Of a stretch of 64,000 nt of DNA, positions 1 through 64,000 are shown one piece after another. Within the stretch, counting starts at the first letter, position 1. Each line of letters opens with the position of its first letter. Source of the DNA: Deroplatys truncata (lineage: Eukaryota > Arthropoda > Insecta > Mantodea > Mantidae); assembly GCA_030765065.1 (NCBI GenBank), contig CM060977.1, positions 132,188,295-132,252,294 on the forward strand, in the 5' to 3' direction. Under the pieces are notes generated by a model. The model searched no databases, had not been told where the DNA came from, and saw only the letters and a program-made list of their open reading frames with translations. A program made the position numbers and the translations under genes.

Positions 1-420
1 TGGCTTATAATTAGTCAGACGGAGGCTGACACAGCAACTGGAATTCAGCACCGCACGTAGGCTTTTGCAGGCCCTATGACTTCCCTGAGAGGAAGAGATA
101 ACGGGGAGTACCGAAGAGCGACCAGACCCGAATGACATAACGATGCGCGCTAGGAAGGATGGGGATCCTGGCGCCGGCACGGGGCTGCCTGTGCCATCTT
201 CAAACTGGGGGTCGCGGATAAAGGAGCACCAGGTGACCAAGAGCCAGGGAGAAACCTTTACACAGCGCAAACTTCACCGTACCGCCGCAACGCACCAATC
301 GCCGTCGCCTGGTATTATAATCCTGTAACAGATGAAGGGAGGGCAAGAAATTCGGGGCAGAAGAGGAACCACCCCAGCATTCGCCTATCGACCTGGAATA
401 CCTCTAACTACAGTTAACTG
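1..420. other. GC-richer segment, unassigned
   Basis: Markedly richer in G and C than the AT-rich DNA that follows, with a 61-codon open frame at 143-328 on the plus strand. I recognise no domain in it. The base composition resembles retroelement coding or leader sequence cut by the window edge, but nothing seen proves that. Confidence 0.3.
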
Positions 421-1081
421 TTTGTCTCTCTGATATGTATGATTCGCCATGTAAAAGTGGAGGCTTCGGTGGTGCACTACCCTTGCTGAGCGTTTTTTTC
501 ATAACCTTGAAAATAGCTATTTTCGGGCTGTGGAAGAGAAATTAACTATTTTAGAGAGTATATTTCAGTGCCGCATTCATATTAGCTCTTAAGTTTATTT
601 GTAATTATCTGTACCAATATTCAACTGAAAAATCATTACGTAAACTTCAAAGTTTGTCATCACAAAACCTAGATGTATATCAGCGTTCCTATACCATCTC
701 TCTGTAAACGCTTAAAGTTTTGTCCATTGAATTTTGTAACAGCCTAATATAATGTATGAAAGGTTGCGTATACGTTGTTGAAATTATATATGGATAAATA
801 ATTATATTAATTTATAATTAAATTATATTATATATTTGTTGCTTTTAACAATATATACAGGAGGGCGGATTGATAAGTCCATAACTTTGATGAGAGATAG
901 CGTTCTAATCACAGGCTTCTTGTTTGCACCCAAGCCTTACATCTTTCTGGGTATAATCGCAGAAATTTGTCATTTGTTTCTTAGAACATTGTTGAGAGCG
1001 TCTAAAATAGAGATGTGTGTTGCTTCGTAGAAAATTGAGAAAGGTGAATTTGGTGTTCTGATAAAGCACTAGTTTTTGCGT
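421..1081. other. AT-rich intergenic DNA, no gene seen
   Basis: AT-rich with short palindromic AT runs near 780-835. The small open frame at 836-1030 has no recognisable motif. I see nothing to annotate. Confidence 0.5.
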
Positions 1082-1231
1082 GGCAAGACGAAGGAAACGG
1101 AAGAAATACTGAACAAGTATTATGGGGACTCTGCTCTATCACATGGCATGGTTCACAAGTGGTTCACAGAATTTCGATGTGGCCGTTCAAGCACAAGAGA
1201 TACCGTGCGCACAGGACAGTCTGCAAATGGC
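1082..1231 (+). pseudogene. Mariner transposase helix-turn-helix fragment
   Basis: A 50-codon open stretch ending in TGA at 1232-1234. The translation contains YGDSALS, then a KWFTEFRCGR block followed by TGQS. These match the order and spacing of the second helix-turn-helix of mariner transposases, where YGDSA...W..EF..GR...D..R.G.P is typical. The N-terminal start and the whole DDD catalytic domain are absent, and the end is followed within about 100 bp by a Fam-A repeat. It is a dead fragment. The assignment to mariner is from the motif pattern; the subfamily is not resolved. Confidence 0.65.
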
Positions 1232-1333
1232 TGAAAACGCCTTCTCGCAGCTTTAGTTACCGTAGCTTGAGACCGTCAGACGGCGAGGCTGACCGAGGAA
1301 CAGACCTGATTAGTAAACATTTTGAAAAAAAAA

Positions 1334-2171
1334 ATCTGATGTGTTACACTCACATGACTTTCTCTACTCTTGTACAAACTATTTTTACAAACGCTTATTC
1401 TCCACATGCTTCATGTTAATCGAGATGTTAATCTTATTGCTAATTTTCTTGTAGGTGCAAGGGGAATTGGTAGGCTTTAAGCGATAGTCAAATATTTTAA
1501 GAGCTGTTTGCTATGTGGAATATTACATTCTCTTTGCATTACCAGTACAAAAAAAATGAATAACGAATTCTCATTTGAGAAAACGTATAAGTATTGGAAA
1601 ATTCAAGGAAATAACAAGCAATACCCCGAAAATGGTTTACTCAAAAAAAGAATGTATATGACATAAATTGTGTATTTTAACGCCATCTACATTTTTTGTA
1701 TTGTAAAATTTTCTTTATCTCTTATGGTTTACCAGTTAGGCAAAAGTCGTTCACAATGAAGAATACCTTTGGAGACATTCCCAGAAAATTCGAGATATAC
1801 ATTTTATTTGTCATGAAAGTATCTTAAATATACGATATTTTAATCAAAATCGTTAGAACCATTTTTGAGAAAATGAAAATTTTAGAAAAATGTTCCATGT
1901 AAAGGTAATCTGGGGTGGGGGATTTTCTTGAAAACCTTCGTGTCGCATCTCTGGAAGATACTGAACCTAAATACCAAGTTTGGTGTTTATCCGACTGTTC
2001 GATTCTGAGTTATGCTGTTCACAGACAGACACGCACACGGACATGTTTCCAAAAATACATTTTTTTGGAGTCAGGGGGTCTCAAAACATGTATTTCCGGT
2101 GAAATCTCGGTATCGAATTTTTGAGTGAAATGCAATACTTCCCCTACTTACTATACGTAGTAGAGAAAGTA
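1334..2171 (-). mobile_element. Fam-A repeat, full-length copy (minus)
   Basis: Fam-A is the dominant interspersed repeat of the window, about 800-950 bp. I define plus orientation as starting TTTACTTTCTCTACTACG and ending ACACATCAGATTTTT. Landmarks in order are: a GTATAGTAAGTAGGGGAAG hairpin region; AATTCGATACC; a GT/CA-rich stretch; CATAACTCAGAAACGA; a run CCCCCACCCC; TTTCTCAAAAATGG; TTTTGCATAACTGGTAAACC; GACTATCGCTTAAAGCC; and AAGAGTAGAGAAAGTCATG. It has no coding capacity. An inverted CTTTCTCTACT lies near both ends. This copy reads on the minus strand and shows all landmarks. Confidence 0.85.
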
Positions 2172-3104
2172 ATAATGAACCAATAAGTACCTCAGTTGAA
2201 TTGAATACAATGATTAAATTGGACTACATTGACCTTATTTTTGCTCTCGCTAATCAGAGATATAACATTTATTTTCAAACAAATGCTTTGATTTGTTAAG
2301 CTTTAGATAAACTTTTATGTATGGTCAAGTTTTGGCAATAGGTATCACGCATAGTGTGATGATTGAGAATAAATTGAGATATCACAGGACATTTCAAAGC
2401 ATTTAAAAAAATATTTTACTTCATGGACGTAGCACAGATATTTAGATATCTCTTTACTTCACATTTCCCCTTTATCCCTTCCTGGTATAGCCCTAGAGGC
2501 TCCGTCATGAGAACTGATTCTAAGGCTTCAGCGAGTCCAAAAGGTCGGGATTGCCTGCTCTAGAATAATTCTGAGGTACAGCAAGCAGTTAAAAAGACTT
2601 TGCTACCGTTACTAAGTGTTTGATAACGAATTATCGTCAAGATAGTTCTTCGCTCCACCTTCGCAATGGTGGAAAGGAGAATCAGAATTGAAAAATTCAG
2701 GTTAAAGCCGAGCTCGCAGTATTTCTACTCTCCTTCTAGGATATAAATCTCTCTTTGCTGAGATAACCTCCGAGGTCTCAGGGGTAAATGGGAAAGGTTC
2801 GTGGTTGCGTTTAAGGAGGTGGATACGGTAAAAGCGTCAGCACGGAGGATCGAAGATCCGCAGTTCCAATTTTAGCCGTAACTTGAATGTTTCATATTCC
2901 ATTTTCCTCTGCAATTCTTAAAACAATCTTGCGGGAAAATAGCAAAGTTTGTTCTGATTCCAACCAACAGAAATACGAGAAGAATGGAGAATGAAACATT
3001 TTAATGTTCCAACCAATTTACATTATAATTTACAAAGAAAATTATTTGTGCAATTTATATGACCCCATTTTGATTTTTTTTTAATAAGTCAACAACATCA
3101 TGGG
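2172..3104. other. Intergenic DNA, no gene seen
   Basis: AT-rich with a moderately GC-richer patch around 2480-2880. No open frame with a recognisable motif and no repeat match elsewhere in the window that I could see. Confidence 0.45.
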
Positions 3105-3117
3105 CTAGATACTGCAA

Positions 3118-3577
3118 GCCGAGCGGGATGGCTCAGGCGGTAACGTCTGTGGCTGGATTCGGGAGCTCGTGGATTCCATTACCGCGGCCGACCTTCCTGA
3201 CCACTGAGTTTTTCGGGGTTTCCCAGAGTCGCTAGGCGAATGCTGGGAAGGTTCATTACATCCCCCGAATTTTCTGTCCCTCCATTTCACCTCCAATCTC
3301 ATTTCACTTCACCTTTAATCTTCTTGGTCTCTTTCAGGGTTAAAAGTGTCGGCGAGAGTCTCGGCGTTGCATGGCAAGGGAAAATGATGCTCTAATCTTT
3401 ATCCCCCGGAATAGGGACAGTCTCTGAGTTCCGGGTCCCCCAGGGATGTGCAAGCCCGATTGCACCAGCTGATATACGGGGAGTTTCAATCTGTAAAAGG
3501 GCATTCCGTCAGGGACTTAGGCATAAAAGATCTTGTAGGTCGATGTGCTATGTCCCCCTTCGCAATTAGTCCTAGGC
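3118..3577 (+). mobile_element. SINE-1 copy with 13-bp target-site duplication
   Basis: tRNA-derived SINE. The head CCGAGCGGGATGGCTCAGGC is box-A-like, and GGTTTCCCAGAGTCGCTAGGCGAATGCTGGGAAGG is a body segment shared with the copies at 7274, 31381 and 39043. The tail carries AAAAGATC followed by a GTCGATGTGCTATGTCC-type end. It is bounded by CTAGATACTGCAA at 3105-3117 and CTAGATACTGTAA at 3578-3590, a 13-bp duplication with one mismatch. This duplication size fits LINE-dependent retrotransposition. The box-B part is degenerate. Confidence 0.8.
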
Positions 3578-3847
3578 CTAGATACTGTAAACTAAGGTCA
3601 CATGGGAGCAATAGTTTAACCTAAGAAGTGACACTAACGCACCCACATTTAATAAATCCTGAATAATTAAGCATATTATGAAATATTATAAATAGAAAAC
3701 CGAAGTATGAAACACTAAATCTTTATGGGGGCAAGCGGTGAAAAATGCATAATTTTTAGTGCGTTCTTTGCTGCGTCGGTGCTGAAAAGTTACGTACAAC
3801 AATTCGAAGGAAAAACATGGAAACATTTCAAATTTAGCTGAAATCAA

Positions 3848-4285
3848 CCGAGCGGCATACTTCCACTGTAATGCGCGAGACTTGCATTCGGGAGGTCCTG
3901 GGTTCGATTCTTGGGGCCAGTCACTTTGACCATGGGTTTCTCGTGGTTTTCCCTGGTTGGCAAGGCAAATTCTGAGGTGGTTTGTCTTCTACCACGCGTT
4001 TCCTTTCTCCCATTTTCTATCATATCGCTTCCCCTTTCATGTTTCAGGGAGGCCTAGGGTCTGTACAGTGTTGGGCAGATAGCGGAAATGCTTGCTCGTT
4101 GGAAAGTTCTTCCCGGCCCTCCCAAATGGCAGTCTTCTCTGGTCCCCTCGGTTTTCCCCGGTTCCGCCAGAGGGAAGCTTCCTCTGAGCGGACTGGGACC
4201 TCTGCGCATTTCTGTCGGCCGGTCTGCCTGCGGTCTATAACCTCCTGTGGTAGTAAACACAAAGATCCGCGATGAATCGAGGTGC
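3848..4285 (+). mobile_element. SINE-1-related copy
   Basis: Starts CCGAGCGGCATAC and contains a tRNA T-arm-like box B at about 3897-3910 (CCTGGGTTCGATTCTTGGGG). The CCATGGGTTTCTCGTGGTTTTCCCTGGTTGG body matches the copies near 31440 and 47690. The end, AACACAAAGATCC...TCGAGGTGC, matches other SINE-1 tails. It is diverged from the 3118 copy. Open frames of 72-114 codons inside it on both strands are incidental. Confidence 0.7.
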
Positions 4286-5110
4286 AATACTTCCTTGATC
4301 ATACTCAGGTTCACAGCTAAAACGATGTAAAATTGAAGGTGGATCATATTGTGGCGTATGACGTGGCAATACTGTAAGAATATGTGGTGTGGTAACACTG
4401 TATGGTTAACCCTTAGGTTGGCAATGTAAACAGGTAGTGACGTAGAAGTGGAGGGGTTAACTGGTATTATCTTGAGGAAGCGAGTAGTCGGCTTTCTTTT
4501 TGAGCCTTGCTAGTGAACAGAGCAAGATGTATAGGATGACGCTTCGTCAAACCAGAAGGTAATTTGTATCACTCTCTTTTGGTATAATATATTTGACCTC
4601 TAACTTTATAATATGTGAATTAATTACATAGGTGGCCCCATCCTTCCTAATCCATGTTGATGTAATAATATTTCAGTGCTTTTCGGGTGTTATTAAGTAT
4701 TTTGTTAGCTTGCCCCCGTTGAACTTCGTGTTAGGAAAATGGGATGTGATTCTATAGATCTCGGTCCTTTGCTCTACCCCCCGTAATGGAGTGATTATAA
4801 AAGAGGTTTCGACAGTATGGAGGAACTATTAAAATGTACTATTGACTGTTTTTAGACCAACCTATGCAGTTGAAATTATATGTTATAAGAATATAAAGGA
4901 AGTTCGACGGTATTCACATTTGCTTTAAGTCAATAACTAATTAAGGGTAATTTGTATGGCGCCTTTTATGCACTTAGTACGATTTTTACGATTCATTTCC
5001 AAAACATCCGCTAATAGCAGATTGCAATACAGAAGCTGTTGCAAATGCCTGAAATTCAACGCTATGCATGTATTGCGAGGTGGTTTATTAGAAATAATAT
5101 TTCCGACCGT
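4286..5110. other. Intergenic DNA, no gene seen
   Basis: AT-rich. The open frame beginning at 4956 reads through the TTC microsatellite into the antisense of the LINE remnant and is not a credible gene. Confidence 0.45.
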
Positions 5111-5141
5111 TCTTCTTCTTCTTCTTCTTCTTCTTCTTCTT
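5111..5141. repeat. (TTC)n microsatellite, likely LINE 3' tail
   Basis: About ten TTC triplets. On the minus strand this is (GAA)n and lies just beyond the 3' end of the reverse-transcriptase remnant, so it may be that LINE's simple-repeat tail. Confidence 0.7.
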
Positions 5142-5171
5142 CAGACATTAGACCTCACGATATGTTGCGTC

Positions 5172-5507
5172 TCATTGGTCCGAGAATCTTCTCTTGGTTC
5201 TTCCAGCTCCTCTTCCCCCTCTCGGCTTGTATTTTAAAATCTTCTTTGGCATTCTTACATTAATCATTCTATTAACGTCGTCTTCCCATGTCTGTCTATA
5301 ATCAGCTATTTTATCATTTAATTCATACGTTTCCAGACGATTACGAATATCTTCATTGTATAATCTATCTCTTTTTGTGACTCCTAGACATCCTCTCAAA
5401 AATTCCATTTCTACTGTTTGTATCCTACTACGTGTCTTTGTATCAAGGGTCCAAATCTCACTACCATATAATCCACATGGCACCCCCATTGTTTTGTAAA
5501 ACTTCAT
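5172..5507 (-). pseudogene. LINE reverse transcriptase, C-terminal piece
   Basis: The 111-residue frame contains LYGSEIWTLD, then EMEFLRGCLGVTKRDR, NEDIR and a basic tail GGRGAGRTKRRFSDQ. This order is typical of the C-terminal region of insect non-LTR retrotransposon reverse transcriptases, which read LYG.E.WTL...E..FLR...TK.DR..N..IR. No RNase H or zinc knuckle is visible. The ATG is not a real start: the polypeptide continued from the upstream piece at 6744-7075 before the Tc1 insertion. It is non-functional. Confidence 0.8.
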
Positions 5508-5510
5508 TTA

Positions 5511-6715
5511 CACTATGTGATCAAAAGTATCCGGACACCCTCACAAACATACGTTTTTCATCTTTGGTGCATTGTGCTGCTTGGTACTCATTATCCGTGA
5601 CCTCAGTAGTCATTAGACATCGTGAAACAGCAGAATGGGATGCTCCGTGGAACTCACGGACTTCGAATGTGGTCGCTTGTGTCAAAAGTCTGTACGCGAG
5701 ATTTCCACACTCCTAAACATCCCTAGGTCCACTGTTTCTGATGTGATAGTGAAGTGGAAACGTGGAGGGACATATACAGCACAAACGCGTACAGGCCGAC
5801 CTCGTTCTGTTGCTTGATAGAGACCGCCGACATTTGAAGAGGGTCGTAAAGAGTAATAGCAGACATCTATTCAGATCATAATACAGGAATTCCAAACTGC
5901 ATCAGGATCCACTCCAAATACTATGACAGTTAGGCGTGAGGTGAGAAACCTTGGATTCCATGGTCGAGCGGCTGCTCATAAACCACACATCACGTGGGAA
6001 AATGCCGAACGACGCCTCGCTTGTGTAAGGAGCGCCAACATTACACGATTAAACAGTGGCAACTCGTTGTGTGGAGTGACGAATCACGGTACACAATGTG
6101 GCGATCCGATGGCAGGGTATGGTATGACGAATGCCCGGTGAACGTCATCTGCCAGGGTGTGTAGTGCCAGCAATGAAATTCGGAGGTGGTGGTGTTATGA
6201 TGTGGTTGTGTTTTTCCTGGGGCGGCTTGCACCCCTTGTTGTTTTGCGTGGCAAGATCACTGCGCAGACCTACATTTTAAACACCTTCTTACTTCCCACT
6301 GTAGAAGAGCAATTCGGGGATGGCGATTACATCTTTCAACATGATCGAGCACCTGTTCATACTCCACGGGCTGTGGCGGAGTGGTTACACGACAATAACA
6401 TCCCTGTAATGGACTTGAGTCCTGACTTGAATCCTATAGAAATCTTTTGGGATGTTTTGGAACGCCGACTTCGTGCCAGGCCTCACCGACCTACATCGAT
6501 ACTTCTCCTCAGTTCCGTACTCCGTGAAGAATGGGCTGCCATTCCCCAAGAAACCTTCCAGCACCTGATTGAAAGTATGCCTGCGAGAGTGAACTCTGTC
6601 ATCAAGGCTAAGGGTGGGCCAACACCATATTGACTTCCAGCATTACCGATGGAGGACGCCACGACCTTGTACGCCATTTTCAGCCAGGTGTCCGGATACT
6701 TTTGATCACGTAGTG
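5511..6715 (+). mobile_element. Tc1-like DNA transposon, 1.2 kb
   Basis: The terminal inverted repeats begin CACTATGTGATCAAAAGTAT at 5511 and end as the complement of CACTACGTGATCAAAAGTAT at 6715. TA dinucleotides flank both sides (5509-5510 and 6716-6717), the standard Tc1/mariner target duplication. One broken transposase gene lies inside. Length and end structure are those of a full-length Tc1 copy that has lost coding capacity. Confidence 0.92.
5635..6633 (+). pseudogene. Tc1 transposase, frameshifted
   Basis: The N-terminal 60 residues, starting MGCSVELTDFECGRL, carry the paired-like helix-turn-helix (REISTLLNIPRSTVSDVI) and the GRP-type linker TGRPRSVA, then a stop at about 5815. The middle survives only as shifted pieces, including LGFHGRAAAHKP in frame at 5923. 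The C-terminal 158-codon frame at 6157-6633 holds the catalytic segment QHDRAPVHT (second Asp) and LSPDLNPIEIFWDVLERRL (the final acidic residue of DDE). The gene is interrupted by several frameshifts and stops, so it is inactive. It lies in the opposite direction to the LINE it interrupts. Confidence 0.9.
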
Positions 6716-6743
6716 TATCTATCTCTCCTATATATGACAGGTC

Positions 6744-7075
6744 TCACCCTAGCAGTTTGAAGAAACTTACATGTTCAATGGTTTGGTTCGGTACCACTAA
6801 TTTACACCTAAGAGGAAAGTTTCCTAGAAATGCCATTGTCTTGGTATTTTGGACAGATATATCTAAGTTATATTCTTCAGTTATCCTTTGTAATTCGAAG
6901 AGTGATCTTTGTAAGATGTCTTCATTGTCAGATATAAGAACCTGATCATCTGCAAATAAAAGGGTGTTTATAAAATTCCTCATATTAAAATCATCTCTAA
7001 ATGTTAAAGCATTCATTTCCTGTTTCCACCTTCTTATTGCATCGTCAGGATATATGTTAAAAAGTGTGGGCGACC
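6744..7075 (-). pseudogene. LINE reverse transcriptase, catalytic-core piece
   Basis: On the minus strand the frame opens with an SPTLFNIY motif (about 7070-7047), as found upstream of the catalytic box in non-LTR reverse transcriptases. It then reads NTLLFADDQVLISDNE, where FADD replaces the usual YADD catalytic pair of aspartates, followed by LDISVQNTKTMAF (the NxxKT motif). It ends at the Tc1 insertion and is truncated upstream. Both aspartates of the active-site box are present, but no intact protein is possible. Confidence 0.85.
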
Positions 7076-7273
7076 GTTAAAGCATTAATTCCGAAAGTGA
7101 TAATATTTTGTTATCCATTATTCTTAAGGATCTAGCAATCTAACAGCCAGTATGCAGGCACTTTAAATATCCTGGATTTTTCCTTTGTTACGGTTTTGAT
7201 TGAGGTGGATTTTTGTTTCGTACACACAATATTAACCGCTTCTTATTTCTCTGAGCAGTTTATTGGCTAATCT

Positions 7274-7660
7274 ACCGAGCAGGATGGTTCAGGCGGTAGC
7301 GTCCCGTGACCGAACCTTCATGACCCATGGGCTTTTTCGGGGTTTCGTCGCCAGACGAATGCTGGGAAGAATCACTCCATCCCCGAATTTCCTGTCCCTC
7401 CATTTCACCTCTGCTCTGAGGAAACTTTCGTCCACTGGACTGCGAGTGGTCTACGGGTCCCGTGCCCCAGGGATGTGTAAGCCCACGGGGGGGGGGGAGC
7501 CACCAACCACCACCCGAGTAATTCAAATTTATAAACGGTAGAGACCCTGCCATCTGCCTGTCGTGCCTCCTGGTCCGGCCACTCTCTGTCTCCTCTCGCC
7601 TCATCCCTCCCGGGGGCGAAAAAATGAGAGATCTAAGCACAAAAGAGCTGCGTAACAAAA
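7274..7660 (+). mobile_element. SINE-1 copy
   Basis: Head CCGAGCAGGATGGTTCAGGC. The body TGACCCATGGGCTTTTTCGG and ACGAATGCTGGGAAGAATC matches the copy at 31381. The tail GATCTAAGCACAAAAGAG resembles other SINE-1 tails. A run of nine or more G residues sits near 7488-7497. The anticodon and T-arm part is shortened compared with 31381. No target duplication was identified; its 3' side abuts another SINE. Confidence 0.75.
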
Positions 7661-7662
7661 TT

Positions 7663-7926
7663 CAGTTTTATTTATGGACGCTATTTAACTGCTGTGGTCC
7701 TTAGCGTCCCATTCTATATTGGGCGTGAAAGACTGGTAATTTTTCTCAGAGGCCTCTATCAAGCTTGGGTTCTGCGATACGGAACCATCTGCTTTGCTTC
7801 CCTTCCGAAAGAAGCTATGCTAAGGACTTTTACGCCCGGAAAAATCCATCGCCCTCCGCCGGGTTTGAACCCGCGACTTTAGAACTAGAGGCTAGCATGG
7901 TAACCACTACACCACCATGGAGGACG
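7663..7926 (-). mobile_element. SINE-2 copy (minus)
   Basis: On the minus strand it starts TCCTCCATGGTGGTGTAGTG, a tRNA-like D-arm/box-A region, followed by box B in CGCGGGTTCAAACCCG at about 7868-7857 and a body GGGCGTAAAAGTCC. The tail complements CCCATTCTATATTGGGCGTG and ends in ATAAATAAAACT. The same structure occurs on the plus strand at 60207-60497, which fixes the family. The open frames seen across it are incidental. Confidence 0.8.
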
Positions 7927-8286
7927 ACAAAGAGCAGCTTAGGTCGAGGTGCTAAGTCCCTCTACGCTTCTAGCCCTGTCCTATCCTATCGGCTAGCGTT
8001 CTAGCTTCCAAATTTGGTTTATTTCCTATCCTCCCTAGAGTTTGGATGCTAGTAAGAGCGTGAATCTGTGTGTGATTCTAATTTTAAAACCAAAAGTAAT
8101 AAAACTCAATTAAGACCACATTTAACGAGTTAACATCATTTCTGATGTGCCCGGATATGACGTCATTGGGCACTCTAGAGGTAGTATAGTTTAAGAAGAA
8201 ATACTCATGTTATGTTGCTTGAGATGTAATCTTTGATCAAAAATATAATCTCTGATAAGCAGGGCCCAGATTTGATGACATGTAAT

Positions 8287-9145
8287 TTTTACTTTCTCTA
8301 CTACGTATAGTAAGTAGGGGAAGTATTGCATTCCACCCAAAAATTCGATGTCCAGATTTCAATGGAAATACATGTATTGAGGCTCCCTGAATCCAAAAAC
8401 GGCATTTTTAGAAAAAGGTTCGTGTGCGTGTCTGTTTGTGTGTCTTGAGCAGCGTAACTCAAAAATGAAAAGTTGGATAAATACAAAACTTGGTATTTAG
8501 CTTCAGTGTCTTTCAAAGATGCGATACGAAGATTTTCAAGTAAATCCCCCACTCCAAGCTACCCTTTACATTTTAATTTTCTCAAAAATGGCTCTAACAA
8601 TTTTGATTAAAATATCATATGTTTAAGATATTTTCATGGCAAATGAATGTATATTTTGAATTTGCTGAGAATGCTCCCAAAGGTCTTCTTCATTCTGAAT
8701 GACTTTTGCATAACTGGTAAACCGTAAGAGATAGATAACATTTTACTACACAAAAAATGTAGAGCTCGTTAAAACACACAAGCTTTATTATATATACCTA
8801 TTTGGCCTAGTGAACCATTTCCGAGATGTTTCTTGTTATTTGTTTGAATTTTCCAATGCTTATACTTTTTCTCAAATGGGAATTTGTTATTGTTTTTAAT
8901 TTTTAATTTATGTCCTGGACAAGCAAACAGAATGGAATGTTTCACTTAGCAACCAGCTCTTAAAATATTTGACTATCGCTTAAAGCCTACCATATTCCAC
9001 CTTGCACCTACAAGAAAATTAGCAATAAGATCGTTTCTGCAAATGTTTAGCTCGATTAATATGAAGTAGATGGAGAAGAAACGTTTGTAAAAATAGTTTG
9101 TGCAAGAGTAGAGAAAATCATATGAGTGCTACGCATCAGATTTTT
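8287..9145 (+). mobile_element. Fam-A repeat, full-length copy (plus)
   Basis: All Fam-A landmarks are present in plus orientation, from TTTACTTTCTCTACTACG to CATCAGATTTTT. The GT-rich segment at about 8418-8445 is short and imperfect (GTGTGCGTGTCTGTTTGTGTGTC), an unexpanded state of the microsatellite seen in other copies. Confidence 0.9.
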
Positions 9146-10727
9146 AAATTATTGCATCACAGGTAGTATAACGGGTACATAAATCCTTATCAAGATTATG
9201 AAAATGCATACATTTTTGGTCGTTTTATGCCATTTTCTGTTTTAGGTATTTTTTGATATTACGTCATTATTTTATTTTCTGCCTTTAGCATCTTTACTTA
9301 GAGAATACTTTACTTTTTAATTTAAACTAAGTATGTAAAGATTTTGATATTTCCATTTTACATAAGAATAAGTTTACAAACATCAGAAATTTCAGCATTC
9401 AATTGAGAAATAAGGGTACCCTGAAAAATTCAATGCCACAGCCGATATTTGAACACAGTTCTTCCGCTCTCCGTGCAGTTGCTTTGCCAAGATCAGGCTA
9501 AGGTCTATAAAAAGTATAAGTAATTCCAATTAATTATGTGCATATTTATATAATAATTAAAATGAGAAACCTTGTATATCCTTTACTCCTATTCTTGGTA
9601 AAAAAATCACATTTCTTGGGTGTGGAGTGTGGGAAACAGCTACAATTACTGCTACGAATTCATGTCCGAAAATAGGCATGAGAGAAAGCAATTTTCCGTT
9701 TTTCGCATTAATAAGTTCGCACATTCAGGTTGATATTCTTTTCTTGTCCTTATGTGATGTCTCTTTATTCACAATAAATTTTGTATAATCTGAGAACTCT
9801 CAAAATAATTATGATACAGTTTTGTAAGCCCTACTTCAAAATATTTGTCTTATTTTCTTTTCAGATTCTTCAAACAAGATAATAGAACAAATACATTTTG
9901 AATAAGTTTTCTAAATTATTACATTCTTATACCACTTTTTCTACCTATATAGTAGTGCATAAATTAATTCATAACTTTCTGTACACTAATTTTAATAAAG
10001 TAAATGAATCCCAGTTTTAAGTTATTTTCGTAACTATGTCATTTAAAAAAACTAACAGCCATTTCATGTCACTTTTCATCCTGCTGATTGCAAATAATCT
10101 TAATTAGGTTACATACACTACATGACAATATTCTCTCAGAAATTAAGTACTCTAACGCTATTGTGGAAGGGTCTGTTTCCTAAGCCAAAACCACTGATAT
10201 AACCCCAGGTGTTGAGGCAGAAAGTTAAAGGAAGAAAAAGAATGAAATCTCTGGCTCTTACTACGGGAGAGCAAGCCAAGGAGCTAAAAAGCTCGCGTCC
10301 CGACCTGAATGGAAGTTTTTCACGCTGAAGTCAATTGCAGATGGAGAGTATATTCTTGGAAATGGCGCAGGGTCGTGAATCAACGGGTTGCCTTCTTGGA
10401 TAAAGGCTATGAATCCCCGAGGCACATCCTTCATGACCTGCTGCAATTCAATAATTCACCGCGAAGTGCGTACCCTGTCATCTCACGCATATGGAGAACT
10501 TGGCAAGCATGTTCTGATGACGCAGGCCAGCACAGCCAAAAGTAGGCCAAGCATGGAGATACACTTTGGATTAATGCAAATTGAATAGGAACAAACTTTA
10601 GCTTGGCTACTTTCTGCTTCAACTCCGTGTCGTCGTCAAAAGTAATAAAATAGTAATATTATAAAGCGAGGGAATTTCGTTATCGCACCGTTGTTGCTTT
10701 TATTGATAGATTCTATGCCAAAGAATT
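9146..10727. other. AT-rich intergenic DNA with one SINE-3 fragment
   Basis: Mostly AT-rich without recognisable genes. A tRNA-like SINE-3 fragment sits near 9413-9505. The region 10260-10600 is less AT-rich and has short open frames on both strands (10309-10545 plus, 10261-10446 minus). I recognise no domain in these and do not call them genes. Confidence 0.45.
9413..9505 (-). mobile_element. SINE-3 fragment (tRNA-like, minus)
   Basis: On the minus strand it contains GTTCAAATATCGGCTGTGGC followed by ATTGAATTTTTCAGG. The same T-arm-plus-acceptor-like block (GTTCAAATCCCGGTTGTGGC, then ATTGAATTTTTC) occurs at 47345-47447, so this is a dispersed family. The D-arm half is weak here. Confidence 0.5.
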
Positions 10728-10930
10728 GGGTTGTCTCATAAGTTCGTTTTGCTCGCAAGTTCCATCTATAGCGTCTGAAAACCCTGAACCCTCTCTGTAC
10801 ACTCAAGTTATCCTAGTTGCCTAACCACTCCTACGACTTACAGAACAAAAACCAGACTCACTATTGGATAGGTCAGTGTGTATTTGTGACTGACGTTGGA
10901 TAGAACAGCGTGAACTTGTGTTTACAAACT

Positions 10931-12277
10931 ATGGAAAGCAAAAAGGAACATTTCCAATATCTTATGCTGTTTTACTATCGTAAGGCTAACACCGCCTCAC
11001 AATGCCGGCAGAAAATTTGTGCTGTCTACGGAAAGATGCAATAACGAAGCGAGCATGTCTAAAGTGTGGAGATGTTTTTTACGTAATAGTTACTGTTGTT
11101 GTTAGCCACACGCTTGGGAAGCCAACTTGAAGTATTATTGCCTTTACGTTGGAGCTTGCACCACGCTTTGGGCGTTAATTTGAAATGGATTGTTTGTTAC
11201 GTAATTGAGAAAGTGTTTTTCTGCCCCACGTATGGCAGCCAAAATTGAAGTAGATATTGTTCTTGGAGTTTTTGAAGGAGTTTGTTTGTTACGCTCCAAG
11301 TTTAAAAATATTATTTAACTTTGTTATTAAACTGCTTCTATAGATAGTATTTATGTTTATATTTGCCTCGGCTGCGTCAGTCTTACTTTAGAGACATGTT
11401 TCTCTTAATTAGGGTGTGGTACCACAAGAATGTAGGCTTACGCAGATTTTAAGTTTAAATTCACTTCTTTTTATTAATCCTTGGCACAAATTAAATAGCA
11501 CTACACTGATATTAAGAGCTGCAAGATTCTTTAATTTAAAACTTGCACTTTGTTATCACGTACAATTAATTTTCGTTACACACGAATACGTAATATTTCT
11601 TTAGAGAACACATCTTCCATCCGGTCACTACCAAGGTCTATCAGCAACTGAACATTTCAACCGTCCAAACCCGTAAACTTCTATATATCAAGTCTCTGAT
11701 TGGCTAATCCTAGTCCAATAGAATACCTGCATTTAATTAAAGCTTTTTCTAGATGTTGATTGGCTAATTTTAAACTGCCACAAAATTTACATTATCGTTG
11801 CTCTAATCATGACTAGTAACATTTAAACTCTCAAACTCATTATTGCCTCAAGGTTACCTCATTGTTAGCAACTTTAAACTTATTATTCTCGCAGCTCTTA
11901 CATTATTAAACTACACAATGCATTCGCATAACATTATTAAACATGTTTACAATAATATAAGCATTTGCAATGATTGTTATATACATTTTTACAAATTATT
12001 ACATACATATTGCTTCAAGGCGGGCTGTTATTGAATTTATATATTATATAATACAATTGATATTATTCAAGTGTTAAAAATACTGCCTCAAGTGGTTTAG
12101 TCGATCTTCTCCCTAAAAGACAAACCTCGGTCTGAACGGCCAATGGTAACGGACGTGAAAAGAATTCATGAAACGATAGTCAACAATCCACGCATTACAA
12201 CTCGGGTGTTGGCATTGGAGCTCAATTCAGCTTGTGCTACCGTAGCGAGGAACTTGGCAATATATTGTCGACAATAA
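10931..12277 (+). pseudogene. Mariner transposase DNA-binding domain, split by an LTR
   Basis: The frame starts MESKKEHFQYLMLFYYRK at 10931 and continues TASQCRQKICAVYG and ITKRAC, the first helix-turn-helix of mariner transposases. A one-base frame disruption occurs near 11040, then the LTR interrupts. After the LTR the frame resumes with SLKDKPRSERP-type sequence, RIHETIVNNPRITTR and a second helix ending IYCRQ with a stop at 12275-12277. The catalytic DDD domain is absent by internal deletion, as in the sister copy at 38139. It cannot transpose itself but keeps its ends. Confidence 0.85.
11067..12090. mobile_element. Solo LTR, 1,024 bp, inside the mariner
   Basis: Starts TGGAGATG and ends CTGCCTCA, the canonical TG...CA form, with AGTG duplicated at 11063-11066 and 12091-12094. 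It contains an insect-LTR-like GCCACACGCTTGGGAAGCCA segment. Its 3' half from GTTTGCCTCGGCTGCGTCAG to AAAATACTGCCTCA is shared with the solo LTR at 47794-48714. No internal retrotransposon sequence remains, so recombination between two LTRs is the simplest origin. Orientation is uncertain. Confidence 0.85.
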
Positions 12278-12482
12278 TGGTGTATACTGCAGGAAATAAA
12301 TAGTTTGTTTACAAAACCTAACTGCCGTAGTTATTTATCTTTTGAACGACCTTCTGTTTAAAGTTTGTATAAGGAAAGTTCGGCAACTACGCTGCCATAG
12401 CTGTGCTGCGGGTGAGGTGTGTTCCCAGGCGTTCTTAGTGATTGAAACGTATCGAAAAGCGGAGGAACTTATGAGACAACCC

Positions 12483-13039
12483 TATAATATCTAAAACTAT
12501 TCAACCGGTTCCTTCATCGTTGAAAAGCTCATTTTCTCTCCGTGATAAGGGCCGACAAACCATTTTTCGAAGTTTTTAAAGCGATGGTGGAGTTTAAAGG
12601 CATTCGCATTCTTGCATTTTCTTCAGATTGTAATCAACATGCATTAGGTAGGTTTTTTATCTTGTCCCCTTTCATTAACGCCAAAAATTCTTTTGCAAAA
12701 TTCCAGCGAAAGGGATTGTGCTAGGGATACTGTCCAGAAGACTCTCTAACCATTGACATAATTCGTTTGCTGTTAAAAGGCTTATTCGCTTCCAATAGTT
12801 TCAAGTCACATGCCTTTTCTAAAGCTGTTATAATGTGGGGAGAGGCAGGAGGAAAGGTTCTAAGAAGATTAGAAATGCAATTTGATTACGTCCTAATTGA
12901 TTAGTGACGAGATTAGAATTTAATAAGTTAAACAATTAAAAATTGATCTAAAACTGAGCAAGTACCTGGATTAAGTCAAAGTATTCTAGAGGTTTGGATA
13001 ACCCTATAATTATTGAACAATTTGTTTCCACCCACCTTT
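12483..13039. other. Intergenic DNA, no gene seen
   Basis: No motif recognised. The open frame at 12542-12724 is short and unremarkable. Confidence 0.45.
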
Positions 13040-13215
13040 GATGTGTAGGGGTGCGTCTGCGCCTCAAATTTCAAGAGTTGCCGAGTTCGAATTCGGTTAG
13101 TGTGAGCTATCCGGATAAGGTTTTTTTCGGGTTTTTCCCTTATCCTGAAAAGAATAACTTTAAGAATCTAGGTGCCCGGGCTCGTTTGAGCGTCATTTCG
13201 CCCATTTCATTCATT
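13040..13215 (+). mobile_element. Possible SINE fragment
   Basis: The block GAGTTGCCGAGTTCGAATTC at about 13075-13094 resembles a tRNA T-arm. It is followed by GGTTTTTTTCGGGTTTTTCC and CGTCATTTCGCCC, reminiscent of SINE bodies elsewhere in the window. There is no clear box A and no target duplication. Confidence 0.4.
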
Positions 13216-13452
13216 TATCGTTCGATAGGATGCACCATGCTAAAGGACGAAAACCTTCAAGTAAAACAAAACGAAACAAAAAAAAGTTTTCTACTTTGCA
13301 GAAAATTTCAGTCGTCACTCCTGTTTCTAAACGAAATGAGTTATTCATTGCATAATCGTACCACAGAGACAAAACAACAATAGTATTACTGTGAGAAAAT
13401 CCAAACGTGTGTTAAAGAATGAAACAGAAATGCCCTGATTTTGTAGCTAGCG

Positions 13453-13458
13453 TATGTC
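13453..13458. repeat. Target-site duplication, left (TATGTC)
   Basis: TATGTC lies immediately outside the left end of the giant palindrome. The identical hexamer lies immediately outside the right end at 22310-22315. Confidence 0.75.
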
Positions 13459-13489
13459 AGTAGGTATATATAGAGAGATCGAGCACAGT

Positions 13490-14400
13490 TTTTGCGTTTA
13501 TATGGGAAAGGATAGGGAAAACGAGGCTGGATGGGGTGGTTCAAGGAGGAAAATGCGTTTATATGGGGGAGATAGGGAATACGAGGACTGACGCTAGGCT
13601 AGACAGTGGTAGGAGGGGGAGTGCGCTTTATATGAGACAGATAGGGAATACGTGGAGACGTGCTAGGCTAGACAGAGGCTGAGTAATGTATGGTTTATAT
13701 GAGCGGTATAGGAAAACGATGAGAGGTGTTAGACTAGACAGGGCTTGAAACGTAGTGCATGGTTTATATGAGAGATATAGGAAAACGAGGAAAGGTGTTA
13801 GGCTAGACAGAAGTCGAGGAGTAGAGTATGGTTTATATCAGAAGTATAGGAAAACGAGGAGAGGTATTAGGTTAGGAGAATTGAGTTTGTGTTTATAAGG
13901 AGAGACGAGAAAACGGAGAGAGATCCTATGCTAGGATAGACAGGTGTTAAAGTTAGGTTAGATAGGAAACCAAGGAGTGGTACTCAGCTAGAGGGGGGGC
14001 AGGAGGGAATGAGCTTTTGAGAGGTAGGGGATACGGGGAGTGGTGTTAGGCTAGACAGGGCTTGAAACGTAGGGCATGGTTTATATGTATGAGAAGTATA
14101 GGAACAGGAAGAGGGGTGCTAGGCTAGACAGAGGTTGAGGAGTAGAGTATAGTTTATATGAGAGGTATAGGAAAACGAGGAGAGGAGTTAGACTAGACAA
14201 AGGTCGAGGAGCAGAGTATGGTTTATGTGAGCGTCATAGGTAAACGAGAGAGGCGTTAGGCTAGACAGAGCTAGAGGAGTAGAGTATGGTTTATATGAGA
14301 GGTATAGGAACAGGAGGAGAGGTGTTAGGCTAGACAGGCAGTGTAGCAGTAGGAATATGGACTTATATACAGGAGAGATAGGGAATAGGAGGTGCTAGAC
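13490..14400. repeat. Tract 1 (left arm): about 65-bp tandem repeat
   Basis: About thirteen or fourteen diverged units of roughly 62-69 bp. Each has GTTTATATGAGAGGTATAGG, then AAAACGAGGAGAGGTGTTAG and GCTAGACAG. Units differ by substitutions and small indels, so this tract is older than the inversion that copied it to the other arm. Confidence 0.85.
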
Positions 14401-14481
14401 TTGAAAGCGACTTTAGACGTGAACTTAGTGGAAAACTGTTTGTTGTCAATGTTCTAGACATGCCCATCACGTAACCTATTC

Positions 14482-14932
14482 AGGGAAAAGGTGAGTCGTT
14501 CAGGGGAAAAAGGTGACTGCTCAGGGAAAAAGGTGACCCACAAAGGGAAAAAGTCGACCAGTAAAGGGAAAAACGTGACCAGCAAAGGGAAAAAGGTGAG
14601 CAACAAAGGGAAAAAGGTGACCGCCAAAGGGAAAACGGTGAGCCATAAAGGGAAAAGGGTGACTGCTCAGGGAAAAATGTGACCAGCAAAGGGAAAAAGG
14701 TGAGCAACAAAGGGAAAAAGGTGAGCAACAAAGGGAAAAAGGTGACCGCCAAAGGGAAAACGGTGAGCCATAAAGGGAAAAGGGTGACTGCTCAGGGAAA
14801 AATGTGACCAGCAAAGGGAAAAATGTGACCAGCAAAGGGAAAAAGGTAAGCAACAAAGGGAAAAAGGTGAGCAACAAAGGGAAAAAGGTGAGCTATAAAG
14901 GGAAAAAGGTGCCCTGCAACGGGAAAAGCTAA
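14482..14932. repeat. Tract 2 (left arm): 21-bp tandem repeat
   Basis: About 21 units of a 21-bp repeat (GGGAAAAAGGTGACCAGCAAA and variants). A block of several units is itself duplicated: the run from GTGAGCCATAAAGG through CTCAGGG occurs twice. Because 21 is divisible by 3, artificial open frames of 63-118 codons appear on both strands; they are not genes. Confidence 0.9.
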
Positions 14933-14944
14933 CCCACCCACACT

Positions 14945-15400
14945 AACAGGTAAGTAATTCAGCTAGTATTGTAAGAGGCTGACTGGATCATAGCAGTGTA
15001 TGATTTCACAGCTAATTCAGCTAGTATCGTGAGCATTTAAGCTAATTCAGCTAGTATCACAGGAGACTAGATTCCAGAGGCTAACTGCATCATGGCTCTG
15101 CATGATTTCACAGGTAATTCAGCTAGTATCGTAGGTATTTAGGCTAATTCAGCTAGTATCACAAGAGGATAGATTCTAGGGTTGGGTATAGCTTAGTTTC
15201 ATATTTCACAGCTAATTCATCTAGTATCATTGGTATTTAAGGCAAACCATATAGTATCACAGATGCTCGCGCTAATTTAGAGAAGGAATTCGTATCAGAG
15301 TTAGTTAAGGTAATTTCACATGTTTCGGGTAGTATCACAGGTATTAAAGTCATTTTAACGGGCAATTCAACTAGTATCACAGGTACTCATGGTAATATAG
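14945..15400. repeat. Tract 3 (left arm): ATTCAGCTAGTATC repeats
   Basis: Irregularly spaced copies of TAATTCAGCTAGTATCRYAGG at intervals of roughly 40-100 bp, decaying towards 15400. Longer units include a GATTTCACAGSTAATTCAG link. Confidence 0.75.
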
Positions 15401-15755
15401 AGAGTAATTAAATTATAAAACATTTCTCATCCAACGTTACAACAATTTATATACTTTTTTCTAAATCTTACAAACTTATTATATGTTAAACAGTTATTGT
15501 ACGATGCGGAGAGGGATAAACTGCATATTGGTTCACAAATTGAAAAGCTTTACGTTAACATACCTTTATTTTAGTTCGTTGTAGATGTCTCTACCCTTCT
15601 ATCTAGGCTTGAAAATAGCACTAGGATTGCTCCTAATGACAGGGTTACCACCTTCCCTTCCATCTTTTTCTTTCTTCATCAGGCGTCAGCTATCTGCATA
15701 TACAGCACACAGATAACCTTCTTTTTTAAGATTGTAGACTCACGAGAACTATGTA

Positions 15756-16580
15756 ACAACATGATCACGCTATGTAACAACGCGATCACGCTATGTAACA
15801 ACATGATCACGCTATGTAACAACATGTTCACGCTATGTAACAACATGATCACGCTATGTAACAACCTGATCACGATATGTAACAACCTGATCACGCTATG
15901 TAACAACATGTTCACACTATGTAACAACACGATCACGCTATGTAACAACATGTTCACGCTATGTAACAAAATGTTCACGCTATGTAACATGATCACGCTA
16001 TGTAACAACCTGATTACGCTATGTAACAACATGATCACGCTATGTAACAACATGAACACGCTATGTAACAACCTGAGCACGCTATGTAACAACCTGATCA
16101 CGCTATGTAACAACATGTTCACGCTATGTAACAACACGATCACGCTATGTAACAACATGATTACGCTATGTAACAACATGAACACGCTATGTAACAATAC
16201 GATCACGCGATGTAACAACACGATCACGCTATGTAACAACATGTTCACGCTATGTAACAACACGATCACGCTATGTAACAACCTGATTACGCTATGTAAC
16301 AACTGATCACGCTATGTAACAACATGATCACGGTATGTAACAACATGATCACGCTATGTAACAACCTGATCACGCTATGTAACAACATGTTCACGCTATG
16401 TAACAACCTGATCACGCTATGTAACAACATGTTCACGCTATGTAACAACACGATCACGCTATGTAACAACCTGATCACGCTATGTAACAACATGTTCACG
16501 CTATGTAACAACATGATCACGCTATGTAACATCCTGATCACGCTATGTAACAAAACGATCACGCTATGTAACAACAATTT
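15756..16580. repeat. Tract 4 (left arm): 21-bp tandem repeat with variable hexamer
   Basis: About 39 units of roughly 21 bp. ACGCTATGTAACAAC is almost invariant; the next six bases vary among a small set (ATGATC, ATGTTC, CTGATC, ACGATC, ATGAAC, CTGAGC). Occasional units lose 1-3 bases. The order of variants is mirrored in the right arm. Open frames of up to 207 codons across it reflect the 3n period only. Confidence 0.92.
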
Positions 16581-16844
16581 TTCCAGAGTTACACAGATTC
16601 TAAGCTTCTAAATCGAACCTGGTAATACTTTTAATAAATGTATTTTAGCTCCCCAATATCAGCATCTACCATTTAATCTTTACTCGAACCTGATATGATC
16701 CATAAGCTTGAAGATATATGAAATCACCCCTTCTGGATTCGATCTGAGTACTTTAAAGTAATATTTGTCACGATAACGATATTTAAGGACTAGATACTCT
16801 GTTTGCGTTTACCTTGACATGTTTATCTAAATTAAATTACGAGT

Positions 16845-17725
16845 TATTAAATTTTTGCAAGTAAATTTCATTGAATCGGTATTCGAACCCAGAACACCAG
16901 GAACAAAATAATTTATAATATTAGTCTGACATGTTAAACAAAGCTGTATGTAGTTACATCATCGATCTAAGTGATATATTCTAGTGTACAGAGGAAAATT
17001 AAGAAAGTCATTAAAAGATGGGGAATCGAACCAAGCACAACTGATTGGCAATTATATACAGCATTAATTACCCATCATAGAAGCTATCAATCATGCTTTA
17101 GTCCACTCCTCTACCTCACTTAGTTCTCGAGATAATGAAAATGTTAAAATTAGGATCGAACCCAGGACGTCATGTATCTAATTACACATCCACAAGATAC
17201 TACCTAATAACATAAATGCAATAAAGTTTATTTGATGTCTTTATTGTAATTAGTTTAGGAGTTATTAAATTTATAATTAAATTACATTTTATCAGTATTC
17301 GAACCCAGAACACCAAGAACAAAATAATTTATAATATGAGTTTGGTATGCTTAAAGGTGTTGTATGTAGTTACAGCATCAATCTAAGTGATATTTTCTAG
17401 AGTATAGAGAAAAATTAAGGAAGTCATTAAAAAATCGGGATTCGAACTAGAGACAACCGATAAAAAATTATATACAGTATTAATTACACATTATAACAGC
17501 TATCAAACATGCTTTGGTCCATTCCTCTAGCTTTCTTAGTTTCCGAGATAATGAAGTTTTTAAAATTAAGGCTCGAACCCAGGATACCAGGTACCACAAT
17601 ATACATTCACAAGAAACTACCTAATGACATTAATGTAATAAAGTTTATTTGGCGTCTTTATCTTAATTAGTCTCTGAGTTATTGGAAGATGAATTTGCAT
17701 TCACTCCTAGGATTCGAACCCAGGC
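16845..17725. repeat. Tract 5 (left arm): about 140-bp repeats with B-box-like cores
   Basis: Mirror of the right-arm tract at 18044-19160. On this strand the motif reads as GATTCGAACCCAGG-type sequences at roughly 140-bp intervals, for example near 16870, 17157, 17299, 17446, 17574 and 17710. On the opposite strand each is a GGGTTCGAATCC-type tRNA T-arm motif. Confidence 0.85.
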
Positions 17726-17850
17726 ATCCCGGTCAACTTGGAACAAGGTCCTAATGACGCGGCGCATTCCAAAGAATTGATTAGTTTTTATCCCAATGTT
17801 CTATCTCTTGTCATTCAGGAGATATAAGCGATTAAACAGTAGAAATAAAA

Positions 17851-17923
17851 GGTATGTTCTGGCGCACAGAGAGATGCCGACATCTGATAAAGTTCTTTGA
17901 TCTATGCCGGCAAGCTCCGCCCA
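17851..17923. other. Unpaired centre of the palindrome
   Basis: 73 bp between the arms with no counterpart on the other side; it includes GGCGCACAGAGAGATGCCGA and ATGCCGGCAAGCTCCGCC. It is less AT-rich than the arms. It may be what remains of an internal region. Confidence 0.8.
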
Positions 17924-18043
17924 TTTTATTTCTACTGTTTAATCGCTTATATCTCCTGAATGAGATAGAACATTGGGATAAAAACTAATCAATTCTTTGG
18001 AATGCGCCGCGTCATTAGGACCTTGTTCCAAGTTGACCGGGAT

Positions 18044-19160
18044 GCCTGGGTTCGAATCCTAGGAGTGAATGCAAATTCATCTTCCAATAACTCAGAGACT
18101 AATTAAGATAAAGACGCCAAATAAACTTTATTACATTAATGTCATTAGGTAGTTTCTTGTGAATGTATATTGTGGTACCTGGTATCCTGGGTTCGAGCCT
18201 TAATTTTAAAAACTTCATTATCTCGGAAACTAAGAAAGCTAGAGGAATGGACCAAAGCATGTTTGATAGCTGTTATAATGTGTAATTAATACTGTATATA
18301 ATTTTTTATCGGTTGTCTCTAGTTCGAATCCCGATTTTTTAATGACTTCCTTAATTTTTCTCTATACTCTAGAAAATATCACTTAGATTGATGCTGTAAC
18401 TACATACAACACCTTTAAGCATACCAAACTCATATTATAAATTATTTTGTTCTTGGTGTTCTGGGTTCGAATACTGATAAAATGTAATTTAATTATAAAT
18501 TTAATAACTCCTAAACTAATTACAATAAAGACATCAAATAAACTTTATTGCATTTATGTTATTAGGTAGTATCTTGTGGATGTGTAATTAGATACATGAC
18601 GTCCTGGGTTCGATCCTAATTTTAACATTTTCATTATCTCGAGAACTAAGTGAGGTAGAGGAGTGGACTAAAGCATGATTGATAGCTTCTATGATGGGTA
18701 ATTAATGCTGTATATAATTGCCAATCAGTTGTGCTTGGTTCGATTCCCCATCTTTTAATGACTTTCTTAATTTTCCTCTGTACACTAGAATATATCACTT
18801 AGATCGATGATGTAACTACATACAGCTTTGTTTAACATGTCAGACTAATATTATAAATTATTTTGTTCCTGGTGTTCTGGGTTCGAATACCGATTCAATG
18901 AAATTTACTTGCAAAAATTTAATAACTCGTAATTTAATTTAGATAAACATGTCAAGGTAAACGCAAACAGAGTATCTAGTCCTTAAATATCGTTATCGTG
19001 ACAAATATTACTTTAAAGTACTCAGATCGAATCCAGAAGGGGTGATTTCATATATCTTCAAGCTTATGGATCATATCAGGTTCGAGTAAAGATTAAATGG
19101 TAGATGCTGATATTGGGGAGCTAAAATACATTTATTAAAAGTATTACCAGGTTCGATTTA
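18044..19160. repeat. Tract 5 (right arm): B-box-like array in 416-bp triplets
   Basis: Plus-strand TTCGA cores (B-box-like, GGTTCGANTCC type) begin at 18051, 18192, 18323, 18466, 18609, 18739 and 18882, with a weaker ATCGA at 19026 and further copies at 19081 and 19152. Successive spacing is 130-144 bp. The sequence between them repeats every third unit (18192 to 18609, 18323 to 18739 and 18466 to 18882 are each 416-417 bp), giving a higher-order repeat of three monomers. Monomers also contain tRNA-D-arm-like TTAGGTAGTATCTTGTGG or GATAGCTTCTATGATGGG about 40-50 bp upstream of the core. Complete tRNA folding is not evident. Confidence 0.8.
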
Positions 19161-19189
19161 GAAGCTTAGAATCTGTGTAACTCTGGAAA

Positions 19190-20016
19190 AATTGTTGTTA
19201 CATAGCGTGATCGTTTTGTTACATAGCGTGATCAGGTTGTTACATAGCGTGATCATGTTGTTACATAGCGTGAACATGTTGTTACATAGCGTGATCAGGT
19301 TGTTACATAGCGTGATCGTGTTGTTACATAGCGTGAACATGTTGTTACATAGCGTGATCAGGTTGTTACATAGCGTGAACATGTTGTTACATAGCGTGAT
19401 CAGGTTGTTACATAGCGTGATCATGTTGTTACATACCGTGATCATGTTGTTACATAGCGTGATCAGTTGTTACATAGCGTAATCAGGTTGTTACATAGCG
19501 TGATCGTGTTGTTACATAGCGTGAACATGTTGTTACATAGCGTGATCGTGTTGTTACATCGCGTGATCGTATTGTTACATAGCGTGTTCATGTTGTTACA
19601 TAGCGTAATCATGTTGTTACATAGCGTGATCGTGTTGTTACATAGCGTGAACAAGTTGTTACATAGCGTGATCAGGTTGTTACATAGCGTGCTCAGGTTG
19701 TTACATAGCGTGTTCATGTTGTTACATAGCGTGATCATGTTGTTACATAGCGTAATCAGGTTGTTACATAGCGTGATCATGTTACATAGCGTGAACATTT
19801 TGTTACATAGCGTGAACATGTTGTTACATAGCGTGATCGTGTTGTTACATAGTGTGAACATGTTGTTACATAGCGTGATCAGGTTGTTACATAGCGTGAT
19901 CAGGTTGTTACATAGCGTGATCATGTTGTTACATAGCGTGAACATGTTGTTACATAGCGTGATCATGTTGTTACATAGCGTGATCGCGTTGTTACATAGC
20001 GTGATCATGTTGTTAC
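19190..20016. repeat. Tract 4 (right arm): 21-bp tandem repeat
   Basis: Reverse complement of the tract at 15756-16580, with the same order of variant units and only isolated substitutions (for example at 19654 and 19877). Confidence 0.92.
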
Positions 20017-20368
20017 ATAGTTCTCGTGAGTCTACAATCTTAAAAAAGAAGGTTATCTGTGTGCTGTATATGTAGATAGCTGACGCCTGATGAAGAAAGA
20101 AAAAGATGGAAGGGAAGGTGGTAACCCTGTCATTAGGAGCAATCCTAGTGCTATTTTCAAGCCTAGATAAAAGGGTAGAGACATCTACAACGAACTAAAA
20201 TAAAGGTATGTTAACGTAAAGCTTTTCAATTTGTGAACCAATATGCAGTTTATCCCTCTCCGCATCGTACAATAGCTGTTTAACATATAATAAGTTTGTA
20301 AGATTTAGAAAAAAGTATATAAATTGTTGTAACGTTGGATGAGAAATGTTTTATAATTTAATTACTCT

Positions 20369-20824
20369 CTATATTACCATGAGTACCTGTGATACTAGTT
20401 GAATTGCCCGTTAAAATGACTTTAATACCTGTGATACTACCCGAAACATGTGAAATTACCTTAACTAACTCTGATACGAATTCCTTCTCTAAATTAGCGC
20501 GAGCATCTGTGATACTATATGGTTTGCCTTAAATACCAATGATACTAGATGAATTAGCTGTGAAATATGAAACTAAGCTATACCCAACCCTAGAATCTAT
20601 CCTCTTGTGATACTAGCTGAATTAGCCTAAATACCTACGATACTAGCTGAATTACCTGTGAAATCATGCAGAGCCATGATGCAGTTAGCCTCTGGAATCT
20701 AGTCTCCTGTGATACTAGCTGAATTAGCTTAAATGCTCACGATACTAGCTGAATTAGCTGTGAAATCATACACTGCTATGATCCAGTCAGCCTCTTACAA
20801 TACTAGCTGAATTACTTACCTGTT
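20369..20824. repeat. Tract 3 (right arm): GATACTAGCTGAATTA repeats
   Basis: Reverse complement of the left-arm tract at 14945-15400. Confidence 0.75.
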
Positions 20825-20836
20825 AGTGTGGGTGGG

Positions 20837-21287
20837 TTAGCTTTTCCCGTTGCAGGGCACCTTTTTCCCTTTATAGCTCACCTTTTTCCCTTTGTTGCTC
20901 ACCTTTTTCCCTTTGTTGCTTACCTTTTTCCCTTTGCTGGTCACATTTTTCCCTTTGCTGGTCACATTTTTCCCTGAGCAGTCACCCTTTTCCCTTTATG
21001 GCTCACCGTTTTCCCTTTGGCGGTCACCTTTTTCCCTTTGTTGCTCACCTTTTTCCCTTTGTTGCTCACCTTTTTCCCTTTGCTGGTCACATTTTTCCCT
21101 GAGCAGTCACCCTTTTCCCTTTATGGCTCACCGTTTTCCCTTTGGCGGTCACCTTTTTCCCTTTGTTGCTCACCTTTTTCCCTTTGCTGGTCACGTTTTT
21201 CCCTTTACTGGTCGACTTTTTCCCTTTGTGGGTCACCTTTTTCCCTGAGCAGTCACCTTTTTCCCCTGAACGACTCACCTTTTCCCT
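20837..21287. repeat. Tract 2 (right arm): 21-bp tandem repeat
   Basis: Reverse complement of 14482-14932. The artificial open frames at 20892-21248 and 21017-21289 translate identically to their left-arm counterparts, which shows how little the arms differ here. Confidence 0.9.
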
Positions 21288-21368
21288 GAATAGGTTACGT
21301 GATGGGCATGTCTAGAACATTGACAACAAACAGTTTTCCACTAAGTTCACGTCTAAAGTCGCTTTCAA

Positions 21369-22279
21369 GTCTAGCACCTCCTATTCCCTATCTCTCCTGT
21401 ATATAAGTCCATATTCCTACTGCTACACTACCTGTCTAGCCTAACACCTCTCCTCCTGTTCCTATACCTCTCATATAAACCATACTCTACTCCTCTAGCT
21501 CTGTCTAGCCTAACGCCTCTCTCGTTTACCTATGACGCTCACATAAACCATACTCTGCTCCTCGACCTTTGTCTAGTCTAACTCCTCTCCTCGTTTTCCT
21601 ATACCTCTCATATAAACTATACTCTACTCCTCAACCTCTGTCTAGCCTAGCACCCCTCTTCCTGTTCCTATACTTCTCATACATATAAACCATGCCCTAC
21701 GTTTCAAGCCCTGTCTAGCCTAACACCACTCCCCGTATCCCCTACCTCTCAAAAGCTCATTCCCTCCTGCCCCCCTCTAGCTGAGTACCACTCCTTGGTT
21801 TCCTATCTAACCTAACTTTAACACCTGTCTATCCTAGCATAGGATCTCTCTCCGTTTTCTCGTCTCTCCTTATAAACACAAACTCAATTCTCCTAACCTA
21901 ATACCTCTCCTCGTTTTCCTATACTTCTGATATAAACCATACTCTACTCCTCGACTTCTGTCTAGCCTAACACCTTTCCTCGTTTTCCTATATCTCTCAT
22001 ATAAACCATGCACTACGTTTCAAGCCCTGTCTAGTCTAACACCTCTCATCGTTTTCCTATACCGCTCATATAAACCATACATTACTCAGCCTCTGTCTAG
22101 CCTAGCACGTCTCCACGTATTCCCTATCTGTCTCATATAAAGCGCACTCCCCCTCCTACCACTGTCTAGCCTAGCGTCAGTCCTCGTATTCCCTATCTCC
22201 CCCATATAAACGCATTTTCCTCCTTGAACCACCCCATCCAGCCTCGTTTTCCCTATCCTTTCCCATATAAACGCAAAAA
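21369..22279. repeat. Tract 1 (right arm): about 65-bp tandem repeat
   Basis: Reverse complement of 13490-14400, unit order preserved. Confidence 0.85.
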
Positions 22280-22309
22280 CTGTGCTCGATCTCTCTATAT
22301 ATACCTACT

Positions 22310-22315
22310 TATGTC
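22310..22315. repeat. Target-site duplication, right (TATGTC)
   Basis: Identical to 13453-13458 and directly abutting the last base of the right arm (…CCTACT). Confidence 0.75.
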
Positions 22316-24293
22316 TCTTTGAAGTATAGATTTTTATACAGCTTAGGCTTAAGAAAATGTAATCATATGGAGAACTGCTAAGTGGATAATGCTAACTATA
22401 GTACATATAACAACTTAGTAAAATCCCTCGGTGAGCGGACTGCGCGAGTATTCAGGAGGGATAAATCGCCCCCACTCTACTTGTCTTTTACCTTTCACTA
22501 TTGAATTATCCAATGAGGTGTCTTAAAGAGGAAGTGGGTGATACGCGGGAAACAATTGTCACGTCATTGTTGTGAACACAGCAATTTCATAATGCAAAAA
22601 ATTTTAATAGGATCTTGTTTACATCGAGATAACTCAAAAACTAAAATCCGTATTCCAGTTCTGTAAGAGGTATGTTAAAGAGTAAAGTTTCGAGGTAACG
22701 CTGATGTGGATTGTCTCCCTGTAAAAAAAAATAAAGACACCAGTTTTCTTTCTAAAACGTAATTGAAATAATTAAGATTATGAAAATCAATTAGCGAGGA
22801 TTTTTTTTCTTGAAGAGTTAGATGGGGGAGTGAAGGCTATGAAATACCCTAAAATGTATGAATTAACTTTTGTAAGATATCCCATGATAATACTACGTAT
22901 AGGTGAAATGCTATCGCTAGTTATATGCAAACATTTGTTTTCACAACCTTGCTGTTTGCGTGGTCTGTCACAGCAATCTACAAACACAGCAGTTCTGCTA
23001 CAATGCTCTTGTGTCTTGTGTCTTGTGTCGGGCCTCTACAGTTGTATAGTTACAACAGTGGTGTCATTAAGTGATTAACGATTTTGTGAGAATAAAATAA
23101 AACACGGGCTAGTGAAACAATGGCGTGTGACGCTTAAGCAGCGACTCAGAGGCGGAGTAGGAGAGGCATGCCCGCCCAAAGTAGTTAGAGAGGGGGAATA
23201 CATGACCAGGTGAGTTACCCCTACTAAGGGTTTTTTTCTAAGTTGCTGAACTATATATAGTACCTACATAACACAAACATGTCGCCATGTTGCCAATCTC
23301 GAAATGCGGCTAAAACATTTGGAATTACCTAACTGCACAGTGCTTAAATTCAGTGTTAAGACTGAATGTTTTCCTTGAAACGATACATAGCGACTGACAA
23401 TTTGTGACGTCAGCCATTTAGCGAGGATAACATTATTACACGTTGTTGAGCTTGATTTTGGATAGATTACGACAAATATTATCAACACATGTGTTTAGGT
23501 AACAGTTCTAAAAATAGGGAAATTGTTAATTAAGCGTGCGCGCGCGCACACACACACACACACCTAGCTGATACACAGCGGAAAATGCGTTATCAAATGC
23601 CCCGAGCTCACTGGGAGGAGAATCCGGAACTCGCAGTAAAGATAAGTCATGCGTTTTCTAATTATTTTCTTTGTTATTTCTCCCCAATTGCGTGCGCGCG
23701 TGTATGTATGTGAATAGTATGCAATCTGGAACAGCGATGTAAAAGAACCGTTTGAAATACATTTAAAAAGCAACAGAGAAAACATTAGAAATGTTGAGAA
23801 TGTGTGCATATCAAGGAGATATGCGACTCACGAAATAAGAGGAAAATATGCCATTTGAAAAAGATTTCTGCCGTACTGCAGTCACTGATCGATATCAAAG
23901 GATGACAGCCCTAGAGGTGCTGGTATTCTGTTTCGTTTTCTACAAAACGAACGAATCTACCTGCTAAAGCGTTAAAATAAACCATTCTTTTTCCCAGACT
24001 TCTCAACAAAACCTTTGAATCAAACCAATCCAATGATATCAAGATTTATATCGTGATTTATAAACGTGAAGTTATTTAACTAATTTTAGTTTATTCGTTC
24101 ATATAAAAAATACGTATTTAGCCTAAAATCCAAGGCCTATTAATAACTCGACTTGGTTTTTCTTGTCTTTTTACATTATTAATTTCTCATGTCGCTCGCA
24201 TTCGAAATGCAATTCGTTGTAATGTTAACCTATACGTTTATTGGCAGCCTACTGCTTTCTTTAATCTAAAACGTTAATGTTTTATCTAGTATA
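22316..24293. other. Intergenic DNA, no gene seen
   Basis: Mixed composition with short open frames (22830-23078 plus, 23264-23488 minus, 23564-23809 minus), none with a motif I recognise. A GC/CA dinucleotide repeat lies at 23535-23563. Confidence 0.45.
23535..23563. repeat. (GC)n(AC)n microsatellite
   Basis: Alternating purine-pyrimidine run GTGCGCGCGCGCACACAC and onward. Confidence 0.85.
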
Positions 24294-24301
24294 ACCTACA
24301 T

Positions 24302-24457
24302 CAAGGGTGGCGAAAACGCCTTCCTTCCGCGAGTCACCAAATATGCAACACGCACTGCAACACTCAGTAGCATGTGTAAATCAAATGGACGGTTGCAGAG
24401 AGGGAACGTGCGCCTGCGAGTCAAAATAACTCGCGAGTCACGTTTTCGCCACCTCTG
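24302..24457. mobile_element. hAT-type MITE, 156 bp, with 8-bp duplication
   Basis: The ends CAAGGGTGGCGAAAACG and CGTTTTCGCCACCTCTG are imperfect inverted repeats of the CAGGGGTGG type common in hAT elements. ACCTACAT is duplicated exactly at 24294-24301 and 24458-24465. The element is non-coding. Confidence 0.85.
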
Positions 24458-24465
24458 ACCTACAT

Positions 24466-24870
24466 AAACATTAAATGGCAATAATTATGAATTCAGAAGA
24501 AACTGAAATGAAGAGCCAGGTGAAATTACAGAAGCAGCAGAAAGAACAACCTAGAAGTACTTGCCCAAAAAATCCAGAAAGCAATACGATATAGCATTTA
24601 ATTGCTTCATTGGCTGCTGTAAGGCAAAACAGGTTGAAAATAATTTCACTAAAATGGCCGCTAGCTAATAAAAAAAACATGAAAACATCTGACATCTCGC
24701 TTTTGTAACATAGTTTCTCTTGTTTCAAGGCCGTAGGCCTTCGTTTCGCAAACATTCCTACTCTCAAAATGAAACCCTACTTTTATCCCCCGTATGATAA
24801 TCTCGTACTATTATGTTCATGCATACAAATGAATTAAAGGGATTTTTCAAACCAAGATAAACTTTTTATT
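24466..24870. other. Intergenic DNA, no gene seen
   Basis: The minus-strand open frame at 24471-24767 has no recognisable motif. Confidence 0.4.
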
Positions 24871-25719
24871 TCTTTCTCTACTACGTATAGTAAGCAGGGG
24901 AAGTATTGCATTTCACCCAAAGATTCGATACAGAGATTTCACTGGAATACATGTTTTGAGGCCCCCTGAATCCAAAAAGAGCATTTTTAGGAAAAGGTCC
25001 GTGTGTATGTCTGTGAATAGCATAACTCAAAAACGAAAAGTCCGACATATACCAAACTTGGTATTTAGGTTTACTATCTTTCAAAGATGCTACACTAAAA
25101 TTTTCAAGAAAATTCCCCCACCCCACACTACCCTCTACATGGAAAATGTTTCGAAAATTTTGATTTTCTCAAAAAATGACTTTAACGATTTTTATTAAAA
25201 TATCATATGTTTCAAACATTTTCATGGCAAATGAAGTGTATATCACCAATTGCCTGGGAATGTCCCCAAAATGTCTTCATTGAAATGTATTTTGCATAAC
25301 TGGTAAACCGTAAGAGATAGGTAACATTTTTAACACAAAAATGTAGATCTCGTTAAAACACACAATTTATATCATATACATTTTTTTGTGGAGTGAACCA
25401 CTTCCGAAATGTTCCTTGTTATTTGTTTGAATTTTCCAATTCTTATACTTTTTCTCAAATGTGAATTCGTTATTATTATTATTATTTTTTTTTTGTTATG
25501 TTCTGGACATGCAAAGAGAATTGAATGCTCCACATAGCAACCAGCTCTTAAAATATTTGACTATCGCTTAAAGCCTACCAATTCCCCTTGCATCTACAAG
25601 AAAATTAGCAATAAGATTAACATCTCGATTAACGTGAAGCATATGGAGAATAAGCGTTTGTAAAAATAGTTTGTACAAGAGTAGAGAATGTCATATGAGT
25701 ACGACACATCAGATTTTTT
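24871..25719 (+). mobile_element. Fam-A repeat, full-length copy (plus)
   Basis: Starts CTTTCTCTACTACGTATAG and ends CACATCAGATTTTTT. The microsatellite site is minimal (GTGTGTATGTCTGTG). Confidence 0.9.
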
Positions 25720-26150
25720 AAATAACTAGCAGTTTAATCAAACTTTTGCTGCATGCGATTATCATGACTGTATATGGAATTTGAGCACAAAGTTCTGTTA
25801 CAATTCACTGTTTGAATACTTAGAAAAAGGTACAACGAGGATTTTTGTTATTATTATGTTTTTGCAATGTTTATCTTAATGTGCCAGGAAAATTTTTAAA
25901 ACTTTCGGCATTAGTTAAAATGTGTATTTCAAATGCTGATGCCCAGTTCATTACATTATCTTAACAGCTTTGGAAGCTATAGCTAATTGTTTGTAATCAC
26001 ACATTTTCACCAACGTCCCCCCCTTAACTGTCTTCATTTTCATAATGCACTATAATTTTTCTATTATGGTTATATACAGGAATTTATTTATGTGGTTGTT
26101 TCTTTTATTAGTTCTCTGTTTTGTCTTTTGTGCTAAATTGTGTTATGTTA
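25720..26150. other. Intergenic DNA, no gene seen
   Basis: AT-rich spacer between two Fam-A copies. Confidence 0.45.
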
Positions 26151-26984
26151 TTACTTCCTCTACTTGTATTGCATCCCATCCAAAAATTCGATACCGAGAT
26201 TTCACAGGAAATATGTTTTGAGCTGCACTGAATGCATATAAAGCATTTTTCGAAACATGTCCGTGTGTGACTGTTTGTGCACAGCATAACTCAGAAACGA
26301 ACAGTCGGATAAACACCAAACTTGGTATTTAGGTTCAGTATCTTCCAGAGATGTGACACGAGGTTTTACAAGAACATCTCCCCACCCCAGATTACCCTTT
26401 ACATGAAACATTTTTCGAAAATTTTAATTTTCTCAAAAATGACTAACGATTTAGATTAAAATATCATATATATATATATAAGATACTTTCATGACAAATA
26501 AAATGTATATCTTGAATTTTCTGGGAATGTCTCCAAAAGTATTCTTCATTGTGAACGACTTTTGCATAACTGGTAAACCATAAGAGATAGACAAAATTTT
26601 ACTACACAAAAAATATAGATCGCGTTAAAGTACACAATTTATGTCATATACGTTTTTTTGTTTTGTTGAGTGAAGCATTTTTGAGATATTGCTTGTTATT
26701 CCCTTTAATTTTCCAATACTTAATACTTTTTCTCAAATGGGAATCCGTTATTCATTTTTTTTTGTCCTGGACATGCAAAGAGAATGGAGTACTCCACATA
26801 GCAACCAGCTCTTAAAACACTTGACTATCGCTTAAAGCCTACCAATTCCCCTTGCATCTACAAGAAAATTAGCAATAAGATTAACATCTCGATTAACATG
26901 AAGCATATGGAGAATAAGCGTTTGTAAAATAGTTTGTACAAGAGTAGAGAAAGTCATGTGAGTGTAACACATCAGATATTTTTT
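26151..26984 (+). mobile_element. Fam-A repeat (plus), left hairpin lost
   Basis: Begins TTACTTCCTCTACTTGTATTG: the ACGTATAGTAAGTAGGGGAAG segment typical of the left end is missing. The rest of the element is present through CACATCAGATATTTTTT. Confidence 0.85.
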
Positions 26985-27796
26985 AATATTTACGTTAATG
27001 TATTATGTAAGTATCTTAAAAGTTTTCGTCTGGTACATTAGAAGAGATGGCCCACCCGATATAAGAGTAAACACATAAAATAGAGATGTTGTATACCTCC
27101 TTTACGAGAAGAGCACTACAGCACTGGTTTCTGGATCAGATCATGGTAATTCAACCGCGAGGATTCCTTAGCCGCTGTGAGCATTTGAAATTGCGAAAAA
27201 GTAGAGCAGTTTAGAACTCATAGCGAACGCACACACATATCTAGTTATACATTTTTCAAGATAGCCTGATAAACATCAGGCGAAGAGAGAGAGAGAGATA
27301 AAACCTGCAAAAGTAAGAAAACTTTGAAATGATGGAGCTTCTCAAAGTTACAATGATGTACATTATTATTGTTGTTGTTGCCTGTTTCCCATCCATCATT
27401 TCCACCGTTTCTGTCCGCATAACAGAACGACCTCCTCAAAAACAGTCTATAAAGAAACGTTTCTCATCGCTTTATCATCGCAGAATGTAACTTGAGAACT
27501 CTTGGCGCCAAACTGATGCGTCGACTTCAGAGCTTGTTAGCCCACTTCCTTCAATTGCAGACTATGATACGAGACAGTCAATTCGATAACCACACTTGCA
27601 ATTACGCGATTGCCGCCGACGCTTTAGCTGAACGTTGGTTTATCAGAGAGCATAGCAGTGGCTATCACAATAATTGGACCAAACTGTGGACATTTCAACG
27701 TCTGTGTTCACTTTTAGCAAGCCACCGTCAATTAATTCGCAAATGTTTAGACAAATCCATAAAACAGTTCTTGAGAAAAACATTATCTTTTCGTTT
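26985..27796. other. Intergenic DNA with an unrecognised open frame
   Basis: Contains a plus-strand frame at 27492-27818 (108 codons) whose last part runs into the adjoining Fam-A copy. The upstream part, including CNYAIAADALAERWF, has no domain I recognise. GA-rich and GTT-rich simple runs lie near 27280 and 27365. Not called as a gene. Confidence 0.35.
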
Positions 27797-29663
27797 TTAC
27801 CTTCTCTACTACGTATAATAAGTAGGGGAAGTATTGTATTCCACCAAAAATTCGATACCGAGATTTCACCGGAAATATATGTCTTGAGACCCCTGAATCC
27901 AAGAAAAGCATTTTTGGAAACATGTCCGTGTGTGTCTGTGAACAGCATAACTCAGAAACAAACAGTCGGATAAACACCAAACTTGGTATTTACGTTCAGT
28001 ATCTTCCAAGGATGCGACACGAAGGTTTTCAAGAAAATCCCCCCACTCCAGATTACCCTTTACATGGAACATTTTTCGAAAATTTTAATTTTCTCAAAAA
28101 TGGCCCTAACGATTTTGAATAAAATACCATAAGTTTAAGATATTTTTATGCCAAATGAATTGTATATCTCGCATTTTCTGGGAATGTCTCCAAAAGTATT
28201 CATCATTGTGAACGACTTTTGCAAAACTGGTAAACCATAAGAGATAGACAAAATTTTACTACACAAACAATATAGATCGCGTTAAAGTACACAATTTATG
28301 TCATATACATTTTTTTGTTGAGTAAACCATTTTCCAGGTATTGCTTGTTATTCCCTTAAGGTTTCCAATACTTTTTCTCAAATGGAAATTCGTTATTCAT
28401 TTTTTTTTGTCTTGGATATGCAAAGAGGATTAATCTGTGGCAAAGAGAATGGCACTGCACATAGCAACCAGCTATTAAGAGATATGTCTATGCTTAAAGG
28501 CTACTGTATTTCTGTATTGCCCTTGCAGATACAAAACAAGGGGAACATAGTAGGCCTTAAGCGATAGTCAAATATTTTTAGAACTGGTCGCTATGTGTAA
28601 AATGTAATTCCCTTTGCATGTAAAGAACATAAAAAAAATAACGAATTCTCAGTTGAGAAAAAGTGTAAGCATTGGAAAATTCAAAAAAATAACTAGGAAT
28701 ATCTCGAAAATGGTTCACTTTACAAAAAAAAATGTTTATGACATATATTGTGTGTTTTAACGAGATCTACATTTTTTATGCAGTAAAATTGTGTCTATCT
28801 CTTGCGGTTTACCAGTTATGCAAAAATCGTTCAGAATGAAGAGGGCTTTTGGGGACTTCCCCAGAAAATTCAAGATATGAATTTTATTTGCCATAAAAAA
28901 GTCTTAAACATGATATTTTAATCAAAATCGTTATAGCCGTTTTTGAGAAAATAAAAATTTTCGAAAAATTTTCCATGTAAAGGTGGTTTGGGGTGGGGGG
29001 ATTTTCTTGAAAACTTTCATGACGCATCCCTGAAACATATTAAATCTAAATACCAAGTTTGGTGTTCATTCGACTTTTCGTTTTTGAGTTATGCTGTTCA
29101 CACACACAGACACACAAGACATACAACGGACATGTTTCCAAAAATGCTTTAGTTTTTTTATGTCCTGGACTTGCAAAGAGAATGCAATGCTCCACATAGC
29201 AACCAGCACTTAAAATATTTGACTATCGCTTAAAGACTACCATATTCCCCTTACACCTACAAGAAAATTAGCAATACGATAGAGTCTGCAAATGTTTATC
29301 TCGATTAACATGAAGTTAAGTCTTAAACATGTGATACTTTAATCAAAATCGCTAGTATCGTTTTTGAGAAAATAAAAATTTTCGAAAAATGTTCCATGTA
29401 AAGGGTAATCTGGGGTGGGGGGATTTTCTTGAAAAGCTTCGTGTCGCATCTCTGGAAGATACTGAACATAAATACCAAGTTTGGGGTTTATCCGACTGTT
29501 CGTTTCTAAGTTATGCCGTTCACAGACAGACACACACACGCGGACATGTTTCCAAAAATACTTTTTTGGCGGGGATTCAGGAGTCCTCAAAACATTTCTT
29601 GGTATCAAATTTTTTGGAATACAATACTTCCCCTACTTACTATACGTAGTAGAGAAAGTAAAA
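27797..29663. mobile_element. Composite of inverted Fam-A copies
   Basis: Four joined pieces: plus orientation 27797 to about 28535; minus orientation about 28536-29150; a short plus piece 29153-29315 covering the right-hand third; then minus 29316-29663 ending at the hairpin terminus. The first junction is an imperfect palindrome around 28440-28600, where GCAAAGAGAATGGCACTGC and AGACATATCTCTTAA-type sequence also occur in the variant copies at 33820-33960, 40320-40500 and 55830-56020. The first two pieces may therefore be one larger variant rather than two insertions. Confidence 0.75.
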
Positions 29664-29831
29664 ATCCTTTATATTAGCTGTATAAGGTTATCCACCACAA
29701 CAATATATCTTGGATCAATGTAATTTATCCCCCAGAGATTTGCTGGGAGTGCTGCTAAGAAGCGCCCCAGGTGTGCTTATATTAAATTACTGAACATAAC
29801 TTTGATTGTAAAATAAACCTACAGAATGTTA

Positions 29832-30732
29832 AAAAATCTGATGTGTTACACTCACATGACTTTCTCTACTCTTGTACAAACTATTTTTTACAAACGCTTA
29901 TCCTCCATATGATTCATGTTAATCGAGATATCCAGATGTCAATCTTATTGCAAATTTTCTTGTAGATGCAAGGGAAATTGGTAGGTTTTAAGCGATAGTC
30001 AAATATTTTAAGCGCTGGTTGCTATGTGGCGCATTCCATTCTCTTTGCATATCCAGGACATAAAAAAAATGAATAACGAATTGGAGAAAAAGTATAAGTA
30101 TTGGAAAATTTAACGGAATAACAAGCAATATCTCGAAACCGGTTCACTCAACAACAAAAATGTTTATGACATAAATTGTGTATTTTAACGCGATCTACAT
30201 TTTTTGTGGAGTGAAATTTTGTCCATATCTTATGGTTTACCAGTTATGCAAAAGTCGTTCACAATGAAGAATACTTTTGGAGACATTCCCAGAAAATTCG
30301 AGATATACATTTCATTTGTCATGAAAGTATCTTAAACATATGATATTGTAATCAAAATCGTTAGAGCCATTTTTGAGAAAATTAAAATTTTCGAAAAATG
30401 TTCCATATAAAGGGTAGTCTGGCGTAGGGGGGTTTTCTTGAAAACCTTCGTGTCGCATCTCTGGAAGATACTGAACCTAAATACCAAGTTTGGTGTTTAT
30501 CCGACCTTTCGTTTCTGAGTTATGCTGTTCACAGACACACAAAAATGAAATTGAGTTCACACACACACACACACACACAGACACACACACACACACGGAC
30601 ATGTTTCCAAAAATGCTTTTTTTGGATTCAGGGGGTCTCAAAACATATATTTCCGGTGAAACCTCGGGATCGAATTTTTGGGTGGAATACAATACTTCCC
30701 CTACTTACTATACGTAGTAGAGAAAGTAAAAA
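29832..30732 (-). mobile_element. Fam-A repeat, full-length copy (minus)
   Basis: Starts AAAAAATCTGATGTGTTACAC and ends GTAGTAGAGAAAGTAAAAA. It contains an expanded (CA)n at about 30556-30596. Confidence 0.9.
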
Positions 30733-30782
30733 GTGAAATCAACTTAAGGGTAAAGTTGGAAAGTTGAACACGATTTTTAAGA

Positions 30783-32096
30783 AAATCTTATCTGTTACAT
30801 TCGCATGACTTTCTTTACCCTCTATCTTGTATTAGTGGTTATACAAACAATTCCTACGAAAGTTTAATTTTTCATATAGGTACTCCGTTTTAATCGAGAT
30901 AAACGTTTGCAGAAATATCTAAATTACACATTTCCTTATAGATACAAAGAAAATGACGACTGTCAAATGATTAAACATACTTGAACTGGATCATATATTA
31001 TGGTGACCTTTAAAAGTATATACTGGTTTTAATGTAACCGAGAGGAAAAGCTGAATATTGACAGGACTTGAAAAGAATGCAATGTATTGAACAATTCGAA
31101 TATTTAATATCGGATAACTAGGAAATGGCTTGGAATAAATGTTGTGTTAAAGTGATCTACATTTTTTGTGTAGTACGTTTTCGTCTATCACTTAACATTC
31201 ACAATTTATATAAGATTATATAAAATTGGCAGGTTGTTCTTAGAAAATTCAATATGTACATACATTTCATTTTCATGCAAATATACGTATTTAATAGTTT
31301 ATTTCAATCAAAACCGTAGAGCCATTTTTGAGAAACTCAAAACATTTCGAGAAAAAAAAATCCATATAAAGGGTAGTTTACCGAGCGCGATGGCTCAGGC
31401 AGTTGTATCTGAAGCCCGCATTCGGAAGGTCATGAGTTCGATTCCTGGGTCCAACCATTCTGACCCATGGGCTTTTTCGGGGGTTTCCCCGTGTCAATAG
31501 GCGAATGCTGGGAAGAATCATTGTCTCCCTCGAATTTCTCTCTCCCTCATTTTTCATCTTCCTCTTTCACGTTACAGATTGACTGCGGGGCTGCTTGTCG
31601 GACGAGTGCGGAGATATGGCGCTGGCTTGCGTGTTGGAACCCCTTCTGGGCCCCGTCAGATGGAGGCCACACTGCTGAGTCGAGCTTTCACCCTGTGAAC
31701 CACCCTCCGGTGGCTTGGGAGGTCGTCTTGACCGCTCTTCGGCTGGATGGTCGTCTGTAACTCTTAGGGACCTCTGCGTGTCTCTGTCGCCTGCGTCGGC
31801 CAATCCTGTAGCCCATACTCACCTACGGTTCCTTCATCTCATCCGTTCCTCCCTGGGGTGTGTGCACAAAAGATCCCTGTTCGGTTCGAGGTGCTAGGTG
31901 TCCTCTCTGTAACGTAATCTTACTCCTAAAGGGTAATTCGTGGTGGGGAATCTTTGTATCGCACCCTTGGAACATGCTGAACTTAAATACCAAGCCTGGC
32001 AACTATCCAATTTTCGTTTTTGATTTAGGTTCACACACCCACACACATAGACACACACACACACACACACACACATAGACACACGGATCCGTTCCT
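30783..32096 (-). mobile_element. Diverged Fam-A copy (minus) split by SINE-1
   Basis: Begins ATCTTATCTGTTACATTCGC, runs to 31380, is interrupted by the SINE at 31381-31927, and resumes with AAAGGGTAATTCGTGGTGGGG through a (CA)n block at about 32036-32082. It ends where the next Fam-A copy starts. More diverged than most copies, so an older subfamily. Confidence 0.8.
31381..31927 (+). mobile_element. SINE-1 copy with target duplication, inside Fam-A
   Basis: Box-A-like CCGAGCGCGATGGCTCAGGC and box-B GAGTTCGATTCCTGGGTCC at about 31434-31452 are both present, making this the best-preserved tRNA-like head in the window. The body CATGGGCTTTTTCGGGGGTT and GAATGCTGGGAAGAATC is shared with the other copies. 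The flanks AAAGGGTAGTTTA (31368-31380) and AAAGGGTAATTCG (31928-31940) match in the first eleven positions but one. The 547-bp length is long for a SINE; open frames inside are incidental. Confidence 0.82.
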
Positions 32097-33562
32097 AAAA
32101 ATCTGATGTCATACATTCGCATACCTTTCTCTGCCCTCTATCTTTATTGTTGGCTATATAAACTATTCTTATTAAAAGCTTATTTTTCTATCTGCTACAT
32201 TTTAATTCAAATAAACCTTGGCAAAAATAGCTACATACGTCACACATTTCGTTATAGATACGAAGAGAACAGCGACAGTCAAACGTTTAAGAACTGGACG
32301 CTACACGCTGGCCTTAAAGTTCCTTAGCCCTCATTCACAGTGAAAATTAACCGTAAGAAGGTCTATACATTGCAATGGAACCACTCACAATGAATCACGT
32401 AAACATAAAAATAAATATTGGATTAAACGTAAACTTAGAAGCTTGCAAGGGCCAAGCTTTTAAGTTTATGTCTACGTCAAGCATAATAAACTAGCCAATC
32501 ACAGAGCGATTGTCATCGCGTGATCATTCTGCCATTTCCCATCAGACTTTCCATCGCCTTATGTTGACTTGGTAACACACTTTCTGTTTAAGATCATGGG
32601 CCAGGAATCACTAGGGTATCTATATAAATCGCAGCCAAACAAATTGTTATTGTAGGTGGTGCTTTTTTGCAAGTTTAACATCCTTTAACCGGGTAGCTAG
32701 CTTTTGTTCATTTTGATAGATGTACATAACCTCCTTTGACGGTGATCGCTTCCCAGGGCGTCATATTAGCTCAACTGTTAACCCTTTCTTGCGATTGACT
32801 ACTACTTAAGTTTGCATTTGCCGATATGTAAGACAACACATCGCCTTAACTTTATGTTTTAAGTGTTGCGTCTTATGTTAATGCTTAATTTTCATTGCGA
32901 ATGACCACTTACTGTTTCCATGCAATCGCGATAAACAACTGAAAATCGACAAGACTTCTAAAGAAAAAATATTGTTCAATTCGAACCATTAATAACAGAT
33001 ATCTCGGAAATAGCTTATGCTACAAAAACTAGTTTGAAATCAATTGTATGTTTTAAAGCGATCTACATTTTTTGTGTAGGACGTTTTCGCCTATCGCTTA
33101 ACGTTTAGCAGTTATACGAAATTATACAAAATTCCTTCCAAATAAAGAGGACTTCACAAGCTATTCCCAGAAAATTCAAGCTATATGTAGTTTTATTTGT
33201 AATGTAAATATCTTTAATGAGTGGTATTTTAATCAACATCGTTAGCGCTATTTTTTAGAAAATCAAAATTTTGAAAAATGTTCCAAGCGTAACTGGAGTG
33301 GGGAATTTTCTTGAAAAATCTTCGTGTCGCATCTTTGGAAGATACTGAACTTATACACCACGTTTGGTACTTATCTTATTTTTCGTTTTTGAGTTATGCT
33401 GTTCACGGACACACAGACAGATACACAGATGGACCTTTTTCTAAAAAGTTTTTTTTATTCAGGGGACTTCAAAACATGTATTTCTGGCGAAATCTAGTTA
33501 TCGAATTTTTGAGTGGAATGTAATACCTTCTCTACCTGCAAGGTACGAAGTAGAGAAAGTAA
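32095..33562 (-). mobile_element. Diverged Fam-A copy (minus) split by a MITE
   Basis: Starts AAAAATCTGATGTCATACATTC, continues to 32326, is interrupted by the MITE at 32327-32908, and resumes to the end at TACGAAGTAGAGAAAGTAAAAA. Subfamily landmarks (GGACGCTACACGCTGGCCTT, TAACAGATATCTCGGAAATAG) are shared with the copies at 41771 and 44023. Confidence 0.82.
32327..32908. mobile_element. Harbinger-like MITE, about 0.58 kb
   Basis: Imperfect terminal inverted repeats: TCATTCACAGTGAAAATTAA on the left and the complement of TCATTCGCAATGAAAATTAA on the right. TTA occurs on both sides (32324-32326 and 32909-32911); a 3-bp TWA duplication is typical of PIF/Harbinger. No coding region. The class rests on the duplication and end length only. 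Confidence 0.65.
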
Positions 33563-33683
33563 AAATTCTATGCCAAGGCCAAAACACGGATATTTGACTT
33601 CCCTCGCGATACTCTACCCCTAGATTACTGTGGCGAGTTACCCGAACATGTAGGTATACCCAGACTAAAAAATCAACAAAACA

Positions 33684-34443
33684 TCTGATGTGTTACACTC
33701 ACATGACTTTCTCTACTCTTGTACAAACTATTTTTACAAACTCTTATTCTCCATCTATTTCATGTTAATCGAGATAAACATTTGCAGAGTCTATCTTATT
33801 GCTAATTTTCTTGTAGATGCAAGGGGAATATATATTTACAAGGGCAATATAGAAATACAGTCGCCTTTAAGTGCATACATATCTCTTAATAGCTGGTTGC
33901 TAGGTGCAGCACCATTCCCTTTCCCACAGATTAATACTCTTTGCATATCCAAGACAAAAAAAAATGAATAACGAATTCCCATTTTAGAAAATAAGTATTG
34001 AAACATTTAAGGGTATAACAAGCAATATCTCGAAAATGGTTCACTCAACAAAAAAAATGTATATGACATAAATTGTGTATTTTAACGCGATCTACATTTT
34101 TTGTGTAGAAAATTTTGTCTATCTCTTATGGTGTACCAATTATGCAAAAGTCGTTCACCTTGAAAAATACTTATGGAGACATTCCCGGAAAATTCAAGAT
34201 AGACATTTTATTTGTCATGAAAGTATCTTAAATATATAATATTTTAATCAAAATCGTTAGAGCCATTTTTGAGAAAATTAAACTTTTCGAAAAATCTTCC
34301 ATGTAAAGGGTAATCTGGGGTGGGGGGATTTTCTTGAAAACCTTCGTGTCGCATCTCTGGAAGATACGGAGCCTAAATACCAAGTTTGGTGTTTATCCGA
34401 CTGTTCGTTTCTGAGTTATACTGTTCACAGACAGACAGACAAA

Positions 34444-34488
<45 letters not shown>

Positions 34489-34629
34489 GCGCGGACATGT
34501 TTCCAAAAATTGCTTTTTTTTGTATTCAGGAGTCTCAAAACATTTATTTCCGGTGAAATCTCGGTATCGAATTTTTGGGTGGAATACAATACTTCCCCTA
34601 CTTACTATACGTAGTAGAGAAAGTAAAAA
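33684..34629 (-). mobile_element. Fam-A repeat, extended variant (minus)
   Basis: Starts ACATCTGATGTGTTACACTC and ends GTAGAGAAAGTAAAAAC. It contains the variant internal segment at about 33820-33960 (AGTGCATACATATCTCTTAA and GCTAGGTGCAGCACCATTC) and the longest (CA)n of the family at 34446-34486. Confidence 0.88.
34446..34496. repeat. (AC)n microsatellite inside Fam-A
   Basis: More than twenty AC units followed by GCGCGCGG. It occupies the same internal position as the GT/CA stretch of other Fam-A copies. Confidence 0.9.
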
Positions 34630-35689
34630 CAATAGCAACAATAGGGTAATGCGTCACTACTTTGTAACTCATATGATTGTTGCTGCTTACTGGCAGGCAA
34701 AATAACCTCCCCCCTGCGCCATCACAGCGTATTCAAAAAGTAAGTTTTCTTGGGTGGTAGCCTCCCCAGTCCTCAGGGTTTCAATGAGCTCTTTCTCTCT
34801 GCTTGCACTTCTCTGCAAAGCATCACGAAAGAATACAGTTTCAATAACATTTCAGCATGCGGAGTACGCTTCTTTATTATTTATACCGGGTGTCCATTTC
34901 AAAGTGTACCAAGACATGTTGTATGACGTCACTTGTCTAGCTGCTGAGCCTAGAATATACAATCCGCCTAGTACTTCCACGAAGTCCTATGATTCGTGTG
35001 GGAGAAACTGTCTAGCAAACAAGGCGTTCGTTCTGAACGCGAGAACCTTTTACGTCGTAGCAACAGACGGCGGTTTGTAGGTACAGTATTTGTCATAGTA
35101 AAACCCCTTGCCACCGCGCTGTGTTTGGTCGATTACAAAGATCCATGGAAACAGTAAGCGGTATAGGTACTTGTCATCGCTAACGTAAGTCAACATGAAT
35201 TTTTCAGAATAGTGTGCTTCGGCGCCCTTCTGTGAAAATATAAATTAAAACAGTATCCATGAGGAACGAATGGACGTTGGTAGGGTTTTGCAAGAAAGGT
35301 TAACAAGTTTGATTGTTTATTTTATTTTGCGTTTTTGCAATTGACATTGCGAGGCAGATTATTTGGTGTTGTTATCGTATTACTACGCTAGGATTGCACG
35401 CCGTGCTTGGTAAGTAACCTCTCCGCCACACGTGTACTACGTTACGTACTTCCCCTTATTAGAGTGACACTCGCGTCAAACAACTGACTCAAAATAATGA
35501 CATGATGACACACTTTGAGTGAACACTCAGTAACTTAAGTCTGCCCAATGTCGTCTATTTTCCGTATTCTGAAACGACAATACAATGTACAGGAACGAAA
35601 CTCTTGCTGATTTTTGTGAACAGCGTGTAAACGAGACATGAAATGTCTAGCAGATACCTGCAGGTCACTTCTTTCTCCAGAAGGACCAG

Positions 35690-35691
35690 GA

Positions 35692-35743
<52 letters not shown>

Positions 35744-35747
35744 AAAA
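35690..35747. repeat. (GAAA)n microsatellite
   Basis: About fourteen tandem GAAA units. The open frame reading across it on the minus strand is spurious. Confidence 0.9.
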
Positions 35748-36616
35748 GCTAGTAGGCTTATAAGATGTTTTTACAGACCTATAGGATGATTTTAGTTTTG
35801 TTTTCACTTATGAACTGATGCTGTACATTCCTAAATAACCCGAATCTCACAAAACAGGCTCTATACTTGCATTTTATTGTGTCATGGAAATAAAGAGAGG
35901 AAATTAGGAATTACGTTTTCGAAAACTCTAATAAATTTGTACTTACCTTAAATTTTCAATTTGTTTGAATTCACAACTAAGAGAAACCGAAAAGTGCTGC
36001 CCAGCATTAATGTTTCAGAATCATTATGTGCTTAACTGAACAGCTAGGTATGTTTTAATATTTAAAAATGAAGGAATAACTTTCAGAAGCCTTCTGTCAC
36101 TTTATGTCTCGTCTTTTTTTCCTTGTCACATGAAGCATGCGACTGCAAGGTAAATAAATATATGAGCAATAAAAAATCACATGGCGGTATGCGTTCTGCT
36201 GTAAAAATATTTTTGTTTGTTTTGTGGGGGAGAGCAGCACGCTTCTCTTTCTACTTGAGCTGCTATCAGAATTTGAGCCCGCGGCAGAACAAATAAAGCG
36301 AACGTTAAAATCCGTATCATTCCACATGGCTGGATCGGACGCACACATACACACGCAGCTAATGGAACCGGCTAAACGCTCCCAGCCTTCCATGTAAATG
36401 CACATGTTTTAAAAATGATTGTGTTTCGAGAACGGTTCAGTGAACTTAGAGAGGAAAGGGGGAATGGCAAAAAATCCAAAACACACGAAATGGTGAGAAT
36501 AATGTACTCGCTGAATGCCAGTAGAAAAGCACCGAATATTTTTGTATTTGCGAGAAAAAAAAATAGATTAAAATTTTTTAAAGCAATTATATTCTGAAAA
36601 TTTCTTAAATTCTGGT

Positions 36617-36617
<1 letters not shown>

Positions 36618-36653
<36 letters not shown>
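36618..36653. repeat. (TA)n microsatellite
   Basis: About seventeen TA units. Confidence 0.9.
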
Positions 36654-36655
<2 letters not shown>

Positions 36656-36779
36656 ACCGAAGTAGAAATGACATTACTTATTACGAAAGAGGATACGTAC
36701 TTTCAATAATTTCGATCGTTAAAATTGTTCTGTTTATCTTCACTTACTACCATCACGCACAAGATTACACTCAAAGGGT

Positions 36780-37270
36780 CTCTAGCTCAACTGGATTATG
36801 GTCCTAATTCATTGCCACCTGGAATATGCGACTGGATTTTTCTTCACCCTGAATAAATCTGAGCTAGTTAAACGAAGCCCAAGCTCCCCTCCTAATCCAG
36901 GGGAACGGTCAACCGAGTCCATGGAAGGCGTCATCCATAGGGATGACTACCGCATAACCTCGGCAGGGCCGACAGCAACTGGCATACTGTTTACCGGCAT
37001 CCAGGGCGGTACCGGAGGACCTTATGGCGTCCCACAACCCCGCCTGTACGGAATGCCGCATAGACGTACCCAACCCCCCATGGGTGTCGGGAACCACTGC
37101 CCCGCCGAGTCCAACCCAATTCAAACGACATTCCTACAGGTGGGGCTCGGACGTTTGGCCCAGCGTACTTCTAGTAACGTCAGAAGTGCCACGAGTGCTC
37201 AGGGTCCGTAGCGCTAGAACCACGGCAGCTGAAGGGGTCGGAACACCCTCCTTACGGGAAAATCTGTGCT
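36780..37270 (+). other. GC-rich patch with open frames, unrecognised
   Basis: Clearly higher in G and C than its surroundings, with a 137-codon frame at 36798-37211 (plus), an 82-codon frame at 37024-37272 (plus) and a 71-codon frame on the minus strand. Composition suggests imported or retroelement coding sequence. I recognise no domain and cannot choose a frame. Confidence 0.3.
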
Positions 37271-37999
37271 AGTGACACGTAGGATTTTATGTTCCCTTGC
37301 TTATTCTTCTGATGCTTTTCTTCCCATGTATATTCTGGGACAAATCAGAAATATATTCACATCGAAATGGAAATATTGGGACGCTTGAGTCAAGCAAACT
37401 CAGCAGTAAAACTATAACTACAGCAACAATAACAATAATAATGCTGCTGCTACCTACCGCTACAGGCTGCTGCTTGGTGGGGAAACATATTGTCTATTTA
37501 GCGACATTTAGCTAGGGGGTGGGGTGGCTTATCTCTAGCTGGTGGGAGGAGTACACAGTATGCTGAACTCCTGCCGCGCGTGCAGTGGAAAGTAGCCAAA
37601 AGTCTTTCACTAACGCGCATCTTTAGCCCTCACTTGCCTCAGGCCAAGTAAACACTACTTCCTTCCAGTGGTTATACACTCTGCATAGAAGTGGCAAGTG
37701 ACGTTTTACCCCCTAAGTAAAACGTGGTTGAACATAGTAGATTTGAAGCTACAGGGCAGCTATAAAGGTTTCCCAGAAACGAAAGCTTCCACAAGCAGGG
37801 ACAGTTCCAAAGCAGAAAAGTACGGACTATATCGTTTCACATATGGGAGAGCTGCAGAAGTGGGGAAGTGTCATCTTTAGTTCAGTCACCAAAATCTAAC
37901 AAAAAGGAGGCATAACTGAGGTCCTAAATGTAGCACCAATACGCTCCCAGAAGATTGCACTAATCCCCTACCAAAATAATAACAACAGTGTCGCCGCCA

Positions 38000-38062
<63 letters not shown>

Positions 38063-38137
38063 ACCATCATCGTCATTATTCATTATCACGATACGGTCCG
38101 ACACGAACCGTGAATTATTTAAAATAAGACAACCCGG
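37271..38137. other. Intergenic DNA with a (TTA)n microsatellite
   Basis: No gene recognised. A (TTA)n run of about twenty units lies at 38001-38060. Confidence 0.5.
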
Positions 38138-38623
38138 TATGAGTAAAACCGCCTCACAATGCCGGCAGGAAATTTGTGCTGGCTACGGGCAAAATGCAGT
38201 AACGAAGCGAGCATGTCAAGAGTGGTTTAGTCGATTTCGAGCTGGGAATTTCTCCCTAAAAGACAAACCTCGGTCTGCATGGCCAATGGTTACGGACGTA
38301 GAAAGAATTCGTGAAACGATAGTCAACAATCCACGAATTACAACTCGTGTGTTGGCATTGGAGCTCAATTTAACTCGTGCTACTGTAGCCAGGAACTTGG
38401 CAATATATTATCGGCAATAATGGTATATACTGCAGGAAATAAATAGTTTGTTTACAAAACCTAAGTGCGTAGTTATTTATCTTTTGAACCACCTTGTGTT
38501 TAAAGTTAGTAAACGGAAAGTTCAGCAACTACCTGCCGTAGCTATGCTGCGGATGAGGTGTGTTCCCAGGCATTTTTAGTGATTGAAACGTAACGAAAAG
38601 CATACGAACTTATGAGACAACCC
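38138..38623 (+). mobile_element. Internally deleted mariner, second copy, 5'-truncated
   Basis: The same family as 10728-12482. The right end, ACGAACTTATGAGACAACCC, is intact and followed by TA. The left inverted repeat is replaced by unrelated AAGACAACCCGGTATGAG. The junction from the DNA-binding domain to the 3' region (CGGCAATAATGGTATATACTGCAG) is the same as in the first copy. Confidence 0.88.
38139..38420 (+). pseudogene. Mariner transposase DNA-binding domain only
   Basis: The 93-residue open frame reads TASQCRQEICAGYG, KRACQEWFSRFRAGNF, SLKDKPRSAWP and then a second helical segment RIRETIVNNPRITTRVLALE, ending IYYRQ. These correspond to the two helix-turn-helix subdomains of mariner transposases. 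The DDD catalytic domain is missing. Unlike the copy at 10931 there is no frame disruption, so a DNA-binding-only peptide could in principle be made. The ATG at 38139 is not the family's native start because the true N-terminus is lost. Confidence 0.85.
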
Positions 38624-38631
38624 TATATGTT

Positions 38632-38790
38632 GGGCGTCAAAGCCGGAAATTTCGATCTGAGGCCGCTTTATCAGGCTTGAGGTAAATTTACTACACGGGA
38701 CCACCGACTTTACTTCCCTTCAGGAAACCATGCTAATATAGCAGGCAATTTCTCTACCGAATGAGCTCTAGGACCAGTAATAGCAGTTAA
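38632..38790 (-). mobile_element. Degenerate SINE-2-like fragment (minus)
   Basis: TTGGGCGTCAAAGCCGG, CTGAGGCCGCTTTATCAGGC and CTACCGAATGAGCTCTAGGA parallel the SINE-2 tail, body and D-arm-like head at 7663-7926, but with many substitutions. It may be a sister family. Confidence 0.5.
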
Positions 38791-38939
38791 AGTGTTCGTT
38801 TTAAAGCATTGGTCTTTCATTTAGCGGTCTCCCCTCTGTCGGTATAGACTCCTCTTTGCAATTCTGCTTAGACAAACTTTTGGCATCCACGCTATCCGGT
38901 ATAAACCAATTTCAACTAATGACGGCTTGTGTGGGCCAC

Positions 38940-39673
38940 CTTGTATGTTTGAAAATTCAAACCAATAGCAAAAAATATTTTGGAATAGCTTTTGTATGTA
39001 CTTTAACGAGATTTACACTTTTTGTGTAGTAAGATTTTGTCTAACCGAGCGAGATGACGCTGCGGCAACGTGTGCGAGTCGCATTCGGGAGGTTCCGAGT
39101 TGAAACCCCCGGGGCCGTCCAATCCAATCGAAGGTTTTTTCGCGGTTTATCTCGGTCGCTACGCGGATTCTGGGTTGGGTGATTTAGACAGAAAATTTTC
39201 ATCCCTTTCATCACTACATTTTATTTCCTTCTTCTTCACCGTCATACCAGGCATTGGGCTGATCAACCATCCTGTATGATCCAGAGTTTGTTTACTCCTC
39301 GACAGGCTACTGGACCAAGGTATTGCCTTAAAAGTCCTTGGGGCTATAAGTCCTACAAAGAGGAGGGCAAGAAAAAGATGATGATTCATTTGCCATGAAA
39401 ATATCTTAAATATGGTATTCTAATCAAAATCTATAAGAACCATTTTTGAGCAAATCAAAAATAACGAAAATTTATCAGTATGAGTTTGGGAATTTCCTAG
39501 AAAATCTTCGTGATAGATCCTTGCTGAAATTATATGACAGATTTGGTATTTAGCTATCCGAATTTTCGTTATTGAGTTATGTTGTTCACAGATACACACA
39601 GAGACGGAACTTTTGCCTAAAAATCATGTTGTGCTCAGTGAACCCAAAATGAGCATTTCCAATGAAATCTCCA
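38940..39673 (-). mobile_element. Truncated Fam-A copy (minus) split by SINE-1
   Basis: Two Fam-A pieces, about 38940-39042 and 39385-39673, separated by a SINE. It is cut off at its hairpin end by the next Fam-A copy, which lies in the opposite orientation. Confidence 0.75.
39043..39384 (+). mobile_element. SINE-1 copy inside Fam-A
   Basis: Starts CCGAGCGAGATGACGCTGCG, has the tRNA-like GTTCCGAGTTGAAACCCCCG and the body GGTTTATCTCGGTCGCTACG. Its 3' part differs from the SINE-1 copy at 3118. No target duplication was found: the Fam-A sequence missing between the two flanks suggests a deletion. Confidence 0.65.
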
Positions 39674-40623
39674 TTTTTATTTTCTCTACTACGTATAGTA
39701 AGTAGGGGAAGTATTGTATTCCACCCAAAAATTCGATACCGATATTTCACCGGAAATATATGTTTTAAGACCCCCTGAATAAAAAAAAAGCATTTTTGGA
39801 AAAACGTCTGTGTGTGTGGGTGTGTCTATGTGTCTGTGAACAGCATAACTCAGAAACGAACAGTCGGATAAACACCACTTGGTATTTAGGTTCAGTATAT
39901 TCCAGAGATGCGACACGAAGGTTTTCAAGAAAATCCCCCCACCCCAGATTACCCTTTACATGGAACATTTTTCGAAAATTTTAATTTTCTCAAAAATGGC
40001 TCTTAACGATTTTGATTAAAATATCATATGTTTAAGACATTTTAATGACAAATGAAATATATATCTCGAATTTTCTGGGAATGTGTCCAAAAGTATTGTT
40101 CATTGTGAACGACTTTTGCATAACTGGTAAACCATAAGAGATAGACAAAATTTTACTACACAAAAAATGTAGATCGCGCTAAAAAAACACAATTTATGTC
40201 ATATACATTGTTTTTGTTGAGTGAACCATTTTCGAGATGTTGCTTGTTATTTCCTTAAATTTTTCAATACTTATTATTTTCTCAAATGGAAATTCCTTAT
40301 TCATTTTTTTGTCTTGGATATGCAAAGAGTATCAATCTGTGGCAAAGAGAATGGTGCTGCACCTAGCTCGTACGAAAATATTTCTATGCTTAAAGGCTAC
40401 TAGATTTCTATATTGTCCTTGCAAATACAAAACAAGGGGAATATAGTACGCCTTAAGCGATAGTCAAATATTTTTAGGACTGGTCGCTATGTGTAAAATG
40501 TTAAAAGTTCGTTTCTGCAAATGTTTATCTCGATTAATATGAAACAGATGGAGAATAAAAATTTGTAAAAATAGTTTGCACAAGAGTAGAGAAAGCCATG
40601 TGAGTGTAACACATCAGATTTTT
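39674..40623 (+). mobile_element. Fam-A repeat, extended variant (plus)
   Basis: Starts TTTATTTTCTCTACTACG and ends CACATCAGATTTTTC. It contains the variant internal segment at about 40320-40500 (GTGGCAAAGAGAATGGTGCTGC). Confidence 0.88.
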
Positions 40624-41282
40624 CTTTTTCTTGGAATGCACTTTTTATATTTACCTATTGTAAGTAGAGAATGTAAACAAACACAACGCGTAAGGAAGCC
40701 GACAATCGCAGCACTGGGAATGCCTACTGATACTTCTACGTTATATTTCCAGGTTAATATAGAACCCTATGGACTCCCGACCAGCCAGAAGAATAGTCAA
40801 ATAATGTATGGTCAAAGAAGCTTCTAAACTCGGATGTTCAGTTATCCCTAGGCACAGCATTTTGAACAACGTTAGTAAACGGCCAACACTGGAGTAAAAC
40901 TTCCAAACCTTGGCGTGTTAGGGGGTGGATGGGGAATTGAATGTTACTGGTCGAACTACCCTTAATAAAGCAATCACTGCTTTTACGACCATAATGTTAT
41001 AATATCTGACGTCAAAAATAATTAAAATCATGTATACATCTCGAACACAGATCACTTACGGCACAGAATTCTTAGTTTGCATCTGTTTTAATTGTTAGCT
41101 TAATTATTTTGGTTTCCCTGTTTTCCTTCTTTATCTTCTTGTACAGTTCTTAAGTTTAATCATTGCCAAACAACTGCGACGAAATAATCACATGAACGTT
41201 TTAGGTCTATATGTAATGCACGTATTATACGAATAAGGGTGTAAATATCAAAAGCTATAAACTAAGTAAAAAATATCATATA
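40624..41282. other. Intergenic DNA, no gene seen
   Basis: The open frame at 40576-40827 starts inside Fam-A and has no recognisable motif. Confidence 0.4.
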
Positions 41283-41768
41283 CAGGGTTATTCAAAAAGA
41301 ATGCACAGACTTTAAATATTTATTTCTAATGAATGACAATAGATGGCAACACATGCGATACATCACTGAATAGAGAAAAGTTCAAAATTTTATTTTGTGT
41401 GTTCAAAATGAACACCATTTGCTATGCGAGGACGACCAGTGCTTATCCGTTTGATACACCACTATCTTCTACGAATTTATTGTAATTTTTTACGACGAGG
41501 CGGCTCGTTGTTAAACTTCAACGAAACGCACGCTGAAACAATGGATTCACTCTGTGCATAATGCAGCACACAAAACGACTTTTCCTGTGGCGTCGCCATT
41601 TTCTCGTAAACAAACACAGCGCCGCTGTAGGCACTGAATGGAACTAATAAGTGCAGCTTAAAACTTATAAGTTGCCTCTATTTAATGATGTGTCGTATGT
41701 GTCGATATCTATTGTCGTTCATTAGAAATAAATATGTAAAACCTGTTCCTTCTTTCTGAATATCTCTG
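41283..41768 (-). mobile_element. MITE-like element with DUF4817-type HTH remnant (minus)
   Basis: The ends CAGGGTTATTCAAAAAGAAT and the complement of CAGAGATATTCAGAAAGAAG form terminal inverted repeats of about 50 bp, flanked by TA. The sister copy at 44092-44513 lies in the opposite orientation. A non-autonomous member of the Tc1/mariner (IS630) superfamily. Confidence 0.82.
41477..41599 (-). pseudogene. DUF4817-type helix-turn-helix fragment
   Basis: The 40-codon minus-strand frame starts MATPQEKSFCVLHYAQS and ends at a premature stop. This N-terminal pattern (MA.PQEK.FCVL..A..ES) is that of the DUF4817 helix-turn-helix associated with insect mariner-like transposases. No catalytic region follows. 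Confidence 0.7.
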
Positions 41769-41770
41769 TA

Positions 41771-42503
41771 TTACATTTACATGACTTTGCCTACCCTCCA
41801 GCGTTTATTCTTACCAAAGTTTATTTTTCTGTGTACTTCATTTTAATCCAGTTAACCTTTCTGGAAATACCTGCATTACACATTTCGTTATAGATACAAA
41901 GGGAATAGCGATTTTCAAATGTTATTGAACAATTGGAACCATTAATAACGGATATCTCGGATATGGCTGATTGTACAAAAAAATTTATTTGAAAAAAATT
42001 GTATGTTTTAAAGAGATCTACATTTTTGGTAGTGCGTTTTCTTCTATTGCTTAACCTTTACCAGTTATACAAGACCATGCGATATTCCTTCCGAATGCCA
42101 AAAGCTATTGCCAAAAATTCAAGATATGCATTTTATTTGTAATGTAAATATATTTATATATGCTATTTTAATCAAAATCGTTACAACCATTTTTGAAAAA
42201 AATAACAATTTCAAAAACTTTTCCATGTAACGGATAGTTTGGTGTGGGAGTTTTCTTGAAAACCTTCGTGTAGCATCTCTGCACTGGATGATACTGAACT
42301 TAAAAACCAGGTTTGGTATTTATCCACTTTTTGTTTTTGAGTTATGCTGTTCACAGATACATCCACAAGGAATTTTTTCTAAAAATACTGTTTTTATTCT
42401 GGGGTCCTCAAAACATGTATTTCGTTGAAATCTCAGTATCGAATTTTTGGGTGAAATGCAATAGAAACCTTCTATACCTAGCATGTACGTGGTAGAGAAA
42501 GTA
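41771..42503 (-). mobile_element. Diverged Fam-A copy (minus)
   Basis: Begins TTACATTTACATGACTTTGC next to the MITE and ends CATGTACGTGGTAGAGAAAGTAAAAA. It shares subfamily landmarks with the copies at 32095 and 44023. The microsatellite site is nearly absent (ACAGATACATCCACAAGG). Confidence 0.82.
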
Positions 42504-42752
42504 AAAAGCCCTTTTTGGATTCAGGGGGTCTCAAAACGTTTCCGATAAAATCTAGGTATCGAATTTTTGGGTGGAACACAATACCTTCTCTACCTACTAT
42601 GTAGGTATGTGGTAGAGAAAGTAAGAATTCTTTTCTTTCAGATTCAGGCGTGTCAAAACACGTATTTCGAGTAAATGTTCGGCATAGAATTTTTGGGTGA
42701 AATGTAATTCCTTCTCTACCCACTGTGTATGTGATAGAGAAAGTAAAAACGC

Positions 42753-42805
<53 letters not shown>

Positions 42806-43138
42806 TGGTCTCAAAAAATGCATTTTCACTGAACTCTGATATCGAACTTTTGGGTGGAATGCAATACCCTCTCTACCTACTATTTACTACTCTATCTGTT
42901 TCAGGGTGGGGATGTTCAGAACAAGTATTTCCTGTGAAATTGCGGTATCGAATTTTTTAGTGGAATGCAACACCTTCTCTACCTACTATGTGGGTACGGG
43001 TAGAGAAAGCAAAAATGCTTCTTTCTTTTGATCCGCAATCTCAAAACATATATTTTCGGCTAAATCTCGGTATAGAATTTTTGGATGAAATACTATATCC
43101 TTTCTACCTACTATGCACGTGGTAGAGAAAGTAAAAAT
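42504..43138 (-). repeat. Tandem array of Fam-A terminal segments
   Basis: Five further head-to-tail copies of only the hairpin-end segment of Fam-A, each about 105-150 bp. Each has TCTCAAAAC, a CGGTATCGAATTTTTGGGTG-type block, CCTTCTCTACCTACTATG and GTAGAGAAAGTAAAAA. Ends fall near 42622, 42747, 42895, 43012 and 43138. The third unit contains a (TTA)n run. Confidence 0.85.
42756..42801. repeat. (TTA)n microsatellite
   Basis: About fifteen TTA units inside the third unit of the terminal array. Confidence 0.9.
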
Positions 43139-44022
43139 GTATATTTGTAAGAAGACGTACATTATATTATGAAAGAATCGTACTTTCTAAGCTGTTCTTG
43201 ACTAATTCAAAGGGTCCCTGTTTTGCCATGGATCAATATTTCTGGTGAACAAATTAGCCTGTATTTTCGTCAGCGTCAGTTAGATTCTTATTCTGAATAA
43301 CTATCAAATTATTAGTGTGATATAGATGAAAAGGGTACTTATAAACTCGATAAAACAGTCGATTTTCTGCAAGACTAACAACTGTGAATTTTTGGAAACC
43401 TGAAACTTAGCAACTTCACTTATGTCCACTACATCAAATCATCCAGAGCAAGGCAAAGTAAAGGTAAGGAGCCAATCTGGGTACCTTTGTGTATCAGGTT
43501 TTTTGTTAGTTGCTCTTCACGTTCTCCGCTAGTCTCTGTTAACTTTGCACATAAATCTGGAAAAAACGGCGGTAGCTTGTTCCAAAAGAATTGTACTTGG
43601 AACGAACCGATGACCGGAGGGTTATCTGCGAGAGGACCCGCCTCCGCTCTCTCCTAGAAGTGAAATAAGAAGTGGACAAAACGGACAGTTTAATTTCCTC
43701 CCTGAGCAGCCCTTCTCACCCGCTCCGACTCGACTTTATCTCTGGCTCCAAGACATACGTGTTTACTAACTCCCCTCACTTTTCCCCAATTTTCTCTACA
43801 AACATTTAGAATACTGTCCTTTCTACACTTTTAATGTAACGACACAACAGGTACAACACTTTAACCATTTTGATTGCAATGTTAGCTATAATTATGATCC
43901 AGATTTAGACATAGTAAAATTATGAATGAGCGTGGAGCATTAAGAAGTAGTTTGAAAATTACACAGAAAGAGAGACAATTGAAATTTTTTAAAGTAATGG
44001 CTGTGTCGACCCTTTAAGAAAC
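43139..44022. other. Intergenic DNA, no gene seen
   Basis: Mixed composition. A GC-richer patch around 43570-43720 has no open frame with a recognised motif. Confidence 0.45.
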
Positions 44023-44091
44023 AATTTGACGTGTTTCATTCACATTACTTTCTCTACCCTCTAGCGCATATAAGTGGTTATATAAATTATA

Positions 44092-44513
44092 CAGGGTATT
44101 CAAAAAGAAGGAACAGACTTTAAATATTTATTTCTAATGAACGATAATACATAGCAACACACTGTGTTTGTTTACGAGAAAATGGCAACGCCACAGGAAA
44201 AGTCATTTTGTGTGTTGCAGTATGCAAAGAGTGATTCCATTGTTTGGTTGCAGCGTGCATTTCGTTGTAAGTTCAACAAAGAGACACCTTGTCAAAACAT
44301 TTACAATTGATACAATAAATTCGTAGAAGATGGTTGCGTACACAAACGGAAAAGCACTGGTCGTCCTCGCATAACAAATGGTGCTCATTTTGAACTCATA
44401 AAATAAAATTTTGAACTTTCCTCTATTCAGTAATGTATTGCATGTGTCGCGATCTATTGTCGTTCATTAGAAATAAATATGTAAAGTCCGTTCCTACTTT
44501 CTGAATACCCCTG
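44092..44513 (+). mobile_element. MITE-like element with DUF4817-type HTH remnant (plus)
   Basis: The inverted repeats CAGGGTATTCAAAAAGAAGG and the complement of CAGGGGTATTCAGAAAGTAG extend for about 50 bp, with TA on both sides (44090-44091 and 44514-44515). 422 bp in total. Confidence 0.88.
44182..44406 (+). pseudogene. DUF4817-type helix-turn-helix, one in-frame stop
   Basis: The frame begins MATPQEKSFCVLQYAKSDS and continues WLQRAFRCKFNKETP to a TGA at 44308-44310. It then resumes in the same frame with YNKFVEDGCVHKRKSTGRPR, ending at 44404-44406. The order (FCVL..A, helix, F..KF, W/Y..F...G, GRPR) is that of DUF4817 plus the linker of insect mariner-like transposases. The catalytic domain is missing from the 422-bp element. 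Confidence 0.78.
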
Positions 44514-44542
44514 TATATACGAAAGTTTATTTTCCTATCTCC

Positions 44543-45709
44543 CCCTAGACAGGTGGCGCATGTACGTCTTGCACTAGTTGTGGCGCGGGGTCACTCGCGA
44601 CCCCAGGAATAAAACGATTGTTGTAAATGGACCGAATTAATAAATTTATCTAATTATTTCTTAATATACCGAGTAATGCATTATGTATTACAATAACTGT
44701 TGGTTGTAGAAATCTACTTTAAAAATAAAACAAAAACTTTGAATTGACAGTTCCTTGCAATTTGGACTCATGCGCAGCACAAAAAATATATTTGAATGTT
44801 TACTTCACTCATAATCATAAAGTGTCACAGTTAATGGGGATTTTTTTCATCTCGACAGTAAGAACATATGTTGATGTTCATATTATAATTCACACACAGC
44901 TCCTACACACGACTACACTATGGTCTTTGCACACCTGCTGCTTACATTTTACACACGAAAGTTTTGTCTGCATTCTCGGACACACATTACACCTCAATCT
45001 TTTCTTCACTGGCAATTCCTTTTCTTGATTTTCTGGTTGTGCTGCATTTATAAAATGCCGTATTTTCTCAAGCAATAATTCTATAGGAGATTTTGCATTT
45101 TTAGCTGTAGATTTTACACCTGCTAAGTGAGTCACTATCTTGTGGTGCAAGCACGTTAATTTTGAGGAGGCTGAACCACTTTCCATGCCGTAACTCGATC
45201 CTCTACTGCACTTTGCTCACTTTCACTATTTGAAGTCAGTATTTCAAGTTCATCTTCGGTTACGCTGCCTTCACCACCTAATGCTTCCTCTTCTTCCACT
45301 TCCCTTATTAGGGCTAAAAATCCTTGCCTGATGTTCCTCATAACACATATTGATATAAAAACAGCAATACGTTTAAGACTAAAAAATACGTAAATAATAC
45401 AACCACAACTTCTCGAAGGTTCAGCTGAAAACACTGTAACTACAGAAACAATATGCAGACGAGACACATAACAGGCAACGGGAGAGGTGGCGTGGGGTAT
45501 TTCCTGCCTTCATTTCAGCCGAAGAACACAAATAGCCTATATTCTAGGAATGTATGACCTGTATCTCAATGCTAATGACCTCTAACAAAAGCCAAGGAAT
45601 GCAGCGAAAGGTAAGGGAAAGGCAGGGTTCAGGTATCCGAAATCGTTATATATAACTTGCAAATAAAACTCATTGGGGTCAGAAAATACCCCGCGCCACC
45701 TCTCTAGGG
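44543..45709 (-). mobile_element. piggyBac-type transposon, internally deleted
   Basis: The left end CCCTAGACAGGTGGCGC and right end, the complement of CCCTAGAGAGGTGGCGC, are inverted repeats of the classical piggyBac CCCTAGA type. TTAA follows the right end (45710-45713); the left flank reads CTCC and has lost it. Subterminal GGCGCGGGG and GACCCCA motifs recur in inverted order on both sides. The coding region between keeps only the transposase N-terminal and C-terminal parts. Confidence 0.88.
44890..45341 (-). pseudogene. piggyBac transposase: N-terminus joined to Cys-rich C-terminus
   Basis: The N-terminal frame starts MRNIRQGFLALIREVEEEEA at 45341 and is acidic (DELEILTSNSESEQ), as in many piggyBac N-termini. 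In a shifted frame the C-terminus follows from about 45186: a helical basic stretch, then KRLRCNVCPRMQTKLSC, VKCKQQVCKDH and CRSC. These CxxC...C..C....C.H...C..C cysteines and histidine form the RING-like zinc-binding end of piggyBac transposases, which recognises the inverted repeats. The DDD catalytic core is deleted and the join is out of frame. The gene is dead, but the ends are still usable. Confidence 0.8.
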
Positions 45710-46444
45710 TTAATTTTAAACGAGATAAATCTTTCCGGAAATAGCTGCATTACATATTTCCTTATAGATAAGGGAATAGCGACAGTCATATGTTTTAGAA
45801 CTGGACGCTACACGCTGGCCTTAAAATTCCATATTCTTTCCGTGACATTCCGACAAATAATTGAAAATCGACAGGACTTTAAAAGATTGATTTAGTATTG
45901 AACAAATCGAGGCCTTATCGACGTATATTTCGGAAATGGCTAATGCCACAGAAAGGTTATTTGAAACAAATTCTATATTTTAAAGATATGTACATTTTTT
46001 ATGTTGTGCATTTTCATCCATCGCTTAAGATTTACCAGCTATACAAGATTATATACGATTCCTTCTGAATGAGGAGGACTTCACAGGTATTCCCAGAAAA
46101 TTCAAGATATACACTTTATTTGTGATGCAAATATACTTAATATATGGTATTTTAATCAAAATTCTTAGAACCATTAGAAAATAAAAAAAATCGAAAAATG
46201 TTCCGTGTAAAGAGTAGTTTGGGGTGGGGGGGATTTTCTTCAAAATCTTTGTGTCGCATCTTTTAAAGGTAGTGAACATAAATACCAGGTTTGGTAATTA
46301 TTGGACTTTTCGTTTTTTAATTATGCTGTTCACACACCACGTGAACTTTTTTCTAAAAAAAATTTTGGGCGGGCGTTTCAGGGAGCCTCATAACATTTTT
46401 TCGGGTGAAATCTCGACATCGGATATTTGTGAGAGGTACAATAC

Positions 46445-46957
46445 TGTGACGTATGCAGAGATTGTCGCGCATACGTCTCTCTGGTCACCGGGATTCAAGA
46501 TGGCAGTTAAAGCTTGGGTGGGGGGAATTAGTAATTTTAGGTGGGGATAGGTTGGTTGGCGTCCCCGACGCTTTAGGAAGTGTTGCTTGGGGCAGTCGAG
46601 TCAGTGAGTAGAAGTCAAGCAGTAAAGACGTGGAATTGCCATCTCCGTGCAGGCATGCATGGCGGCCTCGCCCGACAGACATGGAAGCTAATAATGTGGG
46701 GTAACGTATATATCTTTATCTAATAAATCCTCTACCATCCATTTTCTTTCTGTATTATTTCTGATAGTATAAAGTTCCTTCCTTCCTTTTGAGCCATGTA
46801 GTGCCCCTTTTTGCCAGTGTTTGATAATATTTCTGTACTTTCTTTAGCTGCGTCCCTCGTCGTAGCCTCGCCACGTTATAAGTTTGTTAATTTTCCGGTA
46901 CCCTTGCAAGCGAGTCGCCCACTTCATTTTGAGCATTAGTTAGAAGAGGCTACGACA
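46445..46957. mobile_element. Solo LTR, 513 bp, inside Fam-A
   Basis: Starts TGTGACGTATG and ends GGCTACGACA, with ATAC duplicated at 46441-46444 and 46958-46961. It differs in sequence from the other LTRs of the window, so it is a separate family. Confidence 0.78.
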
Positions 46958-46997
46958 ATACTTCCCCTACTTACTGTATTAGAGAAAGTAAAAAAGA

Positions 46998-47340
46998 TGA
47001 AACCCGCATCCAAACAGAGGAAAGAAGTTCCTACGAGCTGTTAGAGGGTGTACCAGAAAGGCCACAATACGAAATGAACAAACACGAGAAAAATTAAATA
47101 TTTATACAATAAAAGATGAAATCTTACAGTATAGGAAAAATTGGACAGAACACCTGCAACGAATGGAGTAAGTCGTATCGCGAAAATGTCCTTGAATTTT
47201 CGACCCTCAGGGAGAAGTAACGTGGAACGACCGAAAAGGAGATAGCAATAAGACCGAAACAGGCCGTAGGGCAAGGAGGAAGAAGATGGTGCAACGATTC
47301 CCTCCTTTTTCAACAAATAAGGCTAATTGGAACATTTAAA
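46998..47340 (+). pseudogene. LINE reverse transcriptase C-terminal fragment
   Basis: One frame reads EKLNIYTIKDEILQYRKNW followed by TEHLQRME (47086-47168), then a stop. A neighbouring frame continues VSRIAKMSLNFRP and SGRSNVERPKRR (47170-47244). Together these form the Y.LNDKI..YR..W..HL.RM...RIP.....Y.P.GRR..GRPK-type tail of insect LINE reverse transcriptases, as at 5172-5507, but from a different element. A frameshift and stops make it non-functional. No catalytic motifs are present. Confidence 0.75.
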
Positions 47341-47344
47341 ACAT

Positions 47345-47447
47345 GTGGAAAGGTAGAATCAGACGACTGAAAAATTCAATGCCACAACCGGGATTTGAAC
47401 TATGGCACTGAACTTTTAGTCGTCTGATTCTACCTTTCCAACCCTGT
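47345..47447 (-). mobile_element. SINE-3 copy inside a perfect 22-bp inverted repeat
   Basis: On the minus strand a tRNA-like sequence is visible: GGAAAGGTAGAATCAGACGA (D-arm and anticodon region), GTTCAAATCCCGGTTGTGGC (T-arm) and ATTGAATTTTTC. The same GGAAAGGTAGAATCAGACGACT occurs on the plus strand at 47347-47368 and complemented at 47418-47439, so the whole unit could fold into a long hairpin. Confidence 0.6.
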
Positions 47448-47793
47448 CCTACACACGGCTTGTATGCAAGAATAATTAATTCCATTTAAAATATGTATCT
47501 AATTTTCAAATATAAAAAGACGGTTAAGAACTGTGATAAGTTTTCAAAATACAATCACTCACAAGCCTTTGTTCTGATTAAGTACAACTAAATTATCTTA
47601 ATTCAACTGAACGATATAGCTTCGCGCTAATGTGTGAGGCTCGCATTCGGGTGGACCCGGATTCGATACCCTCGACCACCCATTCTGACTTTGGGTTTTT
47701 TCGTGGTTTTCCCTGGTCGGTAGGCGAATTTTGGAGTAGTTTCTAATCTACCATAATTTTGCTTTCATTCCGTTTCCTTCTCATTTTTTAAGT

Positions 47794-48076
47794 TGAAGAA
47801 GGTTTGTAAAACGTTTCCGGTAGCCTTCGCCCCCAAAAAATGTACTTTCTGGTGGCCTTTGCCCCAAAGATGTTTAAAAAATATTAACTTTGTAATTTTT
47901 ACTGTATCTTTAAATATTATATATTTATGTTTGCCTCGGCTGCGTCAGTATTTATATTTTTTAGAGACATGAATGTCTTAGCAGGGAGTGGTGCGACTGA
48001 AGAATGTAGGCTTACACAGATTATAATTTTACTTCACTCCTTTTATTAATGCTTGACACGATTAAATAACACTTCA

Positions 48077-48159
<83 letters not shown>

Positions 48160-48714
48160 GTGAGATTTTTTTATTAATTACCTGCACTTTTTAACACGTA
48201 AACAATTTTTGTCTCACACAAAATACGTATTAAATTTCTCGAGGACGCATCTCGCGTCCGGTTAGTAACCCTGTCTGCTAGCAACTGACTTCTGAATTTG
48301 TACAATTTGCCCTATTTCAGTTTCTGATTGGCTAATCCTAGTCCAATAGAATACCTTCATTTAACTAAAGCTTTTTCTGGTTGTTGATTGGCTATTTTAT
48401 AAACTGTCACAAAAATTACATTATTGTTTCCAAGAATTACCAGTAGCATTTAAACTTTCTAATTCATTATTGCCTCAAGGTTACCTCATTGTTACCTCAT
48501 TGTTAGCAACTTTTAACTTATTATTCTCACAGCTCCTACATTATTAAATTACGTAATACATTCACATAACATTATTACACATGTATACAATAATATAAAC
48601 AAATATAATGACTGTAATATACACTTTTTATATCTTGTTGTATACACATATTACTTTAAGGCGGGCTGTTATTATTTAGACTGAAATCATTTCAGTGTTA
48701 AAAATACTGCCTCA
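47794..48714. mobile_element. Solo LTR, 921 bp, inside a SINE
   Basis: Starts TGAAGAAGG and ends CTGCCTCA. AAGT is duplicated at 47790-47793 and 48715-48718. From GTTTGCCTCGGCTGCGTCAG to the end it matches the LTR at 11067-12090; the first 130 bp differ. It has gained a (TA)n(GA)n microsatellite at 48080-48157 absent from the other copy. Confidence 0.85.
48080..48157. repeat. (TA)n(GA)n compound microsatellite
   Basis: About twenty TA units followed directly by about eighteen GA units. Confidence 0.92.
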
Positions 48715-48870
48715 AAGTGTGTTTGTGGTGTATGGTGGTGTCGGACAGATGGCACGGATCCTTCCTCAAAGGAAAGACCAATCCCCGTTCATCACCCTCT
48801 CTATGCAGTTCCAGCAGTGGGACGGGTCCTCGAGTCGAGGTTCTTCTGCGCATCTCTGTGGTTAAGTGGA

Positions 48871-49187
48871 ACGAACCAACTTAACTCTGAAAAAAAAACA
48901 CTTTTTTTTGCATCGGACAAAATATGTGCGAGAGGTTGTGTATCGAAAAGGAAAGTATTCGTTGTGGTTTACGAAGCAAACTAAACAGTGGGACTGAATG
49001 CACAGAATGAGTGTGCACTTAGGACAGTATGTATTTGTTTCTATGGCCTTCTTCTCATAATTAGTGATAGTTATGGTGGAATAGATCAGTAGAGGTAGTA
49101 AGAAGACACAAATTACACTAGTCTGCATGATATCGGATGACTGAAAACTAATAAGTGATTCTGACTCACTTTTTATGCTGATTTCAG
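48871..49187. other. Intergenic DNA or decayed intron, no gene recognised
   Basis: The minus-strand frame at 48862-49128 has no recognisable motif. The end of this stretch (TTTTATGCTGATTTCAG) looks like a splice acceptor in front of the pseudogene at 49188. Confidence 0.35.
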
Positions 49188-49824
49188 AACTGCTTTTAGT
49201 TTTTTTCTATCACGTACAGTTGTTCACAATTTCAATTCAAAAATATAGAGATATAAAGATATTGCTTCCGCCACTACACATAACACTGGGCTTGATGGAG
49301 CAATTTGTAAGGTCTCTACCACAGGATGAACCCTGCTTCAAGTACCTTTCAAGAAATTTCCCTTCATTACACAAGACAAATTAAAGGCTGGAATTTTTGT
49401 TGGTCCTCAAATAAAGAAATTGATGAAAGATGAAGATTTTGAGAAGACAATGAATGAGAGAGAAATAAAGGCATGGACCGCCTTCCGATCAGTTACTGAA
49501 AACTTCTAAGGCAATAACAAAGATCCTAATTAAAAGGCCATTGTCGAAACAATGTTGGAAAATTTCACACAAGATGAGTTGTAACTGAGTGTAAAGGTGC
49601 ATTTTCTGCATTTAAATAGCGACTACTTTCCAGAAAATCCGGGACATTATAGTAAAGAGCAGGGTGAACGTTTTCACCAAGATATTAAGGAAATGGAGAG
49701 GAGGTACCAGGGGAGATGGGATGAAACTATGATGGCCGACTACTGTTGGATGTTGAGGAGGGACAGTCATCTTCAAGAATCTGCAAGGAAGTCAAAGAAG
49801 AGAAAGTTTGAAAAAATTAAATGA
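49188..49824 (+). pseudogene. Decayed conserved arthropod protein, copy A
   Basis: After an acceptor-like TTTCAG at 49187 the translation shows LLPPLHITLGLMEQFVRSLP and FKYLSRNFPS. After a frame change near 49365 it shows LKAGIFVGPQIKKLMKDEDF, and after further breaks FPENPGHYSKEQGERFHQD, IKEMERRYQGRWDETMMADY and a basic end KSKKRKFEKIK. I recognise this LPPLHI.LGL...LKAGIF.GPQI...GERFHQDI..ME.RYQG.W...M.ADYCW pattern from many uncharacterised arthropod proteins. Their function is unknown to me, and their copy number suggests a transposon origin. Several frameshifts and stops (for example at 49508) make this copy dead. It is the upstream half of a tandem duplication. Confidence 0.65.
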
Positions 49825-50275
49825 AACACTTTGGCTTCTTGTTTTGTTAAAATGTAGTCATGAAATAAATTAGGGGAGTTCTTGAGAGTATTCTTAAAAT
49901 GTTTCTTGAATTAAAACCTACTGGTATTTGAATACTTTTCTTTGCTCATTAGCAAAATTCTCAAAACATTAGTTCTTATTTTGTGTAAAAACCTGACGCT
50001 TTTACTATTCCATTTTTGTTTTTCATACACCCCTAAATCACTTTATAAGGTGTTTTGGAAATCCGATAAAATGCCAAATTGAATCAAAATGCGTAAAGTA
50101 TAACTAATGCAAAATGTATTGCAATTCATTGACTCTTTTTTCAAATGAAAATGTATAAAGCAAAATGAAAACATGTTTATGGAATGTTTGCCCAAGTAAA
50201 CTAAAGTTTGAACCGTTACACGTGAAGAAAATGTGAAAAACACTTCTTTTCTTCTCTCAAGAGGTTTGTTATCTT
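49825..50275. other. 3' flank of copy A, duplicated downstream
   Basis: ATGAAACACTTTGGCTTCTTG through CGTGAAGAAAATGTGAAAAAC recurs, with one extra insert, at 51606-52370 after copy B. AT-rich and non-coding. Confidence 0.75.
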
Positions 50276-50410
50276 TTTACTTTCTCTACTACGTATAGTA
50301 AGTAGGGGAAGTATTGCATTCCACCCAATAATTCGATTCGGAGTTTTCACAGGAAATACATGTTTTGAGGTGCACTGAATGCATATAAAGGATTTTTGGG
50401 AACAAGTCCG

Positions 50411-50460
<50 letters not shown>

Positions 50461-51071
50461 AGTATCTTCCAGAGATGACCCTCCCAATCCAGATTACCCT
50501 TTACATGGAACATTTTTCGAAAATTTTAATTTTCTCAAAAATGGCTCTAACGATTTTGATTAAAATATCATATGTTTAAGATATTGGCATGAGAAATGAA
50601 ATGTATATCTCGAATTTTCTGGGAATGTCTCCAAAAGTATTCTTCATTGTGAACGACTTTTGCATAACTGGTAAACCATAAGATATAGGCAAAATTTTGC
50701 TATACAAAAAATGTAGATCGCGTTAAAATACACAATTTATGTCATATACATTTCTTTTGTTGAGTGATCCGTTTTCGAGATATTGCTTGTTATTCCCTTA
50801 AATTTTCCAATACTTATACTTTTTCTCAAATTCGTTATTCGTTTTTTTATGCCCTGGACATGCAAAGAGAATGGAATGCGCCACATAGCAACCAACGCTT
50901 AAAATATTTTGACTATCGCTTAAAACCTACCATATTCCCCTTGCATCTACAAGAAAATTAGCAATAATATTAACATCTCGATTAACATGAAGCATATGGA
51001 GAATAAGCGTTTGTAAAAATAGTTTGTACAAGAGTAGAGAAAGTCATTTGAGTGTAACACATCAGATTTTT
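50276..51071 (+). mobile_element. Fam-A repeat (plus), part of the tandem duplication
   Basis: The diagnostic variants CCCAATAATTCGATTCGGAG and GAGATGACCCTCCCA are shared only with the copy at 52371. A long pure (GT)n at 50415-50459 directly replaces about 60 bp present in the sister copy (CTGTAAGCAGCATAACTCAG and onward). Confidence 0.9.
50415..50459. repeat. (GT)n microsatellite inside Fam-A
   Basis: More than twenty GT units at the conserved Fam-A microsatellite site. Confidence 0.92.
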
Positions 51072-51084
51072 ATGCTGATTTCAG

Positions 51085-51608
51085 AACAGCTTTTTGTAAG
51101 GGCTCTACCACATGATGGACTCTGCTTCAAGGACCTTTCCAAGAAATTTCCCTTCATTACACAACACAAATTAAAGGCTGGAATTTTTGTTGGTCCTCAA
51201 ATAAAGAAATTGATGAAGGATGAAGATTTTAAGAAGACAATGAATGAGAGAGAAATAGAAGCATGGACCTTCCGATCAGTTACTGAAAACTTCTTAGCCA
51301 ATAACAAAGATCCTAATTACAAGGCCGTTGTCGAAACAATGTTGGAAATTTTCAACAAGATGGGTTGTAACATGAGTGGAAATGTGCATTTTCTGCACTC
51401 ACATATCGACTACTTTCCAGAAAATCTGGGACATTATAGTGAAGAGCAGGGTGAACGTTTTCACCAAGATATTAAGGAAATGGAGAGGAGGTAACAGGGG
51501 AGATGGAATGAAACTATGATAGCCGGCTACTGTTGGATGTTGAGGAGGGACCATCATCTTCAAGGATCTGCAAGAATGCAAAGAACAGAAAGCTTGAAAA
51601 AAATTCAA
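51085..51608 (+). pseudogene. Decayed conserved arthropod protein, copy B
   Basis: After the acceptor-like TGCTGATTTCAG at 51084 the frame reads EQLFVRALPHDGLCFKDLSK, HKLKAGIFVGPQIKKLMKDE, a long helical middle, CNMSGNVHFLHSHIDYFPEN, LGHYSEEQGERFHQDIKEME and RR, then a TAA at 51492-51494. The same frame then continues QGRWNETMIAGYCWMLRRDH to a stop at 51606. One premature stop is the main visible lesion, so this copy is better preserved than copy A. It lacks the LLPPLHI segment that copy A has upstream. Function unknown. Confidence 0.68.
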
Positions 51609-52370
51609 TGAAACACTTTGCTTCTTGTTTTGTTAAAATGTAGTCACGAAATAAATTAGGGGAGTTCTTGAGAGTATTCTTAAATGTTTCTTGAATAAAT
51701 ACTTACCTTGTGTGAGATGGAATTTGAATACTTTTCTACGCTCATTAGTAAAATTGTCAAAACATTACTTATTTTGTGTACAAACCTGACGTGATAGAAA
51801 AAACGAAAGTTATTTCTGGAATCAGCATAAAAACTTGATTCAACAACACTTACCTTTAAGAAATCATCTGACAAAAAGTTTGAAAATGCAGACTAGTGTA
51901 ATTATTCTTTTTCCCTTTAGACTCCATACAATTCCGCTTCCGCCACAAGACAAGGCACTTCAACCTGAAACAGGCTTGCCTGCTACAGAATCTAGGACTA
52001 AATAAGGAGCAACTTATCCTTCGCTTAATAAGGTGAATATTGAATCCAACATGCCTAAAGAATATAGGTAAGGATGGTGATAAGGGCTTTTACTCTTCCT
52101 TTTTTGTTTTTCATACACCCCTAAATCACTTTATAAGGTGTTTTGGAAATCCGATAAAATGCCAAATTGAATCAAAATGCGTAAAGTATAACAAATGCAA
52201 AATGTATTGCAATTCATTGACTTTTTTTTCAAATGAAAATGTATAAAGCAAAATGAAAACATGTTTATGGAATCTTTGCCTAAGTAAACTAAAGTTTGAA
52301 CCGTTACACGTGAAGAAAATGTGAAAAACACTTCTTTTCTTCTCTCAAGAGGTTTGTTACCTTTTTGCTT
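51609..52370. other. 3' flank of copy B with an extra insert
   Basis: Matches 49825-50275 except for about 290 bp at roughly 51796-52088. The insert includes TTTCTGGAATCAGCATAAAA, the reverse of the exon-edge sequence at 49175-49190, and CCGCCACAAGACAAGGCACT, which has a diverged relative at about 53887-53910. No credible gene. Confidence 0.6.
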
Positions 52371-53192
52371 TCTCTACTACGTATAGTAAGTAGGGGAAGT
52401 ATTGCATTCCACCCAATAATTCGATTCGGAGTTTTCACAGGAAATACATGTTTTGAGGTGCACTGAATGCATATAAAGGATTTTTGGAAACAAGTCCGTG
52501 TTTGTGTGTGTGTGTGTGTCTGTAAGCAGCATAACTCAGAAACGAACAGTCGGATAAACACCAAACTTTGTATTTAGGTTCAGTATCTTCCAGAGATGAC
52601 CCTCCCAACCCAGATTAGCCTTTACATGGAACATTTTTCGAAAATTTTAATTTTCTCAAAAATGGCTCTAACGATTTTGATTAAAATATCATATGTTTAA
52701 GATATTGGCATGAGAAATGAAATGCATATCTCGAATTTTCTGGGAATGTCTCCAAAAGTATTCTTCATTGTGAACGACTTTTGCATAACTGGTAACCCAT
52801 AAGAGATAGACAAAATGTTACTACACAAAAAATGTAGATCGCGTTAAAATACACAATTTATGTGATATACATTTTTTTTGTTGAGTGAACCATTTTCGAG
52901 ATATGCTTGTTATTCCCTTAAATTTTCCAATACTTATACTTTTTCTCAAATGGGAAATCGTTATTTTTTTTTGTCCTGGTAATGCAAAGAGAATGGAATA
53001 CTCCACATAGCAACCAGCTCTTAAAATATTTGACTATCGCTTAAAACCTACCAATTCCCTTTGCATCTACAAGAAAATTAGCAATAAGATTAACATCTCG
53101 ATTAACGTGAAGCACATGGAGAATATGCGTTTGTAAAACTAGTTTGTACAAGAGTAGAGAAAGGTCATGTGAATGTAACACATCAGATTTTT
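52371..53192 (+). mobile_element. Fam-A repeat (plus), part of the tandem duplication
   Basis: Sister of 50276-51071 with the full central segment and a short GT tract (52501-52519). Confidence 0.9.
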
Positions 53193-55212
53193 AATCTTGT
53201 CACGCTGGCCAGTATTGTCAATCAACTTAAAGATATAACTGAAAGTAAAAGAAAGGTCACATTTTTGGTTATTAATATGAATAGCTTTCTTTTTTCTTTT
53301 TTTTTTTATTAGACTTATGAATATTTTCATTCCCAACTAGAATAAATTATGTAGAAAAATAAATATGCAGAAGGCCTGCAAAGGCTTTGGACTGCAACTC
53401 AAGAGCTTGAGTTTGCTTAAGGAGCTCTGCAAAGTATTTGGGATCCTACCTTCAGCATAGATGCTGAATGATATTTCAGTAAATACAATTTAATTATAAT
53501 AAGAGCAGGAATGAAAGTACAAAATGCAAGTTCGCATTGTATTTTAGTTTTATTATTTCAGTTTTCCATTTCACTTTTTTTCTATATTAAGCTTGGCCTG
53601 TACCAATTCAATTTTTCCTTGTATTGCTTTAATCTACATTAATTATAAAAAATGCGTAATTTCCTTTATGAAGCTTTATTTCATTATTAATATTTTGCAA
53701 ATTGGATTTTAATTTTACATTAACGGTCTGTCTAAGGCATTAACGTTTTATCAGAATGCTTTGAAATGTTAAATTACAAATGTATAAACTCTACAAAATG
53801 CTAAATGTAGGAATCAAAGGTAAACTTCTGCTTGGCTATTATAACAATAATTTTTTTATTATTATTTGTTTCTTTTGATTCTCCTTCGCAAGAAAATAAG
53901 GCACTAAATGTGATACAGGCTTGAGTGCTACAGAATTCAGGTGCTAAAAGCTATCCCTCGTACGAGTTCGTACTTGGTTACTTTATTTTGGGGCGTCACC
54001 CTACATGCATACATACCTAAACCTAACACACTTGAGCAGAAAAACCTAAGCTAACACAACTGACCGGTACAAAGTTTATGATATTCAAATCTCACCGAGG
54101 CGTTAAAATCACTTTTTTGGAAAAATAATACCATAGCTGTATCAGGCTCGTTCATGCGGAAACTTGCGTTTCAATTTGTTCAGCTTTGATTGCTGCTGTA
54201 AATGTTAAAAAAAAATTAACAGTTATTAACGCTATTCTGAAGTGAAGGAATGCTGTTTTATTATTATCTCTCGCATACACATTCCCGCAAATAATTCTTC
54301 AAGTGTAAAAAATTGAATCGGTCGTTTTTATGGGGGATACATGCCATTTTCATGAAACATTAGTAATTAATGTGCGTTAACAGAAAGCTTTCCAGTGATA
54401 ATAATCACGCCGTGAAAACATCTATATACAGATTACTTTGACATTTTTCCCAATTATGGGATAAGTCATTAGGTTCCATTCATAACGACAACTGCGCAAA
54501 TACGCACAGGTTAGATGTATTGAGAAGATTAGTTAAATCTATTACGTTGGCGCTCTGTTTTTATATTCGCAGATGTTCAAACTTTGTACGCCGATCATTT
54601 ACTCATCAACTGATTATGTTATTATATTGTTATATATTATATTAATTATATTACTATTTACATTAATTAGACTAATTATACGAGCGTTTAATTTTTAGGT
54701 TACGTCATTAGACTATTATAATTATTTTGTCTTACCTTTGCAGATAACTAGAAATATGAATCGTTTTTGCAATTTTTGGTGTACGCGTTCTCTGTTTGGA
54801 TGGGGTTTTATTTTTGTAGAAAGAAGATCCGTGTAGAAGAAAACAAAGCAATTTAATTGTTTCGTTTAAATAAGTAGGCCGAAATCACATTACAATATAA
54901 CTATAAGTTATTCTTCATATTATCGCAGTACAGTAATTTTCAACGTTTAATAACATACGCACGTTATATAAATTAAGTCCATAACATTCTTCAGTGCTTA
55001 ATTTAACACCTAAGATGCATTCAGATTATAGGTAATTATGGATTTGGCGGAGCAGAAAGGTGGTGGCCAAACCTTTACCAAACTTTACATATACCGAAGA
55101 AAATAATATAAAAGAGTAATTAATATATATGATGACAACGACTCGTAATACGAGCGAAAGACCGAAATAGTGCATCTTTTGTAAATAGGTTGTCTGGTGA
55201 TTTCTCTGGATA
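53193..55212. other. AT-rich intergenic DNA, no gene seen
   Basis: About 2 kb of AT-rich sequence without a recognised repeat or gene. The minus frame at 55026-55217 has no motif. Confidence 0.5.
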
Positions 55213-55578
55213 CACAAGGTGGACCATTTAAGTTGAGACTGTACAATACCTCCAAAACTAAACGTTGTAGAAAGAAATGTCTGTGATAAAAGTTGCTTGA
55301 TATTATGGGGGAAAGTAAATGCGATTAGTCGTGTTTTGTTTGAAGGAGGACGTTATGACAGTCATTTTAGGGTCAATTTAATTTTTTTAAATGGGAACCT
55401 ATAATTAGGGTCAAATTAAATTGACTCTAAAATCACCATTATAACGTCCTTAAATAAAACAAAACTAACGGCATTTACTTTCCCCCATAATATCAAGCAA
55501 CGTTTGTTCAAGACGTTTCTCTCCACAACGTTTAGTTTAAGAGATATTGTACGGTATCAACTTAAATGGTTCACCTTG
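55213..55578. mobile_element. Palindromic MITE, 366 bp
   Basis: The ends CAAGGTGGACCATTTAAGTTG and the complement of CAAGGTGAACCATTTAAGTTG lie next to TA dinucleotides; the left side has two extra bases. The inverted repeat extends almost to the middle: TTGATATTATGGGGGAAAGT at 55298-55317 pairs with ACTTTCCCCCATAATATCAA at 55478-55497. Non-coding. TA flanks suggest the Tc1/mariner superfamily. Confidence 0.82.
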
Positions 55579-55701
55579 TATGTCTAGTGTCTCAAATTGG
55601 AACGTTGACCACCCTGGCATGCGGCATCAGCCATCTTTGTTCTTTAGTAATCTGAGTTATGCTGTGTACCCTATATTTAGATTGAAATTGTGGTTCATTG
55701 T

Positions 55702-56698
55702 TAAAAATCTGATGTTTTACACTCACATGACTTTCTCTACTTTTGTACAAACTATTTTTACAAACTCGTATTCTCCATCTATTTCATATTCATCGAGATA
55801 AACATTTGCAGAAACGATCTTTTAACATGCAAAGAGAATTACATTTTACACATAGCGACCAGTTCTGAAAATATTTGACTATCGCTTAAGGCGTACTATG
55901 TTCCCCTTGTTTTGTATTTGCAAGGCAATATAAGCAAAGACATTTCTCTTAATAGATGGTTGCTAGGTGCAGCACCATTCTCTTTGCCACAGATTAAAAC
56001 TCTTTGCATGTCCAAGACAAAAAATGAATAACGAATTCCCATTTGAGAAAATAAGTATTGAAAAATTTAAGGGAATAACAAGCAATATCTCGAAAATGGT
56101 TCACTCAACAAAAAAAATGTATATGACATAAATTGTGTATCTTAACGCGATCTACATTTTTTGTGTAGTACCATATTGTCTATCTCTTATGGTTTACCAG
56201 TTATGCAAAAGTCGTTCACAATAAAGAATACTTTTGGACACATTGCCAGAAAATTCAAGATATACATTTTATTTGCCATAAAAATATCTTAAACATATGA
56301 TATTTTAATCAAAATTGTTAGAGCCATTTTTGAGAAAATTAAAATTTTCGAAAAATGTTCCATGTAAAAGGTAATCTGGGGTGGGGGATTTTCTTGAAAA
56401 CCTTCGTGTCGCATCTCTGGAAGATACTGTACCTAAATACCAAGTTTGTGTTTATCTGACTGTTCGTTTCTGAGTTACACACGCACACACACACATACAC
56501 ACATAGACACACACAGACACACACACACATACAGACACACACACACAGACACACACACACACGGACATGTTTCCAAAAATGCTTTTTTTGGATTCAGGGG
56601 GTCTCAAAACATATATTTCCGGTGAAATCTCGGTATCGAATTTTTGGGTGGAATACAATACTTCCCCTACTTACTATACGTAGTAGAGAAAGTAAAAA
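55702..56698 (-). mobile_element. Fam-A repeat, extended variant (minus)
   Basis: Starts AAAAATCTGATGTTTTACACTC and ends GTAGTAGAGAAAGTAAAAATG. It carries the variant internal segment (about 55830-56020) and an expanded (CA)n with interruptions at 56477-56563. Confidence 0.88.
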
Positions 56699-57099
56699 TG
56701 GAAGTAAAATACGCTTCCTCTTCTAAAACCACACTTCGACACCGTTCAGTGATTGTTCGAAGCCCACTTCGCCTAGAATTGTAAGAATGCTATTCAGAAG
56801 CAGCACAGAACTTATAAACTTATTATTTAAATTTCTGAGGCTACTGTTAGAATACCAGTGCTTGAACTTCACTTCATTAGCTAACAAAGGTGCAGCTCCG
56901 CCTTTGCTGAATGTAAAACCTTATCAATGAAAAGAGTCAATCTAGGTAGATTTTTCGTTATCATACTCCTAGTTAAGATAGTAGTTGTACTATGTTCAAC
57001 AACTAGTTTTTCTCGGAGTAAAATACGCCTGTTTGTTTCGTGTTCAGGCTTGTACAGTCACGATTATTGTAACAAAATATTAAAGTAAAGGAAACTGTG
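56699..57099. other. Intergenic DNA, no gene seen
   Basis: No motif recognised. Confidence 0.45.
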
Positions 57100-57200
57100 T
57101 CCTGCGCCGTGGCATAGGCGCATGCAGTAGTGCTCCGGTTTCCAGCCTCGGAATGCGCATGGGTTCGAGCCCACCAATGGGGTGCAGATTTCTCGGCCCA
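57100..57200 (+). mobile_element. tRNA-like (SINE head) fragment
   Basis: GCGCCGTGGCATAGGCGCATGC is box-A-like and GCATGGGTTCGAGCCCACCA at about 57155-57174 is a well-formed T-arm. It sits directly upstream of a GC-rich open frame, so it may be the head of a larger retroelement. Confidence 0.5.
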
Positions 57201-57232
57201 TGTACTTATAGTAAAGTTAAGAGCTACTCATC

Positions 57233-57919
57233 ATGGGAAGAAGAAAGCAACGAAAATCTTCGCCGGCAACTGACCATGCGATCTCTGTCAAAGCCGAACC
57301 GGCAACCGCCGATACCGCAGTAGCTGGTGCTTCCAGCCCGGTTTCTGCGCCTTCATCACCACCGCCAGGAGACTCGGCACCCCAGCACCTCCGGAAGACC
57401 GATCCTCGATCAACCTCGCCTCTCCTGCCAACGTACGAGACCAGAACAGTGCTCATCTCAGCTCAAAGGTTGTAGGCCTACCTCCACAGATGCTCCTCAG
57501 CTACACCAAGAAGCTCTGGACTTCTATAATGAAGGCTACCAGGATTCTGTCTAGGAAGTGACCTACGACTCTGATGCACCTTGTCTTCCAGGACAAGGCC
57601 CATTATGACGCCGTTCTCTCTTCGGGCTGCCTCTACGGGCACACGGCTGAAGGTTGCACTGCACCTCCACAGTGCCCAACTGTGGAGCACCAAGCTTAAC
57701 GTCGCGTTGTTAGCAGCACTACCTAAATCTTCGCCGCCATTTCTGTTCAACTTGCTGGGTTGTTCAACTGTCATTGACACTAATTCTTCACCGAAGATCC
57801 TGCAGAAGCTGGAGGACGCACAAGCAAAGGTACTCCTTCTCACCACAAATTATAACAGAATTCGAGGAGATCCTTGTGTAGCTCCGCGACGAGATCCTAC
57901 CACTCGTCCAGACTGCTAA
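57233..57919 (+). pseudogene. GC-rich decayed coding region, unrecognised
   Basis: The first frame (57233-57475) is rich in Ser, Pro, Ala and Thr and starts MGRRKQRKSSPATDH. A second frame (57327-57554) ends PQLHQEALDFYNEGYQDSV, and a third (57581-57919) includes KILQKLEDAQAKVLLLTTNY. The low-complexity N-terminus, frame changes and compositional contrast suggest a decayed retrotransposon ORF1. I recognise no zinc knuckle, RRM or reverse-transcriptase motif, so this is an inference from composition. The region is cut at about 58030 by a Fam-A fragment. Confidence 0.35.
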
Positions 57920-58030
57920 TAGTACCAACGAAATTGGACACTGTTGGCCTCGCCACCAGAGAAGAACTTAACACCCGAACTGGACGAGTATCTTCTATCG
58001 CTTGGAATACTCATCAAGGAGGCCGCTTCA

Positions 58031-58413
58031 GACGATTCCCAGAAAATTCGAGATATACATTTCATTTGTCATGAAAATATTTTAAATATATGGACATTTT
58101 AATAAAAATCGTTAGAGCCATTTTTGAGAACATTAAAATCTGGGTAAGGGTAATCTGGGGTGGGGTGATTTTCTTGAAAAACTTCGTGTCGCATCTCTGG
58201 AAGATACTGAACCTAAATACCAAGTTTGGTGTTTATTCGACTGTTCGTTTCTGAGTTATGCTGTTCACAGACACACACACACAGACATGTTTCCAAAAAT
58301 GCTTTTTTTTATTCTGGGGGTCTCAAAACATGTATTTCCGGTGAAATCTCGGTATCGAATTTTTGGGTGGAATACAATGCTTCCCCCACTTACTATATGT
58401 AGTAGAGAAAGTA
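58031..58413 (-). mobile_element. Fam-A terminal half (minus)
   Basis: Begins abruptly at CCCAGAAAATTCGAGATATAC and runs to the hairpin end TATGTAGTAGAGAAAGTAA. The other half is missing. Confidence 0.85.
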
Positions 58414-58983
58414 ATAGGCTCTTCAAAAGTCATTTATATACTGTCAGTGATTCTATCGCAGTCTGATACCTTCCATTCTCACTCTCATTCAAAAGAATTA
58501 ATACCTTTCTCAAACAGCTTATGGACTAATTCTGATATGCTAAATTAAATGTTTATATCCGTTTCCCCCTATCATCTACAATTCACACGAATAAAGTATA
58601 TTGTAATATTGTAAAAGTCATACAACATGCAATATTTATCTATTGTAAATCAAAAAGTCTGGGTGCCGGTAAACTTCTAAAACGTTTATATCCCCCCCTC
58701 CCCCTAGAGGGACGGCTGCATCGACTTATGTTTCGAAACACCTGTACTTTCCATTTGATAATTCAGGTTCCGTCACCAGGAAACTATCGCGGTGAGAGTA
58801 CACTAAGGATTTTTTTTTAAATTTATTTAACATACGTCGCGCAATTCTTTTTCACTGAATACTTTTTGCATGTACGTCTATTGACTGTTTCTTTGAAATA
58901 CGTTGACGTTTCTAATTATCCACAGTAACCAAAAATGCAATGTTCTTCAAAAGCCGACACACCTGAGCTCCACCAAATACTCC
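58414..58983. other. Intergenic DNA, no gene seen
   Basis: AT-rich with a CCCCCCCTCCCCC run near 58692. No gene recognised. Confidence 0.45.
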
Positions 58984-59810
58984 TTTTTACTTTCTCTACT
59001 ACGTTTAGTAAGTAGGAGAAGTATTGCATTCCACCCAAAAATTCGATACCGAGATTTCACCGGAAATAAATGTTTTGAGGCCTCCTGAATTAAAAAAAAG
59101 TATTTTTGGAAACATGTCCGTGAGTGTGTCGGTCTGTGAACAGTATAATTCAGAAACGAAAAGTCGGATAAACACCAAACTTGGTATTTAGGTTCAGTAT
59201 CTTCCATATATGCCACACAAAGGTTTTCAAGGAAATCCCCACCCTACATTACCCTTTACATGGAACATTTTTCGAAAATTTTAATTTTCTCAAAAATGGC
59301 TATACCGATTTTGATTAAAATATCATATATTTAAGATACTTTCATAATAAATAAAATGTATATCTTGAATTTTCTGGGAATGTCTCCAAAAGTGTTCTTC
59401 ATTGTGGACGACTTTTGCATAACTGGTAAACCATAAGAGATAGACAAAATCTTACTACACAAAAAATGTAGATCGCGTTAAAATACACAATTTACGTCAA
59501 ATACATTTTTGTTGTTGAGTGAACCATTTTCAAGACATTGCTTGTTATTCCCTTAAATTTTCCAACACAGTTTTTCTCAAATGGAAATTCGTTATTCGTT
59601 TTTTTATGTCCTGGACATGCAAAGAGAATGGAATACTCCACATAGCAACCAGCTATTAAAATATTTGACTATCGCTTAAAGCATCTACAAGAAAATTACC
59701 AATAAGATTAACATCTCGATTAACATGAAGTATATGGAGAGTAAGGGTTTGTAAAAATAGTTTGTACACGAGTAGAGAAAGTCATGTGAGTGTAACACAT
59801 CAGGTTTTTT
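58984..59810 (+). mobile_element. Fam-A repeat (plus)
   Basis: Starts TTTTTACTTTCTCTACTACG and ends CACATCAGGTTTTTT. The segment around TTAAAGCATCTACAAG is shortened by a small deletion. Confidence 0.88.
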
Positions 59811-59954
59811 ATCTTAGCATAGGACAGTCAACAGTTTGCGCGTAATACATACGCTTTGAATAAAAAACATTCTTGACTAGTATTTAAGAAATTGTTGATG
59901 TATGCATAGTTTGAAATTTGACTCTTCACAAAGAACATTTTATTTTTTCTGACA

Positions 59955-59992
<38 letters not shown>

Positions 59993-60206
59993 GCAGGGTC
60001 TAATTAATACCTACCAAATCTGTTAGAAGTATTAATAAAGCAGCAGGATAAAGTACGGACGGATAAGGTAACAGAGGTATGGCCTCGTTTGCGTGCTCGT
60101 CTTCCTGTGCCGTTTTTGTTTGCTATTGATTTAATCACAAGGTAAACTTTTAGTATCGCAGAATTGTTGCGTCCTGTGCGTTTGTCATTATCATGCCAGT
60201 CACATG
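59811..60206. other. Intergenic DNA with a (TA)n run
   Basis: A (TA)n run of about fifteen units at 59960-59991. Nothing else recognised. Confidence 0.5.
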
Positions 60207-60497
60207 GATCGTCATCCCCCGTAGTGCAGTGTTTACCAAGCTAACCTCTAGTTCCCGAGAATCGCGGGTTCAAACCCGGCGGAGAGTGATGGTTTTTTTT
60301 TCGGGCGTAAAAACCCTTAACATGGCTTCCTTCGGAAGGTTGTCCCGTGTCGTAGATTTACGGCACGTAAAAGAATCTCAAGCCTGATAAAGAGGCCTCT
60401 GAGCAAAGTTCCGGTCTTTCACGCCCAATATAGAATGGCACGCTAAGGACCACAGTAGTCAAAGATCGTCCATAAATAAAACTCAATTTAATTTTTG
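60207..60497 (+). mobile_element. SINE-2 copy (plus)
   Basis: The tRNA-like head GTCATCCCCCGTAGTGCAGT is followed by a box B in ATCGCGGGTTCAAACCCGGC at 60262-60281. The body is CGGGCGTAAAAACCC and CTCAAGCCTGATAAAGAGGCC, and the tail is CCCAATATAGAATGGC, then GCTAAGGACCACAG and ATAAATAAAACTCAATTTAA. Matches 7663-7926 in opposite orientation. Confidence 0.82.
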
Positions 60498-61237
60498 TTT
60501 ACTTTCCCTTACGTATAGTAAGTAGGGGAAGTATTGCATTCCACTCAAAAATTCGATACTGAGATTTCACCGGCAATACGTGTTTTGAGGTGCACTGAAT
60601 GCACATAAAGCATTTTTGGAAACATGTCCGTGTGTTGCTGTGTGTCTGTCTGTCAGTGTGTCTGTCTGTCAGTGTGTCTGTCTGTGAACAGCATAACTCA
60701 GAAACGAACAGTCGGATAAACACCAAACTTGGCATTTAGGTTCAGTATCTTCCAGAGATGCGACACGAAGGATTTCAAGAAAATCCCCCCACCCCAAACC
60801 ATCCCTTACATGGAACATGTTTCGAAAATTTTTATTTTCTTAAAAACGCCTCTAACGATTTTGGTTACAGTATAATATGTTTAAGACATTTTTATGGCAA
60901 ATAAAATGTGTATCTTGAATTTTCTGGGGATGTCCCCAAAAGTCCAATGCTTATAATTTTCTCAAATGGGAATTCGTTATTCATGCTCTTTTTTTTTTTT
61001 TTTTTTTTGTCCTGGTAATGCTAAGAGAATGGAATACTCCACATAGCAACCAGCTCTTAAAATATTTGACTATCGCTTAAAGCCTACCAATTCCCCTTGC
61101 ATCTACAAGAAAATTAGCAATAAGATTTACATCTCGTTATCTCGAATAATATGAAGCATATGGAGAATAAGCGTTTGTAAAAATACTTTGTGCAAGAGTA
61201 GAGAAAGTCATGTGAATGTAACACATCCGATTTTTTT
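60497..61237 (+). mobile_element. Fam-A repeat (plus) with internal deletion
   Basis: Starts TTTACTTTCCCTTACGTATA and ends CACATCCGATTTTTTT. About 150 bp are missing after GGGGATGTCCCCAAAAGT; the sequence jumps to CCAATGCTTATAATTTTCTC. The GT site holds an imperfect triplicated CTGTCTGTCAGTGTGT block. Confidence 0.88.
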
Positions 61238-61619
61238 ATAATCTATCCATCCTTACTTTACCGACGATTTTCACAACCAGAACGTATTCTTCGGCAAACG
61301 CACGTGCATGGCCAACCACGTGGTACAAAGCTGGTGTTCGTCCGTGTACCTACGTTTCACTAATTTGACGGAAAGAAATACCTAATATCTGCTTACACTG
61401 TTCACAGATAACGATTAAAGCTATGGAAACTATAATAAATTAAACAAAATAAAACAAGTAGGCAAGTTATTATTTAGTACAAAAGTGAAGTTTCTCCCGT
61501 TTGGAAGCTTGCATTACATACGTTCATCACTCCAAACGCCAAGTGTTTCTTGCAAATTTTTAGCATTCACATATGTAAACCATACACTGCACATTTCTTT
61601 AATATACTGCGAAAATACA
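61238..61619. other. Possible intron of a decayed transposase, no gene seen
   Basis: It lies downstream, on the minus strand, of a consensus splice donor at the edge of the next feature. No motif recognised. Confidence 0.35.
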
Positions 61620-61946
61620 ATGACTTACCCAGAAGAGCTAAACTGAAGGTGGGAGTGGTTCCATTCCAAGTTCCGAGTCTTCTGTTGAAGTTGCACTAGA
61701 ACTGTCCTCATCGGGATTGATAATAATAAGTCGGTCAACAACAATGTCCAAATTTTCCTCCATATCCCACATTGCTCTTCGTGAACAATGTAAGATACAC
61801 TTTCAGGACATCTTTCAGCTGTCACTCGTTTGCACAAGATGCTGCACGTCGGTTAATTTAAAAGTTTTGTTGTTTTTGGCTAAATACCCTTTTACTTGGT
61901 TCCAGACTAACTCAATTCGATTTATATCACAGGGTACCTTTCACTA
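61620..61946 (-). pseudogene. IS630/mariner-type transposase exon remnant
   Basis: Read on the minus strand from 61941, one frame gives CDINRIELVWNQVKGYLAKN followed by NKTFKLTDVQHL. The pattern (S/C)DLNPIELVW..VK..VA..N.TFKL.DV is the end of the DDE catalytic domain in this superfamily; E of IELVW is the last catalytic residue. A frameshift follows. A second frame (61837-61625) continues to a serine-rich end, ending LQFSSSG. Immediately after it, GTAAGT at about 61630-61625 forms a consensus splice donor. Stops and frame changes make it dead. It appears to derive from a multi-exon, possibly domesticated or intron-bearing, transposase gene. Confidence 0.6.
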
Positions 61947-61983
61947 AACTTATATGCATTAAGAACAATTCTTTTCTCGCCAC

Positions 61984-63839
61984 TTTTTACTTTCTTTACT
62001 ACGTATAGTAACTAGGGGTAGTAATGCACTCCAACCAAAAATTCGATACCGAGATTTCACAGAAAATCCATGTTTTGAGGTGCACTGAATGCATATAAAG
62101 CATTTTTGGAAACATGTCCGTGTGTGTATCTGTGTGTCTGTGAACAGCATAACTCAGAAACGAACAGTCGGATAAACACCAAACTTGGTATTTAGGTTCA
62201 ATATCTTCCAGAGATGCGACACGAAGGTTTTCAAGAAAATCCCCCCACCCCATATTACCCTTTACATGGAACATTTTTCGAAAATTTTAATTTTCTCAAA
62301 AATGGCTCTAACGATTTTGATTAAAATATCATATATTTAAGGTACTTTCATGACATACAAAATTGCAGTGGTATTATGGTTGTTTTGTTTAACATTATTG
62401 TAGCCCAACGTTGTGGTAGCCAATTTGCGGCGGTATACTTATAATGTTTGTGTATGTGTGTTTACTTCACGTGGTGAAGCCATTTTGTGACGTGATTCTT
62501 TGTTAGGTTTGTAGCTCCATCTAGTGTTAGCAATTTGCGGTAGTTTTAAAGAATGCTACTGTTATTTTATTTAATTTTGGTTCTCTGTCCTCCGGCTAGC
62601 TATGATCTTTTTGGTCGAGCACATCTCTTTATACAGGTTGTGTAAACGGAAAGGAGTCTTTTATCCAAACATAACACTGATGAAAGAATTTGTTTTACAA
62701 TCTTATTGTCGAACACATTCACTATCACATTTACACATTGATCTAGACACTCGCCAAACTGAAACTGTTATAACAACTTCTTACTGATCACTTTTAATTC
62801 ACGTACTTCAACCTTTTGTATAATTAACTTTACAACACTTGAGAATTTTCCTAACTCTGCTACGCGTAACTTGCGAATCGATAGCCGACGTATACTTTAC
62901 AAATATTTCTGCTGGACTGAGGGCGACGTGTAGCATACAAATATTTTCGACGAACTGGCGGGGTCTATCTCTAACCTAGCCCTTTTTATACTCCTACACC
63001 CCGATATGCCTAAAGATTATAACTGAGTTGCAATTGGCTAATAAAACGCGCCAACATTAGCGTCTATTTTATATCCAATGAAAATTATGAATACATATGC
63101 TCTAGGGACAATGTTCCAGCAAATTCTACAGAAAAACGCGCCAACATTACGTAACTTCCTCGTCTCTAATAATGATAAACAGCTCACCCCCTCGCTGCAT
63201 TATTGCACGCTATTATTGTCAGTTTCAGTAAGGCAGTATAAACTTACTTCTCAACAATAATTACAATCAATAAACATCTTAAATCAATGTCACATAAAAA
63301 TGCATATTCATACTGTAATCATTCTTTACATTTAAATAATTTGTGATACAAATTACTGCATCAAAATGTATATCTGGAATTTTCTGGGAATGTCTCCAAA
63401 AGTGTTCTTCAATCTGAACGACTTTTGCATAACTGGTAAACCATAAGAGATAGACAAAATTTTACTACACAAAAAATGTAGATCGGGTTAAAATACGCAA
63501 TTTATATCATATACATTTTTTTTCTTGAGTGCACCATTTTCGAGATATTGCTTGCTATTCCCTTAAATTTTCCAACACATACTTTTTCTCAAATGGGAAT
63601 TCGTTATTCATTTTTTTTTTTGCCCTGGTAATCCAAAGAGAATGGAATACTCCACATAGCAACCAGCGCTTAAAACATTTGGCTATCGCTTAAAGCCTAC
63701 CAATTCCCCTTTCATCCACAAGAAAATTCGCAATAAGACTAACATCTCGATTAATATGAAGCATATGGAGAATAAGCGTTTCTAAAAATAGCTTTACAAG
63801 AGTAGAGAAAGTCATGTGAGTGTAACACATCAGATTTTT
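61984..63839 (+). mobile_element. Fam-A repeat (plus) split by a solo LTR
   Basis: Fam-A pieces at 61984-62363 and 63364-63839 are collinear. Starts TTTTTACTTTCTTTACTACG and ends CACATCAGATTTTTA. Confidence 0.9.
62364..63363. mobile_element. Solo LTR, 1,000 bp, inside Fam-A
   Basis: Starts TGCAGTGGTATTATGG and ends TTACTGCATCA, with AAAT duplicated at 62360-62363 and 63364-63367 (AAAAT if the last A is excluded from the LTR). It contains GCCCAACGTTGTGGTAGCCA, similar in type to the block in the LTR at 11067, and ends similarly (ACTGCATCA versus ACTGCCTCA), suggesting a related but distinct family. AAAACGCGCCAACATTA occurs twice. Confidence 0.85.
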
Positions 63840-64000
63840 AAGTTTACCTTGCTTATGTTTCACTACATCACATGCATCCGCCATTACTTAGGTAAACTTC
63901 CGCTCTGCACGTGCTGATTGGAAGCAGCGGCTACTATGGACTGCACAACGCATGTGCATTGTTACTTAGAGGAATAATGATTAAAATTCAGTGAATTTTC
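63840..64000. other. Window end, nothing recognised
   Basis: Short non-repetitive stretch with AAGTTTACC near 63840 and its complement GGTAAACTT near 63891, too little to call an element. Confidence 0.4.

Follow-up and report, generated by a model that had tools for sequence, protein, structure and literature searches.

A PolB-less palindrome of Deroplatys truncata as a member of a palindromic, Polinton-like family

The window analyzed here, a stretch of 64,000 nucleotides from the mantis Deroplatys truncata (GCA_030765065.1, contig CM060977.1), contains an 8.9-kb mirror-image segment, in which two 4.4-kb arms surround a 73-nt centre. What kind of element is this palindrome, and how did its two halves come to be alike?

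Anatomy of the palindrome

Alignment of the left arm with the reverse complement of 17924-22309 (4,392 columns) revealed 7 substitutions, a 1-bp indel at 13993 and a 5-bp indel at 17806-17810. The near-perfect 8.85-kb palindrome described in the first-pass annotation was thus borne out, and the coordinates given there for the arms, the centre and the flanking TATGTC proved exact. Its single 5-bp indel is present, but the additional 1-bp indel had been missed. The features are as follows:

13453..13458 and 22310..22315, no strand: target-site duplication TATGTC, exactly at the arm ends
13459..17850, plus strand: left arm, starting with AGTAGG (from the arm alignment)
13459..15748, plus strand: outer part of the left arm (arm 1-2290), defined by repeats and by blocks shared with other copies
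15749..16576, plus strand: 21-bp satellite array of 39.6 copies, occupying the place of PolB in copies of 14.5-18 kb
16575..17850, minus strand: inner arm (arm 3117-4392), equal to part of the spacer between the divergent PolB genes of large copies
17851..17923, no strand: unpaired centre of 73 nt, with matches close to the middle in other copies
17924..22309, minus strand: right arm, terminating in CCTACT (from the arm alignment)
19193..20020, minus strand: right-arm mirror of the 21-bp array (from repeat comparison)

The outer arm consists of tandem repeats of 69, 21 and 102 bp and a short unique stretch, in blocks common to both ends of PolB-bearing copies. The 21-bp array is of equal length on the two sides, measuring 826 bp from anchor to anchor in either arm. 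The inner arm contains eight box-B-like matches (core TTCGA), oriented outward and spaced 71-274 bp apart, often about 140; despite these motifs, tRNA and Rfam scans returned no match. Within the window, the end motif AGTAGGTATATATAGAGAG is confined to the two ends, even when up to 3 mismatches are allowed (average in shuffled sequences 0.02). Searches of viral contigs with the exact end and repeat patterns gave no match, although records near the D. truncata genome may be missing there. The window copy is without a gene. Separately, one open reading frame of the window matches arthropod, mollusc and metagenome proteins.

A palindromic family with a Polinton-type polymerase

A genome search found 26 places, 16 of which were examined, the window copy included. 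All 16 copies carry AGTAGG or a one-base variant at their ends and an exact 6-bp duplication, which in copy C16:675 lies at a mutated left end. Among the 15 other copies, all with exact duplications, the exceptions to AGTAGG were one arm with ATTAGG and one with AGTAGC. These ends and duplications support the earlier claim that the whole palindrome inserted as a transposable element.

A PolB gene, or at least its C-terminal part, was present in both arms, facing outward, in 10 of the 16 copies; these ten are 14.5-18 kb long. One copy has PolB in one arm only (C6:10.06 Mb), and five have none (the window copy, C2, C6:210, C14 and C15). The same replacement of PolB by the 21-bp satellite is common to these five, in both arms or, in C15, in the arm kept. 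In large copies, the mirror symmetry extends across the middle (C13, 99.4%; C4:31, 99.9% over 3.8 kb). Asymmetry was observed in C15, C2, C6:10, C4:31, C1:137, C9, C6:113 (a central duplication) and C5:210, where the right PolB does not match the first 408 residues.

The polymerase is of the Polinton, DNA_pol_B_2 type: PF03175 was matched with an E value of 1.8e-27, in one of the three PolB pieces scanned, together with an Endonuclease_7 match. Likewise, a comparison with PHROGs, made for two pieces of PolB and for two frames antisense to it, yielded endonuclease VII alone. A PDB sequence search with PolB gave no match, and viral contigs yielded no confirmed PolB match. The DTDS motif is invariant in an alignment of 10 PolB sequences. 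Among named sources, the nearest relatives of this PolB are in the arthropods Hylaeus, Halyomorpha and Rhodnius. Some copies are broken: C9 has frame breaks, identical in its two arms, and stop codons interrupt PolB in C16:675, C5:210 and C1:137.

PolB is the only gene recognized in the family. Twelve relatives were read through, in pieces, for open frames of at least 150 aa, and 3 more were read at their ends only. In the 12, frames of this length were limited to PolB, tandem arrays and a single frame of 187 aa. None was recognized as that of an integrase, a packaging ATPase, a protease or a capsid protein; shorter or broken genes could escape such a survey by frame length. Together, these data support the assignment of the window palindrome to a palindromic, polymerase-coding Polinton-like family as a PolB-less member, an affiliation that the first reading had not seen.

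Relation to Polintons and the origin of the palindrome

Polinton/Maverick elements resemble the family in their DNA_pol_B_2-type PolB, 6-bp duplication, inverted terminal repeats (TIRs) and AGTAG start. Their terminal motif is described as (AG)3 or (AGT)2, the latter reported for vertebrates (PMC8097293); AGTAGG agrees with this vertebrate motif, AGTAGT, in 5 of 6 bases. The same source gives TIRs of 46-1,447 bp for intact vertebrate Mavericks, whereas in the palindromic family almost the entire element is taken up by inverted repeats, in place of short TIRs around a unique coding region. Moreover, in contrast to Polintons, the family has two PolB genes, and frames for an integrase, an ATPase, a protease or a capsid were not found.

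Classical Polintons with an rve+chromo integrase reside in the same genome, at C9:3.10, C12:189.36, C14:8.56 and C12:22.17 Mb. The first two are copies of one family, with AGTAGT ends and the duplications TACATC and TGCGTG; a 137-bp TIR was seen in one of them (C12:189.36). TIRs were looked for in the C12:22.17 Mb element and not found. The resident Polintons share PolB with the palindromic family, as well as, in the two copies whose ends were read, 6-bp duplications and the AGTAG start, but have a single PolB, an integrase and other genes. At their ends, the AGTAGT Polintons and the family have only AGTAG and the duplication length in common, and PolB of C14:8.56 is 23% identical to that of the family over the 290-aa part compared. 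The family is best read as an integrase-less palindromic Polinton satellite, with the window copy as its PolB-less parasite.

As to its origin, terminal repeats might have spread inward gradually until the halves matched, instead of a Polinton PolB end having been copied back. TIR extension has been described for Galileo (PMC3573991), and the origin has no witness here. However, gradual spread requires the loss of all other genes and the acquisition of a second PolB by conversion, whereas one copy-back event yields both. We consider gradual spread the rather unlikely route; it concerns the origin only and is compatible with the satellite reading.

Arm identity and selection

To what extent the arms agree was analyzed over 1.6 kb of PolB in both arms of ten elements. 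At 66 columns elements differ while their arms agree (mirrored differences). All 51 columns at which arms differ are private to one copy (8 of these stem from two indels). Private arm mutations were present in 8 of the ten elements, reaching 17 columns in C4:207. Between elements, the pooled pN/pS was 0.20 (21 pairs of 7 copies). Between arms, we counted 10 synonymous, 31 non-synonymous and 2 stop codon differences in the ten elements, superseding an earlier count from five elements (1 synonymous, 10 non-synonymous). Thus, PolB is under purifying selection between elements, while the arm differences are near-neutral. It follows that each copy inserted with its two arms alike, and that the arms decayed later. 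Apparently, the two halves are made identical again at every move of the element.

The ends were compared in two alignments, one of the terminal 1,200 bp from 13 elements, the other of the terminal 1,100 bp from 16. An element's own two ends are sisters in 12 of 16 cases; the exceptions are a pair of identical copies, the window copy, which stands beside C2, and C5:210. By distance, a foreign end is nearer than the own end in 4 of 16 elements, with 3 ties. Owing to the tandem repeats of C6:10, the two alignments disagree on its end pair (14/1073 and 63/1072), which was given no weight.

Arm-to-arm gene conversion after chromosomal insertion, in place of a transposition cycle, could also keep arms alike. 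Long palindromes convert in other genomes, and the mirrored differences alone, as well as the mirrored frame breaks of C9, would fit. Yet conversion predicts a neutral codon pattern in the mirrored differences, whereas their synonymous bias indicates that, for the most part, they date from a lineage that replicated under selection; in addition, the private arm differences remain unerased. We regard this account as improbable.

A Foldback (FB)- or Galileo-like transposon with expanded repetitive ends, moved by a cut-and-paste transposase, is far less probable still. These Drosophila elements likewise have long inverted repeats of tandem arrays, with copies barely more than arms. The FB duplication is 9 bp, and both encode a P-superfamily transposase; by gene content, they are unrelated to the family. 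In Galileo, internally repetitive long TIRs can fill a whole copy, TIR extension is known and duplications are 7 bp (PMC3573991), as against 6 bp in 16 of 16 copies here. In the family, where PolB is the sole gene recognized, neither a P-type transposase nor a 7-bp duplication was encountered, and the 187-aa frame is the single unexplained one of at least 150 aa. Near-perfect inverted repeats are a known product of assembly or library failure (inverted chimeras), but the 16 copies occupy separate sites, every one flanked by a 6-bp duplication of its own, and most PolB elements have private arm mutations; the chance of an artefact is negligible. We judge all three alternatives, simple gene conversion, a transposon of the Galileo type and an artefact, to be poorer accounts than the satellite reading.

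A proposed cycle and its meaning

To our knowledge, Polinton replication has so far been modelled rather than watched. We propose that replication takes place on a linear DNA form of the element, with PolB priming at the ends, protein priming being suggested by the polymerase family. A single strand would fold into a hairpin, with the 73-nt centre as its loop, and copying back or mismatch repair on this hairpin would derive both arms from one template. The integrase would be supplied in trans by resident Polintons, which likewise have 6-bp duplications and ends in AGTAG. In the window copy, PolB would have been lost and the 21-bp satellite acquired instead, and movement would have depended on both the PolB-bearing relatives and the Polintons. 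That the window palindrome belongs, as a non-autonomous element, to a palindromic Polinton-derived family propagated in this way is, as a whole explanation, probable. Weighing against it are the asymmetric and the broken copies, the elements with a foreign end nearer than their own and the limited likeness between the family and the resident Polintons.

Palindromic defective genomes exist. In adenovirus, linear DNA is replicated by protein priming and the displaced strand forms a panhandle (PMC9863843). Unlike in these cases, the palindromic form of the family is itself inherited and integrating. More tentatively, and with somewhat less than even confidence, we envisage a three-tier chain of parasites: polintoviruses would provide integrase, integrase-less palindromic elements with their own polymerase would use it while the hairpin remakes their arms from one template in each cycle, and PolB-less palindromes would exploit both. 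If true, the palindrome is itself a replication strategy, in which a single strand carries the two ends together with a pair of polymerase genes and acts as its own reference for proofreading.

With arms seemingly equal at each insertion, the family offers a fossil record of the replication step, and the equality of the arms argues for a self-annealed intermediate, hairpin or panhandle. Polymerase and integrase may be separable in the Polinton group, allowing satellites within satellites. The family also reveals one origin of multi-kilobase palindromes, and many palindromes of this size are described as fragile sites (PMC7999016).

The palindrome and its copies in the genome

Aligning the left arm (13459-17850) with the right arm (17924-22309) over 4,392 columns revealed 7 substitutions, a 1-bp indel and a 5-bp indel. 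The near-perfect palindrome proposed in the first-pass annotation is thus genuine and its borders are exact, with an unpaired centre of 73 nt and TATGTC on both flanks directly at the arm boundaries. The few substitutions and the 5-bp indel described there were also recovered, but this indel is not the only one. Most of each arm consists of tandem repeats, with unit lengths of 69, 21, 102 and, once more, 21 bp, and all reading frames of at least 100 aa lie within, or extend into, these arrays. Further in, the repeat listing has a 416-bp repeat for the right arm only. Scans of the palindrome found no Rfam family and no tRNA gene. By our own reading against neighbouring units, two of the three substitutions between the arms in the 21-bp array appear to have arisen in the left arm and the third in the right arm, which fits independent ageing of the arms.

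Other repeats occur in the window, including an ~850-bp interspersed repeat that recurs in full or in part (~79-94% identity), starting near AAAATCTGATGTG and ending near ACGTAGTAGAGAAAG.

Other repeats in the window
1326-2179, 8284-9150, 24861-25724, 26166-26991, 52362-53192, 58975-59815 and other places: ~850-bp repeat
5172-5507 (-) and 6157-6633 (+): remnant frames, putative reverse transcriptase and Tc1/mariner pieces
51024-51494 (+): remnant frame, its protein belonging to a large family found in arthropods and other groups

The 4.29 Gb genome was searched with a 200-bp element end, and the best 40 of 3,522 first-look candidates were scored. Judged by orientation and distance, these end matches mark 26 places, 14 where two ends pair up and 12 with a lone hit. 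We examined 16 elements (named here by chromosome and, where needed, Mb), namely every pair plus two of the lone hits, at C5:210.7 and C4:207.5 Mb; being among the best-scoring ends, they may lean towards young copies. The first-pass annotation had suggested looking for other copies with the same ends and a 6-bp duplication, and all 16, the window copy included, have both. AGTAGG/CCTACT borders each element, with one-base variants at the left of C4:207 (AGTAGC) and C16:675 (ATTAGG), and the flanking duplications are exact, with no common target sequence among the 16 by eye.

Target-site duplications of the 16 elements
First 13 elements: TATGTC, ATGACG, CAGGTC, TTGGTA, GGAGAA, TGCAAT, GACGTA, GCTGTT, AATGTG, AATGTG, TCTGTG, CCAATC, GCTAAG
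Other 3 elements: TTCACT, GGCCAT, TGCACT

The C13 (L017-L018) and C6:122 (L021-L022) copies have ends identical over the 1,100-1,200 bp compared, at different sites with different duplications, and within each copy one arm matches the other at 100% over 4.7 kb. On sequence grounds, this identity is a sign of very recent movement. Eight copies are now asymmetric (C15, C2, C6:10, C4:31, C1:137, C9, C5:210 and C6:113); we infer that symmetry is the rule at insertion, not a property of every present copy. At C6:113.53 Mb (L030, 2695-4781), a 1,044-bp tandem duplication (99.8% identical) occupies the palindrome centre, perhaps through template slippage or switching there.

Size classes and the polymerase gene

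Ten of the 16 elements measure 14.5-18 kb and carry an outward-reading Polinton-type DNA polymerase gene (PolB) in each arm. From the outside, their arms consist of a repeat-rich outer part, the PolB stop, the PolB start and a spacer (arm positions 3117-4392) before the centre, followed by the mirror image. For C6:122, C1:53 and C16:675 the part read covers the ends only, so that the C-terminal part of PolB is seen. Two abutting pieces from the C13 copy give a PolB of ~1,200 aa that matches DNA_pol_B_2 (E 1.8e-27) and Endonuclease_7; in C5:210, residues 1-408 of the N-terminal piece have no match in the right-arm PolB. The PolB of the family is related to PolB proteins of animals; among the matches listed, the top ones with a species name are from Hylaeus (67%), Halyomorpha (55%) and Rhodnius (54-55%).

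C6:10 (10.95 kb) retains a single PolB. The five elements without PolB (window, C2, C15, C6:210 and C14; 6.1-9.0 kb) have the 21-bp array between arm positions 2290 and 3117 in both arms, or in C15 in its one kept arm. Array lengths agree between arms to within about one unit (826/826, 825/826, 722/700 and 826/847).

In the 15 relatives (12 read through, 3 at the ends), frames of at least 150 aa overlap PolB or else are, or extend into, tandem arrays, except one of 187 aa in C5:210. No integrase was seen among these open frames in the sequence pieces covered, a survey that split or mutation-broken frames could escape. Eight box-B-like motifs (core TTCGA) lie at 16575-17850 and in its mirror, 71-274 bp and often ~140 bp apart, on the PolB coding strand within the spacer dividing the two PolB genes of large copies; they are possible sites for a Pol III factor or another protein.

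Equality of arms within elements

We compared the last 1,596 bp of PolB in ten elements (20 arms). Between elements, 66 columns vary with both arms of each such element agreeing, two of them being C9 frame-breaking indels. Within elements, 51 columns differ between arms (8 from two indels). At all 51, one arm's state is private to that copy, and at none are both states found elsewhere; thus, none of the observed differences between arms had been passed on by transposition. The pN/pS between elements is 0.20 pooled, with single ratios of 0.04-0.37 (21 non-independent pairs of seven copies). Between the arms of the ten elements, 10 codon changes are synonymous, 31 are non-synonymous and 2 involve stop codons, which is about the unconstrained expectation if one fifth of changes is assumed to be silent. 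Both codon comparisons agree with the pattern of private columns, which points to arms that are re-made. C9 has identical frame breaks in its two arms, so its broken PolB either was mirrored no later than the insertion or underwent conversion afterwards.

Over the outer 1,100 bp, an element's own two ends are sisters in 12 of 16 cases; C13 and C6:122 form an identical quartet, the window ends group with those of C2, and C5:210 has no clear placement. By distance, the nearest end is strictly the element's own other end in 9 of 16, tied in 3 and another in 4 (C2, C6:10, C5:210 and C4:207).

Relation to Polintons and a possible replication route

Vertebrate Mavericks are described with 6-bp duplications and ends of (AG)3 or (AGT)2, the TIRs of intact copies measuring 46-1,447 bp (PMC8097293), and Polintons with PolB and integrase (PMC6431247, PMC5718144). 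The palindromic family is similar in ends, duplication and polymerase, but falls outside the Polinton definition with respect to integrase, the other genes and the layout of its TIRs. By title or abstract start, no palindromic PolB-only element was found among the matches listed in open-licence literature, a weak indication of absence.

Classical Polintons reside in the same genome. The one at C12:22.17 Mb has an rve+chromo integrase and a dUTPase; this polintovirus-like endogenous element (C12:22.16-22.18 Mb, L040/L041) contains further long frames, and PolB frames of equal length (1,281 aa) occur at many other loci. A second family, with a 1,276-aa PolB, an ATPase-like gene (Pox_A32 match) and an rve+chromo integrase, is represented by three copies that share 99.3-99.5% identity over 6 kb. 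Its two copies read at the ends by eye (C9 and C12:189) have AGTAGT/ACTACT and the duplications TACATC and TGCGTG; C12:189 has a 137-bp TIR (98.5%), while for C9 the six matches listed are flanking repeats.

A genome search with PF03175 scored the best 76 of 11,882 candidates; none of the 16 palindromic elements is among them, so this list is far from complete. By eye, the 76 include no inverted same-family PolB pair within 20 kb, so single-PolB elements are common in this genome. The PolB of the C14:8.56 Polinton is 23% identical to the palindrome PolB over the part compared; the palindromic family is thus no recent offshoot of the family to which that Polinton belongs.

At the level of sequence, the palindromic family combines Polinton-like ends and duplications with a conserved polymerase under selection and arms alike save for private differences. 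PolB would replicate the element linearly from its ends, and a single strand would self-anneal, the same kind of strand as the panhandle described for adenovirus (PMC9863843). Copy-back, or mismatch repair on the hairpin, could then equalise the arms. Integration would need an enzyme in trans, for which the resident Polintons are candidate sources. The family looks to be derived from a Polinton and may work like one.
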